A stretch of DNA of 64,000 nucleotides, from positions 2,756,001 through 2,820,000 of the forward strand of contig NC_011365.1 in NCBI RefSeq assembly GCF_000021325.1, in the 5' to 3' direction. The translations under genes were made by a program, and so were the position numbers. The notes under the pieces are model-generated. The model made no database searches. It was not told the origin of the DNA and was given only the letters and a program-made list of their open reading frames with translations. The DNA comes from Gluconacetobacter diazotrophicus PA1 5. Its GTDB lineage: Bacteria > Pseudomonadota > Alphaproteobacteria > Acetobacterales > Acetobacteraceae. Shown here one piece after another: positions 1 through 64,000 of the stretch. Position 1 is the first letter of the stretch. Each line of letters begins with the position of its first letter.

Positions 1-591
1 GGACGGATCGGCCTCGGCGTAGCCCAGCGCCTGGGCCTCGGCCAGCACGTCGGCGAAGGGGCGGCCGCTCTCGCGCATCGCGGTCATGATGTAGTTGCAG
101 GTGCCGTTCAGGATGCCGCCCACCCGCGTCAGCCGGTCGGCGGCCAGGCCCTCGCGCACCGCCTTGATCGCGGGGATGCCGCCGGCCACCGCGGCCTCGA
201 ACATCAGGGGCACGCCGGACAGTTCGGCCAGCTCGGCCAGTTCGGCGCCGTGGACGGCGATCAGCGCCTTGTTCGCCGTGACCACCGGGCGGCCGGCCCG
301 CAGCGCCGCCGTGACCAGCTCGCGGGCGATGCCCTCGGCCCCGCCGATCAGCTCGACCACGACATCGACGTCCGGGTCCCGCGCCAGGGCCAGCGCGTCG
401 TCGTGCCAGGTCACGCCGCCCAGGTCGATGCCCCGGTCGCGGGTGCGGTCGCGGGCGGCCACGGCGGTCACCACGACCCGCCGGCCGGCCCGCGCGGCCA
501 CGATCGATTCGTTGGCGCGCAGCAGCTTGACCAGCCCGGCACCCACCGTGCCCAGCCCCGCGATGCCGATCCGCAACTCGTCAGCGTTCAT
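1..591 (-). CDS. hom: Homoserine dehydrogenase, N-terminal part (cut by window edge)
   Basis: Catalyses NAD(P)H-dependent reduction of aspartate semialdehyde to homoserine in threonine/methionine synthesis; cytoplasmic. About 196 residues are visible. The N-terminus has the Rossmann motif [13 protein letters not shown] (residues 8-20), then [16 protein letters not shown] and [10 protein letters not shown], all hallmarks of the family, so the catalytic domain begins normally and the C-terminal regulatory part lies outside the window. The ATG at 591 follows the aminotransferase stop by 103 bases on the same strand, so the two are probably one transcript. An aminotransferase followed by hom is a common alphaproteobacterial arrangement. 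The call is secure; only the C-terminus is unseen. Confidence 0.95.
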
Positions 592-694
592 GTTCCGTCC
601 GGTCACCTGATGTCCTGTCGTCGTTCGTGGCAAACCCCCTTGTGCGGGGTGCGATTTTTCCCCGCCCGGTCCGTGCCCGGGCGGGAAGGGTGGG

Positions 695-1918
695 TCAAAG
701 CGCCGCGTCGGGCACCGGCTCGGCGCGGGCCGGGGCCACGCCGTGGCGGGTCATGAACTGGCGGATCGCCCGCGTGGCCTGGCGCAGGCGCTGGGTGTTC
801 TCCACCAGGCCGATCCGCACGAAGCCCTCGCCATACTCGCCGAAGCCCAGGCCGGGCGCCACCGCCACCCCGGCTTCCTTCAGCAGCAGCTTCGAGAAAT
901 CGACGCTGCCCATCTCGCGGAACGGGGCGGGGACGGGGGCCCAGGCGAACATCGAGCCCTCGGGCGAGGGTACGTCCCAGCCCGCCGCGTGCAGGCCGCG
1001 GATCAGCACGTCGCGCCGGTCGCGATACAGGGTGCGGATCTCCTCGACGCAGTCCTGCGGGCCGCTGAGGGCCGCGACCGCCGCGACCTGGATCGGGGTG
1101 AAGGCCCCGTAATCCAGATAGGACTTGATGCGCGTCAGCGCCGTGATCAGGCGCGGATTGCCCGCCGCGAAGCCCATGCGCCACCCCGCCATGGAATAGG
1201 TCTTGGACAGTGAGGTGAATTCCACGGCGATGTCTTTCGCCCCCGGCACCTGCAGGATCGAGGGCGGCACCTTGTCGCCGAAATAGATCTCGGCATAGGC
1301 GAGGTCGGACATGATCCAGATCTCGTGCCGGCGGGCGAAATCCACCAGTTCGCGATAGAAATCCAGGTCCGCGACATAGGCCGTGGGATTGGACGGGAAA
1401 TTGACGATCAGCGCCGTGGGCTTGGGCACCGAATGGCGCACCGCGCGGTCCAGCGCGCGCAGCATCTCCTCGTCCGGCGTGGCGGGGATCGAGCGTACGG
1501 ACGCGCCGGCGATGATGAAGCCGAACTGGTGGATCGGATAGGACGGGTTGGGCACCAGGATGGTGTCGCCCGGGCTGGTGATCGCGGCCGACAGGTTGGC
1601 CAGCCCTTCCTTGGACCCCAGGGTGGCGATCACCTCTGTTTCCGGGTCCAGCTTCACGTCGAAGCGGCGGGCGTAATAGCCGGCCAGCGCCCGGCGCAGG
1701 CCGGGGATGCCGCGACTGACGGAATAGCGGTGCGACCGGGGATCAGCCACCGTCTCGACCAGCTTCTGCACGATGTGCGGCGGCGTGGGGGTGTCGGGAT
1801 TGCCCATGCCCAGATCGATGATGTCCTCGCCCCGGGCTCGCGCCGCGGCCTTGGCCTTGTTGACCTCGGCGAACACATAGGGCGGCAGGCGGCGGATGCG
1901 GTGGAATTCTTCGGTCAT
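695..1918 (-). CDS. PLP-dependent class I/II aminotransferase (AlaC / LL-DAP aminotransferase-like)
   Basis: A 407-residue fold-type I aminotransferase transferring amino groups with pyridoxal phosphate in the cytoplasm. The PLP lysine is K239 in [14 protein letters not shown]; the Asp that contacts the pyridine nitrogen is in IMSDLAYAE (about 204), and NFPSNPTA (173-180) and the C-terminal arginine in VRIGLVEN are present. Length and order match AlaC and LL-diaminopimelate aminotransferase-like proteins. Alphaproteobacterial members beside hom are usually thought to be alanine/glutamate-pyruvate type enzymes, though databases often label them DapL. Family is certain; substrate is inference. 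It lies upstream of hom on the same strand. Confidence 0.92.
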
Positions 1919-2105
1919 GGGTTGCTCGTTGGGACTATCCGTCCGGGGGCGTGCCGCCCGCGGACCAGGTTCAGGACGGCCGTGTCGCGGCCGGCGGGGT
2001 AAATTCCCCGCCGTTCAGATATAACGACGGCCTCGCCCGGCAGGCAACCGCGCCGGAGCGCGCGACCGGACTCCGGTCCATCACGATCCGCTCTATCCGG
2101 CCGCT

Positions 2106-3209
2106 CTATCTGGCCCTGCTGATCCGCACGCCGTCGCCGAACGGGTGGCCGCGCAGGTGGATGGCCCTGGCCGGGACGCCGTCCGCCGCCAGCAGCTCGG
2201 CCACCGCCCTGGCCCGCAGCAGGGCCAGGGTCATGGCCCGGGCCTGCGCGGCCGCGTCGGTCGAGGGCGCCTCGCCATAGCCATGGACGAAGAACGGCCC
2301 GTTGGGCGCCTGCCGCGCCAGGCTGGCGATCGTTCCGGCCTGCCCCTGCAGCGGCTGGTCGGTCCCGATGGGGAAGCGGATGCGCGTGCCCTCGGGGTCG
2401 GACAGCGCGTAATCGGGGCGCGGGGGCGTGGCCAGCGCGTTGTCGGCCGGCACGACGAAGCCCGGGAAGCTGGGCGGCATGGGGGGCTGGGCCGGAATCT
2501 CGGGAATGGGGACCGGGGCAGGGGGCGGCTTGCCGCCGACACCGCCGACATCCGCCCCGACCTCGGGCATCGCCACCAGGGCCTCGCCGGACGCGGTTCC
2601 GTCCGCCGTTCCGGACGTGGCCCCGGTGGGGGGGGCGGCGGGGGTTCCGGTGGCGGTCTCATTGGCGGCGCGGGCCGGGGCGGGGGACGCTGCCGGCGGG
2701 GGCGGGGGGGCGTCGGCGGCGACCAGGACGGCCGACGACGCGCCGCCGTCCGCCGGGGCGGGCGCGGCGGGCCTGGCAGGCGCGGCGGCCTGCGGCGGGG
2801 CGCCGGTCGCGGGGGGCGCCGGCAGGGTCAGCGGCCCGATCTCGGCCCCTTCGCGGTGGGCCAGGTTGCGCTGTTCGACCAGGGTTTCGGTGACGTGCGC
2901 CCGCAAGTCCTCCGACGGCAGGACCGGCGGCGTGGTCGGCGTCAGCCCCACGGCGGGATAGGCCTCGTGCGCGCCGGGCGGCGGCGGCCGCTGCTGGGCG
3001 ATGACCCCGCCCTGGTGTTCGTGCCACCAGTCCAGGGTGGCGTCGAAGGCGTCGCGGTGCCCGCAGCCGCCCAGCGCCAGCAGGGCGGCTAGCGCCAGCC
3101 CTGGCGCCCGCCCCCGCCGGGGCGGGACAGCGTGGCATACGGGCGGCCGCGCGCTGTCATGCGAAGTGCCCGCGTGAGCCATGCGGTCTCTTGGCAGCGG
3201 CGCGATCAT
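2106..3209 (-). CDS. OmpA-like lipoprotein with long proline/alanine-rich linker
   Basis: 367 residues if the ATG at 3209 is used; another ATG lies at 3182. A hydrophobic signal ending in the lipobox LALGGC (Cys49) predicts an outer-membrane-anchored lipoprotein. Residues about 70-250 are low-complexity Pro/Ala/Gly linker, and the last 110 resemble an OmpA peptidoglycan-binding fold: a strand with IRFPIGTD, then PFFVHGYGEAPSTDAAAQARAMTL split over two helices, and a short C-terminal strand. The linker is long enough to span the periplasm. The gene is divergent from the ClpP-like gene at 3401. Function inferred: envelope-peptidoglycan tether. The OmpA match is by pattern only, with no clear two-residue diagnostic motif. 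Confidence 0.75.
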   Translation of the reverse strand: MIAPLPRDRMAHAGTSHDSARPPVCHAVPPRRGRAPGLALAALLALGGCGHRDAFDATLDWWHEHQGGVIAQQRPPPPGAHEAYPAVGLTPTTPPVLPSEDLRAHVTETLVEQRNLAHREGAEIGPLTLPAPPATGAPPQAAAPARPAAPAPADGGASSAVLVAADAPPPPPAASPAPARAANETATGTPAAPPTGATSGTADGTASGEALVAMPEVGADVGGVGGKPPPAPVPIPEIPAQPPMPPSFPGFVVPADNALATPPRPDYALSDPEGTRIRFPIGTDQPLQGQAGTIASLARQAPNGPFFVHGYGEAPSTDAAAQARAMTLALLRARAVAELLAADGVPARAIHLRGHPFGDGVRISRAR

Positions 3210-3400
3210 CCCTATCTTCTCTCCATGACCAGTTTCCTGCGGCCAGTTTTCGGCGCGACGCGGGGGCGGTCCGTCCTTACTAGCCCGCCCGCGGGCCTTT
3301 AGCGAGAGAGCGGCCGGGCAGGACGGGTCTTGGCACCGGCAAAAAGGCGGCGCAGGATAGACCGATAACGTAGACCAGTCCTGGGTACAGGGAGACCACG

Positions 3401-4075
3401 ATGAGCGGCATGCAGCCGAAAAACCGGATCCGCATGGATGACGAGGACCCGGATGGCCCCGACATCCCCGAGCCCCAGGGCCCGGAACCCAAGGAACCCG
3501 GCGACAACAAGACCCTGTCCTCGCCGATCAACGAACTGGAAAGCCGGCTGTTCGACCAGCGCAAGGTTCTGGTCTTCGGGGCGATCAACGACAAGCTGGC
3601 GCGTGACGTCACGGGCCGCCTGCTGGCGCTGGCCGGCGCGTCCGACCACCCGATCGACGTCTATATCAACTCGCCCGGCGGCCATGTCGAAAGCGGCGAC
3701 ACGATCCACGACATGATCCGCTTCGTCGACTCGGTGGCGCCGGTGAACGTCATCGGCACCGGCTGGGTGGCCTCGGCCGGGGCGCTGATCTTCGCCGCCG
3801 GCAACGCGCAGCGCCGCTTCTGCCTGCCGAACACGCGCTTCCTGCTGCACCAGCCGATGGGCGGCGTGCGCGGACCCGCCACCGATATCGATATCGAGGC
3901 GCGGGAGATCGTGAAGATGCGCGAACGCCTGAACCGCCTGTTCGCGCGTGAAACCGGCCAGTCGTACGAGAAGGTGTGCCGCGACACCGACCGCAATTAC
4001 TGGATGTCGGCCGACGAAGCGATCGCCTACGGCCTGGTCACCCGGGTCATCAACACTCTTTCCGATATCCACTGA
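3401..4075 (+). CDS. ClpP-like serine protease (ATP-dependent Clp proteolytic subunit family)
   Basis: 224 residues. The catalytic triad is readable: Ser125 in GWVASAGALI, His150 in FLLHQPMGG and Asp195 in CRDTDRNYWMSADEA. YINSPGG (88-94) forms the oxyanion-side strand. ClpP forms a barrel that degrades proteins fed by ClpA/ClpX. Compared with canonical ClpP, it carries about 40 extra N-terminal residues rich in Asp, Pro and Glu, and the nucleophile context is VASAG rather than AASMG, so it is probably a second, divergent paralogue rather than the housekeeping copy normally next to clpX. A 10-bp stem-loop follows at 4089. Followed by two ferritin-like genes. Confidence 0.9.
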   Translation: MSGMQPKNRIRMDDEDPDGPDIPEPQGPEPKEPGDNKTLSSPINELESRLFDQRKVLVFGAINDKLARDVTGRLLALAGASDHPIDVYINSPGGHVESGDTIHDMIRFVDSVAPVNVIGTGWVASAGALIFAAGNAQRRFCLPNTRFLLHQPMGGVRGPATDIDIEAREIVKMRERLNRLFARETGQSYEKVCRDTDRNYWMSADEAIAYGLVTRVINTLSDIH

Positions 4076-4088
4076 TCGACGGGGCCTG

Positions 4089-4114
4089 CCCGTGCCGCCA
4101 TCGCGCGGCACGGG
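4089..4114 (+). terminator. Stem-loop after the ClpP-like gene
   Basis: A perfect 10-bp stem CCCGTGCCGC / GCGGCACGGG with a six-base loop begins 14 bases after the stop codon. There is no T-run after it, so it may only attenuate transcription or protect the 3' end. Confidence 0.4.
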
Positions 4115-4184
4115 GGCGCCCGCCAGGTATGCCGGTCCGGCCGCGCGGCCGCCGGCGTCGTTCCTGTAAGCGAGCCTGTGAACA

Positions 4185-5177
4185 ATGAATTCTCTTGCCG
4201 ATATCTATTCCTCCCATCCCCGGGCGCTCGACCCCGTAAAGGCCGATGCCGGCAGCGTGGCCGAGGCCGATTTCAAGGCCCGTCACTGGTCCAGCCCCGT
4301 GCCCGGCCCGCTGAAGGCCGGCACCGCCGAGCACAAGCGCGCGGTCGCGCAGATGTTCCGCGAGACGTTCAATCCGTACAAGCCCTCGGTCATCGCGTGG
4401 CCCAAGCTGGACCCCGAGACGCTGAAGCGCGTGACCTCGCTGCCGATCTGGGACATCGCGGTGCAGACCGAAGGCAAGGCCCGCCTGCGCATGGCGGCCT
4501 ATGCGAACATGCTCAGCGACCCGGACATTAAGGACGCGATGTCCCTGAATGCGTGGGAGGAGAACCGGCACAAGGAAGTCCTGTCAAAGCTGGTCGAGGC
4601 CTACGACATCAAGATGGCGCCGGAACCCCCCTACGTCGAGCCGACCGACGTGGAATGGGCCTATATGGTCACGGGTTTTTCGGAATGCGTCGACAGCTTC
4701 TTCGCGTTCGGCCTGTTCGCGCTGGCGCGGAAGTCCGGCTTCTTCCCCCCCGAACTGGTCGAGACGTTCGAGCCGGTGATGCAGGAGGAAGCCCGCCATA
4801 TCATCCTGTTCGCCAACTGGCTGACCTACCATCGCGCGACGCTGCCGCTGTGGAAGCGCCCGTGGTTCGAACTGCGCGTGCTGGCGGTCTGGGCGTTCCT
4901 GGTCTACGAACGGCTGGACCTGGTGCGCACCATGGACGGTGACGGCAACGTGCATGAACAGGACAACAACTTCGCCGTGACCGGCGTCAAGGACGTTTCC
5001 AGCATCGATATCAGCCTGCGCGACCTGATGGGCGTGTGCCTGGAAGAGAACGAGCGCCGACTGGCCGGCTACGACCCGCGCCTGGCGCGGCCGAAGCTGG
5101 CGCCGAACATTGCGCGGTTCATCCGCTTCGTGCTGCCCAAGGCCTCCCGCAACGCGCAGGTCGGGCACGCTGCTTGA
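4185..5177 (+). CDS. Ferritin-like di-iron protein, copy 1
   Basis: 330 residues, mostly helical. Two carboxylate/His clusters typical of ferritin-like di-iron enzymes are visible: WEENRH (124-129) and EEARH (201-205), with an additional Glu in QTEGKAR (94-100) and SECVDSFF (167-174). This suggests an oxygen-activating di-iron centre (oxidase, oxygenase or decarbonylase type); the substrate cannot be read from sequence. The C-terminal third adds helices with aromatic residues that could lie against a membrane. The gene overlaps the next one, its paralogue, with the stop TGA lying inside TTGA. The pair follows the ClpP-like gene. Confidence 0.75.
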   Translation: MNSLADIYSSHPRALDPVKADAGSVAEADFKARHWSSPVPGPLKAGTAEHKRAVAQMFRETFNPYKPSVIAWPKLDPETLKRVTSLPIWDIAVQTEGKARLRMAAYANMLSDPDIKDAMSLNAWEENRHKEVLSKLVEAYDIKMAPEPPYVEPTDVEWAYMVTGFSECVDSFFAFGLFALARKSGFFPPELVETFEPVMQEEARHIILFANWLTYHRATLPLWKRPWFELRVLAVWAFLVYERLDLVRTMDGDGNVHEQDNNFAVTGVKDVSSIDISLRDLMGVCLEENERRLAGYDPRLARPKLAPNIARFIRFVLPKASRNAQVGHAA

Positions 5178-6037
5178 GCCACGTCGAAGCGGGGTCGGAA
5201 GCCCATAAGGACCTGTTCTGCCGTCAGTTCGTCGCCACCCATCAGGTTTTCGACCCCGAAACCCTGCCGTGGCCCGACCTGACGGACGAGGAACTGGCGC
5301 GCCTGCGCACCATCCCCTTCTGGCAGGAGGTGTACCACACCGAACGCCGGGCGGGGGCGATCGTGGATGCCTTCACCCCGCAGATCGACGACCCCGTGGT
5401 GCGCGAGGCCGTGGCCCTGCAGGGGCTGGAGGAAGCGCGCCACGCGGCGCTGATCCGCACGATGATCGACCGCTACGGCATCGACGCGACCGAACAGCCG
5501 ATCGAGACGTTTCCCGCCGACCTGGAAACCGCGTTCATCGATTTCGGCTTTGGCGAATGCCTGGACGCGTTCCTGGGATTCGGCGCCTTCAAAAACGCGC
5601 GCCAGTCGCAGTTCCTGCCGGAAAAGCTGTTCGAGATCTTCGACGTGCTGATGTTCGAGGAAACGCGGCACATCGTCTTCTTCATCAATTACATGGCGTG
5701 GCGCGAGCGGCGGCGCGGGCTGGGCCCGGTGCGCCGCGCGCTGAAATCCACGCGCTTCTACGGCCGCGCGCTGGGGCGGCTGCTGGCCATGGTGCGGCGC
5801 GGGCAGCAGCCCAATGACGGCCGCGATTTCGCGGTGACGCAGGCCAACGTCTTCGTGGACGATTTCTCGTTCCGGCAGTTCGTCGAGGATTGCTATCGCG
5901 AAAACGCGCGACGGATGAAGGAATTCGACCCGGACCTGATGCAGCCCCGCCTGCTGCCCGCCATGGCCGACCTAGCCCTGCGCGGCATGCGCCTGTGGGA
6001 CCGCAGGCGCCCGCATCTGCGCACCTCCGCACGGTAG
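5174..6037 (+). CDS. Ferritin-like di-iron protein, copy 2 (TTG start, translationally coupled)
   Basis: 287 residues, clearly a paralogue of the upstream gene. It shares the LEEARH (85-90) and FEETRH (161-166) clusters, the GFGECLDAFLGFGAF helix (125-139) and a similar C-terminal EENxRR-type segment (RENARRMKEFD). The start is a TTG at 5174 that overlaps the upstream TGA (TTGA). The nearest in-frame ATG lies upstream, deep inside the other gene, and the next one downstream would remove the first metal cluster, so TTG is the only start that keeps the fold. Overlap suggests stoichiometric co-expression, possibly as a heterodimeric di-iron enzyme. Substrate unknown. Confidence 0.72.
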   Translation: MSHVEAGSEAHKDLFCRQFVATHQVFDPETLPWPDLTDEELARLRTIPFWQEVYHTERRAGAIVDAFTPQIDDPVVREAVALQGLEEARHAALIRTMIDRYGIDATEQPIETFPADLETAFIDFGFGECLDAFLGFGAFKNARQSQFLPEKLFEIFDVLMFEETRHIVFFINYMAWRERRRGLGPVRRALKSTRFYGRALGRLLAMVRRGQQPNDGRDFAVTQANVFVDDFSFRQFVEDCYRENARRMKEFDPDLMQPRLLPAMADLALRGMRLWDRRRPHLRTSAR

Positions 6038-6122
6038 AACCTTCACGCGACAGACCATTCGCGGATGGGGCTGGAACTCTGCCACGCCGCCGGTGTTTCG
6101 GCTGGCAGCGGGAGGGCGTGCC

Positions 6123-6380
6123 ATGGCCGACCAACATCCAAAACCTGATGACGGAATCTTCCCCGATCCCGATATCCCGCCCCCTTTTCCGCCGCCCGGC
6201 GAGGAAGAGGACGAGGATGAAGACGACGAGGATGAAGACGAGGATGGCACCGGCGACGGCGCCGAGCCCCGGCCGCCGCTGATCAGGACAAGGGCGTTCC
6301 TTTTTGAAAGGAAGAACCGAAAAACGTTCGACCGGTTCAGGGATTTCATGCTGGGCGCATACGAAGACGTGAACGAATAA
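6123..6380 (+). CDS. Small acidic protein whose C-terminus is encoded by an intergenic repeat
   Basis: 85 residues with a GGGAGGG ribosome site seven bases before the ATG. Residues about 10-25 are proline-rich, then a run of Glu/Asp (about 26-42) makes the protein extremely acidic. From about residue 58 the reading frame enters the left 122-bp repeat (6296-6416), so the basic tail LFERKNRKTFDRFRDF and the end GAYEDVNE are repeat-derived; the same peptide pattern is found, without a gene, in the right repeat copy. No recognised domain. It could be a genuine small protein that has captured repeat sequence, or a chance reading frame. Confidence 0.5.
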   Translation: MADQHPKPDDGIFPDPDIPPPFPPPGEEEDEDEDDEDEDEDGTGDGAEPRPPLIRTRAFLFERKNRKTFDRFRDFMLGAYEDVNE

Positions 6381-6416
6381 AAGTCTTTTTGCTTCTTTTT
6401 CTTCAGAAAAAGAAGG
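6296..6416 (+). repeat. Left copy of 122-bp hairpin-ended repeat
   Basis: Homologous over its whole length to the reverse complement of 7493-7614. Both ends are self-complementary: TTCCTTT / AAAGGAA at the outer end and CTTCTTTTTCT / AGAAAAAGAAG at the inner end. The innermost 36 bases are identical between the copies; the middle is about three-quarters identical. The pair faces inward around the MFS gene. Looks like a non-autonomous dispersed element or paired bidirectional terminators. Confidence 0.85.
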
Positions 6417-6425
6417 GAGACCCCC

Positions 6426-7490
6426 ATGACCGGTCACCAGGACGGGCGCCTCGTTTCGCGCCTGCGGGTCGCCATGTTCCTCCTGGTGGTCGGGCTGTAT
6501 TCCGCGTCATGGTCGCTGGGCTTCGTGCTGGCCTGCTGGGTGGTCGGGCGCGTCACCAGCGCGTTGGGGCCCTTTGCCACGTTTTCCACGCTCGCGGGCC
6601 TGTCCGGCCTGTCCGCCATGCTGCTGTGGTTCCTGCCGTTCAATGCGGTCTGGATCGGGCTGCGGATGGTAATCGGATTCTGCTTCGGCGGCCTGTCCGC
6701 CCTGGTCGAGGGATGGCTGATCGCGCGAACGGGCGCGAATGCCGCGTTTGCCAGTTACCTGGCCGTGGTGCTGGTGGCGTCGCTGGCCGGCACCCTCAGC
6801 CTCAACCTGCTCGATCCGCTGGGCGAGGCCCCCTTCGTGCTGACCAGCGCGGCCGTGCTGGCGTCGATCGTCCCGGTGTTCCTCGAGCGCGCGGCGCTGC
6901 CGCCGGCGCCGTTGGCGTTCCATGCGGAAATCGGGCGCGTGATCGCGCTCTCGCCGCTGGGCGCGTTCGGCTGCCTGGGCGCCGGGACGATCACCGGCGT
7001 GCTGGGCGGGCTCGGCCCCGTATTCGGCATGGTGGCGGGACTGGGCATGCACGGGACGACGCTGATGCTGGCCGCGAACACGCTGGGCGGTGCCGTGGCC
7101 AATACGCCGGTCAGCTTCCTGACCGCACGGATCGGCCGGCGCTGGCTGCTGACCGGGGTGGCCCTGCTGGGCGTCGCCGTGTGTATGCCGCTGGTTCTTG
7201 CGCCGCAATGGCCCCGCGCCGGGCTGATCCTGCTGCTGGGGGCGTTCGGCTTCGCGCAATATCCGCTGTACACTCTGTGCGTCGGCATCACCACCCTGCA
7301 GGCGCCCCACCGGCCGTCGGAACAGGTGGCCAGCGAAATGCTGCTGCTGTTCGGACTGGGAACCATCGCCGGTCCCATGATCGGCGGCCCGCTGCTGCAT
7401 CGCGGAATCGGCTGGATGTTCGGGTTCATTGCCGTGACGTTCCTTGCCATCGGCCTCGGCGCTGCCGCGTGTCGGAGGATTGCGCGGTGA
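6426..7490 (+). CDS. MFS transporter (YcaD-like), short at the N-terminus
   Basis: 354 residues, hydrophobic throughout, with the MFS loop after helix 2/3 (GVSFLTARIGRRW-type motif at PVSFLTARIGRRWL) and paired glycine-rich helices such as GLRMVIGFCFGG. It is about 40-50 residues shorter than usual: only one hydrophobic span (about 15-38) precedes the first cytoplasmic loop (VVGRVTSALG), where two helices are expected, so helix 1 may be missing or fused with helix 2. Substrate unknown. The ribosome site GGGAGA is contributed by the end of the left repeat, and the stop codon is two bases before the right repeat, so the gene is exactly boxed in by the inverted pair. Confidence 0.82.
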   Translation: MTGHQDGRLVSRLRVAMFLLVVGLYSASWSLGFVLACWVVGRVTSALGPFATFSTLAGLSGLSAMLLWFLPFNAVWIGLRMVIGFCFGGLSALVEGWLIARTGANAAFASYLAVVLVASLAGTLSLNLLDPLGEAPFVLTSAAVLASIVPVFLERAALPPAPLAFHAEIGRVIALSPLGAFGCLGAGTITGVLGGLGPVFGMVAGLGMHGTTLMLAANTLGGAVANTPVSFLTARIGRRWLLTGVALLGVAVCMPLVLAPQWPRAGLILLLGAFGFAQYPLYTLCVGITTLQAPHRPSEQVASEMLLLFGLGTIAGPMIGGPLLHRGIGWMFGFIAVTFLAIGLGAAACRRIAR

Positions 7491-7492
7491 AG

Positions 7493-7614
7493 CCTTCTTT
7501 TTCTGAAGAAAAAGAAGCAAAAAGACTTTGATTCGTTCCGGGTCCCGGTATGCACCCGGCACAAAACCCCTGAACAGACCAAAAGTTTTTTGGTTCTTTT
7601 TTTCAAAAAAGAAC
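7493..7614 (-). repeat. Right copy of 122-bp hairpin-ended repeat (inverted)
   Basis: Inverted partner of 6296-6416. Its outer end is a 10-bp A/T-rich stem GTTCTTTTTT / AAAAAAGAAC with a two-base loop and its inner end the 11-bp stem CTTCTTTTTCT / AGAAAAAGAAG. The copy follows the MFS stop directly and precedes the DUF885 gene, whose apparent open frame extends backwards through it without being coding. Confidence 0.85.
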
Positions 7615-7701
7615 AAACAACCCCCACCAGGGCACCCCTTCTTGCCAACACGTTCCCCCTTCGGCACGATCCTGCGGTCTGTCAACCGAAAGGGCACGTT
7701 C

Positions 7702-9459
7702 TTGAAAAGACTCCTCCTGGCCTCGATCGCCCTCTTTCCCGGCCTGGCGCACGCGGCCGAAGACCGGAACGCGTCCTTTCAGGCCCTGCTGGCGCAGCAA
7801 TGGGAATGGCAGTTGCGCGAGAGCCCGGAACTGGCGACGACCATCGGGGACGACCGCTATAATGATCGCTGGTCCGACATGTCGCTGGCCCATGTCGCGG
7901 TTCAGGACCGCGCGCTGAAGGACTTCCAGACGCGGTTCACGGCCTTCGGAACGGCGGGATTGTCGGAACAGAACCGCCTCAGCCGCCAGATGATGCTCCA
8001 GCAACTGGCGATCGACCGGGAGGCGATCCGGCTGAAGATTTATGAAATGCCGATCGACCAGATCAATGGGGTGCCGTTGCAACTGGCTGGTTTCGTGTCC
8101 AGCATTCCGTTCGATTCCGTCAGACACTATCAGGATTACATCGCCCGCCTGCACGCCATTCCGGCGGTCCTGCAGGCGGTGGTCGACAGCGCGCGGGCCG
8201 GCATGGCGGACCATCTGATGCCGCCGCGCTTCCTGCTGGAAAAGGCGATTCCGCAATTGCGCGGCATCGCGTCCCCGGCCGGGACGGACAATGTGTTCGG
8301 ACAGCCGGCCCTGCATTTTCCGGCGACGATTCCGGCGGACCAGCAGGCGGCGCTGCGGGCGCAGATCATCGCCGCCGTCGATCGCGAGGTCCGCCCGGCG
8401 TTCGAGAAGACGGCCGATTTCGTCGAAAAGGACTACGCGCCGCACGGCCGGGCGCAGGACGGGATCTGGGCGCTGCCCGACGGGACCGCGCGCTATCGCT
8501 TCGCCATCCGCCAGCAGACCACCAGCACCATGACCCCCGCCGCGATCCACGCCCTGGGCCTGGCCGAAGTCGCGCGGATCGAAAAGCAGATGACCGATGT
8601 CGCGCACCGGCTGGGCTTCGCGGACCTCGCGGCGCTACGGGCGTCGGTCCAGACCGACCATAAGCTGTTCGCGACCTCGCGCGAGGAAATCCTGGACCGC
8701 TACCGCACCTATATCGCCGGAATGCGGCCCGAACTGCCCAGGCTGTTCGGCACGCTGCCCAAGGCGGACGTGAAGGTGCAGGCGGTCGAAACCTACCGCG
8801 AGGCCGAGGCGCCGGACGCCGAATACCACCAGGGTACGCCCGACGGGTCGCGCCCCGGCATCGTGTTCGTCAATACCGGGGATTTCGCGCATCGCGACCT
8901 GTACACGATCGAGGACACCGCCTATCACGAGGGCATTCCCGGCCACCATCTGCAGATCGCCCTGGCCCAGACCCTGCCCCTGCCGCCTTTCCGCCAGCAG
9001 GGCAGCTATAATTCCTATGTCGAGGGATGGGCGCTGTACGCGGAACGGCTGGCGAAGGATTACGGGTTCTACAAGGACGCCTATAACGAATATGGCTGGC
9101 TGAACGGCGAACTGCTGCGCGCCGACCGGCTGGTTCTGGATACCGGCGTGCACTATCTGCACTGGACGCGCCCGCAGATGATCGCGTTCTTCCGCGCCCA
9201 TCCATCGGAAAGCGAACCCGGCATGCAGGCCGAAACCGACCGCTACATCGCCTGGCCAGGCCAGGCGCTGGGCTACAAGCTGGGCCAACTCGAAATCCTG
9301 GATCTTCGCGCCAGGGCGCAGAAAGCGCTGGGCCCCAAATTCGATATCCGCGCCTTCCACGACGAAATCCTGGGCGGCGGCGCACTGCCGCTGGACATGC
9401 TGGACCAGCGAGTTACGCAATGGATCGCGGCCCAACGCGCCGCCCTGAAGCCGTCATGA
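7702..9459 (+). CDS. Secreted DUF885 family protein (putative metallopeptidase-like)
   Basis: 585 residues starting at TTG 7702, chosen because it directly begins a signal peptide (KRLLLASIALFPGLAHA, cleavage before AED) and is preceded by GAAAGGG. The in-frame ATG at 7528 would add translation of the intergenic repeat and is rejected. DUF885 hallmarks are present: HEGIPGHH (409-416), YVEGWALYAERL after it, and the C-terminal PGQALGYKLGQLEI. The HExxxGH arrangement suggests a zinc-dependent hydrolase; the family has no well-established substrate. Predicted to be periplasmic. Free-standing gene. Confidence 0.88.
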   Translation: MKRLLLASIALFPGLAHAAEDRNASFQALLAQQWEWQLRESPELATTIGDDRYNDRWSDMSLAHVAVQDRALKDFQTRFTAFGTAGLSEQNRLSRQMMLQQLAIDREAIRLKIYEMPIDQINGVPLQLAGFVSSIPFDSVRHYQDYIARLHAIPAVLQAVVDSARAGMADHLMPPRFLLEKAIPQLRGIASPAGTDNVFGQPALHFPATIPADQQAALRAQIIAAVDREVRPAFEKTADFVEKDYAPHGRAQDGIWALPDGTARYRFAIRQQTTSTMTPAAIHALGLAEVARIEKQMTDVAHRLGFADLAALRASVQTDHKLFATSREEILDRYRTYIAGMRPELPRLFGTLPKADVKVQAVETYREAEAPDAEYHQGTPDGSRPGIVFVNTGDFAHRDLYTIEDTAYHEGIPGHHLQIALAQTLPLPPFRQQGSYNSYVEGWALYAERLAKDYGFYKDAYNEYGWLNGELLRADRLVLDTGVHYLHWTRPQMIAFFRAHPSESEPGMQAETDRYIAWPGQALGYKLGQLEILDLRARAQKALGPKFDIRAFHDEILGGGALPLDMLDQRVTQWIAAQRAALKPS

Positions 9460-9578
9460 TTGGCGAAAACGCCGAAAGACCGCCGGCAGCCCATGTCCTG
9501 GAAGCGGACACTTACGCGAAGGATGTGGGCGTGTCATGGTTGTGTTCCGGACCTTTACCACAGACTATATGGTTATGA
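9460..9578. other. Gene-free start of the insertion scar
   Basis: No gene is visible between the DUF885 stop and the OrfA remnant. Together with 9579-10106 and 11426-11758 it forms a degraded zone around an IS element. Confidence 0.5.
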
Positions 9579-9830
9579 AGGGGAACTGGAATAGGACGTG
9601 TTTACAAGGCGGAGTTCAGACGTGAAGCTGTGTGTCTGACTCTAAGCAGCGATCTGTCGCGTGAGCGGATTGCTAAGAATGTGGGTATTGGCACTTCGAC
9701 ACCGACGAAATGGGTCCGGGATGCCTTGCGCCATGAGCCTGTGATGGCTGATGGCGCGCATCACAGAGCATTATCGTGTGAGAGTGAAATCCGCGTTGTC
9801 CGGGCAGGACGGTTCAGGGTGACGACACAC
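9579..9830 (+). pseudogene. Remnant of an IS3-family OrfA transposase
   Basis: From 9597 the frame reads RVYKAEFRREAVCLTLSSDL and then SRERIAKNVGIGTSTPTKWV, which is the helix-turn-helix of IS3-type OrfA proteins. There is no start codon (a TGA precedes the homologous segment at 9576) and similarity fades after about 9720, with no leucine-zipper tail and no OrfB. It is unrelated in sequence to the OrfA at 11051-11377, so it is the trace of a second, older element. Confidence 0.6.
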
Positions 9831-9858
9831 AGCACGATACCTGCCGCTTCGCTATTCT

Positions 9859-10106
9859 TCAAGGAAATTCTATCAGAATATTGTCAGCGAATGTGTTTCG
9901 ACGTCTATTTTGTGCAGGCGGTGATGCAGTTATTGATCCTTTTGCCTCGAGAGATTTCAAGGCGTCCTTGTAATTGCTGCGCAAGTATCTTTTTCCGACG
10001 TGATGGCGCTCGAATACATCGATCATTTTCAAGGTCATTCCGGAGAAGGTTTCGAGCAGCATTTTCTCGAGTTCATCAAGCGGACGCGCCAGATCGAACA
10101 GGAGAG
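9859..10106 (-). pseudogene. C-terminal fragment of a TcmP-like (three-Cys-motif partner) protein
   Basis: About 82 residues remain, from LLFDLARPLDELEKM to the stop. The end, with RYLRSNYKDALKSLEAKGSI then NRRRNTFADNILIEFP, resembles the C-terminal winged-helix-like tail of three-Cys-motif partner proteins. The frame is open into the IS left end at 10107, where host sequence stops; no continuation of the gene is found on the other side of the IS. Thus the N-terminal majority has been lost. Family assignment by memory of the pattern, so moderate. Confidence 0.5.
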
Positions 10107-10145
10107 TGAAGCGTCCCGGGTTTCCCGGAGGCCATTTGGTTTGAG

Positions 10146-11054
10146 TCACGCAGCCATATCGATGATCTCGAGGGCTGCATAGTAGTTGGCTTCGGCCTCG
10201 GCGGGTGGGATATAGCCGATGGGGCCAAAGAGGCGATGGTTATTGAACCAATCGACCCAGCGCAATGTTGCCATTTCCACGGCCGATACGGTCGGCCAGG
10301 AAGGCTGCCGCCAGATGACCTCGGCCTTGTAGAGGCCGTTGATGGTCTCGGCCAGGGCATTGTCATAGGAGTCCCCGACGCTGCCGACCGAGGGTACCAG
10401 ATCGGCCTCGGCCAGGCGCTGGGTGTAATTCATGGCGAGGTATTGGACGCCCCTGTCACTATGGTGGATCAAGCCATCCTCGGGTCCGGGCCTGCGGGCA
10501 TGGATCGCCTGCTCCAGGGCGTCCAGCACGAAGCCGGCGGTGGCTGACGTGCTGACCTTCCAGCCGACGATGCGCCGGGCATAGGCGTCGATCACGAAGG
10601 CGACATAGACGAAGCCGGCCCATGTGTGGACGTAGGTGAAATCGACCACCCACAGGGCATTCGGCCGGCTCAAGCGGAATGCGCGGTTCACCTTGTCCAG
10701 CGGGCACGGAGCCTTGGGATTGCTGATGGTCGTGACCGTCCTCTTCCCTCGCCGAATGCCGGCTAGGCCCATGGCACGCATCAGGCGTTCCACGGTGCAT
10801 TTGGCCACCTCAATGCCTTCACGGCGCATCTGATGCCAGACTTTGCGCGTCCCGTAGAGCTTTGAACTGGCGTCATATACCCGCTTGATCTCGTCCTTCA
10901 GTTCGTCGTCGCGCCGGGCACGCGCAGGCCGCCTGGCGGGGTCCGCCAGACGGACAGCATGTTCGTGATAGGAGGATGGGGCAATCGCCAGTTCGCGGCA
11001 GATCGGCTCGATACCCAAGTCCTCGCGATGGGCGTCGATGAACGCCATCATCAT
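10146..11054 (-). CDS. IS3-family transposase OrfB (DDE integrase domain)
   Basis: 302 residues as an independent reading frame. The DDE catalytic triad lies in [22 protein letters not shown] and [12 protein letters not shown], with an HTH_21-like N-terminal segment ([20 protein letters not shown]). Its ATG at 11054 overlaps the orfA stop within ATGATGATG, so it may be made by frameshifting into an OrfAB fusion or by restart. All catalytic residues are present and there is no internal stop, so the element is potentially active. Confidence 0.92.
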
Positions 11055-11377
11055 TTCCCGCGGCGGTCGAGCTCCGCCATCGCAAAATACGCCGATGCCT
11101 TGCGCAGGATCTCGTTGGCGCGGCGCAACTCCTTGACCTCGCGCTCAAGTTCCTTGAGCCGAACGCGTTCGTCACCAGCTTGCCCCGCCGGTCCCGCTCG
11201 CCGCCTGGCCTCATCGCGGCACCAGCGGCGCAAGGTCTCCGCCGTGCAACCGATCTTGGCAGCAATCGATGTCATCGCAGCCCATTCCGACCCGTAATCG
11301 GCCCGATGCTCCCCAACCATACGGACCGCACGCTCACGGACCTCAGGCGAAAATCTCTGGCTCATCGTGTTCATCAT
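11051..11377 (-). CDS. IS3-family transposase OrfA
   Basis: 108 residues. An N-terminal helix-turn-helix ([15 protein letters not shown] ... [15 protein letters not shown]) is followed by a leucine-zipper-like coiled coil ([19 protein letters not shown]) ending in [12 protein letters not shown], the classic OrfA layout for binding the terminal repeats and dimerising with OrfB. It ends in GGGAAATGA, immediately overlapping orfB. Confidence 0.92.
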
Positions 11378-11425
11378 AGCTCCTTCTCACAGATAGGAGC
11401 CTCCGCGAAACCCGGGACGCTTCAG

Positions 11426-11758
11426 GTCCTGCGTGAAACGTGATCTCTTCATGGCCTGTCTCCGGTTGGACAGACCTTACTCAAAAACGAGGGCATTCCA
11501 CGGGGCAGGGTCACGACTTTTCCGGTGCAGTGTCATGCTTCCGTGCCGGCTCGTTGCGCATGGCATCGTCCGTCTTACGGTGGGTCCGGGATGGAATTCA
11601 GGCTTCGCCGCTGGGGCGCTCCGGCGGGAGGCAACGCCGTATTAATCGCGGCTTCGTTATGCATGGGTGGTCGGGGACGTATCTTGACTTGCCTTGTCCT
11701 CGGAGTGCCAGAAACATTATGTTAAATATGACTCTAACGGACGAGAAGGATATCAGCT
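11426..11758. other. Gene-free stretch right of the IS
   Basis: 333 bases without a supported gene. It does not continue the TcmP-like frame truncated at the left IS end. The last 80 bases become AT-richer and probably hold the promoter of the YfdX gene; a TTGACT lies near 11682, but no well-spaced -10 could be fixed. Confidence 0.4.
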
Positions 11759-12457
11759 ATGCGAAATGTTGCCACGCTGGCGGTCGTCGCCGCCCTGGGC
11801 TTCGCGCCCTCGCTGTCGCAGGCGGCGTCGCTTCATGCGACGTGGGAGAAGTTCAAGGCCGAGCGCGCGCTCCATCATCTCTCCCATGACGGGGAGCAGG
11901 CCCTGACCGATATCGTGACGGCTCGGCAGCTTGTCGCGCAGGGAAAAGTCGATCAGGCGGTGCCGCCGCTCTATGACGCGCAGAAGCGCCTGGAAGCGGC
12001 GCGTAAGGCCGAAAAGCGCTACAATGTGGCGGAAAGCGCGCTTCAGCCTGCTCCGCAGCATCCGCTGCCGTCGAACCATCCGGTGACGAGCACGCCGATC
12101 GACTGGGTTCCGGTCGGCGGCGCGTTTATCGCCAGCGATATTCTGTCACCTGAAAAGAAGGCCGCGGTCGCCAAGGCCAACGATCAGTTGAAGGCCGGCG
12201 ACAGCAAGGGCGCCGCCCAGACGATGCAGGTCGTTGGCGAGGATGTCGATTTCATTGTCGCGCTGGCGCCGTTGGATCAGACCGAGGGTGCGGTCAACCG
12301 GGCGACAGTGTTCGTTGAGGGACGCCAGCCGGCCCAGGCGGCCGAGGCGCTGGATCAGGCCCTGAACGGGCTTGTCTTCGTGTCGCAGGATTTTATCGAG
12401 ACCCTGGCCCCGGCTGCCCCGGCTGCCCCGGCGAAACCGACGCAGCAGAAGAAATGA
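11759..12457 (+). CDS. YfdX family periplasmic protein
   Basis: 232 residues with a clear signal peptide ending SQA. The mature part is helical, with the family pattern HLSHDGEQALTDIVTARQLV near the start, repeated helix pairs around DAQKRLEAARKAEKRY, and VEGRQPAQAAEALDQALNGL near the end. It closes with an Ala/Pro-rich tail. In enterobacteria YfdX is under the EvgA acid-stress regulator, and acetic acid bacteria often have copies; an acid-tolerance role here is inference. GAGAAGGAT precedes the ATG. Convergent with the NCS1 permease. Confidence 0.85.
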   Translation: MRNVATLAVVAALGFAPSLSQAASLHATWEKFKAERALHHLSHDGEQALTDIVTARQLVAQGKVDQAVPPLYDAQKRLEAARKAEKRYNVAESALQPAPQHPLPSNHPVTSTPIDWVPVGGAFIASDILSPEKKAAVAKANDQLKAGDSKGAAQTMQVVGEDVDFIVALAPLDQTEGAVNRATVFVEGRQPAQAAEALDQALNGLVFVSQDFIETLAPAAPAAPAKPTQQKK

Positions 12458-12486
12458 TGATCATCGTAGTCTGATGTGATCATGCC

Positions 12487-12518
12487 CCTCTTCACAGGTC
12501 ATTCGGTCTGTGAAGAGG
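12487..12518. terminator. Stem-loop between convergent genes
   Basis: A perfect 11-bp stem CCTCTTCACAG / CTGTGAAGAGG with a ten-base loop lies over the last codons of the permease, 30 bases after the yfdX stop. A second weaker palindrome (ATGATCA / TGATCAT) is at about 12457-12484. No T-run in either direction, so termination efficiency is unclear. Confidence 0.4.
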
Positions 12519-13931
12519 ATGGCGGTTGAAGCCGGTGTATAGCAGTGCGCCCGTCGCAATGCCCAGGAACCAGGATACCGCGTTGATGGCATCCTGCCCC
12601 GGGAGGGTGCCGGCCGGCAGCAGGGCGGGGGGCAGCAGCAGCAGCAGGGTCAGGCCGGTAGCCGCCAGGGCGGACGGGCGCCAGCCCCGCCGGCCCGCAT
12701 AGAGGCCGGAGAATGAGTAGAGCTGCGCGAGGTCGATCGTCTGGCGGCGGACCAGATAGTAGTCGGCCAGCATGATCCCGGTGATGGGTGCCAGCACCGC
12801 CGAAAGCAGGCCGAGCAAGGCGAAGACCGTCTGCGGATGGTCGAACCACAGCCAGGGGGCGACGAACAGGCCGAGCAGGATGACCGTGATGCACGCGCGG
12901 TCGAAATCGAGCCGGCGGGGGAACAGGCTGAGCAGGTCGTAGGCGGCGGGGACGATGTTGCCGGCGACGTTGACTGACAGGGCCGCGACGATGATCGTGA
13001 TGCCGCCGGCGAGCGTAAGCGGTGTGTTGTGGATCCGCATCAGGATTTCGACCGGGTTCCAGATCGGTTTTCCGAACATCACCAGGGTGGCCGAGGTGAT
13101 GAGAATGCTCATGGGCGTGAAGATGACGGCGGTGACCGGCAGGCCGATGAGCTGGCCAATGGCCTGGTCGCGCTGCGAGTGGACGAAGCGGCTGAGGTCG
13201 GGGATGTTGACCGCGAACGATGCCCATATGCCGATGATGCTGGTGACGGCGGCCCCGCCCTTGAGGAACAGGGCCGACCCGTGCAGCGTGGACGGGATGG
13301 CGAAGAGTGGGCCGGTGCCGTGGCAGATCCTGATGGCCCAGAGGGCGGCGGCGCCGGCGACGACAAGGACCAGCGGGCCGGCGACCAGTTCGAAATTGCG
13401 GATGCGGTGTATGCCACGGGCGGCGACGAGGGCGTGCAGGCCCCAGATCATCGCCACCGCCAGCCAGGGGCCGAGCGCCGTGCCGTCGGGAAGGTGCAGG
13501 CTGCTCCAGTCCGGCCACAGGCTGGCGGCGATGGCGTCGAGCGCCTGCGAGGCCGCATAGGACTGGACCGAGAACCAGAAGATGGCGACCACGGCGCGGA
13601 TGGCGACGGGGATGACGGCGCCGCGCGGGCCGAAGGCGGCGCGGATCAGGACGCAGAAGGGAATGCCCCATTCGGTGCCCGCGCGGGCATTGAACCACAT
13701 GGCGACGAACAGCGAGCAATAGGCCGTCCAGACGATGAGCAGGCACTGCATGGCGGAGAAGCCGATGGCCATGAGGCCGGCTGCGGCCTCGTAGGCGACC
13801 ACGTTATGGACCATGCCCATCCAGACGGCGGCGAGGGTGATCCATGTCCAGTCCCGTTTCTGCCGGGGCAGGGGGGCGATGTCGGGATTCCACAGCAGGG
13901 GGTCGCGGGCGGTCTGGGTCGTGTCCAGCAT
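12492..13931 (-). CDS. NCS1 family nucleobase:cation symporter
   Basis: 479 residues from the ATG at 13931, which has GGAAAAG upstream; the longer in-frame start at 14033 adds a non-conserved segment. About 12 membrane helices. NCS1 markers include KRDWTWITLAAVWMGMVHNV at the first helix, GIWASFAVNIPDLSRF in the middle (the NCS1 N-P-D signature) and GIMLADYYLVRR near helix 10. The family imports cytosine, purines, uracil, hydantoin, allantoin or thiamine with Na+ or H+. Together with the amidohydrolase and receptor upstream it suggests uptake of a deaminable heterocycle, cytosine being the simplest candidate. Confidence 0.9.
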   Translation of the reverse strand: MLDTTQTARDPLLWNPDIAPLPRQKRDWTWITLAAVWMGMVHNVVAYEAAAGLMAIGFSAMQCLLIVWTAYCSLFVAMWFNARAGTEWGIPFCVLIRAAFGPRGAVIPVAIRAVVAIFWFSVQSYAASQALDAIAASLWPDWSSLHLPDGTALGPWLAVAMIWGLHALVAARGIHRIRNFELVAGPLVLVVAGAAALWAIRICHGTGPLFAIPSTLHGSALFLKGGAAVTSIIGIWASFAVNIPDLSRFVHSQRDQAIGQLIGLPVTAVIFTPMSILITSATLVMFGKPIWNPVEILMRIHNTPLTLAGGITIIVAALSVNVAGNIVPAAYDLLSLFPRRLDFDRACITVILLGLFVAPWLWFDHPQTVFALLGLLSAVLAPITGIMLADYYLVRRQTIDLAQLYSFSGLYAGRRGWRPSALAATGLTLLLLLPPALLPAGTLPGQDAINAVSWFLGIATGALLYTGFNRHPLHRPNDL

Positions 13932-13959
13932 GGGATCTTTTCCGGTTGGGCCCTGCGCT

Positions 13960-13983
13960 GGAGCCATCCGACCGGATGGCTCC
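13960..13983. other. Stem-loop in the lysR-permease gap
   Basis: A perfect 10-bp stem GGAGCCATCC / GGATGGCTCC with a GACC loop lies 29 bases before the permease ATG (minus strand). It could be an operator, an attenuator or a terminator for lysR. No T-run follows. Confidence 0.4.
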
Positions 13984-14063
13984 ATACGGTCGGACAGGGA
14001 TGCTCGCCAGGGCACCGATCCGGGGGGGGGCATGTCCGCGAACCGGTGGGAATGGATAGGCCT

Positions 14064-14939
14064 CTAGTTCTTGCGGCGGGTGGTGCGGGGGGTGATCTGC
14101 CGGGAATGGGCGGCGATGGTGTCGGCCAGCGCCTTGACGGGGCCTTCCAGCGCTTCGGTCTTGCCGATGACGATGAAATCGACATCGGCCGTTTCGGGCA
14201 GGTTTTCGGTGACGGGCAGCGACCGGTCGTACTGGCGCAGGAACGAGGATTGCGCGGTGACGCCGTAGCCGGCGCGGACGGCGGCCAGCAGGGCGGTCAG
14301 GTTTTCGGAGGTGAAGGCGACGTACCAGGGGATTTCCGCCGCGTTGAGGCATTCCAGCGCGAGCTGGCGGGTGATGGCCGGTTCGGGGAACACGACGAGG
14401 GGCAGGGCGGTGCCGGGTTCCCAGTTGCCGAACCAGGTCAGCGGTTCGCGCCAGATGGTGGTGCCGCGTGCGTCACCGATTCGGCGCTTGGTGCAGAGTA
14501 GGTCGACCGAGCCGGTATCGAGATCGTTCTGCAGCGAGCCGCTGAGGCCGACGCGCAGATGGACATCGACCTTGGGATATTTCTCGCGGAAGATGCCCAG
14601 GATTTCCGGCAGCCGGGTCATCGTCAGGTCTTCTGAGATGCCGAGGCGGATATAGCCGCGGATGACCGAGCGGTCGAACCAGGTCAGCGCCCGGTCCTGC
14701 GCCGAGAGGATGTCACGGGCCAGCGCGATCATCATGTGGCCGTCCTGCGTCAGGGTGACCTGCTTGGTGCTGCGGACCAGCAGGGTGCGGTTGACTGCCT
14801 GTTCCAGGCGGCTGACATGCTGGCTGACGGTGGACTGGACAATGCCGAGACGCCGGGCGGCGGAGGTGAAATGCAGCGTTTCCGCCACCGCCAGAAAGGA
14901 GCGGAGTTGCTGGGGGTCGAGGTCTCGGGCGTCTTCCAT
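14064..14939 (-). CDS. LysR-type transcriptional regulator
   Basis: 291 residues. The N-terminal winged helix-turn-helix is typical: QQLRSFLAVAETLHFTSAAR, then VQSTVSQHVSRLEQ, followed by a dimerisation helix and a periplasmic-binding-like effector domain (about 90-285). It sits 14 bases after the amidohydrolase stop and upstream of the permease on the same strand, so unlike most LysR genes it is inside the operon it presumably controls rather than divergent from it. The effector is probably the imported nucleobase or a breakdown product (inference). Confidence 0.92.
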   Translation of the reverse strand: MEDARDLDPQQLRSFLAVAETLHFTSAARRLGIVQSTVSQHVSRLEQAVNRTLLVRSTKQVTLTQDGHMMIALARDILSAQDRALTWFDRSVIRGYIRLGISEDLTMTRLPEILGIFREKYPKVDVHLRVGLSGSLQNDLDTGSVDLLCTKRRIGDARGTTIWREPLTWFGNWEPGTALPLVVFPEPAITRQLALECLNAAEIPWYVAFTSENLTALLAAVRAGYGVTAQSSFLRQYDRSLPVTENLPETADVDFIVIGKTEALEGPVKALADTIAAHSRQITPRTTRRKN

Positions 14940-14953
14940 GATGGATTCCTGTT

Positions 14954-16153
14954 TCAGAATGAGGCCTTCATTTCAGGACGATGACGGACGAAGGTCCAGA
15001 CCCCGGCTTTCCACCCGCCGAGGACGGGGCGCAGTTCGCGCACCGCCGTTGCCGGGTCCGGGGCGTCGATCAGGACGATATCGGCGGGGGCGCCTTCGGT
15101 GATCGCCGCGGGTACGCCCAGTGACGAGGCGGGGGACGTGGTCAGCATGTCCCAGATCAGGGCCAGGTCGGCATCGGTCGTGGCGCCCGTGATGTTGGCG
15201 AACAGGTTGCCCATGCGCAGCAGGTTGCCGTCGCCGAACGGGGTGAAGGGGTTGACGATGTTGTTGGTGGCCAGCGCGCAGCGCCCGCCCATGCGGGCAT
15301 AGCGCATCAGCGGGGCCATGCTGCCGCGCATGAGAAACAGGTCGGTGGCGGGCAGGGCCGTCAGCATGATGTCGGCCGCCAGCAGGCCGTCCAGAATGGC
15401 GGTCTGCTCGTCGGTCGGCAGGATGGACAGCTTGGTGGCGTGGCCGATGACGACGCGGCCCCGATAGCCGGTTTCCAGGACGTGGCGGATCAGGAAGGGC
15501 AGGGCGCTGGCAGTGGGGTCGAGGTCGAAATCGATGTGGAAATCGGCGTCGCAGTCGTGCCGGGCGGCCAGGGCGAGGATACGGCGGATCTGTTCCTGCG
15601 GGTCCGGGTCGGTATAGGGGCAGCCGCCGATGCTGCGGGCGCCCAGGCGCAGGGCTTCCTCCAGCAGGGCTTCGCCGTCCGCATGCTGGGTCAGGCCGTC
15701 CTGGGCGAAGGCGCACAGGCGCAGGTCGATGGCGTGGCGGGCTTCCTCCGCCAGGGCCAGCAGGCCTTCCAGGCTGCGCAGACCGGCGGCGTGATCGACC
15801 TCGACGAAGCTCTGCATGACCGTGGTGCCGTGGGTGATGGCATCGCGTAGCACGCGGGCGCCGCGATCGTGCACGTCCTGCACCGTGAAGGTGGCCTTGA
15901 GTTCGGTGATCTTGCGGATGGCGGCGGCAAGGCTGGCGTCCTCGGTCCCGCAGCGATGCAGGGTGGCGGCCTTGTCGAGATGGATGTGGCTTTCGACGAA
16001 GCCGGGGAATGCCAGGCAGCCGCCGCCGTCATGCTCGACGGCGGCGGTGCGGGGGATGTCGGGGTGCAGGGCGGTGATGCGCCCCGCGGTGACGCCGATA
16101 TCGAGCGGCGCGGCGTGGGGGGTAAGGCGGACGTTCCGGATAATCAGGTCCAT
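14954..16153 (-). CDS. Amidohydrolase of the cytosine deaminase (CodA) type
   Basis: 399 residues from the ATG at 16153. Cytosine-deaminase-like metal and catalytic motifs can be followed: SHIHLDKA (first two His ligands in HxH form), DFHIDFDLDP (third region), VIGHATKLS (fourth His) and LATNNIVNPFTPFGDGNLL, where the metal-binding Asp is replaced by Asn in TNNI and Asp lies a few residues later. HLDK is characteristic of CodA and related N-alkylammelide hydrolases. The likely reaction is hydrolytic deamination of a pyrimidine or triazine ring; exact substrate unknown. Same strand as the TonB receptor (80-base gap), LysR and permease. Confidence 0.85.
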   Translation of the reverse strand: MDLIIRNVRLTPHAAPLDIGVTAGRITALHPDIPRTAAVEHDGGGCLAFPGFVESHIHLDKAATLHRCGTEDASLAAAIRKITELKATFTVQDVHDRGARVLRDAITHGTTVMQSFVEVDHAAGLRSLEGLLALAEEARHAIDLRLCAFAQDGLTQHADGEALLEEALRLGARSIGGCPYTDPDPQEQIRRILALAARHDCDADFHIDFDLDPTASALPFLIRHVLETGYRGRVVIGHATKLSILPTDEQTAILDGLLAADIMLTALPATDLFLMRGSMAPLMRYARMGGRCALATNNIVNPFTPFGDGNLLRMGNLFANITGATTDADLALIWDMLTTSPASSLGVPAAITEGAPADIVLIDAPDPATAVRELRPVLGGWKAGVWTFVRHRPEMKASF

Positions 16154-16233
16154 GAGGTGCGATAGCCTGTTTTCATTCTTCTTTGTTTTGACCCGATTGC
16201 CCGGGCCAGGAGGGCGTTCTTGCGAGTGTCCTC

Positions 16234-18582
16234 CTAGAATTCGGTCGAAAGCTGGGCGGCGACGGTGAAGCCCGCGCCGATGATATAGGTCGGCGCACCG
16301 GCGGCGTCGATGATGGTGCCGTTGACGCCGCGTGTGGACCGCGCGTTGGGCAGGACGGAACCCAGGCCGGCCAGGTAGTGCGTATTCCATAGATTGACGA
16401 AATTGAGCTGGAATTTCGGATGCTTGATGTAACGGTAGGACGGTAGGTAGACGCCGATCGTCATGTCGCCATGGGTCTGGGCGGCCATTTTTTCATCGTT
16501 CATGAAAGTGGAGTATTGGGATGAGAGATATTTGAGGCCAAAATTTCCGAAAAACAGGGAATCGTCATAGGACAGACCGAAGGATGCCTGGAAGCGCGGG
16601 CTTTGCACGGCTGTCTTGCCCTTGGTTGGCAGGTAGTCGTTTCCGACCCTGAAATCGTTGTCGATCGTGGTGTGCAGATATTCGAACGAGGCGTAGGGGC
16701 TGAAATGCATGAAGGGAACCGTGCCGAGTTCGATATCGACGCCGCGCGAGGTCTGCCCGCCCTCGTTGATCGTGGTGGAGACGGGCAGGTTGCCGACATA
16801 GGTCTGCGTGGCGATCTGCCGGTTGGTGAAGTTATAGTTGAAGAAGGTGACGCTGCCGAGGACCTGGCGGCCCTGGTAGCGGTAGCCGATTTCCTCGGCG
16901 ATGGAGTATTCGTCCTTCTGCTGCCCGGCGCCCAGCGATGTGACCTGCCCGGTGGCGGGACTGGTGCTGCCGAAGAAACTGGTGCCCAACGGCGCGCGGA
17001 AACCGGTGGTGACGTTGAAGAACAGCTGATGTTCGTGGTTGAAGTCGTAACGGACCATCAGGCGCGGCAGCGGCTGGAAACTGTTGTCGTGGATGCGGTA
17101 TTCGGTGCCCGGAATGTGGTTGGTGCCGACGCGGTCGACCATGACGGCCTTTATGCCGCCGGTGATCTGCAGATGATCATGCAGCAGGCTGAGCCGGTCG
17201 TTGAGGAAGATGCCGTTGACCTGCGTCATGAGGTTGTAGTCGCCCGAGCGCAGCGGGCGGCCGTTGGCCATCATGACCGTGGGATCGGTGCCGCGCGGGC
17301 CCTGGGGCGCGCCGCTGGCCGTGACGGGCGTGTAGTCGATCCAGTTGGAGAAATCGTCATATTCGTACCAGTTTCCCAGCGTCAGGGTGTTTTTTCCCTG
17401 CGTCCAGTTGAGCTTTTCGACGAAGCCGGTACGGTAAGGGGAGTTGAGGTATCGCTGGACGGCCGGAGCCTGGCCGCCGCTGGCGCCGGGAAGGGTGGAG
17501 CCCGGGGATTCGAACTGGTTGCCCCAGTAATAGCCGCCCGTGGGCAGGGTTGTGCCGCTGAGAGCGCCACCGGAGCCGTGAAAGAAATAGGGCTCGACAT
17601 CCGCCGTGAGGTTTCTGGCCAGGCGGAAGGTCGAGGGAAGGCCGATATTGAAATCTTCCCACGGGTTCTGGTACATCCGCCAGTAGGCCGAGTTGGCGGC
17701 GGGGGATCCGCCCTGGATGTAGGTGGGGCTGTAATAGTTGGACCGTCCGGTGGCGTTCCACTGTGCGAGCGTGGGTTCGTAGTAATTGGAAATCGTCTGG
17801 TGCGCCCAGGTGAAGACGGCCGCGACGCGGTTTCCCTGCCCCCATTCCTTCAGGAATTTCGCGTCGATGTGCAGGCGGCGGTCGGTGCCCGGGCCGGTGA
17901 AGTGCTGGTCGTAGAAATCGGAAAAGGACATCCAGCCCCGGATGCCGGTATGGCCGATATCGCCGGTATTGATACGGATGAATTCTTTCTTGGCATCCCA
18001 CGTGCCGAACATGGAGGATGCGTAGCCGCCGAACTGATGCGACGGGTCGATGGTCTTGAAGCTGACCTGACCGCCGAGATCGACATAGCTGGGGGTGTCG
18101 ATGGGTGACGAGCCCTGGGTGATCGACGCGCTTTGCAGGTTTTCGGAATCGATGAGCTGCGACGGGTAGATGGTGCCGTTATTGGGATCGTTTTGCGGCG
18201 TGCCATCGACCATGAAGCCGATTTCCTGCTGGTTCAGGCCGCGCAGGGTCATGGTGACCTGATTGCTCATGCCGAAGGCGTCGGACGTTGCGACGTTGGC
18301 ACCGGGCATGTTCTGCACCAGGTTCAGCGCGCCGGCGCTGGCCACCTGTTTGGTGATGTAGGCACGATCCACGGTACTGACCGAGGCTTCGGCATGGGTA
18401 CGGACCATCTGGCCGGAGCCCGATGCCTGCCGCAGGGTACGGACGACCGATATGGATTCGGACGGGGCTGCCGCCGGATGGGCTGCCGGATGGGTCTTGG
18501 GCTGCGTCGCGGCGACGGCGGAAATCGGGATGATCGAGACTGCGCAAAGAAGAAGGGAAACCCTGAAGGAAATCGGCTTCAT
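16234..18582 (-). CDS. TonB-dependent outer-membrane receptor
   Basis: 782 residues from the ATG at 18582, which follows AGGAA and starts a signal peptide ending AVAA. After a His/Pro-rich spacer comes a possible TonB box (ESISVV), then the plug domain (LNLVQNMPGANV, TMTLRGLNQQEIGFMVDG) and a long beta-barrel ending in a C-terminal aromatic (STEF). Receptors of this kind import siderophores, cobalamin, sugars or other scarce ligands. The genes behind it are a cytosine-deaminase-like enzyme, LysR and an NCS1 permease, not siderophore genes, hence the receptor may take up a nucleobase-like compound (inference). Confidence 0.9.
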   Translation of the reverse strand: MKPISFRVSLLLCAVSIIPISAVAATQPKTHPAAHPAAAPSESISVVRTLRQASGSGQMVRTHAEASVSTVDRAYITKQVASAGALNLVQNMPGANVATSDAFGMSNQVTMTLRGLNQQEIGFMVDGTPQNDPNNGTIYPSQLIDSENLQSASITQGSSPIDTPSYVDLGGQVSFKTIDPSHQFGGYASSMFGTWDAKKEFIRINTGDIGHTGIRGWMSFSDFYDQHFTGPGTDRRLHIDAKFLKEWGQGNRVAAVFTWAHQTISNYYEPTLAQWNATGRSNYYSPTYIQGGSPAANSAYWRMYQNPWEDFNIGLPSTFRLARNLTADVEPYFFHGSGGALSGTTLPTGGYYWGNQFESPGSTLPGASGGQAPAVQRYLNSPYRTGFVEKLNWTQGKNTLTLGNWYEYDDFSNWIDYTPVTASGAPQGPRGTDPTVMMANGRPLRSGDYNLMTQVNGIFLNDRLSLLHDHLQITGGIKAVMVDRVGTNHIPGTEYRIHDNSFQPLPRLMVRYDFNHEHQLFFNVTTGFRAPLGTSFFGSTSPATGQVTSLGAGQQKDEYSIAEEIGYRYQGRQVLGSVTFFNYNFTNRQIATQTYVGNLPVSTTINEGGQTSRGVDIELGTVPFMHFSPYASFEYLHTTIDNDFRVGNDYLPTKGKTAVQSPRFQASFGLSYDDSLFFGNFGLKYLSSQYSTFMNDEKMAAQTHGDMTIGVYLPSYRYIKHPKFQLNFVNLWNTHYLAGLGSVLPNARSTRGVNGTIIDAAGAPTYIIGAGFTVAAQLSTEF

Positions 18583-18943
18583 GCTTTTTTCATTCCTGTT
18601 TCGTATCATATTGGGCATCGCGCAGCGGCCCGTTTCCAGGCGCCATGGCGCAGCGGGAAGGATATGGACGGGCGTTTCAGGAGCCCGATCCAGCGTTGAA
18701 TAATTTCAATACGAAATCATATGTCACCCACTTATCGCGATGTCAAACTGATTCCGGGATGAGAATGTTCCTGATGGGGAATGTGCGATGGCGGGGCCGG
18801 ACGGGCGACGGCGCGCATACGGTTTTGCGTTCGCGCGGGGATGGATGCCGGCAGGCTGGCTTCTGCATTGATCCGGTGCGTGCCGGCGGAAGGTAGCGCC
18901 TTTGGGGCGTGACGCGGAGCGCGGGACTTGCCAAGATCGGGGA
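18583..18943. other. Divergent promoter region between TonB receptor and DUF2252
   Basis: 361 bases without a gene. It holds the promoter candidate for the receptor (separate entry); nothing definite was found for the DUF2252 side. Confidence 0.5.
18716..18746 (-). promoter_or_regulatory. Candidate sigma70 promoter for the TonB receptor locus
   Basis: On the minus strand TTGACA (18746-18741) is followed after 19 bases by TATGAT (18721-18716). The elements match consensus six of six and five of six, but the spacer is two bases longer than ideal. The leader would be about 130 bases. Confidence 0.45.
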
Positions 18944-20425
18944 ATGAACGCCTATCCCGCCGATTTTCCGACCGTGCATCCCGCCGGTATTCTCGACACC
19001 CGCGAGGCGCGGCGCGCGCGCGGGTTGGCCTTGCGCAAGACGTTGCCGCGCGGGGGGCATGCCGACTGGTCGCCGCCGGCGGGGCGGGCGGATCCGGTTG
19101 CCGTTCTGGAGCGCCAGGGGGCCAGCCGCATCGCCAGCCTGCTGCCGGTGCGCTATGCGCGCATGGCGGCCTCGCCCTTTGCCTTCCTGCGCGGGGCGGC
19201 GGTGGTCATGGCGGCGGATCTGGCGCAGACCGCCTGGGCCGGGCCCCGGGTGCAGAGCTGCGGCGACTGCCATCTGGCGAATTTCGGCAGCTATGCCTCG
19301 CCCGAAGGGGTGCCGGTCTTCGACATCAACGATTTCGACGAAACCCTGCCGGCGCCCTTCGAATGGGACATCAAGCGGCTGGGGGCGTCGCTGGTGCTGG
19401 CGGGGCACGAAACCGGCCTGTCCGACGACGCGGCGCGCGGGCTGGCCGTGGCGGCCGCCCAGGCCTACGCGGGGGAAATGGCGCGGCTGGCCCCGCTGAC
19501 GCCGCTGGAAATCTGGACCCACCGGATCGACCTGGGGGCGGCGATCGACGGGTTCGCCAGCAAGCGCGTGCGCCAGCGGGTCCAGGCCCTGCTGGCCGCG
19601 CGGCTGGACGCCGCCCGCCGCCATTTCGGCCTGGTGGCGGACGATAGCGGCGCGCCCACCCTGCAGGAAAAGCCGCCCCTGGTGATGCGCCTGCCGGAAA
19701 ACGACGATGCGGTGCGCAGCGCCTTCGCCCGCTACGTCGCGACCCAGCCGCCGGAGCGCGGCATCCTGCTGACGCGCTACCGCCTGCGCGACGTGATCTT
19801 CAAGGTCGTGGGGGTGGGCAGCGTCGGCACGTTCTGCGCCATCGGCCTGTTCGCCACCGCCGACGGCGACAGCCTGCTGCTGCAGATCAAGGAAGCGCAG
19901 GATTCCGTCCTGGCGCCCTTCGCCGGGGCCTCGGCGTTCCGCAACCAGGGCCAGCGCGTGGTCACCGGCCAGCGCATCATGCAGGCGGCGCCGGATGCCT
20001 TCCTGGGCTGGACCCACACCGCCGGGCAGGACGAGGCCGAGGATACGGCCCATGCCCTGTCGGGTGCCGGGCGGCAGTTCTATGTCCGCCGCGTGAAGGA
20101 TACGCGGCTGGCCGCCATCGGGACCGAGATCGCGCAGGAGGGACTGCCGGATTACGCCCTGCTGTGCGGCCGCACGCTGGCCCGCGCCCACGCCCGCACC
20201 GGCGATGTGGTGGCCCTGGCGGCCTATCTGGGGCGCGGACGATCCTTCGCCGACGCGATCGGCGGCTTTTCGGTGCTGTATGCCGAACAGACGCGCCGCG
20301 ACTGGACCTTGTTCAAGGCGGCGATCGCGGCCGGGCGGTTGCCCTGCTGGTCCGGCACCGCACCCGGCGGGAATGGCGGCGGCGGTCGCGGCGCGGGGGG
20401 CGCCGGCACCGGCAGCGGGGCCTGA
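18944..20425 (+). CDS. DUF2252 family protein (kinase-fold-like)
   Basis: 493 residues from the ATG at 18944. DUF2252 motifs are clear: SCGDCHLANFGSYASPEG, VFDINDFDETLP and WDIKRLGASLVLAG. These resemble the nucleotide- and metal-binding loops of phosphotransferase-fold proteins (GDxHxxN and DxND), but no activity is established for the family. Later segments include YYVR-type RQFYVRRVKDTR and TLARAHARTGD. The C-terminus is a Gly-rich tail. It ends two bases before the SulP start and is probably co-transcribed with it. Confidence 0.85.
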   Translation: MNAYPADFPTVHPAGILDTREARRARGLALRKTLPRGGHADWSPPAGRADPVAVLERQGASRIASLLPVRYARMAASPFAFLRGAAVVMAADLAQTAWAGPRVQSCGDCHLANFGSYASPEGVPVFDINDFDETLPAPFEWDIKRLGASLVLAGHETGLSDDAARGLAVAAAQAYAGEMARLAPLTPLEIWTHRIDLGAAIDGFASKRVRQRVQALLAARLDAARRHFGLVADDSGAPTLQEKPPLVMRLPENDDAVRSAFARYVATQPPERGILLTRYRLRDVIFKVVGVGSVGTFCAIGLFATADGDSLLLQIKEAQDSVLAPFAGASAFRNQGQRVVTGQRIMQAAPDAFLGWTHTAGQDEAEDTAHALSGAGRQFYVRRVKDTRLAAIGTEIAQEGLPDYALLCGRTLARAHARTGDVVALAAYLGRGRSFADAIGGFSVLYAEQTRRDWTLFKAAIAAGRLPCWSGTAPGGNGGGGRGAGGAGTGSGA

Positions 20426-20427
20426 CC

Positions 20428-22185
20428 ATGGCGCGGCCAGGCATGATTCGGCCAGGCATGATCCGGACAGGCATGATCCGGGCCGGCATGGCGGCGGCGG
20501 TGCGGCGGGCGCGCACGGCCCCCCGCGCCCTGGTATCCGGCGTCTGCGCGCCGGGCGGGGCGCGCGACGTGGTGGCCGGCGTGACCCTGGCCTCGATGAA
20601 CATTCCGCAGGTGCTGGGCTATGCCGGCATTGCCGCGATGCCGGCCGTGACCGGCCTGTATACCGTGCTGCTGCCGCTGGTGGCGTTCGCCCTGCTGGGG
20701 TCGTCGCGGCATCTGGTGGTGGCGGCCGATTCCGCCACCGCCGCCATCTTTTCCAGCGGCCTGGCCGGCATGGCGGCGGCGGGCAGCCCGAAATACGTGG
20801 CGCTGGTCGGCACGGTCACGTGGCTGGTGGCCGGTTTCCTGTTCGTGGGGCGACTGTTCCGGCTGGGATTCCTGGCGGATTTCTTTTCGCGCACCGTGCT
20901 GGTGGGGTTCCTGGCCGGGGTCGGGGTGCAGGTCGGCATCGCGATGTCGCGCGACATGCTGGGCGTGGCCGCGACCGCCCATAACCCGGTGCGGCAGTTG
21001 CTGCAGGTCGCGGACGGGCTGCCGCACGCCCATCCGCTGACGGTCGGGCTGTCGCTGCTGGTCGTGGCGGTCATCATGGGGGGGCGGCGGCTGGTGCCGC
21101 ACGCGCCGCTGGCCATGGTCGCGGTGGTGGGCGGCATCCTGGCCAGCCGGGTGCTGGACCTAGCGGGGCGGGGGGTGGCCGTCATCGGTCCGATCGCGGG
21201 CGGCCTGCCGTCGCTGGGGCTGCCGGACGTATCGTGGAACGAGATGGTGGCCCTGCTGCCCGTCGCGACCTCGTGCGTGTTCGTCATCATCGCGCAGAGC
21301 GCCGCGACATCGCGGGCTTTCGCCCTGCGCGCTCATGAGGAGGTGGACGAAAACGCCGATATCCTGGGCCTGTGCGCCGCCAATGCCGCCGCCGCGCTGA
21401 CGGGCGCCTTCGTCGTGAACGGCAGCCCCACCCAGACGGCCATGGCGGTGCGGGCGGGCGCGCGCAGCCAGCGGGCGCAGGTGGCATTCGCGCTGGTCAC
21501 GCTGGTGGTGGTGCTGGTGCTGACCGGGCCGCTGCGCGACCTGCCGCGCTGCGTGCTGGCGTCCATCGTCTTCACCGTGGCGGTGGGGATGATCGACTGG
21601 CGGGCCATGTGGGCCATCCGGCGCGAAAGCCCGGGCGAATTCGGCCTGGCCATGGTCACAGCCGCCGCCGTGGTGGGGATCGGGGTGGAACAGGGCATCT
21701 TCCTGGCCATCGCGCTGTCGCTGTTCCGCCATGTCCGGCACAGCTATCGCCCGCACACCATGGTGCTGCGGCAGGACCCGGTGACCGGCGCGCTGGAGAC
21801 CGAACCCGTCGCCCCCGGCAGGCAGACGGAACCGGGGCTGGTCGTCTATCGCTTCGGCGCCGACCTGTTCTACGCCAATTGCAGCCGCTTCACCGACGAC
21901 GTGCACCTGCTGATCGATCATGCGCCGGCGCCGGTGCGCTGCTTGATCGTCGATGCCAGCGCGATCACGGACATCGATTTCTCCGCCGCCGGCGCGCTGC
22001 GCGACCTGCTGGCGGACTTGCGCAGGCGGGGCATCGTCGTGCTGTTCGGCCGGGTCAGTTCCTATCTGCGGGCCGACATGCAACGGCACCGCATCCTGTC
22101 GGCCGAAGACCCGAACGCCAACTTCGCCGCCCTGCATCCGGCGCTGGCGGCCGGGCGGGCGATCGTGAAGGCAGCCGGGGCCTGA
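20428..22185 (+). CDS. SulP family anion transporter with C-terminal STAS domain
   Basis: 585 residues from the first ATG. About 10-12 membrane helices (about 60-440) show SulP patterns such as VVAGVTLASMNIPQVLGYAG, GLYTVLLPLVAFALLGSSRHL and PTQTAMAVRAGARSQ. A STAS domain follows (about 480-570; LIVDASAITDIDFSAAGALRDL). SulP proteins carry sulfate, bicarbonate or other anions; no carbonic anhydrase or sulfur gene is near. The N-terminus is a tandem five-residue repeat GMIR(P/T/A) giving methionines at 1, 6, 11, 16 and 21, so the true start is ambiguous. The gene lies between DUF2252 and a CBS-BON protein. Confidence 0.9.
   Translation: MARPGMIRPGMIRTGMIRAGMAAAVRRARTAPRALVSGVCAPGGARDVVAGVTLASMNIPQVLGYAGIAAMPAVTGLYTVLLPLVAFALLGSSRHLVVAADSATAAIFSSGLAGMAAAGSPKYVALVGTVTWLVAGFLFVGRLFRLGFLADFFSRTVLVGFLAGVGVQVGIAMSRDMLGVAATAHNPVRQLLQVADGLPHAHPLTVGLSLLVVAVIMGGRRLVPHAPLAMVAVVGGILASRVLDLAGRGVAVIGPIAGGLPSLGLPDVSWNEMVALLPVATSCVFVIIAQSAATSRAFALRAHEEVDENADILGLCAANAAAALTGAFVVNGSPTQTAMAVRAGARSQRAQVAFALVTLVVVLVLTGPLRDLPRCVLASIVFTVAVGMIDWRAMWAIRRESPGEFGLAMVTAAAVVGIGVEQGIFLAIALSLFRHVRHSYRPHTMVLRQDPVTGALETEPVAPGRQTEPGLVVYRFGADLFYANCSRFTDDVHLLIDHAPAPVRCLIVDASAITDIDFSAAGALRDLLADLRRRGIVVLFGRVSSYLRADMQRHRILSAEDPNANFAALHPALAAGRAIVKAAGA
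20440..20492 (+). repeat. 15-bp tandem repeat at the SulP start
   Basis: The unit GGCATGATCCGG plus three variable bases is present about three and a half times, each copy carrying an in-frame ATG. Copy-number change would alter the N-terminus by five residues without breaking the frame. Confidence 0.75.
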
Positions 22186-22297
22186 CCTGTGTCCGTGACA
22201 CGTGCGTCGCCGGAGGAATCACGTTTGCACGACGCCCTTGCGCCCCCGGCGCGCGATGAACACGTGCCCTGCACCATCATGGAAAAGGGCGCGTGTC

Positions 22298-23005
22298 ATG
22301 CGTGTACGGGACATCATGACGGCGTCGGTCGTGGGCGTCGCCCCGACCGATCCGCTGGAAAAGGCGGTGGGGCTGATGCTGGAGCACGGGATCAGCGGCG
22401 TGCCGGTGCTGGGCGTGGGCGGCCACGTTGTGGGCGTGCTGACCGAGGGCGACCTGCTGCGCCGTAGCGAGCTGGATACCGAACCGGGCCGGTCCTGGCT
22501 GGGGGACTGGCTGCGCTCGCCCGGGCGGGCGGCGTCGGATTACGTGCGGACCCACAGCCATCGCGTCATCGACCTGATGTCGGACAGCCCGGTGACGATC
22601 GCGCCCGACGCCACGCTGCGCGAGGCCGTGGACATGATGCTGGCCCACCGGGTGAAGCGCCTGCCGGTGATACAGGATGGCCGGATGGTCGGCATCCTGT
22701 CGCGGGCCGACCTGCTGCGGGCGCTGATGCGCGCTGCCTCCGGCCCCACCGAAACCGTGTCCGACGTGCAGATCCAGAACGAGATTACCGAGGAATATCG
22801 TCGCCAGTCCAAATGGGCGGGCGAGGATTTCATCCATGTCGCCGTTCAGGACGGGGTGGTGGAACTGACGGGCACCATCCTGGACGAACGCCTGCGCGTG
22901 GCCGCCCGCGTGGCGGCGGAAAACACCCGTGGCGTGACCTCGGTCATCGATCACCTGGAGGTTGTCGAACCGATGACCGATGGCGCGATGCCGATGAGGA
23001 TCTGA
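22298..23005 (+). CDS. CBS-pair and BON domain protein
   Basis: 235 residues from the ATG at 22298 (GGAAAAGGG upstream). Two CBS motifs: VRDIMTASVVGVAPTDPLEK with GVPVLG (about 3-60), and LMSDSPVTIAPDATLREAVD with GILSRADLLRAL (about 90-145). A BON domain follows (about 160-225; FIHVAVQDGVVELTGTILDE). CBS pairs sense adenylates and BON domains bind phospholipid or other envelope partners. The gene follows the SulP transporter, so it may gate or report on it; that link is inference. Confidence 0.88.
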   Translation: MRVRDIMTASVVGVAPTDPLEKAVGLMLEHGISGVPVLGVGGHVVGVLTEGDLLRRSELDTEPGRSWLGDWLRSPGRAASDYVRTHSHRVIDLMSDSPVTIAPDATLREAVDMMLAHRVKRLPVIQDGRMVGILSRADLLRALMRAASGPTETVSDVQIQNEITEEYRRQSKWAGEDFIHVAVQDGVVELTGTILDERLRVAARVAAENTRGVTSVIDHLEVVEPMTDGAMPMRI

Positions 23006-23009
23006 CCCG

Positions 23010-23534
23010 TCAGGATTTCAGCGTCGGGCCCGCGGGGGCGGCGTTGAAGCCCAGGCGGCCCAGATACGCCAGGCGGGTGGCGGAGACGATGTCGCCGATG
23101 CGGCCGTCCACGATGCGGGCGTAACCCGACACGGCGGTATCCACCAGCGCCGAACCCACCGCGACCCCGGCGAAGAGGGTGCCGGTCTCGTCACGCAGAT
23201 GCCAGACGTCGCCGCGGATGCACGCATCTTCATTGTAGCGAAAACCGGGGATGATATCACGAAGGATCGGGGCCAGCAGGTCGGTGACGTCCAGCGCGTT
23301 GCGCACGAAGGCCCCGCATTGCTCGTCGGGGATGAAATAGCCCACCAGGTCGCCCTGCAGCATCATCAGGCCGGGGCGGGCCCTCCGGCTGTCCGTCACG
23401 CTGCGTGTCCGCACGACGATCCGCTGCGCGTCGGACCCGTTTTCCGACGTCACCAGCAGGGTCCCGACCGGATTGGCCAGCAGGTCGGGCGTTACGCGCA
23501 TGCGCGATAACGGGATGCTTGCCAGGGTCATCAT
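23010..23534 (-). CDS. Conserved-looking hypothetical protein, 174 residues
   Basis: I do not recognise the family. A strong ribosome site AGGAGAT lies eight bases before the ATG at 23534, supporting the gene. No signal peptide or membrane span. The sequence mixes short strands and loops (RIVVRTRSVTDSRRARP, LMMLQGDLVGYFIPDEQ, AGVAVGSALVDTAVSGYARI), suggesting a small alpha/beta or beta-rich cytoplasmic protein. It is convergent with the CBS-BON gene, ending four bases after that stop. Confidence 0.7.
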   Translation of the reverse strand: MMTLASIPLSRMRVTPDLLANPVGTLLVTSENGSDAQRIVVRTRSVTDSRRARPGLMMLQGDLVGYFIPDEQCGAFVRNALDVTDLLAPILRDIIPGFRYNEDACIRGDVWHLRDETGTLFAGVAVGSALVDTAVSGYARIVDGRIGDIVSATRLAYLGRLGFNAAPAGPTLKS

Positions 23535-24102
23535 AATTCTGGATCTCCTTGATCGAACAGGATCGCGCGGGCACGCGCTGTTACTTTTTGTTTCGAAATG
23601 ACAATAATTCTGCGAAGCAGCGTGGACGGGATTGCGCGGAAGGGCATCGGGAGAAGCTGAAACGTTTATTCGATCTGTTTTTCCATGCAGCAGAAGGCAT
23701 CGTGCCTCGTACGCCTGTGGAAGGTCGCGGCGGCATTCCGAACCGGCCGCCCCGCGTTCACGTCATGGCGAACGGCAGCCCTGTCCTGTCCGAAAGATGG
23801 GATGGCCGAGGAACGGCGGGGGCGGGGCAGCATGGCGCGGGCAGTCCGGCGCGTGCCGGAACCAGGGGCATGCGGCCGGCCATCCTCCCTGCGGCGTCTG
23901 TCGGTCGCGGCATCGCGCCGGGATATCGGGCGGGTCCTGGGGTGATGCCTGTCTCGGTCGCATTCATGTTCGTGGTCACTCGACGTCACTGCCGGGGGCG
24001 GCGCAGCCTAAACCGTTAACGCGCGCAATGGTTGCATTGCGCCGCAACGCTATATGATGGCGCGACCGCGTCCGCGTGGCGCCATAGCAGGAAACACACT
24101 TC
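23535..24102. other. Gene-free stretch, 568 bp
   Basis: No supported gene on either strand; the open frames here are GC-driven and lack ribosome sites. The left end must contain the promoter of the hypothetical gene, and the right end (24040-24060) has a TATATGAT element that could serve the GNAT gene. Nothing else recognised. Confidence 0.5.
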
Positions 24103-24705
24103 ATGACAGACCGCCTCCCTCTCGCCCCGGTGACGCTGGCCGGCGACCTGGTCCAGCTTGTTCCCCTGTCGCCGGACCACCATGACGGGCTGGTCGAGGC
24201 GGTGTCGGACGGCGCGCTGTGGACGCTGTGGTACACCAGCGTGCCGGACCCCGAGGGCATGCGGGCGGAAATCGACCGGCGGCTGCGCCTGCGCGACCAG
24301 GGATCGATGCTGCCCTTCACGGTGATCCGTCGCGCGGACGGGCGGATCGTGGGCATGACGACCTTCATGAACATCGACGCCGAAGGTCCGCGTGTCGAAA
24401 TCGGTTCCACCTGGTACGCGCGCAGCGTCCAGCGGACCGGCCTGAATACCGAGGCCAAGCTGCTGCTGCTGGCCCATGCCTTCGACACGCTGGGCTGTCT
24501 GGCCGTGGAATTCCGCACCCATGTCCTGAACCGGCAGAGCCGCCAGGCCATCGAACGGCTGGGCGCGCGGCTGGACGGCATCCTGCGCTGGCATGTCCGG
24601 GCCAAGGACGGCACGGTGCGCGACAGTTGCGTGTACAGCATCACCGCGCCGGAATGGCCCGCCGTTCGCGCGCACCTGCGGTTTTCCCTCGCCGCGCGGG
24701 CGTAA
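24103..24705 (+). CDS. GNAT family N-acetyltransferase (RimJ/RimL type)
   Basis: 200 residues with AGGAAA before the ATG. RimJ/RimL-like layout: N-terminal VQLVPLSPDHHDGLVEAV, the FTVIRRADGRIVGMTTFMNI strand pair, the conserved VEIGSTWYARSVQRTGLNTE ahead of the acetyl-CoA loop, and VEFRTHVLNRQSRQAIERLG in the last helix-strand unit. Such enzymes acetylate protein N-termini, small amines or antibiotics; substrate unknown. Confidence 0.9.
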   Translation: MTDRLPLAPVTLAGDLVQLVPLSPDHHDGLVEAVSDGALWTLWYTSVPDPEGMRAEIDRRLRLRDQGSMLPFTVIRRADGRIVGMTTFMNIDAEGPRVEIGSTWYARSVQRTGLNTEAKLLLLAHAFDTLGCLAVEFRTHVLNRQSRQAIERLGARLDGILRWHVRAKDGTVRDSCVYSITAPEWPAVRAHLRFSLAARA

Positions 24706-24747
24706 CCCGGGTAAGGCGTCCCCTCGACCGGGCAGGACGCGTGTCAT

Positions 24748-26142
24748 ATGCTCGTCTGGGACTTCATGGGGATGAAGCGGGCCACGAGATCGGCCCTTCG
24801 ATCGGGGACGGGACGGGGACAGGTGCGGGGGCACACGCGGGATTTCAACGAGATCATGGCGCTGGCCGTTGCGGGCAGCGGCACCGGCATCTGGGACCGC
24901 GACGTCGTGACCGGCGAAATCCGCTATTCCGACGGCTGGGTCGAAATCCTGGGCTATCGCCCCGACGAGGTCAGCACACGGGTCGAGGAGAGCTACGACC
25001 GCGTGCATCCCGATGACCTGGCCTATGTCCAGGCGACGATGGACGCCCATTTCGAGGGCCGCACCGATTTCTACGAGGCCGAATACCGGCTGCGCTGCCG
25101 GGACGGCGGCTATAAATGGGTGCTCAGCCGTGGCCGCGTCGTCAGCCGCGATGCCCGGGGCAGGGCGCTGCGGATGGTGGGCACGACGACCGACATCAGC
25201 TCGATGCGTGCCCTGGCCGAGCGGCTGCAGCAGAGCATCGAGCTGATCACCAACCTGACCAACCAGGTTCCGGGCCTGGTGTTCCAGTGCCTGCGCGCGC
25301 CCGACGGCACGGCCCACATGCCCTATGCCAGCGCTAGGATCGACGAGATCTATGAACTGACGGCGGAACAGGTGGCGGTCAGCACCATCCCGGTCCATGA
25401 GCGTGTGCATCCCGACGACCTGGAGACCTATCGCGCGACGCTGGCCGCGGCTGCCGCGACGCTGACGCCCTGGCATTGCGTCTTTCGCGTGCTGCTGCCG
25501 GAGCAGGGCCTGCGCTGGCGGCAGATCGACGCCCATCCGACCGGCCTGCCCGACGGGGGCACGCTGTGGTACGGGCTGGTGGTGGACGTGACCGCGCGCA
25601 GGCGCATGGAACAGGAACTGCACGCCCTGGCGCGGGTCGATCACCTGACCGGCCTGCCGAACCGCCGCGCCTTCACCGAAGGAATGGAACAGGCCTGGCA
25701 GATGCTGCGCGGTGGCGTCAGCCGGGGGGGCGCGGTGCTGATGATCGACATCGACCGGTTCAAGACCATCAACGACCGGTACGGCCATGCGGCGGGTGAC
25801 GCGGTGCTGCGCCATGTCGCCACGGTGCTGATGGCCACGCTGCGCGCCACCGATTTTACCGGCCGCATGGGGGGCGAGGAATTCGCCGCCTGCCTGCCCG
25901 ATACCGGCCTGGACGAGGCCGGCCGCATCGCCGAGCGTCTGCGCCAGGCGATTGCGGGCACGCCGGTCCCCTTCGAAAGCCACAGCATCGCGCTGACGGT
26001 CAGTATCGGGATTTCGAAGATGCGCCTGGCCGACGCCGGCGGCGACGATGCGCTGTCGCGGGCCGACATGGCCCTGTATTCGGCCAAGGAAAACGGCCGC
26101 GACCGCGTGGCTTTCGCGACCCTGGAAGTCGAACGGGGATAG
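24748..26142 (+). CDS. Diguanylate cyclase with two PAS domains
   Basis: 464 residues. PAS 1 (about 35-150; GTGIWDRDVVTGEIRYSD and a PAC tail GGYKWVLSRGRV) and PAS 2 (about 165-285) precede a GGDEF domain. The active site is GGEEF (375-379), and the inhibitory RxxD site (RATD, five residues before it) is intact, so it should make cyclic di-GMP and be feedback-inhibited. There is no membrane span, so it is a cytoplasmic sensor. In acetic acid bacteria c-di-GMP controls cellulose synthesis and motility. A longer list of starts is possible (24748, 24766, 24772). Confidence 0.92.
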   Translation: MLVWDFMGMKRATRSALRSGTGRGQVRGHTRDFNEIMALAVAGSGTGIWDRDVVTGEIRYSDGWVEILGYRPDEVSTRVEESYDRVHPDDLAYVQATMDAHFEGRTDFYEAEYRLRCRDGGYKWVLSRGRVVSRDARGRALRMVGTTTDISSMRALAERLQQSIELITNLTNQVPGLVFQCLRAPDGTAHMPYASARIDEIYELTAEQVAVSTIPVHERVHPDDLETYRATLAAAAATLTPWHCVFRVLLPEQGLRWRQIDAHPTGLPDGGTLWYGLVVDVTARRRMEQELHALARVDHLTGLPNRRAFTEGMEQAWQMLRGGVSRGGAVLMIDIDRFKTINDRYGHAAGDAVLRHVATVLMATLRATDFTGRMGGEEFAACLPDTGLDEAGRIAERLRQAIAGTPVPFESHSIALTVSIGISKMRLADAGGDDALSRADMALYSAKENGRDRVAFATLEVERG

Positions 26143-26256
26143 GGTACGTTTTTTTCGTATCGGCGGTCTTTAACGGCGACGGAATCCGATTACATTCCCG
26201 TTCTGGCTTGAATATTTCCGAAAAAAGGAAAATTCCCAGATAAGGGGAGGCCGTTC

Positions 26257-26394
26257 ATGAGACAGGTTGTCCGCCCGCGCCGTCCGGGAAAATGGGCTCG
26301 TGGCGGAGCGACGCCGCTGCTGGATCAGATCGGCATCGTGCTGCTGATTCTGTTCTCCGCCGCCTGGCTGGTCGTGCTGCTGATCCTGGGTTGA
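26257..26394 (+). CDS. Small single-span membrane protein, 45 residues
   Basis: An ATG preceded by AGGGGAGG opens a 45-residue frame: a basic N-terminus (MRQVVRPRRPGKWARGG) followed by a single hydrophobic helix IGIVLLILFSAAWLVVLLIL and a final Gly. The basic side would stay in the cytoplasm. Such tiny proteins often regulate larger membrane complexes. The ribosome site and charge layout support it. No family recognised. Confidence 0.65.
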   Translation: MRQVVRPRRPGKWARGGATPLLDQIGIVLLILFSAAWLVVLLILG

Positions 26395-26570
26395 TCAGGT
26401 GTGCAGGGGTGGCAGGCGTTGAAGCGCCCGGGCTGTGAATGATTCGGCCCGGGTGGGCGACACAAAGCTGTTACAAAATCAAGTGCGATTCCTCTCCGTC
26501 CGTTTCTTTTATGGCAACTGGCGGAAAACCGCCATTTCCCGGCCGGATCGGGCCGAAGGGTCGCCCGGCC

Positions 26571-26617
26571 TTATCCACAGATTCCGGGGGTACCTGTCTG
26601 GGTAACTCTGTGGATAG
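26571..26617. promoter_or_regulatory. Inverted pair of DnaA-box-like sites / stem-loop
   Basis: TTATCCACA at 26571-26579 is a perfect DnaA box; TGTGGATAG at 26609-26617 is an inverted box with one mismatch. Together they form a perfect 10-bp inverted repeat TATCCACAGA / TCTGTGGATA over 25 bases. It lies just beyond the stop of the minus-strand GNAT gene, in a 258-bp gene-free gap. Confidence 0.55.
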
Positions 26618-26652
26618 TTTCCGGCGCGGCTTGCGGCAGCACCGCCGCCGTC

Positions 26653-27174
26653 TCATTTCCCGGTTTGTTCCGGCAGGTCGTCCAGCGGGCGGTACATGAT
26701 GTGGCAATCCACCCGCCCCAGCGTGGCGTGGCGATAGGCGCCCGGCACGGTGCCCACGATGATGAAGCCGTGTTTCCGCCATAGCCGCACCGCTACATGG
26801 TTGCTGGCCACCACCGCGTTGAACTGCATGGCGGCGAAGCCCATCCGGCGCGCCGCGGCCAGCGAATGCGCGCACAGCGCCCCCGCGACCCCCTGGCCCC
26901 GTGCCTCGGGGGCCACGATATAGCCGGCATTGCACACATGGTCGCCCGGCCCGCCGGCGTTGGGCTTGATGTAATAGCTGCCCAGGATGACCCCGTCGCG
27001 TTCCGCGACATAGGTGGCGCGCGGCAGCGCCGCCCACAGGCGCCAGCCTTCCGCGCGGTCCATCTCCGGGTCCCAGGCATAGGTTTCGCGCGCCTGCACC
27101 ACGCCGCGCAGGATGGGCCAGACCGCATCGAAATCGGACGCGGTCATCAGCCGGATCTGGTGGGGCACGGGCAT
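26653..27174 (-). CDS. GNAT family N-acetyltransferase
   Basis: 173 residues. The acetyl-CoA pyrophosphate loop is in IVAPEARGQGVAGALCAHSL (about 87-106); N-terminal IRLMTASDFDAVWPILRGVV and the following YVAERDGVILGSYYIKPN strand are typical of the family, and VASNHVAVRLWRKHGFIIVG is the C-terminal conserved part. Substrate unknown, possibly a small amine or an antibiotic. It is transcribed away from the iron locus beginning at 27355. Confidence 0.9.
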   Translation of the reverse strand: MPVPHQIRLMTASDFDAVWPILRGVVQARETYAWDPEMDRAEGWRLWAALPRATYVAERDGVILGSYYIKPNAGGPGDHVCNAGYIVAPEARGQGVAGALCAHSLAAARRMGFAAMQFNAVVASNHVAVRLWRKHGFIIVGTVPGAYRHATLGRVDCHIMYRPLDDLPEQTGK

Positions 27175-27279
27175 TCTCGGTTCCTTGGTCGGTGGGCCGG
27201 CCCGATGGGCGGCGGCGAGTCGTATGCCGCAGGATAAGGCGGATCGGCTGCCGGCCGCATGGCTCCAGACATATTTTGA

Positions 27280-27328
27280 TGCAAATCAATTGCAATTCGG
27301 ATTGGAATCGCTATTGATAATAAATCGC
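27280..27328 (+). promoter_or_regulatory. Fur-type operator region of the EfeB locus
   Basis: TGCAAATCAATTGCA (27280-27294) is one base from the alphaproteobacterial Fur/Mur palindrome TGCAAATNATTTGCA. GCTATTGATAATAAATCGC (27310-27328) matches 13 of 19 positions of the classical Fur box. Both lie within 75 bases of the porin start. Confidence 0.65.
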
Positions 27329-27354
27329 ATCAACGGTTTCCCACAAGGAATGTC

Positions 27355-28863
27355 ATGTCGCAGCGGCCGGCCCCCCTGCTTCCCACTGCGTCACGTCGTG
27401 CCCGGGTTCCCTGGCCGGCGCGTGCGATCGTCGCGGCGGGCTGCCTGGCGCTGGGCGCCTTTTCGGTCACGCGGGCGCATGCCGTCCCGCCGACGATCAA
27501 TCTGGGCAACGCGGCCGAGGCCGAGGATGATGCGTCGTCGGGCGTCTTCGGCTTTCTGTCCAACTGGCGCCGCTCGGCGAATTTCCTGGGTAACATGTGG
27601 GGACTGCGCCCCGAACTGGGCAAATACGGCGCCGTCCTGGCCGTGCAGGAAACGTCGGAGGTCTTCGGCAACGCCACGGGCGGCAACCGTCGCGGGGTCG
27701 ATTATGACGGCCTGACCCAAGCCGTGCTGCAGATCAACACCCAGCGTGCCTTCGGCTGGTACGGCGGCACGTTCAACGTCAGCATGGAACAGATCCACGG
27801 CCGCAGCCTCAGCCAGGACAATCTGCAGGCGCTCCAGACCATCAGCGGCATCGAGGCCGACCGGTCCACGCGGCTGTGGGAATTGTGGTTCGACCAGAAA
27901 TTCCTCGACCAGCAGCAGCTCGACATCAAGATCGGCCAGCAGAGCCTCGACCAGGAATACATGATCAGCAGCAACGCGCTGATCTTCGCCAACACCATGT
28001 TCGGATGGCCGATGGTGCCGTCGGCCGACCTGCCGGGCGGCGGTCCGGCCTATCCGCTTTCGGCGCTGGGTGTGCGCGGGAAATACTGGCTGGCGACCCC
28101 GCTCTATGTGCTGGGCGGGGTCTATAGCGGTAGCCCCACCCGCGCGCTGTCGGGCGATCCGCAGCAGACGAACGCGTCCGGCACCAGTTTCCCGCTCGAT
28201 CGCGGTGTCATGGCGATCGCGGAAATCCAGTATGTCTATCCCGCGCTGGGCGCCATGGTCTCGCCGGATGACGAGCAGCCGCTGTCGCATGTCTATCGCC
28301 TGGGCGGGTGGTACGATTCCGAACCGTTCGCCGACCAGTATTACGACAATACCGGAACGCCCCTCGCATCGCCGGCCAGCAACGGTACGCCTGTGAATCA
28401 TCGCGGTGCCTTCAGCTTCTATGCGGTGATGGACCAGATGCTATGGCGCAGCCATGTGGACCCCAACCGCACGATCAACATGTTCGGCCGCGCCATGGGC
28501 ACGCCGCAGGCCGATCGCGTGCCGGTCGATTTCAGCCTGAACTACGGCGTGACGATGAAGGACCCGTTTCCTTATCGAACCGACGACACGTTCGGGCTCG
28601 CCATGGGCTACACCCATGTCAGCAGCGCGCTGGCGCGCTATGACCGTGCGGTCCACCAGTATACGGGCGTCTATTCCCCGCCGCAGGGCGGCGAGACCTA
28701 TGTCGAGGCGACATACCAGTACCAGTTCACCGGGTGGATGCAGTGGCAGCCGGATTTCCAATACATCTTCAATCCTGGCGGCGGCATCCCGAATCCTTCC
28801 CATCCCGACCACCATATCCATAACGAGCTGGTGCTCGGCTTTCGCACCAACATTGCGCTTTGA
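27355..28863 (+). CDS. OprB-family outer-membrane porin
   Basis: 502 residues with a signal peptide (about 1-43, ending THAHA-like RAHA) and AAGGAA before the ATG. The mature protein is a beta-barrel of OprB/carbohydrate porin type: LEL-WFDQKFLDQQQLDIKIGQ (a strongly conserved strand), FGWPMVPSADLPGGGPAYP and the C-terminal ELVLGFRTNIAL. Although the family is named for sugar uptake, this gene heads a Fur-boxed operon with a beta-propeller and EfeB, and acetic acid bacteria have many OprB paralogues, so it may pass an iron-related ligand. That assignment is inference. Confidence 0.85.
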   Translation: MSQRPAPLLPTASRRARVPWPARAIVAAGCLALGAFSVTRAHAVPPTINLGNAAEAEDDASSGVFGFLSNWRRSANFLGNMWGLRPELGKYGAVLAVQETSEVFGNATGGNRRGVDYDGLTQAVLQINTQRAFGWYGGTFNVSMEQIHGRSLSQDNLQALQTISGIEADRSTRLWELWFDQKFLDQQQLDIKIGQQSLDQEYMISSNALIFANTMFGWPMVPSADLPGGGPAYPLSALGVRGKYWLATPLYVLGGVYSGSPTRALSGDPQQTNASGTSFPLDRGVMAIAEIQYVYPALGAMVSPDDEQPLSHVYRLGGWYDSEPFADQYYDNTGTPLASPASNGTPVNHRGAFSFYAVMDQMLWRSHVDPNRTINMFGRAMGTPQADRVPVDFSLNYGVTMKDPFPYRTDDTFGLAMGYTHVSSALARYDRAVHQYTGVYSPPQGGETYVEATYQYQFTGWMQWQPDFQYIFNPGGGIPNPSHPDHHIHNELVLGFRTNIAL

Positions 28864-28872
28864 GTTTTGATC

Positions 28873-30030
28873 ATGCAGCCATTCATCACACGCTTTCTCA
28901 TGGGCGCGGCGTTCCTTGCCGCGCTGGCGCCGGCCGCGGCCCATGCCGGGCCGAAGGGGTTCCTGGAATCCCTTCATCGCCACACGATGCTGGCCTCGAC
29001 CAGCCCCGGTAATGGCGATCTGAATCCCTACGCGGTCGTCGTGGTGCCGCAGGACATGGGGGTGCTGCACAAGGATGATGTGCTGGTCACCAATTTCAAC
29101 AACATCAGCAACCTTCAGGGGACCGGGTCGACCATCGTCGTCTACTCCCCCGCCACGGGCAACGTGACGCAGTTCGCCAGCCTGCCGCCGCATCTGGCCG
29201 CCTGCCCCGGCGGCGTGGGGCTGACCACCGCGCTGACGGTGCTGAAATCGGGTTGGGTGATCGTCGGCAGCGCGCCCAGCAAGGACGGGTCCACCCTGAC
29301 CAAGGGCGACGGCTGCCTGGCGGTGCTGGATGCGAACGGTCATCTGGCCGCGACCTGGAAGGGCCCGCTGATCAACGCGCCCTGGGGCGATATCGCCGCC
29401 ATCGATCGCGGCGACACGGCCACGCTGTTCATCTCGATGTCGGGCTACGACCTGCCCGGGCCGAACGTCCTGGACCCGGCCACGCATTATCCGCCGATCC
29501 TGCACAAGGCCACGGTCCTGCGGCTGGATCTGCGCATCCCGCAGGGCCAGGCACCGGTCCTGGACAAACAGACCGTCGTCGCCAGCGGCTTTTCCGCCCG
29601 GGCGGATCGCGACAATTTCCTGTTCGGCCCGACGGGGCTGGCGCTGGATACGGACGGCACGCTCTATGTCACCGATGGGTATGACGACGAGGTCACGGCC
29701 ATCGACAACGCCGTGACCCGCACCGACCCCGTCACCCGCACCGACGACGCGGTAGGCCGCGTCATCACCAAGGGCGGACTGCTGAACTGGCCCCTGGCCA
29801 TGATGTGGGTGCCGGGCCACCATCTGCTGGTGTCCAACGGGCGCAACGGCCAGGTCGTGGAGATCGATCCGGTGGCGAAGAAGCAGATCTACGCCCAGTG
29901 GATCGACAGCGACCAGGCCCAGCAGCCCCCGGGCAACGGCGACCTGTTCGGCCTGGCAATGACCCCCGACGGCAAGAGCTTCTATTATGTCGAGGACGAC
30001 ATGAATACGCTGAATCTTAGCAGGCCATGA
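28873..30030 (+). CDS. Periplasmic NHL/beta-propeller protein
   Basis: 385 residues with a signal peptide ending AHA. Repeating blades are visible: VLVTNFNNISNLQGTGSTIV, FGPTGLALDTDGTLYVTDGY and HLLVSNGRNGQVVEID, the NHL/lactonase-type pattern of a periplasmic propeller. No catalytic residues are evident. The last codons overlap the EfeB start region (ATGA at 30027). Lying between an OprB porin and EfeB it may be a periplasmic carrier or scaffold for that system (inference). Confidence 0.8.
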   Translation: MQPFITRFLMGAAFLAALAPAAAHAGPKGFLESLHRHTMLASTSPGNGDLNPYAVVVVPQDMGVLHKDDVLVTNFNNISNLQGTGSTIVVYSPATGNVTQFASLPPHLAACPGGVGLTTALTVLKSGWVIVGSAPSKDGSTLTKGDGCLAVLDANGHLAATWKGPLINAPWGDIAAIDRGDTATLFISMSGYDLPGPNVLDPATHYPPILHKATVLRLDLRIPQGQAPVLDKQTVVASGFSARADRDNFLFGPTGLALDTDGTLYVTDGYDDEVTAIDNAVTRTDPVTRTDDAVGRVITKGGLLNWPLAMMWVPGHHLLVSNGRNGQVVEIDPVAKKQIYAQWIDSDQAQQPPGNGDLFGLAMTPDGKSFYYVEDDMNTLNLSRP

Positions 30031-30044
30031 GGGGGCGGGACGAC

Positions 30045-31250
30045 ATGAACCCGTATTTCAGCCGCCGCGCTTTCCTGGAGGGCGCGCTTGGCGTGGCTGG
30101 CCTGAATGCCGTGGCCGGCCCGGCCCGGGCGGTTCGTCCGGTTTCGGCGCCCGTCCTGCACCAGCCGGGCATTACCACGCCGCAGCAATCGAGCATCTAT
30201 TTCATGACGTTCGACATCACCGCCGAAAAGCGTGCGGACGTCGCCGCCCTGATGCGCCGCTGGACGCAGGCGGCGGACGCCATGATGGCGGGCCACGCCA
30301 TTCCCGACTTCGTCGATTCCGGCGAGGCCGAGGGCCTGTCCCCGAAGGGCCTGACCCTGACATTCGGCTTCGGCCCCGGCCTGTTCACGCAGGATGGCAG
30401 GGACCGGTTCGGCCTGGCATCCCGCCGGCCTGCGGCGCTGGCCGACCTGCCGCGTTTCACGGGCGACCAGCTTGTGCCCGCGCGGACCGGGGGCGACCTG
30501 TCCATCCAGAGCTGCGCCAACGACCCGCAGACCGCCCTGCATGCGGCGCGGGTTCTGGCGCGCCTGGCCTATGGCATGGCCGAGCCCCGCTGGGCCCAGG
30601 CGGGTTTTCTGCCCGACTTCGGCAGGCACACGACGCCGCGCAACCTGATGGGGTTCAAGGACGGGACGATGAATCCCGATACGACCAGTTCCCGGGCCAC
30701 GGACCGCTTCGTCTGGGCCGCGCCGGACGACGTCGCATGGATGCAGGGCGGCAGCTACCAGGTGGCCCGCATCATCCGCATCGCGCTGGAACACTGGGAC
30801 CGCATGAAGGTGGGATTCCAGGAGGAAACGATGGGCCGCATGAAGGAAAGCGGCGCCCCGATCGGCGGTCATCGCGAATCGGACCCGCTGGACCTGAAGG
30901 CCCAGGACCATGACGGCAACCCTGTGATTGCCGAGAATGCCCATGCGCGCCTGGCGGCGCCTTCGGAGAATGGCGGCGCGCAGATCCTGCGCCGGGCCTA
31001 TTCCTACGATAACGGGCTGAGCTTCACCGCCGAGCGCTGGCCGCCCTGGCATCAGGGGAACGAGCTCGACGCAGGACTTCTGTTCCTGTGCTACCAGCAG
31101 GACCCGCGTACCGGATTCACGAAAATCTTCGATCGCATGGCGAAGTTCGATATGATGAACCAGTTCACGACTCATATCGGAAGCGGCCTGTTCGCCTGCC
31201 CGGGCCGCAAGCCCGGAACCTGTATCGGCGCGGCGCTGCTGGACGCGTAG
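30045..31250 (+). CDS. efeB: EfeB-type deferrochelatase/DyP peroxidase, Tat-exported
   Basis: 401 residues from the ATG at 30045, placed nine bases after GAGGGGG; an upstream ATG at 30027 overlaps the previous stop. The Tat signal is SRRAFLEGALGVAG. DyP features are the GxxDG motif GFKDGTMNP, the heme His in ENAHARLAAP and the C-terminal LFLCYQQDPRTGF and GLFACPG. EfeB removes or oxidises iron delivered to the EfeUOB importer or takes iron out of heme. EfeU and EfeO are not next to it. A small lipoprotein follows 32 bases later. Confidence 0.92.
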   Translation: MNPYFSRRAFLEGALGVAGLNAVAGPARAVRPVSAPVLHQPGITTPQQSSIYFMTFDITAEKRADVAALMRRWTQAADAMMAGHAIPDFVDSGEAEGLSPKGLTLTFGFGPGLFTQDGRDRFGLASRRPAALADLPRFTGDQLVPARTGGDLSIQSCANDPQTALHAARVLARLAYGMAEPRWAQAGFLPDFGRHTTPRNLMGFKDGTMNPDTTSSRATDRFVWAAPDDVAWMQGGSYQVARIIRIALEHWDRMKVGFQEETMGRMKESGAPIGGHRESDPLDLKAQDHDGNPVIAENAHARLAAPSENGGAQILRRAYSYDNGLSFTAERWPPWHQGNELDAGLLFLCYQQDPRTGFTKIFDRMAKFDMMNQFTTHIGSGLFACPGRKPGTCIGAALLDA

Positions 31251-31282
31251 CAATGGCGCCGGCCGGCTCGGAGTACGCGGCG

Positions 31283-31453
31283 ATGCGACGATCCTGCCTT
31301 GTCTGCCTTGTCCTGATCGCAGTGCTGGCCGGCTGTGCGTCGCACCCCTCGCCTCCGCCGGCGGCGCGAGGTCGCGACGCGTTCCATCAGTTCGACCCGC
31401 CCGCGCCCGGTGTCGCCAACAGGCCGGCGATCGGGCTGGGCGGGGCGTATTGA
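31283..31453 (+). CDS. Small lipoprotein, 56 residues
   Basis: Short signal MRRSCLVCLVLIAVLAGC with lipobox LAGC (Cys18), then about 38 residues rich in Pro and Ala. Predicted to be outer-membrane-anchored. It follows EfeB closely on the same strand and may belong to the same Fur-controlled transcript. Too short for family assignment. Confidence 0.65.
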   Translation: MRRSCLVCLVLIAVLAGCASHPSPPPAARGRDAFHQFDPPAPGVANRPAIGLGGAY

Positions 31454-31465
31454 ACAGGGACGCTC

Positions 31466-32002
31466 TTAATATTCCGGCTTCTCGCCCTTGACCGGGACCG
31501 AGGTCGGCGTGCCGGGCACGCCGGCATAGGTGATCAGCAGCACGGTCCGCGTATCGCCGGACACGCCGTGATGGACGTCGTTGACCGTTTCGGCGAAGCA
31601 TTCGCCGGTATGGAAGGTCCGGGACTTGCCGGTTTCGCGGTCGGTGATGGTCAATTGCCCTTCCAGCACGTATCCGGCGTTCGGCACCGGGTGGGTGTGC
31701 CACGGCAGGGCGGTGTGCGGCGGGATGGTCAGGCGGATGATCGTCAGTTGCGGCGTGCCGGCGGGATAGTGGTCATAGGGCGTGCCGTTCCAGGCCCGGT
31801 CGGCCTGCAGCAGGATGTCCCGATGGCCGGTGGCCACCGTCGGAGCCGGCGCCGCCCGAGCCGCCGTCTGGGCCGCCGTCTGGGCCGCCGTCTGGGCCGC
31901 CGCCGTTCGCGGCGCGACCATCGGGGCCGCCGCCAGGCAGGCGGCAACCAGGGGAACGGCCGCCCGGGCCAGTCGCGCGGAAATGCTGTATCGTGCTGTC
32001 AT
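31466..32002 (-). CDS. Secreted cupin-domain protein
   Basis: 178 residues from the ATG at 32002, with AAGGAG eight bases upstream; a further ATG at 32029 lacks this site. Signal peptide followed by a short run of AAQT repeats (12-bp tandem, about 31860-31900). The cupin motif 1 is LPWHTHPVPNAGYVLEGQL with both histidines and the glutamate (HxH...E), and the second motif is FAETVNDVHHGVSGD. So a metal-binding beta-barrel, periplasmic. Divergent from arsR; there is no direct evidence linking it to arsenic. Confidence 0.82.
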   Translation of the reverse strand: MTARYSISARLARAAVPLVAACLAAAPMVAPRTAAAQTAAQTAAQTAARAAPAPTVATGHRDILLQADRAWNGTPYDHYPAGTPQLTIIRLTIPPHTALPWHTHPVPNAGYVLEGQLTITDRETGKSRTFHTGECFAETVNDVHHGVSGDTRTVLLITYAGVPGTPTSVPVKGEKPEY

Positions 32003-32083
32003 GCCGTGCTTTCTCCTTCGCGGCGGCATGATGCCCGATACGGCCCGGGCTCCGTATCACAATTCGGTCATGCGCCTTGACCG

Positions 32084-32119
32084 ATTTCCATATATCGTCT
32101 TACGTCGATATATGGAAAT
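32084..32119. promoter_or_regulatory. arsR operator: 14-bp inverted repeat overlapping the start
   Basis: A perfect repeat ATTTCCATATATCG / CGATATATGGAAAT with an 8-base spacer. The arsR ATG (32112) lies in the right arm, so a bound repressor would block transcription start or the leader, the usual ArsR autoregulation. Confidence 0.8.
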
Positions 32120-32504
32120 TGGATCACCCTGCCAGGACCCGGTGGACCCGTCGGATCGGGAACTCGCGGGCGCGCTGGACGTTCTGGCGGCCCTGGCGCA
32201 GCCCAGCCGCCTGGCCGCGTTCCGGCTGCTGGTGCGCCACGAGCCCGAGGGGCTGCCGGCCGGCGGAATCGCCCATCGGCTGGGGGTGCCGCAGAACACG
32301 CTGTCGACGCATCTGGCGATCCTGGCGCGATCCGGCCTGGTCCGCGCGACACGGCGCAGCCGGTCCATCATCTACCGGGCCGACCTTTCGGTGCTGCGGG
32401 GCCTGGTCCTCTTCCTGGTCAGGGATTGCTGCGGCGGGGCGCCGGATGTGTGTGCGCCGCTGCTGGCCGACCTGGCCGCCTGCCGTCCGGCTTCGGAGAC
32501 CTGA
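32112..32504 (+). CDS. arsR: ArsR family arsenic-responsive repressor
   Basis: 130 residues. A winged helix-turn-helix is centred on GIAHRLGVPQNTLSTHLAIL with the beta-wing RATRRSRSIIYRADL. The C-terminus contains RDCCGGAPDVC: three cysteines placed beyond the DNA-binding domain, as in As(III)-sensing ArsR proteins with a C-terminal site rather than the alpha3 CxC site. In-frame starts lie upstream (e.g. near 32070) but the ATG at 32112 fits the operator. First gene of arsR-arsC-arsB. Confidence 0.93.
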   Translation: MEIGSPCQDPVDPSDRELAGALDVLAALAQPSRLAAFRLLVRHEPEGLPAGGIAHRLGVPQNTLSTHLAILARSGLVRATRRSRSIIYRADLSVLRGLVLFLVRDCCGGAPDVCAPLLADLAACRPASET

Positions 32505-32507
32505 TCC

Positions 32508-32873
32508 ATGTGCGTAACCATCTACCATAACCCGGCCTGCGGCACGTCGCGGACCGTGCTGGGCCTGATCCGCGATGCGGGCATCGCGCCCACCATCATC
32601 GAATATCTGAAGACGCCGCCATCGCGTGACGAACTGGCCGGGCTGATCGCGCGCATGGGGGTGCCGGTGCGCGACGTGCTGCGCCGCCGGGGAACGCCCC
32701 ATGACGAACTGGGGCTGGATGACGCGGGGCTGAGCGACGACCGGCTGCTCGACGCCATAATGGCGCATCCGATCCTGATCAACCGGCCGATCGTCGTGAC
32801 GCCGCTGGGGGTCAGGCTGTGCCGCCCGGCCGAGCGCGTCCTGGACATCCTGCCGCCGCGCCAGGGCGCGTGA
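32508..32873 (+). CDS. arsC: Arsenate reductase, glutaredoxin-coupled ArsC type
   Basis: 121 residues. Catalytic Cys11 is in [28 protein letters not shown] and [17 protein letters not shown] are the conserved remaining motifs, the latter with the anion-binding arginine. Reduces As(V) to As(III) using glutathione/glutaredoxin, feeding the ArsB exporter. Begins three bases after arsR and ends overlapping arsB (TGATG). Confidence 0.95.
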
Positions 32874-34177
32874 TGCTGGCGCTTGCGATCTTTCTGGTCA
32901 CGCTGATCCTCGTCATCTGGCAGCCCCGGCTTCCCGGGCAGCCGAGGGGGCTGGGCATCGGGTGGAGCGCGCTGGGCGGGGCGGGGGTGGCGTGGGCGGC
33001 GGGCGTCATCCACGCGCGGGACATTCCGGTGGTCTGGCATATCGTCTGGAATGCGACCTTCACCTTCATCGCGCTGATCGTCATCTCGCTGCTGCTGGAC
33101 CGGGCCGGGTTCTTCCAGTGGGCGGCGCTTCATATCGCGCGCTGGGGCGGCGGGCGGGGGCGGGTGCTGTTCCCGCTGGTCGTGGGGCTGGGGGCGGCGA
33201 CGGCCGCGATCTTCGCCAATGACGGGGCGGCGCTGCTGCTGACGCCCATCGTCATCGCCATCCTGGCGTCGCTGCGGCTGTCGCACGCGGCATCGCTGGC
33301 CTTCGTGATCGCGACCGGCTTCGTCGCGGACACGACCAGCCTGCCGCTGGTGATTTCCAATCTGGTCAACATCGTCAGCGCCGGCTTCTTCGCCGTGCCG
33401 TTCGACCGCTATGCCGCCGTCATGGTGCCGGTGGACATGGTGTCGCTGGCCGCGACGTTCGGCGTGCTGTGGCTGTATTTTCGCCGGGACATACCGCGAC
33501 ACTATGCCGTCGCGACCCTGCCGGAACCGGCGGGCGCCATTCGCGATCCGATGGTGTTCCGGGCCGCGTTTCCGCTGCTGGCGGCGCTGCTGGTCGCCTA
33601 CTTCGTCACCGCGCCGTTTCATATCCCGGTCTGCGTGGTGGCTGGGCTGGCGGCGCTGGTGCTGCTGGCCCTGGCGGCGGGCGGTCGGGTCATTCCGGTG
33701 CGCGCGGTGCTGTGGGGGGCGCCGTGGCAGATCGTGCTGTTCAGCCTGGGCATGTATCTGGTGGTCTATGGGCTGCGGAATGCCGGCCTGACGGCCCATG
33801 TGGCGGACGCGCTGGTGTGGCTGGGGCACCGGGGCACGATCGTCGCCACCCTCGGGACCGGGGTCCTGGCCGCGCTGCTGTCGTCGGGACTGAACAACAT
33901 GCCCAGCGTGCTGGTCGGTGCGCTGGCGATCCAGCAGGCGCAGGACATCGCGCCGCAGACGCGCGAACTGATGGTCTACGCCAATATCGTCGGCTGCGAC
34001 CTGGGGCCGAAATTCACCCCGATCGGCAGCCTGGCGACCCTGTTATGGCTGCATGTGCTGGCCGGAAAGGGGCTGCGCATCGGCTGGGGGCAGTATATGC
34101 GCGTCGGCCTGGCGATCACCCCGCCGGTCCTGCTGGCCGCGCTGCTGGCGCTGGCGGTGTGGCTGCCCGTGCTGTGA
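32873..34177 (+). CDS. arsB: Arsenite efflux pump ArsB
   Basis: 434 residues with about 12 membrane helices. ArsB/NhaD-type signatures include [35 protein letters not shown] and [19 protein letters not shown]. Extrudes arsenite (or antimonite) at the inner membrane, driven by the proton gradient. It is the ArsB family and not ACR3. The ATG overlaps the arsC stop by one base, so the two are translationally coupled. No arsA is seen, so it probably works alone. Confidence 0.95.
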
Positions 34178-34245
34178 ATGCGGGCCTTGCGTCCCGCCCC
34201 CTCCGCGCCGTATCGGCATGGGATGGGTTTGCGAAGGGGGCGGGC

Positions 34246-34803
34246 ATGGACGGCATGGGTGCGATCGATCCGGGGGGACTGAACGCCGCGCCCGTGCGCT
34301 ACAGTGTCGAGACACGGTGGCTGCACTGGGGATGCGCGGTGCTGATCCTGGCGCAGTTCGTGCTGGGCGAGCTGATGCACCGGGTGCCCCGGTCGCTGCA
34401 TGGCACGCTGGTTTCGTTCCATCTGTCGCTGGGGGTGTTGCTGGCGGCGCTGTTCGTGACCCGGATCGCGTGGCGGGTCACGGGCGGGCGGGCGATCCGC
34501 TTTGCCGCGCGGGGGACGGCCGACCGGGCGGCGCACGCGGTGCATGGCGTGCTGTACGTGGCCGTGGGGGCGGAAATCGCGCTGGGCTATCTGGCCCGCT
34601 GGTCCACCGGCAGGCCGGTGGTGGCGTTCGGCGTGCCGATCGCGTCCCCCTTCGGCGCGTTTTCGCAGGCGTCGCACCGTCTGTTCGGCACGCTGCACGA
34701 CTGGCTGGCCTGGGGGATCATCATCTTGGCGGCCGGCCACGCGGCGGCGGCCGTGTATCACGCGCGGGTCTTGCGAGACGACGTCATGCGCCGCATGTGC
34801 TGA
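34246..34803 (+). CDS. Cytochrome b561 family protein
   Basis: 185 residues with four membrane helices. Heme-ligand histidines appear in TRWLHWGCAVLILAQF, VSFHLSLGVLLAALF, AAHAVHGVLYVAVGA and HDWLAWGIIILAAGHAAAA, the b561 pattern. Transfers electrons across or within the inner membrane, probably between quinol and a periplasmic acceptor. Purine-rich GAAGGGGGC precedes the ATG. The gene follows arsB with a 68-base gap; a role with it is not implied. Confidence 0.88.
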   Translation: MDGMGAIDPGGLNAAPVRYSVETRWLHWGCAVLILAQFVLGELMHRVPRSLHGTLVSFHLSLGVLLAALFVTRIAWRVTGGRAIRFAARGTADRAAHAVHGVLYVAVGAEIALGYLARWSTGRPVVAFGVPIASPFGAFSQASHRLFGTLHDWLAWGIIILAAGHAAAAVYHARVLRDDVMRRMC

Positions 34804-34828
34804 AGATCGGAAAAGGATAGACGGGGAT

Positions 34829-35029
34829 ATGGACGAAAACGGAACCGACCGGACGCGCGCGGTTGCGGTCCGCGCGCTGCGGGTGCTGCCGCTGGCCGGG
34901 CTGCTGCTTCTGGCGGCGTGCGGACCCGATTACGGCGATAGAGGCACGCGGCAGTTCCGTGGCGACGGCTATGGCGATGTCGGCGTCAATACCAAGGGCA
35001 GCTATGGGTATGACGGCGGCGGGTACTAG
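34829..35029 (+). CDS. Small Gly/Tyr-rich lipoprotein, 66 residues
   Basis: Signal peptide with lipobox LLAAC (Cys about 31), then a glycine/tyrosine/aspartate-rich tail (YGDRGTRQFRGDGYGDVG). Predicted outer-membrane lipoprotein. The start has GGATAG upstream. It follows cytochrome b561 closely. No family recognised. Confidence 0.65.
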   Translation: MDENGTDRTRAVAVRALRVLPLAGLLLLAACGPDYGDRGTRQFRGDGYGDVGVNTKGSYGYDGGGY

Positions 35030-35036
35030 GTAACCG

Positions 35037-35056
35037 TCCCCGCCATCGGGTGGGGA
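35037..35056. terminator. Weak stem-loop between convergent genes
   Basis: TCCCC and GGGGA with partial extra pairing surround a short loop between the lipoprotein stop and the HAD stop. No T-run. Confidence 0.3.
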
Positions 35057-35782
35057 TCAGGCCGCCTGCCGCTGGTCCATCAGGGTTTCCAGCAACGGGG
35101 GAAATTCCGACAGGTGGGCGATGCGGAACAGGCCCGGCCATTCCGGCGCCGGCTTGTCGAGCGGCCGCAGCAGGACGCAGGCCATTCCCGCCCGGCGCGC
35201 GGCTTCGACGCCGGCATCGGAATCTTCCAGCACGATGCATTCCTCGGGCGCCACGCCTTCGGCCTGCGCGGCGTGCAGGTAGATGTCCGGGCGCGGCTTG
35301 GGCATGTCCAGGTCACGGCCGGAATGGATACGTTCCTTTTCCAGCACTTCGTCCAGGCCGGTGTTCTGGAACTTGGCGTCCATTTCGGCGCCCGACGAGT
35401 TGGAGCCCACGCGGATGGGCAGGCCGAGCTGGATGACGGATTCCAGCATGGCTTCGGCGCCGTCCACGGTTTCGGCTTCGGTTTTCATCATGTCGACGAT
35501 GCGGTTCTGCATCATCATATCCCAGTCGGCGGGGATCTCGCGGCCGGTCTTCTGGCCGATCAGTTCGCCGATCTTGGTCAGTTCGCCGCCGGTGAAAATG
35601 CGGTGGGCCTGGCTGTCGGACAGGTTCCAGCCGTAGCGCCGGGCCTCCTGCGCCATAAGACTGGTCGACTGGCGCTCGCCATCAATAAGTACGCCGTCAC
35701 AGTCAAATATAACCAGGCTGATCTTTCCGTCCGAGCAGGGGGCGCGGGTAGAATGCGGGGCTGTAAGGGTCTTGGGAGTCAA
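35057..35782 (-). CDS. HAD-superfamily phosphatase/phosphoglucomutase-like (TTG start)
   Basis: 241 residues if started at TTG 35782, which has a near-perfect AGGAGAG five bases upstream; an in-frame ATG at 35824 lacks any ribosome site. HAD motif I is VIFDCDGVLIDGE, motif II SNSSG, motif III MPKPRPDIY and motif IV VLEDSDAGVEAARRAGM, all intact. The cap is helical, as in beta-phosphoglucomutase/GS1-type members. It likely dephosphorylates a small metabolite. Convergent with the lipoprotein gene; an AT-rich promoter-like zone lies at about 35800-35870. Confidence 0.9.
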   Translation of the reverse strand: MTPKTLTAPHSTRAPCSDGKISLVIFDCDGVLIDGERQSTSLMAQEARRYGWNLSDSQAHRIFTGGELTKIGELIGQKTGREIPADWDMMMQNRIVDMMKTEAETVDGAEAMLESVIQLGLPIRVGSNSSGAEMDAKFQNTGLDEVLEKERIHSGRDLDMPKPRPDIYLHAAQAEGVAPEECIVLEDSDAGVEAARRAGMACVLLRPLDKPAPEWPGLFRIAHLSEFPPLLETLMDQRQAA

Positions 35783-35930
35783 TGCTACTCTCCTATAATC
35801 AAAGGCATTTGGAGGCGAATTCATAATATATTTTATTGATCAAAAGATATTTTGTGGGGGTGGTCATTTCAAGTCTTGAATTGTGGCTAATTTGTCGCTA
35901 TGAAGGGAACATCGCCCTAATTTCAGATGA

Positions 35931-37160
35931 TCAGGTCCGGACCAGTCCCGGCAGGGGCGGGACATCGGCGCTGTCGGGGAAGATGCGGGGCAGGGTCGAG
36001 GAGGGCAGGCCCAGATGGTCGCGCAGCACGCCCTTGGCCACCGCGCGCAGGTCGGTGGTGGGGGCGAGGTCGCGGTTTTCGAACAATTGCCCGGCGGCCA
36101 GGCCGGGCCAGGTGCCGGCGACGCGCCCGCCCGCGACGGCGCCGCCGGCCAGCAGGGCCACCGTGGCGGTACCATGGTCGGTGCCGCCGGTGCCGTTGAC
36201 GCGCACCGTGCGGCCGAATTCCGTCATCACCAGCACGACGCTGCGGGGCCAGGCCGTGCCCAGCCCGTCGCGCAGCGCGCCCAGCCCGGCGTCCAGCCGC
36301 GCCAGCGGGCCGGCCAGCCGCCCGACCTGCGCGGCATGGGTGTCCCATCCCCCGACCTCCAGCGCCGCGACGCGGGGGCCGTCCGGGGCGGCCAGCAGGG
36401 TGCCGGCGGTGCGGCACAGGGTAACGAACGCATCCGGGCGGCGGGGGGCCGCCGGGGCGGGAGATGGGCCGGTATTCATCTCCATTCCACGAGTTTTCAG
36501 TTCATGGGCCGAATAGGCGTCCGCCCGCAGGCCGGCGCGCAGGGCCGGCCCCAGCAGCGGGTCGGGGGCGTTCAGCGCCGCGATCCGGGCCAGCAGGTCG
36601 GGGTCGGGGCCGGCGCCCCCGTGCGGGTTGTAGCTGCCGATCGGGGCCGGCCCGCGCAGCAGCAGCGGGGCGGACAGGCCGACCGACAGGCCGGCGCCGT
36701 CGGGGCCGTGCGGGGCGGGGGCCATCGCGCCCACCGCCCGGTTCAGCCATCCGCTGGTCAGCCGGGTGTCGGCGCCGCTTTCCATGTAGTCCTGGGCTTC
36801 GAAATGCGACCGGCTGCGGTAATGGCCGGCCACGGCGTGGATCGGCAGCAGCGCGCCCTGGGCATAGAGCGCGTGCAGCGTCGCCAGGGCCGGATGCAGG
36901 CCGTAGAAGCCGCCCAGGTCCAGCAGGCCGCCCGGCCGTCCGGGCTCGGGCGGCAGCAGGCGCGCGCGCCAGGCCGCCAGGGCGGCGTCGCCGTACGGGA
37001 CGACGGCCGCCATGCCGTCCAGCGCCCCGCGCAGGATGACGACGACCAGCCGCCCGTCGCGGCGGGCCGGAATTACGGGGCGGGCCAGCGCCAGGGACGA
37101 CGATTCCAGCATCCAGCTGCTCGCGAGGCCCAGCAGGGCGGTCCGGCGCGGAATCAGCAT
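35931..37160 (-). CDS. DUF1501 protein with Tat-like signal
   Basis: 409 residues starting RRTALLGLASSW, a twin-arginine-type export signal. DUF1501 signatures include LRGALDGMAAVVPYGD near the start, GWDTHAAQVGRLAGPLARLD and VLVMTEFGRTVRVNGTGGTD, the latter with the characteristic EFGR and TDHG pattern (alkaline-phosphatase-like fold). Function unknown. DUF1501 genes nearly always pair with DUF1800, which lies immediately upstream on the same strand, but that partner is frameshifted here. Confidence 0.88.
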   Translation of the reverse strand: MLIPRRTALLGLASSWMLESSSLALARPVIPARRDGRLVVVILRGALDGMAAVVPYGDAALAAWRARLLPPEPGRPGGLLDLGGFYGLHPALATLHALYAQGALLPIHAVAGHYRSRSHFEAQDYMESGADTRLTSGWLNRAVGAMAPAPHGPDGAGLSVGLSAPLLLRGPAPIGSYNPHGGAGPDPDLLARIAALNAPDPLLGPALRAGLRADAYSAHELKTRGMEMNTGPSPAPAAPRRPDAFVTLCRTAGTLLAAPDGPRVAALEVGGWDTHAAQVGRLAGPLARLDAGLGALRDGLGTAWPRSVVLVMTEFGRTVRVNGTGGTDHGTATVALLAGGAVAGGRVAGTWPGLAAGQLFENRDLAPTTDLRAVAKGVLRDHLGLPSSTLPRIFPDSADVPPLPGLVRT

Positions 37161-37161
37161 G

Positions 37162-38521
37162 TCAGAGCCTCTGGAATTCTGGGGCGGTGAACAGCAGCGT
37201 CAGGGCGTCGCGGCGCGAGGCCGCGTGCGACAGCGCCGCCAGCGTGGCCGGGCGCAGGACCGGGCCCAGGCTGGCATGCGCGATATCCAGCGGGTCGGCC
37301 CCCGCCGCGATGTCCCGCCCCGCCAAGCCATAGGCCCAGTCGGCGCGGGCGATCATGTCGGACGGGGCCGACCAGTCCGCCGCGCGGTCGGACCAGCCGT
37401 TGGGCAGCGGGGCGTTCCAGAGCGGCTGGCCCAGTTGCGCCATCGCGCCCATCAGCAGCCGCGCGGGGGAGCGGTGCGGGTCGTCGGTGGGGGGTGGGTC
37501 GAGCGCGCGCAGCGCCGCCAGCGCGTATTGCCACGGCATGCGCAGTTTGGTGCCGGCGTGCCCGGCCCCGGTGCGCCAGGATTCGGTATGCCACGCTTCG
37601 GGCCGGGCGACGACCGCCACTGCGGCAGCGCCCAGGTCGCCGCCGCTGTCGCGCAGGGCGGCGGCGATGGCCTGGATGGCGGCGGGCGGGGGTGTGTCGG
37701 CGATGAAATGGGTCGCCAGCCGCACGGCCAGGTGGCGGTACGTTGCGGGGTGGTCCGCCAGCCAGCGCAGGGCCTGGATGCCGCCTTCCTCGCCCGGGGG
37801 GGAAGATCCGGCCCATCACCTGCTTGTCACCCGGCTGGTGGGCTGCGGCGCGGAAGGCGAAGCCGGGCGGGTCGGCGCGCAAATCCACCGTCCAGCCGGT
37901 CAGGATGGCGGCGAAGGCGGTGACGTCCTGCTGGGTGTAGCCGGCGGCGGGCGACAGGGTGTGCAGTTCCAGGCATTCGCGGGCCAGGTTCTCGTTCAGG
38001 CCGCGCGCCTGGCCGTGGCGGCGGGCGGCCTGGGCGGCCGGGCTGTCGGGGCCGATCGAGGAGGCGTTGTCCAGATACATGAGCATGGCCGGGTGGCGCA
38101 TCACCGCCAGCAGCATGTCGGAAAACCGGCCGGTGACGTGGGGGCGGATGGCCTCGCGCACATAGGGGCCGATGGTGGCGCGGGTGCCGCCCTGGCGCAG
38201 GCTGACGGTGAAATGGTTGGCCCAGAACCAGACCAGGCGCTCGCGGAACGGCTGGTCGCTGGCCAGTGCCTGGGCCGTCTGGGCCATGGCGTCGGCTTGG
38301 AACAGCGGGCCGACCAGCGGGTCGCCCTGCAGTTTCATCCGCCGCTGGTCGCGCAGGCGGCGCAGGCCCTCGGCGCTGTCGGGCAGGTCCGGGGGAAAGC
38401 GCGCGCCGTCCGCTGCCGCGACCTGCGCCCGCAGCCAGCCCTCGGGGTCCGCCGGCAGGGGGGCCTGTCCGCGCCGGCCCAGCCCGAAGCGGATCGTGGC
38501 CTGCATTGCCCGTGTCTGCAT
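37162..38521 (-). pseudogene. DUF1800 gene broken by a one-base frameshift in a 7-base homopolymer
   Basis: The 5' part (38521 to about 37800) reads as DUF1800: RDQRRMKLQGDPLVGPLFQ, RERLVWFWANHFTVS, ARECLELHTLSPAAGYTQQD and AILTGWTVDL. At a run of seven G (37796-37802) the frame shifts; removing one base makes GRIFPPGEEGGIQALRW continuous with the downstream frame, which continues RLATHFIADTPPP to APEFQRL at 37162. Total about 453 residues when repaired. Sequencing error, phase variation or true loss cannot be told apart here. It ends two bases before the DUF1501 start. Confidence 0.85.
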
Positions 38522-38585
38522 CGTCGTTCCCCGTCGATGTGCGGATAGTCGATGTCGCGGGTATGGGAGCGGTTTTTCGGCCGGA

Positions 38586-38597
38586 CGTCACGTGACG
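38586..38597. promoter_or_regulatory. Palindrome upstream of the DUF1800-DUF1501 genes
   Basis: CGTCACGTGACG is a perfect 12-bp palindrome 65 bases before the DUF1800 start, between divergently placed 3' and 5' ends. A GTGTCG / CGACAC pair lies 15 bases on. Candidate operator only. Confidence 0.35.
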
Positions 38598-38638
38598 ATT
38601 GCGGTGTGTCGACGTGCCGACACGACCCTGGCAGCCAT

Positions 38639-39061
38639 TCAGTCGTCGAAGCGGCCGCTGCGGCCCCGTTTGATGCCGGCGCGGTGGGCCTTGCCGTCCA
38701 GGCGGCGCTGGTGGGCGGCGCGGCCGGGGCGGGTGGCGACGCGGAAGGCGGGGCGGTGGGCGGCTTGGCGGATCAGGTCGGCCAGGCGCTCGATCGCGTC
38801 CTCGCGGTTGCGCTGCTGGGTGCGGAAGCGGCGGGCGGTGATGACGATCACGCCCTCGCGCGTCGCGCGGCTGCCGGCCAGGTCCAGCAGCCGCGCGCGG
38901 ATGCGGTCGGGCAGCGAGGGCGAGCGCGCGGCGTCGAACCGCAGTTGCGCCGCCGTCGCGACCTTGTTGACGTTCTGCCCGCCCGGACCGGAGGCCAGGA
39001 TATAGCTGACCTCCAGTTCCGATTCAGGAAGCGAGAGGGTGGGCAGGATCAGGATCGGCAT
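38639..39061 (-). CDS. arfB: Alternative ribosome-rescue factor ArfB (peptidyl-tRNA hydrolase)
   Basis: 140 residues. The release-factor catalytic motif GGQ is at 27-29 in SGPGGQNVNKVATA. The C-terminal tail, beyond about residue 105, is strongly basic (ATRPGRAAHQRRLDGKAHRAGIKRG split over positions 108-132), as needed to enter the empty mRNA channel of stalled ribosomes. Length and layout match ArfB/YaeJ. Separate from the DUF pair by 117 bases. Confidence 0.93.
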   Translation of the reverse strand: MPILILPTLSLPESELEVSYILASGPGGQNVNKVATAAQLRFDAARSPSLPDRIRARLLDLAGSRATREGVIVITARRFRTQQRNREDAIERLADLIRQAAHRPAFRVATRPGRAAHQRRLDGKAHRAGIKRGRSGRFDD

Positions 39062-39097
39062 CGTTCCGTGCGGTCGTGCTCAGGATGGATCGACGGT

Positions 39098-39262
39098 TCA
39101 GCGGTGATAGTCGCCGCGCCAGCCGCCGCGCTCGTCATACCATCCGTAATGGCCGCCGTAATAGCCGCGGTGCCAGCCCCGATAGGGCGGGCGGTCGTAG
39201 AAGCAGCCGGCGAGGGCCAGCATCGCCAGCAGCGCGCAGGTGGATCGGATCGTCGTGGTCAT
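39098..39262 (-). CDS. Small Tyr/Gly/Arg-rich lipoprotein, 54 residues
   Basis: Starts at the ATG 39262 with AAGGAT eight bases upstream; another ATG at 39271 is less well placed. Signal with lipobox LAGC, then a tail packed with Tyr, Gly, His and Arg (YRGWHRGYYGGHYGWYDERG). Probably an outer-membrane lipoprotein. Last chromosomal gene before the prophage. Confidence 0.6.
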   Translation of the reverse strand: MTTTIRSTCALLAMLALAGCFYDRPPYRGWHRGYYGGHYGWYDERGGWRGDYHR

Positions 39263-39353
39263 GGTTGGCATCCTTATCGGTTTCCTATCGGGCCACGCGG
39301 GCCCGCACGGTGTCACGTCGCGTACGATCGTGGCCGGCGTGTGGCCGGGCCGG

Positions 39354-40187
39354 TCACTTCCAGACCCACTTGCCCACCACACGCCCATTGATATGGACCT
39401 CGTCCAGCGCGCGGGTATAGGTCGGATAGCCGGGATTGATGCTCATGATCTGCACGCTGACCGGGTCTTCGGACCCGTAGACGATTTCCAGCCGTTTCAG
39501 CACCAGACCGAACCCGTCCCACAGCACGTAGACCCCGGGGGGCGAAGGGGTGCGGTGCGCGGTATCGACCAGCACGCGCTCGCCGGCCTGGTAGTCGGGT
39601 TCCATGCTGTCACCCGCGACGCGCAGCACCACCAGGGCCTCGGGACTGTCGGTGAAGGCGCCCAGGAAGCGGCGGGGCAGGAACCAGTGATCGACCGGCT
39701 GGGGCCCGTCCTCGACCGCCATGTTCGAGGGCAGGGCGCCGGGGCCGGCCTGGGGCGCCACGTTGTATTCGGGAATGCGGAACTGGCCCTCCATCATCGG
39801 CCCGTCGCGCCGTGCCGTCAGCGGGGGCGGGCGGCCCGCCCCCAGCGGGGGGACCTGCGGCGCGGGGCCCAGCGGGGCGCGCGGGGCGGCGAAGCGCGGG
39901 CGGGGCGGGGCCTCGGCGGCGTCCTCGGGCGCGGGGGGAAGGGTGGCGGGGTCCAGCGGTTCCCAGTTCGGGTCCATGTCGTCGCGGAAGACGTTCGGGC
40001 TGACCGCGAAGCGGCGGGCCAGGGCGTCGCGTACGTCCTCGGGCAGCTTCTGGGGCGTACCCTTGTGGATATATTGCTGCAGGTAGGCGTGATTGCGGCC
40101 GAGGGCCAGGGATTCCGCCTTCAGGTTGCTCTGGGCCCCGGCGATCAGCCTGAGCAGGGCGTAGCGGGAGGGGGTCAGAATGGACAT
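39354..40187 (-). CDS. Phage CI-like repressor (S24 peptidase domain)
   Basis: 277 residues from the ATG at 40187. N-terminal DNA-binding part (about 1-75; LTPSRYALLRLIAGAQSNLK then LALGRNHAYLQQYIHKG) with a long Pro/Ala linker, then the LexA/CI self-cleaving domain: VVLRVAGDSMEPDYQAGE with the catalytic Ser, and FGLVLKRLEIV with the Lys. Controls lysogeny and would be inactivated after RecA-linked damage signalling. Divergent from the plus-strand regulators; the 90-base gap holds the operator array. Confidence 0.9.
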   Translation of the reverse strand: MSILTPSRYALLRLIAGAQSNLKAESLALGRNHAYLQQYIHKGTPQKLPEDVRDALARRFAVSPNVFRDDMDPNWEPLDPATLPPAPEDAAEAPPRPRFAAPRAPLGPAPQVPPLGAGRPPPLTARRDGPMMEGQFRIPEYNVAPQAGPGALPSNMAVEDGPQPVDHWFLPRRFLGAFTDSPEALVVLRVAGDSMEPDYQAGERVLVDTAHRTPSPPGVYVLWDGFGLVLKRLEIVYGSEDPVSVQIMSINPGYPTYTRALDEVHINGRVVGKWVWK

Positions 40188-40190
40188 GAC

Positions 40191-40297
40191 CCTATTATGC
40201 CGAGCGGAATAGGGAATTCCCAATAGGTTTTTGCCTCTTGATCGGCAGGAATCTTCCTATTATTGTCCTATCCATGCGGACCTATCTTGTTTCCTAT
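40191..40297. promoter_or_regulatory. Operator array of the prophage repressor
   Basis: CCTATT half-sites or their complement occur at 40191, 40208 (AATAGG), 40222 (AATAGG) and 40256, with shorter CCTAT forms at 40267, 40281 and 40293. CCTATT-N11-AATAGG (40191-40213) is the clearest palindrome. They fill the gap between the repressor and the rightward genes, as expected for OR/OL-like sites. Confidence 0.65.
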
Positions 40298-40558
40298 CGG
40301 TGTGACCCCCTGCTGCGCGCCATCGAGGCGTTCCTGGGGGAGAGCGGCCTGTCGGCCACGTCCTTCGGCATGCGGGCGATGAACGACCCCCGCTTCGTCC
40401 ATGAAATGCGGGCGGGGCGGGAGGTGCGGCGGGCCACGCGGGCGCGGGTGGCGGCCTATATCCGCGCCGCCCGGACCGGGGAGAGCGGGGCCCCGGAAGG
40501 ACGGGCCACGGAAGGACGGGCCGGTCCGCCCAACAGGGTGATCGGGGGGCGGTCATGA
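40274..40558 (+). CDS. Small phage regulator with helix-turn-helix-like segment
   Basis: 94 residues from the ATG at 40274. LRAIEAFLGESGLSATSFGMRAMNDPRFVHEMRAGREVRR matches a recurring alphaproteobacterial/phage helix-turn-helix pattern in two stretches (positions about 15-54), followed by a Gly/Arg-rich tail. Opposite to the repressor, so it takes the Cro-like position. The stop overlaps the next ATG (ATGA). Confidence 0.7.
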   Translation: MRTYLVSYRCDPLLRAIEAFLGESGLSATSFGMRAMNDPRFVHEMRAGREVRRATRARVAAYIRAARTGESGAPEGRATEGRAGPPNRVIGGRS

Positions 40559-40830
40559 GGCCATCGAAATATGACTGGAAGCGGCTGGACCCGCGGGTGG
40601 ACGCCATGCTGGCGGAGGGGATGCGGGTGACGCAGGTGGCGCAGGCGCTGGAGATGCGGGTGCAGACCGTCCGCGACCGGCTGAGCTATCGTCGCCGCCG
40701 GCCGCCGCAGGATGCGCCGAAGCCGGCCCCGCCGCCGCTGATCGACCGGTCGTGCCTGAATTGCGGCGCCGGGTTCAGCGTGCGCTCGCCGTTCCTGCGG
40801 CTGTGTCCGACATGTCGTGCGGAATGTTGA
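40555..40830 (+). CDS. Small phage protein: helix-turn-helix plus zinc ribbon
   Basis: 91 residues. A short DNA-binding-like region (VDAMLAEGMRVTQVAQALEM) is followed by a four-cysteine zinc knuckle CLNCGAGF ... CPTC. The overlap with the previous gene and the four-base gap to the primase indicate one early operon. Function unknown; presumably DNA-binding. Confidence 0.7.
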   Translation: MRPSKYDWKRLDPRVDAMLAEGMRVTQVAQALEMRVQTVRDRLSYRRRRPPQDAPKPAPPPLIDRSCLNCGAGFSVRSPFLRLCPTCRAEC

Positions 40831-40834
40831 GGCG

Positions 40835-43351
40835 ATGATTCCCTTCGACGCGATCAATGACGCGGCGCTGGCGCAGTGGCCGGTGCTGGTGGCGCGCTGG
40901 CTGCCGGCGGGGCGGCGGCGCGGCGACGAATGGGTGGTCGGCGGGCTGGACAACGCGCCGGGGCGGTCGCTGTCGATCAACCTGCGCACCGGGCGGTGGG
41001 CCGATTTCGCCGGCGGGCCGCGCGGCGGCGACCCGATCAGCCTGTATGCCGCGCTGCATGCGCGCGACGACCGGGTGCGGGCGGCGCGGGACCTGGGGCG
41101 GATGCTGGGGGTGACCGGCGGGATGGAGGCGGCCGAGCCGGTTTCCGACCCCTTGCCCGACTGGGTGCCCGGGGTGCCGCCGGCTGGCGCGCCGATGCCC
41201 GACCTGCGCGGGTGGGACCATGTCTATGCCTATCGCGACGTGTCGGGGCGGGTGGTGCGCTATGTGCTGCGGCGCGATGCCACCGCGCAGGAGCGCAAGC
41301 GGATCATGCCGCTGACCTGGGGCATGCTGCGCGAGGGCGGGGAGGCCCGCGCCGGCTGGCATCCGCGCCACGCGGGGGCGCCCCGGTCGCTGTACGGGCT
41401 GGAGCGCGTGGTGCGGGCGCGGACCGTGCTGGTCTGCGAGGGCGAGAAGGCGGCGGATGCCGCGCAGTGCCTGTTCCCGCGCATGGCCTGCGTGACCTGG
41501 ACGGCGGGCACCGGCAATGTGGACAAGGCCGACTGGGGCCCCCTGGCCGGGCGGCACGTCATCATCTGGCCCGACCATGACGCGCCGGGCGAGAAGGCGG
41601 CGGCGGAGATCGCCGCCCTTCTGGCGCCCATCGCCGCGACCGTGCGCGTCATCGACGTCAGCGACATGGAGCCGGGCGAGGACGCCGCCGACCTGTGCGT
41701 GGTCGAGCCGCGGAACTGGCTGCGCGAGCGGGTGGGGCCGGTGCTGTGCGGCACCAGCGTCAAGCGCGCGGGCGGCGAGGCCGGGCGGCCGATGGAACGC
41801 CGCGTCGCGGCGCTGGAGCCCATCGCGGTACGGGGCGGCGAGATCGACCTGGTGGCCAGCGCGGGCGAGCGCGCGCTGATGGCCGCGAACGCCCCCATCT
41901 ACCAGCGCGGCACCAGCCTGGCCCGGCCCGGCCGGCGCGAGGTCGCGGCGGCCGACGGGCGGCTGACCCAGGCGGCGTGCCTGGTCGAGGTGGGGGTGCA
42001 TGCCCTGACCGACCTGCTGTGCCAGGCGGTGGAATGGCGCCGTTTCGACCGGCGCAGCCAGGCGTGGAAGGCGATCGACCCGCCGGCGGCGGCGGCGCAG
42101 GTGATTTTGAGCCGGGCCGGTACATGGCCGTTTCCCGTCATTGCCGGGGTGATCACCACCCCCACGCTGCGCCCCGACGGGTCGGTGCTGATGGCGCCGG
42201 GATACGACCCGGCGACGCGGCTGTACCATGTGGACGACCCGACGCTGGAACTGTGCCTGCCCGAGCCCACGCGCGAGGCCGCCATGCGGGCTCTGGCGCG
42301 GCTGGAGGCGCTGCTGGCGGAATTTCCGTTCGTGGCCGAGGCCGACCGGTCGGTGGCGCTGGCCGGCATCCTGACCGCCGTGGTGCGGGGGATGATGCCG
42401 GTCAGCCCGCTGTTCGCCTTCCGCGCCAACGCGCCCGGGTCGGGCAAGAGCTTCCTGGTGGACCTGGCCAGCGTGATCGCGACCGGGCGCGTCTGCCCCG
42501 TGACCAGCGCGGGCGAGGACGTGGCGGAGATGGAAAAGCGCCTGACCGGGTTGCTGCTGGCGGGGTATCCGATCCTGTCGCTGGACAATGTGAACGAGGA
42601 ACTGGGCGGCGACCTGCTGTGCCAGGCGACGGAACGCCCGATCGTGCGGCTGCGCGAGCTGGGGACGTCGTCCAGCGTCGAGATCGAGAACCGGGCGGTG
42701 ATCTTCGCCACCGGCAACGCGCTGCGCGTGCGCGGCGACATGACGCGGCGCACGCTGGTCGCGACCCTGGATGCGGGGATCGAACAGCCGGAACTGCGGC
42801 GCTTCGCCCGCGATCCGGTCGCCGACATCATGGCCGACCGGGGTGGGTATGTCGCGGCCTGCCTGACGATCCTGCGGGCCTGGATGGGCAGCGGGGCGGC
42901 GCTGGACCTGCCGCCGCTGGCGTCGTTCGAGGGATGGAGCCGCACGGTGCGGGCCGCCCTGGTCTGGCTGGGCCGGGCCGATCCGTGCCTGAGCATGCAG
43001 GCCGCGCGCGAGGACGACCCCGAGCGCGGCGAACTGCGCGAGATCCTGGGCCTGCTGGCCCAGGCCGCCGGCACCGGCCGGCATTGCGGCCGCACGGTGC
43101 GCGAGATCGAGGAGCTGTCGGCGCTGGAAAGCACGGACGCCGCCGGCTACCGCACCGGGCTGCGCCACCCGGAGCTGCGCGACGCGCTGGTGCGGATTGC
43201 CGGCACCCCGGCCGGCCGGATCAATTCCCGCCGGTTGGCCCGCTGGTTCCTGGCCCGCCGGGGGCGGGTGATCGAGGGCCTGCGCATCGCGGAATGCGGG
43301 ATGGCCCATGGCGGGGTGAAGAAGTGGGCGGTGGAACGGGTCGTATCCTGA
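40835..43351 (+). CDS. Phage primase-helicase
   Basis: 838 residues from the ATG at 40835. The N-terminal part has a primase-like start (SLSINLRTGRWADFAGGPRG) and a Toprim-like region (about 195-290: TVLVCEGEKAADAAQ and IIWPDHDAPGEKAA). A helicase domain follows with Walker A APGSGKS (about 533) and PILSLDNVNEELGGD as Walker B. Fusion of priming and unwinding in one protein is common in temperate phages. It is the only replication gene in view. Confidence 0.88.
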   Translation: MIPFDAINDAALAQWPVLVARWLPAGRRRGDEWVVGGLDNAPGRSLSINLRTGRWADFAGGPRGGDPISLYAALHARDDRVRAARDLGRMLGVTGGMEAAEPVSDPLPDWVPGVPPAGAPMPDLRGWDHVYAYRDVSGRVVRYVLRRDATAQERKRIMPLTWGMLREGGEARAGWHPRHAGAPRSLYGLERVVRARTVLVCEGEKAADAAQCLFPRMACVTWTAGTGNVDKADWGPLAGRHVIIWPDHDAPGEKAAAEIAALLAPIAATVRVIDVSDMEPGEDAADLCVVEPRNWLRERVGPVLCGTSVKRAGGEAGRPMERRVAALEPIAVRGGEIDLVASAGERALMAANAPIYQRGTSLARPGRREVAAADGRLTQAACLVEVGVHALTDLLCQAVEWRRFDRRSQAWKAIDPPAAAAQVILSRAGTWPFPVIAGVITTPTLRPDGSVLMAPGYDPATRLYHVDDPTLELCLPEPTREAAMRALARLEALLAEFPFVAEADRSVALAGILTAVVRGMMPVSPLFAFRANAPGSGKSFLVDLASVIATGRVCPVTSAGEDVAEMEKRLTGLLLAGYPILSLDNVNEELGGDLLCQATERPIVRLRELGTSSSVEIENRAVIFATGNALRVRGDMTRRTLVATLDAGIEQPELRRFARDPVADIMADRGGYVAACLTILRAWMGSGAALDLPPLASFEGWSRTVRAALVWLGRADPCLSMQAAREDDPERGELREILGLLAQAAGTGRHCGRTVREIEELSALESTDAAGYRTGLRHPELRDALVRIAGTPAGRINSRRLARWFLARRGRVIEGLRIAECGMAHGGVKKWAVERVVS

Positions 43352-43359
43352 AGAGATCC

Positions 43360-43437
43360 GGGGTGGGGAAAGGTGGGGACGGTGGGGCGGCGGCGGCCGG
43401 TACGGGGGAAGTGGCGCGGCCAGTCGGCCCGTACCGG
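43360..43437 (+). other. G-quadruplex-capable motif followed by a 10-bp stem-loop
   Basis: Four GGGG tracts at 43360, 43365, 43375 and 43384 with loops of 1, 6 and 5 bases fit a G-quadruplex. Ten bases later CCGGTACGGG / CCCGTACCGG forms a perfect stem. They lie just after the primase stop, at the junction with the cargo gene. Confidence 0.5.
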
Positions 43438-43631
43438 GGGGATGAGACCCACCGGTCCCACCCCAGCCACCGGGCCGGAAGGAGGAGGATGAGGGGGAGA
43501 AGGAGAGGCCCCGGATCGTGCCGCCTTTGCACCGGTTGGAACGCGGCGTCCCGGTTATGGCGGGTGTCCGTGGGGCGCAAGATCGGCTATCGGACGGACA
43601 TGCCGCCGATCGTGGCCGAATTATTGTGTGG

Positions 43632-46568
43632 ATGTTGTTTTTTATGTCACGGATCCTGGCCTGGGTCATTCTGAAGCATGGTGTGATCGGTGTCGCCGCG
43701 GCGGTGATGCTGTGTGTATCGAGCAGCTATGTGGCGATGATGCTGCTGCGCCGGCTGCGGCGCACGGCGGGACGTGGCCGGGTGATCTGGGCGGCGGCGG
43801 CGGGCGTTGCCGGGGGATTTGGCGTCTGGGCGACGCATTTCCTCGGCATGCTGGCGTTTGGGTCCGACGTGGTGGCGGCCTATCGGCTGCGCCCCGTGGT
43901 GCTGTCGCTGGGCGTGTCCATGCTGGCGAGCGGCGCCGCCGTTCTGCTGGCCGGCTGCGTGGCGCCCGTCGCCGCCGGGGCGTTGGCCGGCGGGGACGCG
44001 GATGGCGATGCGGATGCCGGGGCGGATCGGGCGGCCCGGACGCGGCGGACTCGCATGCGGGAAATCCTGGTGGGCGTCGGCGCGGGTATCCTGTTCATCC
44101 TGGGCGTGGCGGCCATGCATGTGATGGGCCTGCAGGCGGCGCGCATGCACGGGCTGACATGGAACGAGCCGATGTCCGCCCTGGCGCTGCTGGTCGGCGG
44201 TGGATTTTCCATCGCGGCGTTCCTGACCGCCCGGTGGGGCAGCAGCGCGCCGTTCCGCTGCCTGGTGCCCGCGTGGCTGATGACGCTGGCGATCATGAGC
44301 CTGCATTTCATCGCCATGGCCGATACGGACGTGGTGGCGGCGTCGAGCCCGCCGGACCTGGCGCGTCACCTGCTGTCCCCGATGCTGATGGTCGTGATTA
44401 TCGGCGTGATGGCGTGCGCGCTGCTGCCGATCGGGCTGGCGGCCTCGATCATTACCTATCGCGCCGAACTGGCGGCCTGGCGGAACGAGCTGGGCTTTCG
44501 CCTGCTGGTGGACGAGGCGCGGGATTATGCGGTGTACATGCTGGACGACGCGGGGCGGGTCACCACCTGGAACGTCGGCGCGCAGCGGCTGACGGGATAT
44601 TCCGCGCGCGAGGTGCTGGGGCGGGTGGGCGGCCGCCTGTATTCCGAGGCCGAGCGGCGCGACGGCGTGCCGCAGCGGCTGCTGGCCGAGGCGCGCGAGG
44701 GCACGGTGGCGCGCGAGGGATGGCGCTATCGCAAGGACGGAAGCCCGTTCTGGGCGTCGGTCACGATCAACCCGGTCCGGGACGAGGCCGGGGCCCAGGT
44801 CGGCTTTGCCGTGAGCGTGCGCGACGACACCAAGCGCAAGACCGATGCCGACCGGATCGCGCAGATGACGCGCAATCTGGACATCGCGCTGCAGAACATG
44901 TCGCACGGGCTGTGCCTGTTCGGTGCCGATGCGCGGCTGATCCTGGCCAACGGGCGCTATGCCGAGATCTTCGGCCTGCCCGAGGGCGCGGCGAAGCCGG
45001 GCATGACCTACCGGGCGCTGCTGACGCTGGTCTATACCCGCCGGGGCCTGTCGGCCGAGGCCGTGCGGCGGCGGGTCGACGGCACGTTCGAGCGCCAGAT
45101 GGCCCTGGTCCGCAGGCGGCGGGGCGGGACCTCGGTCCTGCATCCCCGGCCCGACATGGCGGTGCAGGTGCAGTACAGAATCATGGCCGACGGCGGATGG
45201 GTGGCGACCTACGAGGACATTACCGAACGGCTGAGGGCGGAAGCGCGCATCACCTATCTGGCGCATCATGATTCGCTGACCGGGCTGGCCAACCGCGCCT
45301 GGTTCACCGAGGCGCTGGACCGCGCCCTGACGCTGGCGGCCAGCGGCACGCAGCGGGTGGCGGTGATCGGCATCGACCTGGACAAGTTCAAGGAGATCAA
45401 CGACCAGCACGGCCATGCGGTGGGCGACCAGGTGCTGGTGACCCTGGCCGCGCGCATCCGTGACGTCCTGGAGGACGACGAACTGGTCGCCCGGCTGGGC
45501 GGCGACGAATTCGCCGCGGCCAAGCGGTTCGACGACATGGCCGAACTGAACGCCTTCATCGGCCGGCTGGAGGAGTGCCTGTCGCAGCCCATCGGGGTGG
45601 ACGGGTTCGAACTGCGGCCCAATGCCAGCATCGGCGTATCGCTGTACCCCCGCGACGCGGAAACGGTCGAGGCGCTGATGGGCGACGCGGACCTGGCGAT
45701 GTATCGCGCCAAGGGGGCGTTGCGCGAGCATGTGTGCTTCTACGAGGCGGAGATGGACGAGGCGGCGCGCGACCGCCGCAGCCTGGTCGCGGCGTTGTGG
45801 GAGGCGGTGGACCACCATCAGTTCCATCTGCATTTCCAGGTGCAGAAACGCGTGGCCACCGGCGAGATCACCGGCTTCGAGGTGCTGCTGCGCTGGCACC
45901 ACCCGGAACGCGGCTGGGTGGCGCCGATGGATTTCATTCCCCTGGCCGAGGAATGCGGCGCCATCCTGCCGATCGGCGAGTGGGTGCTGCGCCAGGCCTG
46001 CCGCGAGGCCGCCCGCTGGTCCCGCCCCTACCGGATCGCGGTCAACCTGTCGGCCGTGCAGCTGGGCGAGGACGGGCTGGCCGACATGGTGCGCGCGATC
46101 CTGGAGGAAACCGGCCTGGCCCCGTCGCGGCTGGAACTGGAGATTACCGAGACCGCGATCATCGTGGACAAGCAGCAGTCGCTGCGCACGCTGCAGCGGA
46201 TCAAGGCGCTGGGGGTGTCGATTTCGATCGACGATTTCGGCGTGGGCTATTCGTCGCTGGAAACGCTGCGGACCTTCCCCTTCGACAAGATCAAGATGGA
46301 CCGCAGCTTCATGACCGAGATCGAGCGGTCGCCGGAATCGAAGGCGATCCTGCGCGCGATCCTGGCGCTGGGCCGCAGCCTGACCATTCCGGTCCTGGCC
46401 GAGGGCGTGGAGACGCAGGTCCAGCTCGACATCCTGCATGCCGAGGGCTGCATCGAGGCCCAGGGATATCTGCTGGGCCGGCCGAAGCCGATGGAAATCG
46501 ACGCCGAGCCGTACCGGCCGCTGGACGAGGACGGCTGGAGCGATTTGTCATTTGAGAAAATCACATGA
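43632..46568 (+). CDS. MHYT-PAS-GGDEF-EAL cyclic-di-GMP enzyme carried in the prophage
   Basis: 978 residues from the ATG at 43632; 43644 is an alternative and neither has a strong ribosome site. Seven helices form an MHYT sensor (WATHFLGM, AAMHVMGL and SLHFIAMA repeats, binding copper or a gas by inference). Two PAS domains (about 290-560) precede GGDEF (623-627, active-site sequence intact but the RxxD inhibitory site is lost) and EAL. The EAL motif is EVLLRW, with NLSAVQL, LELEITET, DDFGVGYSSL, KMDRSF and AEGVET all intact, so phosphodiesterase activity is likely. Flanked by phage primase and terminase. Confidence 0.92.
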   Translation: MLFFMSRILAWVILKHGVIGVAAAVMLCVSSSYVAMMLLRRLRRTAGRGRVIWAAAAGVAGGFGVWATHFLGMLAFGSDVVAAYRLRPVVLSLGVSMLASGAAVLLAGCVAPVAAGALAGGDADGDADAGADRAARTRRTRMREILVGVGAGILFILGVAAMHVMGLQAARMHGLTWNEPMSALALLVGGGFSIAAFLTARWGSSAPFRCLVPAWLMTLAIMSLHFIAMADTDVVAASSPPDLARHLLSPMLMVVIIGVMACALLPIGLAASIITYRAELAAWRNELGFRLLVDEARDYAVYMLDDAGRVTTWNVGAQRLTGYSAREVLGRVGGRLYSEAERRDGVPQRLLAEAREGTVAREGWRYRKDGSPFWASVTINPVRDEAGAQVGFAVSVRDDTKRKTDADRIAQMTRNLDIALQNMSHGLCLFGADARLILANGRYAEIFGLPEGAAKPGMTYRALLTLVYTRRGLSAEAVRRRVDGTFERQMALVRRRRGGTSVLHPRPDMAVQVQYRIMADGGWVATYEDITERLRAEARITYLAHHDSLTGLANRAWFTEALDRALTLAASGTQRVAVIGIDLDKFKEINDQHGHAVGDQVLVTLAARIRDVLEDDELVARLGGDEFAAAKRFDDMAELNAFIGRLEECLSQPIGVDGFELRPNASIGVSLYPRDAETVEALMGDADLAMYRAKGALREHVCFYEAEMDEAARDRRSLVAALWEAVDHHQFHLHFQVQKRVATGEITGFEVLLRWHHPERGWVAPMDFIPLAEECGAILPIGEWVLRQACREAARWSRPYRIAVNLSAVQLGEDGLADMVRAILEETGLAPSRLELEITETAIIVDKQQSLRTLQRIKALGVSISIDDFGVGYSSLETLRTFPFDKIKMDRSFMTEIERSPESKAILRAILALGRSLTIPVLAEGVETQVQLDILHAEGCIEAQGYLLGRPKPMEIDAEPYRPLDEDGWSDLSFEKIT

Positions 46569-46669
46569 ATTTCTCCAGTCTTTTGCTTTTCGGGTATCTT
46601 CACGTGACTAGCGTCAGGACAGCGTGCCGGCGCGCATGATCGGCATGGATGTCTGACCTTCCGGGTGGC

Positions 46670-46695
46670 GGGATGGGGCCATCCGGTCCCATCCC
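46670..46695. terminator. Stem-loop between convergent cargo genes
   Basis: GGGATGGG / CCCATCCC forms a perfect 8-bp stem with a ten-base loop, between the c-di-GMP gene stop (46568) and the orphan gene stop (46732). No T-run, so low confidence as a terminator. Confidence 0.35.
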
Positions 46696-46731
46696 TGTTC
46701 GTCCATAGCCCGCCGGGGCGGAGGCAGCGGA

Positions 46732-47865
46732 CTACACGGGAGAGCTTTCCGCTGTCAGCCTGTCCATGTATTGGGCGATCGAGACCGTTTCGATCCGGCG
46801 AATCCTGGCATGGGACCCCCACGGCCAGACACCCGACATGTCAACGGTGCACGTGCCCGTCTTCCATTCGAGGATCGGCGATGGCACCTTGAAGACGAAA
46901 TCGGAACCCGCTGCGAAATCGACCTTGATCTCGAGATTCGTGGCATCAAGCGGAATACCGGAAATGGTGTGCTGCTGGCCCCCGGGAACCGTGGTGGATT
47001 TTTCGCCGGGTCCTTCCGAGGCGCTGTTATATTTCACCTTGCATCGACCAATATACGTACCGCCATGCTGGTTGTCGAAATTGACCGAGAAGGAATGAAT
47101 GGGCTTGATCCATGTCGGCATGATGGTCCGGCCGTCGAACGAGGCGAACTGGAAAGACAGCGGGATCAGTGTTTTCGCGGCGGTGTTGTCCTGGGCCGGC
47201 CATAAATGGCTTTCGAAAGCCTTGGTTTCCTGAAACTCCTTGTAGGACCCTTTCAGGTTGCCCTGGACCGTTCCACCGCCGGTCATGGCCCGGATGCCAT
47301 CGACCGATCCCGTCAGTGAAAAGGTGCTGGACTGGTTCAACGAGGCGATATTCGCGCCGCCGATCGCCTCGTGGGTGTGCGTCACGACACCGAAGCCCTG
47401 CTGGATTCCCTTTCCGTCGGGCGTCGCGTAATTGATCGATTTCGCGATATCCAGTAGCTTGGCAAATCGATCGCGCAGGACGATCCCGAAATCATCGACC
47501 GAACGGCGCGAGACGAGCGTGGCGTTGGAGGAAATGCTGCCCTCCTTGGCGAATTCCCAACTGACCTTCAGCCCGGTATTGACTTTCATGCTGGTTGTCG
47601 GGTCCTGGTAGCCACCCGCAAAATCGACGTCCGTCTGCTGGCGCCGTACGGACGAATCGTTGACCGCCCAGTTCTCGGAGGCCGGCAGGTCGGTAATCTT
47701 GAGGTCCGACAGCGTGGTGACCTGGCTGAAGATCCCGGTGTCCGGATCGATGGTTCCGACGGCCCCCGGCTGGACACCGGGATTCAGGGACCAGTTTCCC
47801 CACGCATACAGGTTGGTCCGGCGAATGATGTTCGTCAGGACGATATTCCAGTTTTTCGTATCCAT
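46732..47865 (-). CDS. Orphan prophage gene of unknown function, 377 residues
   Basis: Starts MDTKNWNIVLTNIIRRTNLY after GAGTGGAAAC. The only sizeable minus-strand gene after the repressor, and lower in GC than its neighbours. No signal peptide or membrane span. The sequence alternates short polar strands: MKVNTGLKVSWEFAKEGSI, GVVTHTHEAIGGANIASLNQ, SSTFSLTGSVDGIRAMTGGG and ILEWKTGTCTVDMSG, a beta-rich pattern. I saw a faint likeness to pore-forming, gasdermin-type sheets but no diagnostic residue. Reverse orientation and AT-rich upstream region mark it as independently expressed cargo, perhaps lysogen-protecting; that is a guess. Confidence 0.75.
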   Translation of the reverse strand: MDTKNWNIVLTNIIRRTNLYAWGNWSLNPGVQPGAVGTIDPDTGIFSQVTTLSDLKITDLPASENWAVNDSSVRRQQTDVDFAGGYQDPTTSMKVNTGLKVSWEFAKEGSISSNATLVSRRSVDDFGIVLRDRFAKLLDIAKSINYATPDGKGIQQGFGVVTHTHEAIGGANIASLNQSSTFSLTGSVDGIRAMTGGGTVQGNLKGSYKEFQETKAFESHLWPAQDNTAAKTLIPLSFQFASFDGRTIMPTWIKPIHSFSVNFDNQHGGTYIGRCKVKYNSASEGPGEKSTTVPGGQQHTISGIPLDATNLEIKVDFAAGSDFVFKVPSPILEWKTGTCTVDMSGVWPWGSHARIRRIETVSIAQYMDRLTAESSPV

Positions 47866-48240
47866 GTTTCCACTCTGATTCAGACGCATCCACCCGCTGA
47901 ACGGGGTGAATAAAAGACAGGTGCGGAGCGTGCCGTGACAGCGTTCCGGGGCGAAGACTTGGTCCCGATATGTTTATTTTTTATTAAAATAATCGGAATG
48001 ACCGGAATGGATCGATCCGGTTACGGCATGCATATTTTCGATATCGCATTGAATGGCGGGATTGACTTGCACGCCGTGCGAACGACCTGATCGTGCCGGG
48101 TCTCGTTCCTGCCGATTTGTGCGGCCAGGAATAAAAAACACACCATCCCCACCCGCGTGCCCTTGCGGCTGGAATAAGGATATCCGCGTGGCCGGGCCGC
48201 GCGATATGGTCCCCCAGGACACGGAGGTTCGGGGGAGGGG
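47866..48240. other. AT-rich divergent promoter region, 375 bp
   Basis: No gene. A strongly AT-rich patch at about 47969-47995 (with a TTATTTTAATAA core) is exceptional in this genome and probably promotes the orphan gene; a TTGACTT at about 48062 faces the terminase side. A CACCC / GGGTG hairpin is near 47890-47907. Confidence 0.5.
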
Positions 48241-48795
48241 ATGGTGCCGGATACGGGGGACGATGCGCATGCCGGCGACGCGGGGGACGATGCCGCGGCC
48301 ATGCCGAAGCTGACGCCGAGGCAGGAACGGTTCGTTACGGAATATCTGGTCGACCTGAACGGGAAGCAGGCGGCGCTGCGTACCGGCTATGGGCCCGTCG
48401 GCGCGCAGCAGCACGCGGCGCGGATGCTGGCGATGCCGCAGGTGAGGGCGGCGGTGGACCGGGGGAAGGCGGCGCGGCGCGAGCGGACGAAAGTCACGCA
48501 GGATCAGGTGATTTCCGAACTGATGCGCATGGCGTTCTATGACGTGGGCGCGATCGCGGGGCATCGGCTGGAGGGGCCGGAGGACATCGCGACCCTGCCG
48601 GATGCGGTGCGCGGCGCCATTGCCGGCTGGTCGTGGGACAAGGCGGGACATTTCGTCGTGCGCCTGGTGCCGCGCACGCCCAGCCTGGATCTGCTGGCGC
48701 GGCACCTAGGCCTGCTGAAGGACGTGCGCCAGCATCTGGGCCGCGACGGACAGCCGGTCGATCCGCCGGCGCTGTATACGGTTCTGGTCCGCTAA
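48241..48795 (+). CDS. Phage terminase small subunit
   Basis: 184 residues. Core PKLTPRQERFVTEYLVDLNG then KQAALRTGYGPVGAQQHAAR is the terminase small-subunit DNA-recognition helix-turn-helix, followed by RTKVTQDQVISELMRMAFYD. It recognises phage DNA ends for packaging by the large subunit. GGGGGAGGGG precedes the ATG at 48241; the ATG at 48301 is possible. First gene of the packaging module. Confidence 0.85.
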   Translation: MVPDTGDDAHAGDAGDDAAAMPKLTPRQERFVTEYLVDLNGKQAALRTGYGPVGAQQHAARMLAMPQVRAAVDRGKAARRERTKVTQDQVISELMRMAFYDVGAIAGHRLEGPEDIATLPDAVRGAIAGWSWDKAGHFVVRLVPRTPSLDLLARHLGLLKDVRQHLGRDGQPVDPPALYTVLVR

Positions 48796-48875
48796 CAGGC
48801 CGATCACAAAACGGGTTTTCTGAAACTGTTCCGGTCGGGCGTGGGCCCGTCCGGGCGTGGGGGGAGTGTGTACGC

Positions 48876-49100
48876 ATGCGACAGCACAAAGTGATGGCGG
48901 AAACCGGGCGCGTGCCGGGCGAGGACGACGAATTCGGCGTGGCGCCGCTGGCCGAGGTGAATGGCGGCGCGGCGCATCCCGACCGCACTGCGCCCGCGCG
49001 GGTCCTGAAGGACGATGAGCGTGCGGCGCCCGCCACGGGGCGGCCGCGCGGCGGGCGCATGCCGGCGTCGGCCAAGCCCGATCACGGGCCGCATCGCTAG
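48876..49100 (+). CDS. Small hydrophilic phage protein, 74 residues
   Basis: A GGGGGAG ribosome site supports the ATG at 48876. The protein is short, charged and rich in Pro, Ala and Arg (ARVLKDDERAAPATGRPRGG), with no domain. Located between the two terminase subunits. Function unknown. Confidence 0.55.
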   Translation: MRQHKVMAETGRVPGEDDEFGVAPLAEVNGGAAHPDRTAPARVLKDDERAAPATGRPRGGRMPASAKPDHGPHR

Positions 49101-49125
49101 GCCGGTCTTTCCCGGGGGGGGCGGC

Positions 49126-50619
49126 ATGGCCGCGCTGCATTACAACCGCGAGTCCGTGCCGACGATCCGGCGGTTCATGGAATCCGACGCCTTCATCCGG
49201 GGGCTGATGGGGCCGTTCGGGTCGGGGAAGAGTTCGGGCTGCGTCTGGGACATCGTGGTGCGGGGGCTGCGGCAGGCGCCGGGCCCCGACGGGGTGCGGC
49301 GGTCGCGCTGGGCGGTGATCCGCAATTCGTACCGCCAATTGGAGGATACGACGATCCGCACCGTCCACCAATGGTTTCCGCCCGCGCGGTTCGGCCGGTG
49401 GAAGCCGACGGACCATTCCTATGTCATCAACCGGATGGTGGCGGAGGGGGACGAGAAGCCGGCGGAGATCGAACTGCTGTTCCGTGCGCTGGACCGGCCG
49501 GACCAGGTGGGCAACCTGCTGTCGCTGGAACTGACGGGTGCCTGGGTGAACGAGGCGCGTGAGGTGCCGTGGGCGATCGTCGAGGCCGTGCAGGGGCGCG
49601 TGGGCCGCTATCCCGCCCGGCGGGACGGGGGCGCCACCTGGTCGGGCGTGCTGATGGACACCAACCCGCCGGATGCGGAATCGGACTGGTACCGGTTCTT
49701 CGAGGAAAAGGACCACTCGGCGGCGGTGGACGCCATGGCGGCGATCGTGCCCGGGATGACGGTGGACCGCTTCGCGCGGATCTTCAGGCAGCCCGGCGGG
49801 CGGGCGGAGGCGGCCGAGAATTTGGACAACCTGCCGCCGGCCTATTACCAGCGGCTGGCGGTCGGGAAAAGCGACGAGTGGATCAAGGTCTATATCGACG
49901 GCGATTACGGATTCGTCATGGAGGGGCGGCCGGTCTTCGGGGAATATAGCGACGGGTTCCATTGCCGCGACTGCCGCACGGTGCCGGCGCTGCCGGTCTA
50001 TCGCGGGTGGGATTTCGGGCTGACCCCGGCCTGCGTGTTCAGCCAGATGCTGCCGTCCGGCCAGTGGATCGTGGTGGACGAGCTGGTGTCCAGCGCCATG
50101 GGGATCGAACGCTTCGCGGACGTGGTGGCGCGGCATTCGGCGCAGCATTTTCCGAAGACCCGCTTCGTCGATGTCGGCGATCCGGCGGGGATGCAGCGGG
50201 CGCAGACCGACGAGCGGACCTGTTTCGAGATCCTGCACGCCAGGGGGATCGCCATCGAGCCGGGGATGCAGACGCTGGCGATCCGGCTGGAGAGCGTGCG
50301 CCGGCCGCTGCGCACGCTGCTGGACGGGGCGGAGCCGGGATTCGTGCTGCATCCGCGCTGCGCCACGCTGCGCCGGGCGCTGATGGGCGGATACCAGTAC
50401 CGGCGCATGCAGGTCAGCGGCGAACGCTATGCCGACCGGCCGGAAAAGAACCGGTGGTCGCATGTGATGGATGCGCTGCAATACGCGGCGACGCGCCTGT
50501 TCGGCGCCGAGCTGCGTGGGGCCGGGGCGGGGATCGACGACGGCGCCGGCGGCGAAATGGACGGGTTCCAGATGCATTCGGACGACGACCGGACGCGATC
50601 GAACATTACGGGGTATTGA
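49126..50619 (+). CDS. Phage terminase large subunit
   Basis: 497 residues. Walker A is GPFGSGKSS (29-37) and the ATPase strand with TGAWVNEAREV fits Walker B; nuclease-domain acidic residues lie in VYRGWDFGLTPACVF and RFVDVGDPAGM, and NRWSHVMDALQYAATRL is the C-terminal Asp-containing motif. It pumps DNA into the prohead and cuts it. The purine-rich GGGGGGGG before the ATG is the ribosome site. Follows the small subunit. Confidence 0.92.
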   Translation: MAALHYNRESVPTIRRFMESDAFIRGLMGPFGSGKSSGCVWDIVVRGLRQAPGPDGVRRSRWAVIRNSYRQLEDTTIRTVHQWFPPARFGRWKPTDHSYVINRMVAEGDEKPAEIELLFRALDRPDQVGNLLSLELTGAWVNEAREVPWAIVEAVQGRVGRYPARRDGGATWSGVLMDTNPPDAESDWYRFFEEKDHSAAVDAMAAIVPGMTVDRFARIFRQPGGRAEAAENLDNLPPAYYQRLAVGKSDEWIKVYIDGDYGFVMEGRPVFGEYSDGFHCRDCRTVPALPVYRGWDFGLTPACVFSQMLPSGQWIVVDELVSSAMGIERFADVVARHSAQHFPKTRFVDVGDPAGMQRAQTDERTCFEILHARGIAIEPGMQTLAIRLESVRRPLRTLLDGAEPGFVLHPRCATLRRALMGGYQYRRMQVSGERYADRPEKNRWSHVMDALQYAATRLFGAELRGAGAGIDDGAGGEMDGFQMHSDDDRTRSNITGY

Positions 50620-50620
50620 A

Positions 50621-50866
50621 ATGCCAGGACTGGTGATTCCCGCGCATGTCGCCGCGACGCGGCGGACGTGCCGCCTCTGCCGCCATCATGGCGTCGAGGG
50701 GCATGACGTCGTCTGCCGGCGCTATCCGCCGCAGGTGACGGTGGTGCTGGTGCCGCAGGCCGCGCCGCGCGTGGGGCAACTGGCGCCGCAGCCCTTCGCC
50801 ACCTTTCCCCCGGTGGTGCCCGAGCATGTGTGCGGCGAATTCGCGCCCGGCGGGGTGGCGCCATGA
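50621..50866 (+). CDS. Small cysteine-containing phage protein, 81 residues
   Basis: ATG one base after the terminase stop. Contains CRLCRHHGVEGHDVVC (about 17-32), a possible metal knuckle with CxxC and His, and a further Cys near the end. Stop overlaps the portal start (ATGA). Function unknown. Confidence 0.6.
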   Translation: MPGLVIPAHVAATRRTCRLCRHHGVEGHDVVCRRYPPQVTVVLVPQAAPRVGQLAPQPFATFPPVVPEHVCGEFAPGGVAP

Positions 50867-52986
50867 GCGCGGCCGAGGCAGAGGGCCCCGATAGCGGCCC
50901 CGACGCGGCGCTGGTGGAGCGGCTGCGCCGCTGGATCGACAGTCCGAACATCGCGGAGGAACTGGACGATGCCGTGCGCGGGCGGGTGGCGGACCGGGTG
51001 GCGCGGGACTGGCGCGCCGACGATGCCAGCCGGGCCGAGTGGAAGGAGCAGTACCGCCGCTGGCTGGACGTGGCGCAGCAGGTGAGCGAGCCCAAGACCT
51101 ATCCGTGGCCGGGGGCGTCGAACGTCATCTATCCGCTGCTGACCATCGCGGCCGTGCAGTTCGCGGCCCGGGCCTATCCGGGCATCGTGCGCGATCGCGA
51201 CGTGGTGCGCGGCACGGTGGTGGGCGATGATTCCGGGGTGCCGGCGCCCCCTCTGGCGGTGGCGGCCGGCGGGCCGGCCTGGCTGGTGCCGCCGGGGGCC
51301 AAGCGGACCCGGGCGAATGCGATCGGCCGGCACATGAGCTGGCAGTTGCTGAACGAGATGGAGGACTGGGAGGAGCAGACCGACAAGCTGCTGCTGAAAC
51401 TGTCCATTGTCGGCACGATGTTCCGCAAGACCTATTTCGACCCCGGCCTGCAGCGCAATGTCAGCGAGACGGTGGACCCGCTGCGGCTGTGCATCGACTA
51501 CAACGCCAAATCCTTCGCCGCCGCGCCGCGCATCACCGAGGAGATCGACCTGTATCCGTGGGAGGTCGAGGAGAAGATCCGTGCCGGCCTGTTTCTGGAC
51601 GACGAGTACGGGTGCAACCACGATGCGGGCGACGACGAGGATGCGCCGGTCACGTTCCTGGAGCAGCATCGCCGCTACGACCTGGATGGCGACGGCTATG
51701 CCGAGCCGTACATCGTGACCATCGCGCGGGATTCCGGCCGGCTGGCGCGCATCGTCGCGGGGTTCGAGTCCGAGGGCGTGATCTTCGGCGCCGCCGACCA
51801 CCGCATTCGCCGGATCGACGCGGTGGCGTACTACACCAAGTTTCCCTTCATCCCGTCGCCGGACTCCGCGATCTACGATATCGGGTTCGGCACGCTGCTG
51901 CATCCGCTGAACGCGGCGGTGAACACCAGCCTGAACCAGATGTTCGACGCGGCGCACCTGGCCAATGCGGGGGGCGGGTTCATCGGGTCCGGCATGTCGC
52001 TGAACAGCGGGTCGGTGCGCTTCCAGATCGGCGAATACAAGGTGGTGAACACGCCCGGCGCGACGCTGCGCGAAAACCTGGTGCCGATGCAGTTTTCCGG
52101 GCCGAATCCGGTGCTGTTCCAGCTTCTGGGCTTCCTGGTCGATGCGGGGCGGGAGATCGCCTCGGTCAAGGATATCCTGTCCGGCGCCATGCCGGGGGGC
52201 AACGTGCCGGGCGTGCTGGGGCTGGCGGTGATTCAGCAGGGGCTGAAGGTGTTCAGCGCCATCTTCAAGCGCATCCATCGCAGCCTGGGCATGGAATTTC
52301 GCAAGCTGTACCGGCTGAACCGGATCTATCTGCCCGACGAGGCGGGGTTTCGCGCCGGGGCGGAGTATTTCCGCGTCACCCGTGCCGATTACGAGCAGGG
52401 CAGCGGGGTGGAGCCGGTGTCGGACCCGGAAGTCGTCACCGACATGCAGCAACTGGCGCGGGCCAATTTCCTGCTGTCGTTCAAGGACGACCCGTGGTGC
52501 GACGGGCATGAGATCCGCCGTCGCGCGTTCGAGGCCGCGGCGATCGGCGACATCGACCAGGTGCTGCGCGCCCAGCCGGCCCCGGACCTGGCGGCGATCG
52601 GCCAGGCCGCCGAGGTGCAGCGCCGCGCCCGGCGCGACGCGCGGGAGATGGAGATCCGCGCCGACCAGCAGAAGGTGCAGCAGGTGTCCACGCTGGCCGA
52701 TGCGATCCTACACCTGGCGCAGGCCCGCCGCGTGGAGGGCGAGACGGGAGGAAACGGGGCGGGAGGAAACGGGGAGGGAGATGACGAACTGGCGTGGCTG
52801 GAACGCCAGGTTTCGGAACTGGATGGGGAGGGAGAGCATGGACCACGAGACGGAGGCGGCGCTGGAGGCGGCGCGGGCGCGGCGGCTGGAAGTGCTGGGG
52901 GATTTGGGCGAGGACTCGTTCCGGGCGTGGCGCCACCATCCGGTGAGCCGGGCGGTGCTGCGGTTCCTGGAGGATTACCGCGATAG
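50863..52986 (+). CDS. Phage portal protein (P22-like), with possibly over-extended tail
   Basis: 707 residues. P22-type portal features: KEQYRRWLDVAQQVSEPKTY, SNVIYPLLTIAAVQFAARAY, an EPYIVTIARDSGRLARIV region, and NQMFDAAHLANAGGGFIGSG in the core crown. Forms the dodecameric DNA-entry ring. The last 50 residues are Gly/Pro/Ala low-complexity and overlap the next gene by 149 bases, so the true end may lie near 52840, with the rest being read-through of GC-rich sequence lacking stops. Confidence 0.88.
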   Translation: MSAAEAEGPDSGPDAALVERLRRWIDSPNIAEELDDAVRGRVADRVARDWRADDASRAEWKEQYRRWLDVAQQVSEPKTYPWPGASNVIYPLLTIAAVQFAARAYPGIVRDRDVVRGTVVGDDSGVPAPPLAVAAGGPAWLVPPGAKRTRANAIGRHMSWQLLNEMEDWEEQTDKLLLKLSIVGTMFRKTYFDPGLQRNVSETVDPLRLCIDYNAKSFAAAPRITEEIDLYPWEVEEKIRAGLFLDDEYGCNHDAGDDEDAPVTFLEQHRRYDLDGDGYAEPYIVTIARDSGRLARIVAGFESEGVIFGAADHRIRRIDAVAYYTKFPFIPSPDSAIYDIGFGTLLHPLNAAVNTSLNQMFDAAHLANAGGGFIGSGMSLNSGSVRFQIGEYKVVNTPGATLRENLVPMQFSGPNPVLFQLLGFLVDAGREIASVKDILSGAMPGGNVPGVLGLAVIQQGLKVFSAIFKRIHRSLGMEFRKLYRLNRIYLPDEAGFRAGAEYFRVTRADYEQGSGVEPVSDPEVVTDMQQLARANFLLSFKDDPWCDGHEIRRRAFEAAAIGDIDQVLRAQPAPDLAAIGQAAEVQRRARRDAREMEIRADQQKVQQVSTLADAILHLAQARRVEGETGGNGAGGNGEGDDELAWLERQVSELDGEGEHGPRDGGGAGGGAGAAAGSAGGFGRGLVPGVAPPSGEPGGAAVPGGLPR

Positions 52987-53137
52987 CGTGGAGCAGCGGA
53001 TGCTGGGGCAGTGGCGGGCCGGGACCGCCACCCTGGCGCAGGAGCACGAGGCGCGCGGCCGCGCCGCCGTCGCGGGCGAGATCGCGGCGCTGCAATGGGC
53101 CGAGATGGCGGCATTCTATGGTGGGGGAGGCGCGTGA
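52838..53137 (+). CDS. Small helical phage protein, 99 residues
   Basis: ATG after GGGAGGGAGA. Helical and charged (EAALEAARARRLEVLGDLGE, FRAWRHHPVSRAVLRFLEDY) with no recognised family. It overlaps the portal tail in another frame and its stop overlaps the GroES start. Probably a head-assembly accessory. Confidence 0.65.
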   Translation: MDHETEAALEAARARRLEVLGDLGEDSFRAWRHHPVSRAVLRFLEDYRDSVEQRMLGQWRAGTATLAQEHEARGRAAVAGEIAALQWAEMAAFYGGGGA

Positions 53138-53550
53138 TGCGCGAGGGGCGGATCCTGAAATTCGACCAGCAGGAATACGTGATGTCCGACTGGGACGGCG
53201 TGAACCGGGCGGGGTACGTGCCGCTGGACGACAAGATCCTGGTGCTGGCGGACGTGCATGCGGACATGACCAGCGGCGCGGTGCAACTGCCGGCGGAGTA
53301 TGTCGAACGGCAGACGCTGGCCGCCGAGCACGGCACGGTGATCGCGGTCGGCCCGGCGGCGTTCCGCTGGAACGATGACGGCACGCGGCAATGGGTGGGG
53401 CAGGTGCCCGCGCCGGGGGACCGCGTTTATTTCGAGCGCTATGCCGGCCAGTTGCTGAAGGGCGAGGACGGGCTGCTGTACCGGCTGATGTCGCAGCGCT
53501 GCATTGCGGCGATCGGTACGGCGGCGGACGGGAAAGGAGAAGGGGCATGA
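53137..53550 (+). CDS. Phage-encoded GroES-like co-chaperonin
   Basis: 137 residues with a GroES barrel: PLDDKILVLADVHADM, a mobile-loop-like TSGAVQLPAEY, GTVIAVGPAAF and PGDRVYFERYAGQ. The order matches Cpn10, with an added phage N-terminus. Phage GroES homologues such as T4 gp31 help GroEL fold large capsid proteins. The 1-base overlap with the previous gene and the position just before scaffold and capsid genes fit that job. Confidence 0.8.
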   Translation: MREGRILKFDQQEYVMSDWDGVNRAGYVPLDDKILVLADVHADMTSGAVQLPAEYVERQTLAAEHGTVIAVGPAAFRWNDDGTRQWVGQVPAPGDRVYFERYAGQLLKGEDGLLYRLMSQRCIAAIGTAADGKGEGA

Positions 53551-54503
53551 TGGAACGGGACGAGGACATGCGGGAAGGGGATGTGACGGAGGCCGGCGCC
53601 CCCCATGCGAAGAGCGCGGGGCGGGAGGCGGCGGGGCAGGACGGGGACGAGCCGTCCGCCGCCCCGGAGGGCGCGGGCGACGAGACCGAGGCGCAGGCGC
53701 GGCGGATGGGCTGGGTGCCGCGCGGGGAATTTCGCGGCGATGCGGAAAAATGGCGGCCGGCGCGGGAATTCCTGGACCGGGGGATGACGCTGCTGCCGGT
53801 GCTGCAGCAGCAATATCGCGCGCTGGACGGGCGGTATTCCGCCATGCAGGCGCAGTTGCGCGACAGCCAGCAGGCGCTGGCCGACCTGACGGAGCGCACG
53901 CGGCGCGCGGACGAGCGGGCCTATCAGCGCGCGACGCGCGAGATCGAGGCCCGGCGGCAGGCCGCCGTGGCCAGCGGCGACACCACGGCCTTCGCCGCCG
54001 CCGACCGCGAATTGCAGGACCTGCGCGACCAGGCGCCCCCGCCCGAGCGCGCGCGGGAGGTGCCCCGGCGGGAGGCGGCCGCGCCCGCCGCACCCGCCAC
54101 GGGGGCGGGCGGACCCGTGGCGCCGGCGCCGGAAATCGTGGCCTTCGTGCAGGCCAATCCGTGGTTTGCCAGCAACGAGGAGGCCCGGCAGGACGCGATT
54201 GCGATCCAGTCGGCGGTGGACCGCCAGCATGCCGGCCTGCCGCTGGCGGAGCGGCTGGAGATCACGCGGCGCAAGGTGCGGCAGTTGCATCCGGCGCTGT
54301 TCGAGAACCGGCGGCGCGAGGCCCCGGCCCAGGTCAGCGCGTCGCGCGGCGAGGGCGCGCGCGGGGCGAACCCGCGCGGGTTCGAGGCGCTGCCCGCCGA
54401 GGTGCGGCGGGAATACGACCGCTATGCCCGCGCGCTGTCGGGCAAGGGCAAGCCGCTGACCAAGGACGAATGGGCCGGATATTACTGGGAGAACGAAGCA
54501 TGA
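53547..54503 (+). CDS. Scaffold-like phage assembly protein
   Basis: 318 residues, highly charged. A helical centre (LQQQYRALDGRYSAMQAQLR ... QRATREIEARRQAAVA) is followed by Pro/Ala linker and a conserved-looking C-terminus. The composition and coiled-coil look, and its place before the capsid gene, suggest the internal scaffold. ATG overlaps the GroES stop (ATGA), and its own stop overlaps the next gene. Confidence 0.65.
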   Translation: MMERDEDMREGDVTEAGAPHAKSAGREAAGQDGDEPSAAPEGAGDETEAQARRMGWVPRGEFRGDAEKWRPAREFLDRGMTLLPVLQQQYRALDGRYSAMQAQLRDSQQALADLTERTRRADERAYQRATREIEARRQAAVASGDTTAFAAADRELQDLRDQAPPPERAREVPRREAAAPAAPATGAGGPVAPAPEIVAFVQANPWFASNEEARQDAIAIQSAVDRQHAGLPLAERLEITRRKVRQLHPALFENRRREAPAQVSASRGEGARGANPRGFEALPAEVRREYDRYARALSGKGKPLTKDEWAGYYWENEA

Positions 54504-54943
54504 GCGACGATGCACGCCATCGCGCGCCGCAGGCCGATGCGCCCCGCGGCCGCCGCGCGCCGTCGCGCCGCCCCTTCGGGCTGCGCGAGCAGAAACTGGC
54601 CTATCCCGAGCGCGAGGGCTACCACCGGCACTGGTTCAACGACGAACCCGGCCGCGTTGCCCGCGCGCAGGACGCGGGATACGCGCAGGTGATGGACGAA
54701 TCCGGAAAACCCGTTAGCAGGACTGTGGGTGTCGCGCGCGGGGGTGGGCCGCAGATTGCGTACTTGATGGAAATACCGGCCGAATGGTATCGGGAGGACA
54801 TGGCGGCGCAGGAAGCGGGCCATCGGGAGCTGATGGCCCAGATCAGGGAAGGCCGGGTTCCCGGCGGCCCGACCGGCGCGGACCGCAACGCGCAATATGT
54901 TCCCAACGGCGTGGGCATCACGATCCGCGAGGAACGGCGCTGA
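54500..54943 (+). CDS. Phage protein of unknown function, 147 residues
   Basis: ATG overlaps the previous stop. Contains a basic N-terminus, then HRHWFNDEPGRVARAQDAGY and an aromatic stretch PAEWYREDMAAQEAGHREL. Alpha-helical, soluble, no family recognised. A 154-base gap follows before the decoration-like gene, containing a short tandem repeat. Confidence 0.6.
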   Translation: MSDDARHRAPQADAPRGRRAPSRRPFGLREQKLAYPEREGYHRHWFNDEPGRVARAQDAGYAQVMDESGKPVSRTVGVARGGGPQIAYLMEIPAEWYREDMAAQEAGHRELMAQIREGRVPGGPTGADRNAQYVPNGVGITIREERR

Positions 54944-54947
54944 GGCG

Positions 54948-54990
54948 AGACGGCCCGATACGGCCCGATACGGGACGGACGGATACGAGA
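54948..54990 (+). repeat. Short tandem repeat after the 147-residue phage gene
   Basis: ACGGCCCGAT is repeated twice exactly, then in degenerate ACGGGACGG and ACGGATACG forms. Probably a slippage product. Confidence 0.5.
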
Positions 54991-55097
54991 CGGGGCGTCC
55001 AGGCACGGCGCCCCCCCCAAGGCAGACCAGCAGGCAATGACAGTTCGGCGGCGCGTGTGCGGCCGTCGTGATTTCAACCGTGCAGAGGCTCTGCCAG

Positions 55098-55694
55098 ATG
55101 AATTCCAATACTCCCTTCGGCCTGCGGCCGATGGCCTATGCGTCCGGGGCGCCGTATGGCGGCGGCGTGCAGGTCTATTACGTGCCGCCGTCCAATGCCA
55201 CGCCGCTGTTCCTGGGCGACCCGCTGGTGGTGCTGGCCGGCGTGGCCGACGCCAACGGCGTGCCGGGCGTGGGCATCGCCACCGCCGGGGCGTCGGGCAT
55301 GATCACCGGGTCGATGCAGGGCATTGCCAGCAATGCCGGCGAGCTGGTGCTGCCGCTGCTGCAGAACCAGACGCCGTACCTGCCGGCGGGGCAGGCGGCC
55401 TATGTCTACGTTGCCGACGATCCGAACCTGGTCTTCGCGGTGCAGGAGGATTCGGTGGGCGGCGCGCTGGCGGCGGGGGCGGCGTCGAGCAACATCGACC
55501 TGGTGGCCGGGGCGGGATCGGTGACGTCCAGCCTGTCCGGCTGGCAGGCGCAGTCCAGTAGCCTGGGCACGTTGGCCACCGGGCAGTTGCGTATCCTGCG
55601 CGCGTACCAGTCGATCGACAATGCGATCGGCGTCAACGCGAAGTGGCTGTGCCGCATCAACCTGCATTCCATCACCGGCACGACCGGCATTTAA
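55098..55694 (+). CDS. Phage head decoration/structural protein
   Basis: 198 residues. NTPFGLRPMAYASGAPYGGG at the start and IDNAIGVNAKWLCRINLHSI at the end, with beta-strand-rich middle, resemble small capsid-surface or head proteins found before the major capsid. No catalytic motif. The ATG at 55098 is ten codons after an upstream alternative. Precedes the capsid by 12 bases. Confidence 0.6.
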   Translation: MNSNTPFGLRPMAYASGAPYGGGVQVYYVPPSNATPLFLGDPLVVLAGVADANGVPGVGIATAGASGMITGSMQGIASNAGELVLPLLQNQTPYLPAGQAAYVYVADDPNLVFAVQEDSVGGALAAGAASSNIDLVAGAGSVTSSLSGWQAQSSSLGTLATGQLRILRAYQSIDNAIGVNAKWLCRINLHSITGTTGI

Positions 55695-55706
55695 GGAGCA
55701 TTCCCG

Positions 55707-56615
55707 ATGGCCGTAATTACGACGGGCGCCCACCCCAAGGCCCTGTGGCCCGGCATCAAGGCGTGGTGGGGGCGCAGCTATGACGAACATCACGTGGAAT
55801 ATCTGGACCTGTTCGACAGGCAGACCTCGGACAAGGCGTACGAGGAGGAGGTCGAGATCACCGGCTTCGGCCTGGCGCCGGTGAAGCCGCAGGGGCAGCA
55901 GATCTATTACGACGTGGAATCGCAGGGGTCGGTCAGCCGCTTCACGCACGTGGCGTACGCGCTGGGCTATATCGTGACGTACGAGGAGCTGCGCGACAAC
56001 CTGTACGAGACCGTGTCCAAGCGGCGGGCGGCGCAGCTGGCGTTTTCCATGCGCCAGACCAAGGAAAACGTGCTGGCCGGCATCTATAACATGGCGTTTT
56101 CGGCCAGCGCGCCGGGCGGCGACGGGGCGGCGCTGATTTCCGGCGCGCATCCCACGCTGTCGGGCATGCAGTCCAACCTGCTGGCGACGGCGGCGGACCT
56201 GTCCGAAGCCGCGATCGAGGACCTGACGGTCCAGATCATGCAGTGCCAGAACAATCGCGGCATGCGGATTTCCGCCCTGCCGCGCACGCTGAACGTGCCG
56301 TCCGCCCTGTGGTTCGAGGCCAACCGGGTGTGCAATTCGGTGCTGCAGAACGACACGGCGAACAACGCCATCAACGTGCTGCGCGCGACCAACGCGTTCC
56401 CGGAAGGGATCAAGCTGAACCATTACTTCACCAGCCAGACGGCGTGGTTTATCCGCACCAACGTGCCCAATTCGCTGACCTATTTCGAGCGCGATCCGAT
56501 CGCCTTCGACCAGGACAACGATTTCGACACCAAGAACGCGAAGGCCGCCTGCTACGAGCGCTATTCCGGCTACTGGGCCGACTGGCGCGGATTGTACGGT
56601 ACGCCGGGCGTCTGA
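55707..56615 (+). CDS. Major capsid protein
   Basis: 302 residues. Recognisable pattern: WWGRSYDEHHVEYLDLF, KAYEEEVEITGFGLAPVK, FTHVAYALGYIVTYEELRDN, SMRQTKENVLAGI and FDTKNAKAACYERYSGYW. This matches a widespread family of phage coat proteins. ATG follows AAGGAG. Expected to assemble with the scaffold and, plausibly, the phage GroES. Followed by a small His-rich protein. Confidence 0.88.
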   Translation: MAVITTGAHPKALWPGIKAWWGRSYDEHHVEYLDLFDRQTSDKAYEEEVEITGFGLAPVKPQGQQIYYDVESQGSVSRFTHVAYALGYIVTYEELRDNLYETVSKRRAAQLAFSMRQTKENVLAGIYNMAFSASAPGGDGAALISGAHPTLSGMQSNLLATAADLSEAAIEDLTVQIMQCQNNRGMRISALPRTLNVPSALWFEANRVCNSVLQNDTANNAINVLRATNAFPEGIKLNHYFTSQTAWFIRTNVPNSLTYFERDPIAFDQDNDFDTKNAKAACYERYSGYWADWRGLYGTPGV

Positions 56616-56724
56616 GATCCTGTCCGGACATGCGCGCTGGTGGCGATCCGACGCGCGGCACTCTCGTTCACCAGCCCACATGTCCCGCCAGGATCACAGG
56701 ATTTTCAAACTGAAGGACGGAATT

Positions 56725-56907
56725 ATGACCGAACGCAAGACGGGTACCAAGGCTGCATCCACCACCGCCCGGGGTGGGGCGGAGATGCATGTGCATCATC
56801 ATCACCATTATCACGGCGGGGCAAAGCCCGCCGCCGTGGCCGATGTCGCGGCGCGGGGCGTGCGGCGCAGGCCCGCGCCCGCGCGCAAGGCGACGCGCCG
56901 GGTCTGA
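56725..56907 (+). CDS. Small histidine-rich phage protein, 60 residues
   Basis: GAAGGACGG precedes the ATG. The centre is MHVHHHHHYHGG, a natural metal-binding-like tract, followed by a basic Arg-rich tail (RRRPAPARKATRRV). Unknown function; perhaps a capsid or DNA-binding accessory. Lies directly after the capsid gene. Confidence 0.55.
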   Translation: MTERKTGTKAASTTARGGAEMHVHHHHHYHGGAKPAAVADVAARGVRRRPAPARKATRRV

Positions 56908-56971
56908 GGGCCGGGTCCGAGGAAAGGGGGCCCTGCCGGTCGGGCGGGGCCCCGTCATCACGGGGGAAACG

Positions 56972-57388
56972 ATGGCCGACATGACGACGACGCAGGTGAT
57001 CGCCAATGGTCCCCGCAACCTGATCATCAAGCTGACCGATGTCAGCGACGGCACCGGCCTGTCGGGGTTCAAGGTGGTGGATGCGCAGTCCGCCGCCTAT
57101 GCCGCCGGGGGGCAGGTGCCCGGGGTGCACCTGAAGGTGCGGCGCATCGTCTATGACGTGCACGGCATGGTGGTGCGGCTGCAATGGGAGGCCAAGGCGC
57201 CGGTGGACCTGGCGACGCTGTCGGGGTTCGGGCACCTGGATTTCCGGCGGTGCCAGGGGTTGTCCAATCCCGGCGTCACGGCGGCGCCGGGGGCGACGGG
57301 GTCGATCCTGCTGACGACCATCGGGGCGGCGGCGGGCGGGGCGTTCACGATCCATCTCGAGATGATCAAGGGTGTTCCGCAATTCTGA
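56972..57388 (+). CDS. Phage structural protein, 138 residues
   Basis: Starts MADMTTTQVIANGPRN; strands such as NLIIKLTDVSDGTGLSGFKV and VRRIVYDVHGMVVRLQW give a beta-rich fold. Probably a head or connector protein. Ends ten bases before the next gene. No family recognised. Confidence 0.6.
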   Translation: MADMTTTQVIANGPRNLIIKLTDVSDGTGLSGFKVVDAQSAAYAAGGQVPGVHLKVRRIVYDVHGMVVRLQWEAKAPVDLATLSGFGHLDFRRCQGLSNPGVTAAPGATGSILLTTIGAAAGGAFTIHLEMIKGVPQF

Positions 57389-57398
57389 GGGGCGCGGC

Positions 57399-57875
57399 AT
57401 GACCGAGGCGTGGTACTACAATCCCGGCGACCATTACGTGCTGGACGACATGTCGGGCTTCAAGGTCCGGCGGTCGCGGACGCGCACCATCCCCGGCGGG
57501 CAGACCGGGCAGGCGGTGGTCGATCGCAGGCGGTGGGAGCCGCAGCAGCCGCAGGATTTCGTGCGCGGGGTGGCGGACGACCAGAGCGTGGATGTCGCGC
57601 GGCCCCGGCAGGACGACCGGTTCATGATGGTGGGGACGGTCGTGACGCGACCGGCCCCGGCCGGCGCGGTGGCCATCATGGTGGCGTCCGTCGCCGGCAT
57701 GGGCGTGGGCGACACGGTGCAGGTCATGCTGGATAGCGGCGTGAACTTCGTCACGCAGGTGCGGGGGATCGCGGGCGGCACGATTACGCTGGCCGCGCCG
57801 CTGCCGGCGTCGGTCGGGGCGGGCGATCCGGCGGGGAACATGGTGCTGGACCTGAGCGCGGCGGGGCCGGCATGA
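57399..57875 (+). CDS. Phage structural protein, 158 residues
   Basis: MTEAWYYNPGDHYVLDDMSG at the start, then a basic-aromatic middle and a beta-rich end (VGDTVQVMLDSGVNFVTQVR). Stop overlaps the next ATG. Probably a head-tail connector component; no firm match. Confidence 0.6.
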   Translation: MTEAWYYNPGDHYVLDDMSGFKVRRSRTRTIPGGQTGQAVVDRRRWEPQQPQDFVRGVADDQSVDVARPRQDDRFMMVGTVVTRPAPAGAVAIMVASVAGMGVGDTVQVMLDSGVNFVTQVRGIAGGTITLAAPLPASVGAGDPAGNMVLDLSAAGPA

Positions 57876-59758
57876 CGACCAGCGGCACCGCGACCTGGAA
57901 CCCGGGCGCGTCCTCGATCATCAACGGCGCGCTGCGGCTGATCGGGGCCATTGCCAGCGGCGAGACGCCGCCCGCCAGCGAATATGCCGACGCGCTGATG
58001 GCGCTGAACGGGCTGATCAAGTCCTGGCAGGTGTCGGGCGTGCATGTGTGGGCGCAGGCCGAGGGCACGCTGGTCCTGCAGCCGGGGCAGGCGCAGTACG
58101 CGATCGGCGTGAACAGCGCGGATCATGCGACGGGGGCCGCCGGCATCACGGCATCGACCGTCCTGGCGGCGGCGGGGGCGGTGCAGGTCGCGCTGGCTTC
58201 CGGTGCCGGTATCGCGGTGGGGAGCCAGGTCGGCATCGTGCTGGATGCCGGGCCGGTGTTCTGGTCTTCGGTCGTCTCGGTGTCCGGTTCGACGGTTTAT
58301 CTGGCTTCGGCGCTGCCGTCGCAGGCGTCGGCCGGCGCGGCGGTGGTGGCCTGTGGTGCGCCGTTCGCGCGTCCGCTGAAGGTCAGCGGCGCGCGGGTGG
58401 TCGATCCGGCGACCGGTGTGGAGACGCCGCTGATCCCGATGTCGCGGCTGGATTACGCCAATCTGTCGGGCAAGACCGCGCCGGCGGGCGTGCCGGCGCA
58501 GTATTTCTACGATCCGCAGCTCGGGTCGGGGGTTTTCAGCGTGTTTCCGGCTCCGGCGGCCGGCCTGACGGTGGTGCGGTTCACCTGCCAGCGGCCCTTG
58601 CAGGATTTCAGCAGCCAGGCCGATACGGCGGATGTGCCGCAGGAATGGTCGTCGGCCCTGCGCTTCGCCCTGGCGGTGGAACTGGGGCCGGAATATGACT
58701 GCCCGCAGGCGCGCATGACGATGCTGAAGGGCATGGCGGACGAGAAGTTCGCTGTTGTTTCCAAGTGGGATATCGAGCCCGAGGGGACCGCCACCTCTCC
58801 CTTCGGCCAGCCGGTCTATCAGATGATCGCGGGGGCGCTGCGGCTGTGCGGGGCCGTCGGCCCGCAGGATGTGCCGCGGCTGGGGCTGGTGGACAACGCG
58901 TTCACGGCGCTGAACGCCATGGTACAGTCCTGGCAGGCCTCGGGCATCCATGTCTGGGCCGAGGAGGATTGCACGCTGTTCCTGCAGCCGGGGCAGGTGC
59001 GCTACCTGCTGGGCGCCGGGTCGCCCGACGCCGCCACCCTGAGCAGCCAGTGGGTCGAGGGCGCGCTGGCGGTGAGCGGGGCGGCGGGGGCGGTGCAGGT
59101 GTCGGCCGCCCTGGCCGGGGTGGCGGCGGGCGACAGGGTCGGGGTGTGGCTGGATGCCGGGTGCACCTTCTGGACGACCGCTGCCTCGGTCGGCGGCGGG
59201 ACGGTGACGCTGGCCGCGGCGCTGCCGTCGCAGGCGTCGGCCGGGGCGCGGGTGGTGTCCTATGCCACGCCGCTGATCCGCCCGCTGCGGGTGCCGGCGG
59301 CGCGGCGCTGCCGTCTGGCGCCGCCGGGCGGGCAGGCGATCGAGATCCCGGTCGTGCCGATGTCGCGGCTGGATTATGCCGCCGTGCCGAACAAGGCCAC
59401 GCCGGGGACGGTGACGCAGTTCTTCTACGATCCGCAGCTTGGGGCGGGGGTCCTGCATGTCTGGCCGGCGCCGTGCGACGATGGGAGCGCGCTGAAATTC
59501 ACCGCGCAGCGGCCGCTGACGACATTCGCGACCCTGGCCTCGGTTCCGGATTTTCCGGATGAGTGGCTGGCGGCGCTGCGCTGGAACCTGGCGGTGGAAC
59601 TCTGGCCCGAATATAACGGCGCCCGTGGCAATCCGGCGCAGTACGCCCTGCTGAAGGAAGAGGCGCGCGGCAAGCTGATGGTGGCCCAGGGCTGGGATCG
59701 CGAGCCGCAATCGGTGCTGTTCGGCGCGGGCGTCGGCCCGGCCGGGCGGTCGGGGTAG
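57872..59758 (+). CDS. Head-tail connector protein, two tandem copies fused
   Basis: 628 residues made of two homologous halves: about 1-305 (INGALRLIGAIASGE, LIKSWQVSGVHVWAQAEGTL, SRLDYANLSGKTAPAGVP, YFYDPQLGSGVFSVFPAP) and 310-628 (IAGALRLCGAV, MVQSWQASGIHVWAEEDCTL, SRLDYAAVPNKATPGTV, FFYDPQLGAGVLHVWPAP). Each half begins like a P22 gp4/packaged-DNA stabilisation-type connector and carries an inserted GAVQV-A-S beta segment. So one polypeptide supplies two subunits. ATG overlaps the preceding stop. Confidence 0.8.
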   Translation: MTTSGTATWNPGASSIINGALRLIGAIASGETPPASEYADALMALNGLIKSWQVSGVHVWAQAEGTLVLQPGQAQYAIGVNSADHATGAAGITASTVLAAAGAVQVALASGAGIAVGSQVGIVLDAGPVFWSSVVSVSGSTVYLASALPSQASAGAAVVACGAPFARPLKVSGARVVDPATGVETPLIPMSRLDYANLSGKTAPAGVPAQYFYDPQLGSGVFSVFPAPAAGLTVVRFTCQRPLQDFSSQADTADVPQEWSSALRFALAVELGPEYDCPQARMTMLKGMADEKFAVVSKWDIEPEGTATSPFGQPVYQMIAGALRLCGAVGPQDVPRLGLVDNAFTALNAMVQSWQASGIHVWAEEDCTLFLQPGQVRYLLGAGSPDAATLSSQWVEGALAVSGAAGAVQVSAALAGVAAGDRVGVWLDAGCTFWTTAASVGGGTVTLAAALPSQASAGARVVSYATPLIRPLRVPAARRCRLAPPGGQAIEIPVVPMSRLDYAAVPNKATPGTVTQFFYDPQLGAGVLHVWPAPCDDGSALKFTAQRPLTTFATLASVPDFPDEWLAALRWNLAVELWPEYNGARGNPAQYALLKEEARGKLMVAQGWDREPQSVLFGAGVGPAGRSG

Positions 59759-59764
59759 GGCGCC

Positions 59765-62700
59765 ATGGCGGTGCAGGCCATACCGTTCGCGGTGCAGTCC
59801 TACCGGGCGCGATCCGTCGCGCTGGACGCGCAGCGCTGCGTCAATTTCTATGCCGAATCCGAACCGAAGGACGCGAAATCGCCTGTCGGGGTCTGGGGAT
59901 GTCCGGGGATGGTGCCCTTCGCGCAGTGCGGGGCGGGGCCGGTCCAGGGCATGTGCATGATGGGCGGCGTGCTGTATGTCGTCTCGGGCCAGGCGCTGTA
60001 CCAGGTCGATGCGGACGGGTCGTCGGTCGAGCTGGGGGCGACCTGGGTGACGGGCCCGGTTTCGATGGATACCAACGGCACCGAGCTGGTCTGGGTCGAT
60101 GGGGAATCCGGCTGGCATTATTCCGTGGCCGGCGGGGTGCAGCGGATCACGGACGAAAACTTCTACCCGGCCGACAATGTCGTGTATTTCGATACCTATT
60201 TCGTGTTCAACCGGTCGGGGACGCAGCAGTTCTTCCTGTCGCCGGAGGGGGGGCTGCTGCCGTTCGACGGCACGCAGTTCGCGTCCAAGGAGGCGACGGC
60301 GGACCCGCTGCTGGCCGTCGTGAACACGCACGAGCAACTGCTGCTGTTCGGCGCGTCGCGGACCGAGGTGTGGTACGACGCGGGCAATGCGCCGCCGGCC
60401 TTTCCGTTCCAGCGGTTCGACGGGGCCTTCATCCAGCGCGGGATTGCCGGACCGCATGCCCATTGCCTGGAGGACAACACGACGTTCTTCCTGGGCGATG
60501 ACGGGATGTTCTACCGGCTGAGCGGGTTCCAGCCGCAGCGCGTGTCCACCCATGCGACCGAGGGGGCATGGCAGGCTTATCCGACGATGCGCGATGCGCG
60601 TTGCTTCAGCTACACGCTGGAGGGGCATAAATTCGTCAACCTGCTGTTTCCCTCGGCCCCGGCAAGCTGGGTCTTCGACGTGGCGACCGGCCTGTGGCAC
60701 GAGCGGGAATCCTGGGCCGGCGCCAGCGCGGACAGTTCCATCGGGCGCTGGCGCGGCAACGCTGCGATCATGGCCTATGGGCGGGTGCTGGTCGGCGACT
60801 GCCTGGGCGGGACGGTCGGGCAGGTCAGTTTCCAGGTCTATACCGAACTGGGGGCGACGATGCGCGGCATGATCGTCTCGCCGCCCATTCACGACGCGCG
60901 CCGCCGGGTGTTCATGCAGCGGTTCGAGTTGGACGTGGAAACCGGGGTCGGGCTGCCGGGGGCGGCCACGACGCGGAGCGTGGCCTATGCGCCCATGGGG
61001 GTGGTGCTGTCGTCGCCCGCGCGGTTGGCGCACGCGGGCGCGCCGTCCGGTTCGCCGGCATCCATCGCCAACCTGCTGGCCAGCATGTGGGTCTGCCTGC
61101 CGGATGATGGCGGCGTGCCCGGCGGGCTGCTGGTCGGCAATGCCCCCACGCTGGATGGCGGGCCGGGCTTTGCCGTGCTGCTGGCCGACGACCCGGCCGG
61201 CGGCGGGGCGCAGGTCGTGATCCGGGCGTGGGATGCGGGCGGCAACCCGATCGTGGCGGCCAGCTATGGCTATGCCGGGTGGTCGAAGTGGGTGAACGTG
61301 CAGGTTTCGCTGTCTCCGGCATTACAGCAGGTGCAGGTCTATGCGAACGATGTGGCGCTGGTGCCGGCCGGCGTGACCTGGTCGTCGGCGCTGCCGGTGG
61401 CCAATCCTGCGGCGCAGCCCTGGATCGTGGCGCCGTCGGATGGGACCGGCAACCCGCCCGGGGTGCTGGCCGACCCGGACTTCGGCGGCCATACGGCGGG
61501 GGAGGGAACGCATTGGGTGAACACGTCGCCCATGCCCGACCAGTTCGGCAACATGATCTCGCGGGACCCGGTGGGGAACGTGAATGCTGTTTCGCAGGCG
61601 GGCGCGATCGCGTGGTCGCTGCCTTACGCGACGATCCAGGCCGATGTGGTGTCGCAGATCGGCGCCGTCACGAACTGGTTTTCATCGGGCGCGACGCCCA
61701 GCGTGCTGATGCAGGGCCAGTATCTGGCCATCGCGACCGGGTTCGGTTCGTGGTATGTCGGGCTGTCGGTCTACCGGTTGAATGACGGGGCCGCGCCGGC
61801 TTTCCTGGGCTTTGTCCGCTACTGGACGAGCGCCCTGGGCGTGGATGACGGAGACGGGCGGTGCTTCCTGGCCGGCGCCCAGACGATCGACGATCCGATC
61901 CTGATGGTGCAGGACGGATGGCCGGGTACCGTGAAGAATGTGTGCGTCTTTCCGTCGATTTCGCAGATCGTCTCGGGCGCCGCGAGGACTGGCGGACTCG
62001 GCGGGCTGTATCCGTCGCTGGGCAATACGGCGACGTGGGCGGCGTGCCAGGTGCCGCAGATCAATTACGCGTATCCGGCGGCACTGGGGACGAATCTGCT
62101 GACCCAGTGGGCGTATAATGGGAACGTGGGGTTCTTCCTGCCGGACGGCGAGGGAGGCACCAATCATTATCTGTATTTCAGCCGGGGCGACATGGCGGCG
62201 AATGCCGTTGCCGGTGGGAACGCCAACAGCGAAATCGCGAACGTCATCGGGCCGGCCTGTCCGGACGGCGCGATGGTCAGGATCGCCATGGGCGCGGTCA
62301 GCTATGACGCCCTGATCGAGGCGAACTTCGCGAAAAACGGCGCCACGTCCTTCACTGCGACCTTGCCGATGTACAGCATCGACAATGCGAACTGGGTGAA
62401 CGGGGCCGGGGCGGCGCAGATTCCGTTTTCCGACGAATATGCCTACATCACCACCGGACAGCCGGGCGGAACGGATGTCTATGGCGGCCAGCCTGGCCTG
62501 ATGCCGATTCCCGGAACGTCGCACTGGCTGGTCACGTTCCTCAAGGTCGGGCGGTCCGACAGCCAGGCCAACCTGTCCGGGGCCAGCGTGTGGGATACGG
62601 TGCGCACGTTCGTCTATGCCGGCGGAAACGCCGTGCAGCTCGGGGGCGCCGTCTCGGGCGAGGCGTATGCCGGGGCGGCGGACTGGTCCGGATACACGCT

Positions 62701-63397
62701 GCCGGGATCGACGGGCGTGTGGGGCGACTGGAACGCCGTCGCCTATGTGCGGGACGATACGGTTCTGGTCTTCGGCAATATGTACGGCACGGCGGCCGGG
62801 GCCTATCCGGCCCCCGAAGGCGCGCAATATTGCACCCGGTTCGGCACGCTGGCCCTGGCGGTGGCGCAGCTTGCCGACCTGTTCATCGCGACCCCGCCGG
62901 CGCCCGTGGATCTGTCGGTGGTCGCGAACCGGCGCCTGTTCCGCAGCGCGGCCGGGGGGGCGCGGTATCCGGGGGCGGACGGATCGGTGCCGCTGGGTGT
63001 CGCGCCGCCGGTGTTCCTGACCGTAGCGCCGGGGACGCAGGTGGACACCTTCGCGAATAACGGCGGCAGCGGTGGTCCGTTTGCCCTTTCGGGCACCCTT
63101 GATGCAGCAGAATCCAACCCGCCCGGCAGCACCTATCAGGAGGTCATGGACCAGGCCGCCAACACGCCCGTGGGGGCCGACCCGCAGATCATGCTGGACT
63201 GGTCCGACGACGGGGCGCGGACATGGAGCGCGCTGCGGCTGTGCCGGTCCATGGGCCGCCAGGGCGAATACCTGACGCGCCTGCGCTGGATGAAGCTGGG
63301 GCAGGCGCGGCAGCGGGCGCTGCGCCTGCAGGTGACGGACCCGGTGCGGCGCAACCTGATCGGGTTCTATCTGGATATCGAAGCGGGGATGGACTGA
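59765..63397 (+). CDS. P22 gp10-like DNA-stabilisation protein with a ~740-residue insertion
   Basis: 1210 residues. Residues 1 to about 396 (PFAVQSYRARSVALDAQRCV, NFYAESEP, MQRFELDVETGVGL) and about 1135-1210 (ADPQIMLDWSDDGARTWS, LTRLRWMKLGQARQRALR) match gp10/needle-hub proteins, where these two motifs are normally next to each other. About 738 residues are inserted between them, starting with a LamG/concanavalin-like sheet (GFAVLLADDPAGGGAQVVIR ... WVNVQVSLSPALQQVQVY). The insert may be a host-adhesion or glycan-binding module (inference). Confidence 0.8.
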   Translation: MAVQAIPFAVQSYRARSVALDAQRCVNFYAESEPKDAKSPVGVWGCPGMVPFAQCGAGPVQGMCMMGGVLYVVSGQALYQVDADGSSVELGATWVTGPVSMDTNGTELVWVDGESGWHYSVAGGVQRITDENFYPADNVVYFDTYFVFNRSGTQQFFLSPEGGLLPFDGTQFASKEATADPLLAVVNTHEQLLLFGASRTEVWYDAGNAPPAFPFQRFDGAFIQRGIAGPHAHCLEDNTTFFLGDDGMFYRLSGFQPQRVSTHATEGAWQAYPTMRDARCFSYTLEGHKFVNLLFPSAPASWVFDVATGLWHERESWAGASADSSIGRWRGNAAIMAYGRVLVGDCLGGTVGQVSFQVYTELGATMRGMIVSPPIHDARRRVFMQRFELDVETGVGLPGAATTRSVAYAPMGVVLSSPARLAHAGAPSGSPASIANLLASMWVCLPDDGGVPGGLLVGNAPTLDGGPGFAVLLADDPAGGGAQVVIRAWDAGGNPIVAASYGYAGWSKWVNVQVSLSPALQQVQVYANDVALVPAGVTWSSALPVANPAAQPWIVAPSDGTGNPPGVLADPDFGGHTAGEGTHWVNTSPMPDQFGNMISRDPVGNVNAVSQAGAIAWSLPYATIQADVVSQIGAVTNWFSSGATPSVLMQGQYLAIATGFGSWYVGLSVYRLNDGAAPAFLGFVRYWTSALGVDDGDGRCFLAGAQTIDDPILMVQDGWPGTVKNVCVFPSISQIVSGAARTGGLGGLYPSLGNTATWAACQVPQINYAYPAALGTNLLTQWAYNGNVGFFLPDGEGGTNHYLYFSRGDMAANAVAGGNANSEIANVIGPACPDGAMVRIAMGAVSYDALIEANFAKNGATSFTATLPMYSIDNANWVNGAGAAQIPFSDEYAYITTGQPGGTDVYGGQPGLMPIPGTSHWLVTFLKVGRSDSQANLSGASVWDTVRTFVYAGGNAVQLGGAVSGEAYAGAADWSGYTLPGSTGVWGDWNAVAYVRDDTVLVFGNMYGTAAGAYPAPEGAQYCTRFGTLALAVAQLADLFIATPPAPVDLSVVANRRLFRSAAGGARYPGADGSVPLGVAPPVFLTVAPGTQVDTFANNGGSGGPFALSGTLDAAESNPPGSTYQEVMDQAANTPVGADPQIMLDWSDDGARTWSALRLCRSMGRQGEYLTRLRWMKLGQARQRALRLQVTDPVRRNLIGFYLDIEAGMD

Positions 63398-64000
63398 TGC
63401 CGGAGCCATCGCGCCAGACCCTTCCGGTCGGGGATCGTCCGTTCGTCGACGGCACCGGGGCGCTGACCCTGTCGGCCTATCAGTTCCTGGCGCGGCTGCA
63501 GGCTGGTGCCTCCGCGACGATCCGCAACGTCCAGGTGATCGCGGCGGCGCTGGGCGTGCCGGTGGCGTCCATCCCGGCCGACGGATCGGCGCCCGTCACG
63601 CTGCCGGCGTCCTATCCGCCGGTGCCGGACGTTTCCGCCGGCCTGCGCGATTCCGTGGCCGATGCGCGGCTGCTGGCGATGCTGTCCGGCGCGTCCCGCC
63701 CCGACGTGTCCCGCCCCGTGGCGGCCCGGGATGCGGGCCCGCCGCCTGCCGCGCCGCCGCCGGGTGTCGTGGTGCTGCATAACGGTGCGCGGGTGCTGGA
63801 CGGGTTCGGCGTGCCGGCCGGCCGGGTCGCGGGGTGGATCGGGGACCTGTACCTGCAGCGGGACGGCGGTGCCGCCGGCGCGCTGTGGTCGAAGCGGCAG
63901 GGGGCCGGCACCGAAACGGGCTGGGCGCCCGCCGGCGGCGCGGCGGGCGTGCTGCCGCTGGTCAATGGCGACACGGGTCCGGTCGGCATCCTGTCCGACC
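63397..64000 (+). CDS. Phage tail/connector protein, N-terminal part (cut by window edge)
   Basis: 201 residues are visible, open to the window edge. The ATG overlaps the preceding stop (TGATG). Starts PSRQTLPVGDRPFVDGTGAL; the segment GVVVLHNGARVLDGFGVPAG and GWIGDLYLQRDGGAAGALW suggests a beta-helix or fibre start. Too little to classify; perhaps a tail fibre or tail hub. Confidence 0.6.
   Translation, partial: MPEPSRQTLPVGDRPFVDGTGALTLSAYQFLARLQAGASATIRNVQVIAAALGVPVASIPADGSAPVTLPASYPPVPDVSAGLRDSVADARLLAMLSGASRPDVSRPVAARDAGPPPAAPPPGVVVLHNGARVLDGFGVPAGRVAGWIGDLYLQRDGGAAGALWSKRQGAGTETGWAPAGGAAGVLPLVNGDTGPVGILSD

Follow-up and report, generated by a model that had tools for sequence, protein, structure and literature searches.

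A dispersed hairpin element adjacent to stop codons in Acetobacteraceae, with two facing copies around an MFS transporter gene of Gluconacetobacter diazotrophicus

Analysis of a 64,000-nucleotide stretch of the Gluconacetobacter diazotrophicus PA1 5 genome (hereafter, the window) together with related genomes revealed a family of dispersed repeats with conserved ends and a covarying center, which is spread among Acetobacteraceae, is mostly located adjacent to stop codons, and has sites that are occupied in some genomes and empty in others. The best reading of this element is that it is REPIN-like, non-autonomous, and mobile. The two inverted repeats that enclose an MFS transporter gene in the window are probably, though by no means certainly, separate copies of this dispersed non-autonomous mobile element of Acetobacteraceae, which would serve as a two-way terminator, and which would face each other here by coincidence.

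Structure and distribution of the repeat family

The unit is approximately 121 bp long and consists of a left-end hairpin (GTTCTTTTTTGAAAAAAAGAAC), an A-tract (CAAAAAAC), a self-complementary center that is variable in both sequence and length, a T-tract (GTCTTTTTG), and a right-end hairpin (CTTCTTTTTCTTCAGAAAAAGAAG). Its two ends are related as imperfect inverted repeats, yet they are consistently unlike each other, and the single strands of the element fold either as a three-hairpin clover or as one long hairpin. The left copy in the window has the left-end hairpin GTTCCTTTTTGAAAGGAAGAAC, the A-tract, a decayed center, the T-tract, and the right-end hairpin CTTCTTTTTCTTCAGAAAAAGAAG; its central hairpin is at the level of shuffled sequence (z-scores of −0.1 and −0.3), and the whole copy folded as single-stranded DNA has a z-score of −3.06. 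For the right copy, the corresponding value for the whole copy is −4.98, and that of the central hairpin is −2.3 on the element strand and −0.8 on the strand in the sense of the MFS gene.

Table 1. Positions of the two repeats and of the surrounding genes in the window, with the repeats as placed by the covariance model (cmsearch).
Feature	Position	Strand	Remarks
Left anchor gene, conserved	5174–6037	+	Present in 14/14 genus genomes; no Pfam match
Possible 85-aa gene	6123–6380	+	Home-made gene caller; last codons and stop inside the left copy; no match in the Pfam search
Left copy	6296–6415	+	cmsearch, 115.2 bits
MFS transporter gene, between the copies	6426–7490	+	354 aa; PF07690, E = 3.2e−8
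Right copy	7494–7614	−	cmsearch, 137 bits; right end 3 nt past the MFS stop codon
DUF885 gene, following the right copy	7702–9459	+	PF05960, E = 4.6e−168 (read from 7699)

The first-pass annotation, which was made from the letters of the window, had described two inverted repeats that box the MFS gene, and the covariance model recovered both of them in place. Their inverted pairing is 79% in the outer part (6296–6362 with 7548–7614) and 98% in the inner part (6371–6416 with 7493–7538). A 25-base hairpin motif gave four matches when up to three mismatches were allowed, namely, the two repeats on both strands, and 100 dinucleotide shuffles gave a mean of 0.00. The innermost bases of the two repeats are identical, as that annotation had noticed, over 37 bases rather than the 36 that it gave. 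However, because nine of the 10 good copies of this genome share the same 36-base inner end (the tenth has one base different), this identity is not special to the boxed pair. The right copy shares 85–89% identity with five other copies in the genome and 83% with the left copy. When the right repeat is taken to begin at 7493, as in the annotation, it does start two bases after the MFS gene, whose TGA (7488–7490) is followed by AG. The proposal that the left repeat supplies the ribosome-binding site of the MFS gene is only partly right, because the AAGGGAG motif that precedes the ATG at 6426 straddles the end of the repeat.

In this genome, a DNA search yielded 10 good full-length copies, including both window repeats, as well as half copies and lone end hairpins. 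The covariance model built from these 10 copies added two places, a diverged copy at 1306792 and a site at 334167 in which only the right half is recognizable. All 14 genomes of the genus had matches, from 1 (G002) to 102 (G003) when both strands were counted; because both strands of a copy usually give a match (63 copies yielded 126 matches, each copy being hit on the opposite strand as well, showing the terminal inverted repeats), the true number of places is approximately half of these counts. Within the family, matches were found in 96 of 299 genomes and 38 of 102 genera (E ≤ 0.01, each genome being limited to 12 scored candidates), and in the class, two of 385 genomes matched under stricter filters (E ≤ 1e−6), both from the same family. 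Only two of 72,556 plasmid records matched, both from Pseudoroseomonas cervicalis (Acetobacteraceae), and the phage and plasmid collections together gave one partial and two full matches. The exact right-end pattern also occurred in 15 stretches of IMG/VR contigs. An Rfam search of positions 5900–8000 gave four matches at E-values of up to 1, all under the gathering scores. The open-access literature, searched by topic and by sequence strings, contained no description of the element (one string occurred in one paper on an unrelated topic), and a term search of the paper on the G. diazotrophicus Pal5 genome (PMC2765452) gave no passage on such repeats.

Two further observations concern individual records. 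In another genus of the family (L101, minus strand from position 1500), three copies form a tandem array at intervals of approximately 148 nt with a shared spacer, the third copy being cut short, and this array recalls those described for REPIN clusters; L102 has a single copy. In the Microviridae record MG945182.1 (L313, positions 669–702), which is labeled UNVERIFIED, 34 bases are equal to the left end of the element, and this may be an artifact.

Position at gene ends, folding, and predicted termination

We examined the genes around 73 copies, comprising the 10 good copies of G. diazotrophicus and 63 of the best-scoring copies listed for three congeners (29 in G003, 28 in G001, and 6 in G005); these were obtained from 75 covariance-model matches after two opposite-strand duplicates were dropped, and the genes were called with a simple home-made caller. 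The neighboring genes were convergent in 34 cases, codirectional in 37, and divergent in 2. A stop codon was located within 15 nt of the edge (44 copies) or inside the element (14 copies) in 58 of the 73 copies, which are not independent of one another because G003, G001, and G005 have sites in common. As a background, 7.8% of the intergenic insertion points in the window are as near to stop codons, and 35% are in divergent gaps. Of the 34 copies between convergent genes, 17 had both stop codons within 15 nt. The same stop-codon proximity was seen in other genera, in 16 of 22 copies (from 24 loci in ten genera, with L101 and L102 excluded and the near-duplicate L088 retained), and two of these copies were between divergent genes. 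On plasmid NZ_CP115853.1, as annotated, the copy is 9 and 4 nt from the stop codons of two convergent genes; on NZ_CP115852.1, the copy is 6 nt from one stop codon, and the other neighboring gene starts there. In eight of the 73 copies, an open frame enters the right end and finishes with SFSEEKEAKRL and a stop codon, and in six of these it is the frame of the called gene. At the right copy in the window, the frame that leads into the right end differs from that of the MFS gene.

To compare lineages, we assembled 26 copies, of which 21 were from ten other genera (several of them sharing a genus), two from the plasmids, and three from G. diazotrophicus; L088, L101, and L102 were outside this set. 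The columns of the alignment were invariant in 29 of 30 positions at the left end and 32 of 37 at the right end, a near-invariance that is partly an artifact because the best-scoring hits were taken, and the center ranged from 34 to 108 bases. The native arms of the central stem had a folding energy of −18.24 kcal/mol versus −12.93 kcal/mol when the arms were swapped among copies, and none of 5,000 swaps was as good; the native partner outperformed the median swap in 19 of the 26 copies and every swap in eight. The same arm-swap test within the genus was negative (−16.71 versus −16.51, with 590 of 2,000 swaps as good), and was based on 69 of the 73 copies, as four without findable arm borders were left out of this test and of the central-hairpin test below. 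The covariation is therefore between lineages. The between-lineage test was run after the within-genus null result and after the plasmid copies were noticed to have another center. Longer versions of the element, with a center of approximately 140 nt, occur in L315 (4480–4683), L319 (4567–4769), and L327 (2352–2553), and have in common the conserved block TATGGATTTTTAGGAATACT or nearly so.

In the 69 usable copies, the mean z-score of the central hairpin was −3.3 on one strand and −3.4 on the other; 50 and 52 of these copies, respectively, had values below −2, and on either strand approximately 12 of the 16 nt after the hairpin are T. From the hairpin with its T-tract and from the 3′ position, the element is probably a bidirectional intrinsic terminator. 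This role is predicted to be weak in the two copies of the window, of which the left has a decayed center and the right is weak in the sense of the MFS gene, and a simple terminator scan called the central hairpin of neither copy. The suggestion in the first-pass annotation that the MFS gene may be insulated by two terminators is thus nearer to the probable role of the family, but is not well suited to this particular pair.

Occupied and empty sites and the region around the MFS gene

Comparisons with congeners revealed sites that are occupied in one genome and empty in another, as the first-pass annotation had proposed to look for. At L005, none of the 11 relatives with the site has the element, and the gene that ends in VVVDSSFSEEKEAKRL followed by a stop codon in G. 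diazotrophicus ends in VVVDSSPGEGMT and a stop codon in three relatives and otherwise in two (five of the 11 were translated); the insertion replaced the last codons of the gene. At L004, the element is situated between codirectional GNAT and 2-hydroxyacid dehydrogenase genes, and the gap between these genes is 14 nt in G009 and 10 nt in G006, which belong to different clades and are the only congeners aligned there. In a tree based on 3.2 kb, G. diazotrophicus is placed beside G006 and the element-rich clade, and G002, G008, and G009 come next (support of 83/84 for this fork). Because of this placement and the empty relatives, the copies at L005 and L004 look like gains in the lineage of G. 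diazotrophicus; at the other sites, either gain or loss could account for the differences.

Among these other sites, L010 has a copy between codirectional Y-family polymerase and DNA polymerase III alpha genes in G. diazotrophicus, and G002, G008, and G009 are without the element there. As the neighboring genes at L004 and L010 are codirectional and close, a terminator would be unwelcome at these places if they are co-transcribed. At L006, the copy of G. diazotrophicus begins 1 nt past the stop codon of the ketol-acid reductoisomerase gene; G003, G004, G005, G007, and G010 have a copy in the opposite orientation with a GC-rich hairpin in front of it, and G001, G002, G006, G008, G009, G011, and G012 have no element. 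A sequence at 1626–3086 of L006, 5 nt past the element, is multi-copy in G011 and G006 and has the look of an insertion sequence. The L003 site is occupied in G. diazotrophicus and, again behind a GC-rich hairpin, in G001, G003, G004, G005, G007, and G010, and the other six congeners are without the element. The neighbors of the G. diazotrophicus copy at L003 (position 2184525) are approximately 25–30 kb apart and on opposite strands in several congeners, and an inversion breakpoint at the element is likely. At L231, G003 carries the element and the two stop codons are, by our reading, 3 nt apart in G. diazotrophicus; loss is possible in G006, because four bases like the start of the element remain. 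L271 has a full copy in G001 and the right-end hairpin alone in G. diazotrophicus. The flanks gave no clear signal of a target-site duplication or of symmetry: the mean flank duplication score was 2.45 versus 2.18 after shuffling (120 of 2,000 shuffles as high), with exact edges that are uncertain.

The MFS gene itself, whose PF07690 score of 33.3 bits is just under the cut-off (33.4 bits), has no match in any of the 12 congeners, and its best relatives, at approximately 28–37% identity, belong partly to other genera of the family and partly to different families. The neighboring DUF885 gene has a full-length close match, apart from its own genome, only in the same-species genome among the 14, and no close relative in the 12 congeners (one match of 35% and one partial match of 32%); a synteny comparison of named genomes through the DUF885 protein covered seven loci, none in the genus. 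Synteny is lost directly after the anchor gene in all 12 congeners, and in G008, homology to the window returns at 19026, 167 nt past that gene. Since synteny ends before the left copy and DUF885 is also without a close relative, the local difference is much larger than the box. The same-species genome (G240) has the identical arrangement of the box, and therefore no empty site is known within the species.

It had been suggested that the MFS gene and its two repeats form a minimal composite element, in which the inverted copies carried the gene as a unit. The absence of the MFS gene from the 12 congeners is in keeping with this, as is the arrangement of the two copies, which face each other 1.1 kb apart as no other examined pair does. 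However, the repeats are not a private pair but a dispersed family with weaker and partial copies as well as good ones, present in every genome of the genus, and none of the 63 copies in congeners has a second copy within approximately 1.2 kb (E ≤ 0.001). Three regions of congeners do contain two copies, at distances of 2.0–2.7 kb and in the same orientation, and the closest inverted pair besides the box and its twin in G240 was approximately 5 kb apart (G007, C11) among the matches listed, as judged by eye. The loss of synteny ahead of the left copy, the similarly isolated DUF885 gene, the arrangement in G240, and the fact that five other copies resemble the right copy more closely than the left copy does all argue against a composite cassette, which we regard as highly improbable. 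The repeats thus occur independently of the gene, although no relative with the MFS gene and without repeats at this locus was found, because the 12 relatives do not have the gene; and the synteny comparison, from which a moving cassette was to be recognized, revealed that the gene is missing in these congeners but that the difference exceeds the box. Accordingly, the box looks like a chance neighborhood of two facing copies and not like a transposon.

Several features of this region are recorded as side observations. The part of the window that is absent after the anchor gene in G008 (6038–19025) contains genes for an rve transposase, YfdX, a cytosine/purine permease, LysR, an amidohydrolase, a TonB receptor, MFS, and DUF885. 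Just past the anchor gene, G011 (L129) has an insert of approximately 2.1 kb with inverted-repeat ends relative to G012 (L127); it is situated in the middle of an element, and G012 carries that (truncated) element without the insert. A tRNA search of the window found none.

Comparison with known systems and alternative explanations

The element shares features with several known systems. REPINs are described (PMC3116915) as intergenic inverted hairpin doublets in which the ends are most conserved, separated by a spacer, folding as a long hairpin or clover, and accompanied by lone hairpins. The present element is likewise a dispersed inverted hairpin doublet with conserved ends, a spacer, lone hairpins, and the array at L101. 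In contrast to the REPIN/RAYT system, its ends consistently differ, its end hairpins are A/T-rich, it is tightly linked to stop codons, and neither a GTAG or CGTC tag nor, in the genus, a Y1_Tnp gene was found. The Y1_Tnp domain (PF01797) was found in none of the 14 genomes of the genus (a control search was positive in five of 14 well-known genomes), and an origin through RAYT is therefore unsupported for the genus. The aligned ends and the flank profile, inspected by eye, show neither a GTAG nor a CGTC tag next to the palindrome; CGTC repeats are given as missing in Acetobacteraceae in PMC3733652. Hairpin doublets are normally tied to RAYT transposases, and here is a family of the same build in a genus in which no such enzyme was found.

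The ERIC sequences (IRU, RU-1), according to PMC2229807, are 127-bp dispersed repeats of enterobacteria with terminal inverted repeats and in-frame gene fusions; the element, compared by description, is similar in length, dispersal, terminal inverted repeats, and gene fusion, but occurs in another bacterial group and has no clear duplication signal. Terminal inverted repeats are also common to the element and to MITEs. As in intrinsic (Rho-independent) terminators, a hairpin with a T-rich tract is located 3′ of genes, and here on both strands; unlike them, the element recurs at unrelated loci as a copied unit whose ends are fixed, has extra end hairpins, and escapes a simple terminator scan. 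The REPs of Escherichia coli are similarly hairpin repeats within 15 nt of stop codons, although the figure in PMC12306157 is 446 of 4,072, compared with 58 of 73 for the element when stop codons inside it are counted.

As to mechanism, a trans-acting enzyme would recognize the two unlike hairpin ends, as was proposed for REPINs, and the element would favor the 3′ ends of genes as targets. The central hairpin and the T-rich tract on either strand would then provide a two-way intrinsic terminator and an mRNA 3′ end, and a copy that lands between two convergent genes or past a stop codon would be tolerated or even useful because of this proposed function. In the window, the left copy overlaps the 3′ end of the possible small gene, and the right copy follows the MFS gene. 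A more specific version of this reading, which we advance only tentatively, is that the family is a RAYT-independent hairpin element that acts as a mobile two-way terminator, is inserted specifically at stop codons or gene 3′ ends by an enzyme, and sometimes exchanges the native 3′ end together with the last codons; this version includes nearly fixed ends across ten other genera and a central stem that was re-evolved by lineage. If the element is a traveling terminator, a single step could alter gene 3′ ends along with the boundaries of transcripts and the tails of proteins (such as SFSEEKEAKRL), and because copy number differs so much among species of the genus, this idea is directly testable.

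Other explanations account for parts of these data. The family could be a purely selfish miniature element without a role in termination, whose position reflects target preference and tolerance. The copies between codirectional neighbors (L004 and L010), the GC-rich hairpins kept ahead of some copies, and the negative covariation test within the genus are consistent with this explanation, which is nevertheless somewhat doubtful in view of the covariation of the center between lineages and the hairpin with a T-tract on both strands; an enzyme that reads hairpins could, however, also require these features. Alternatively, the hairpins may regulate translation by slowing ribosomes when they are within 15 nt of a stop codon, as for the REPs of E. 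coli. Most of the 73 copies are at this distance, and the same distance rule appears for E. coli in PMC12306157; however, such regulation would affect just the preceding gene and would not on its own account for the two-sided design or the covarying center, and we consider it unlikely. Finally, the copies might be vertically inherited, immobile terminators that are alike through conversion. Sites shared by many congeners, such as L003 with six of 12 congeners in addition to G. diazotrophicus, would fit, and the lone hairpin of G. diazotrophicus at L271 could be a product of decay. This is very unlikely given that L004 and L005 are occupied in G. diazotrophicus and empty in relatives from both neighboring clades, and that the number of matches varies so widely inside one genus.

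Some copies in IMG/VR contigs are of an unusual form. At L326 (4126–4195) and L323 (4714–4781), the copies are inside out, with the left end a few bases after the right end, and at L326 the flanks pair on the outside as a long inverted repeat, as if the element had been circularly permuted. Under the tentative version of a mobile two-way terminator, such permuted copies, with the right end beside the left, would point to an intermediate that is circular or single-stranded.
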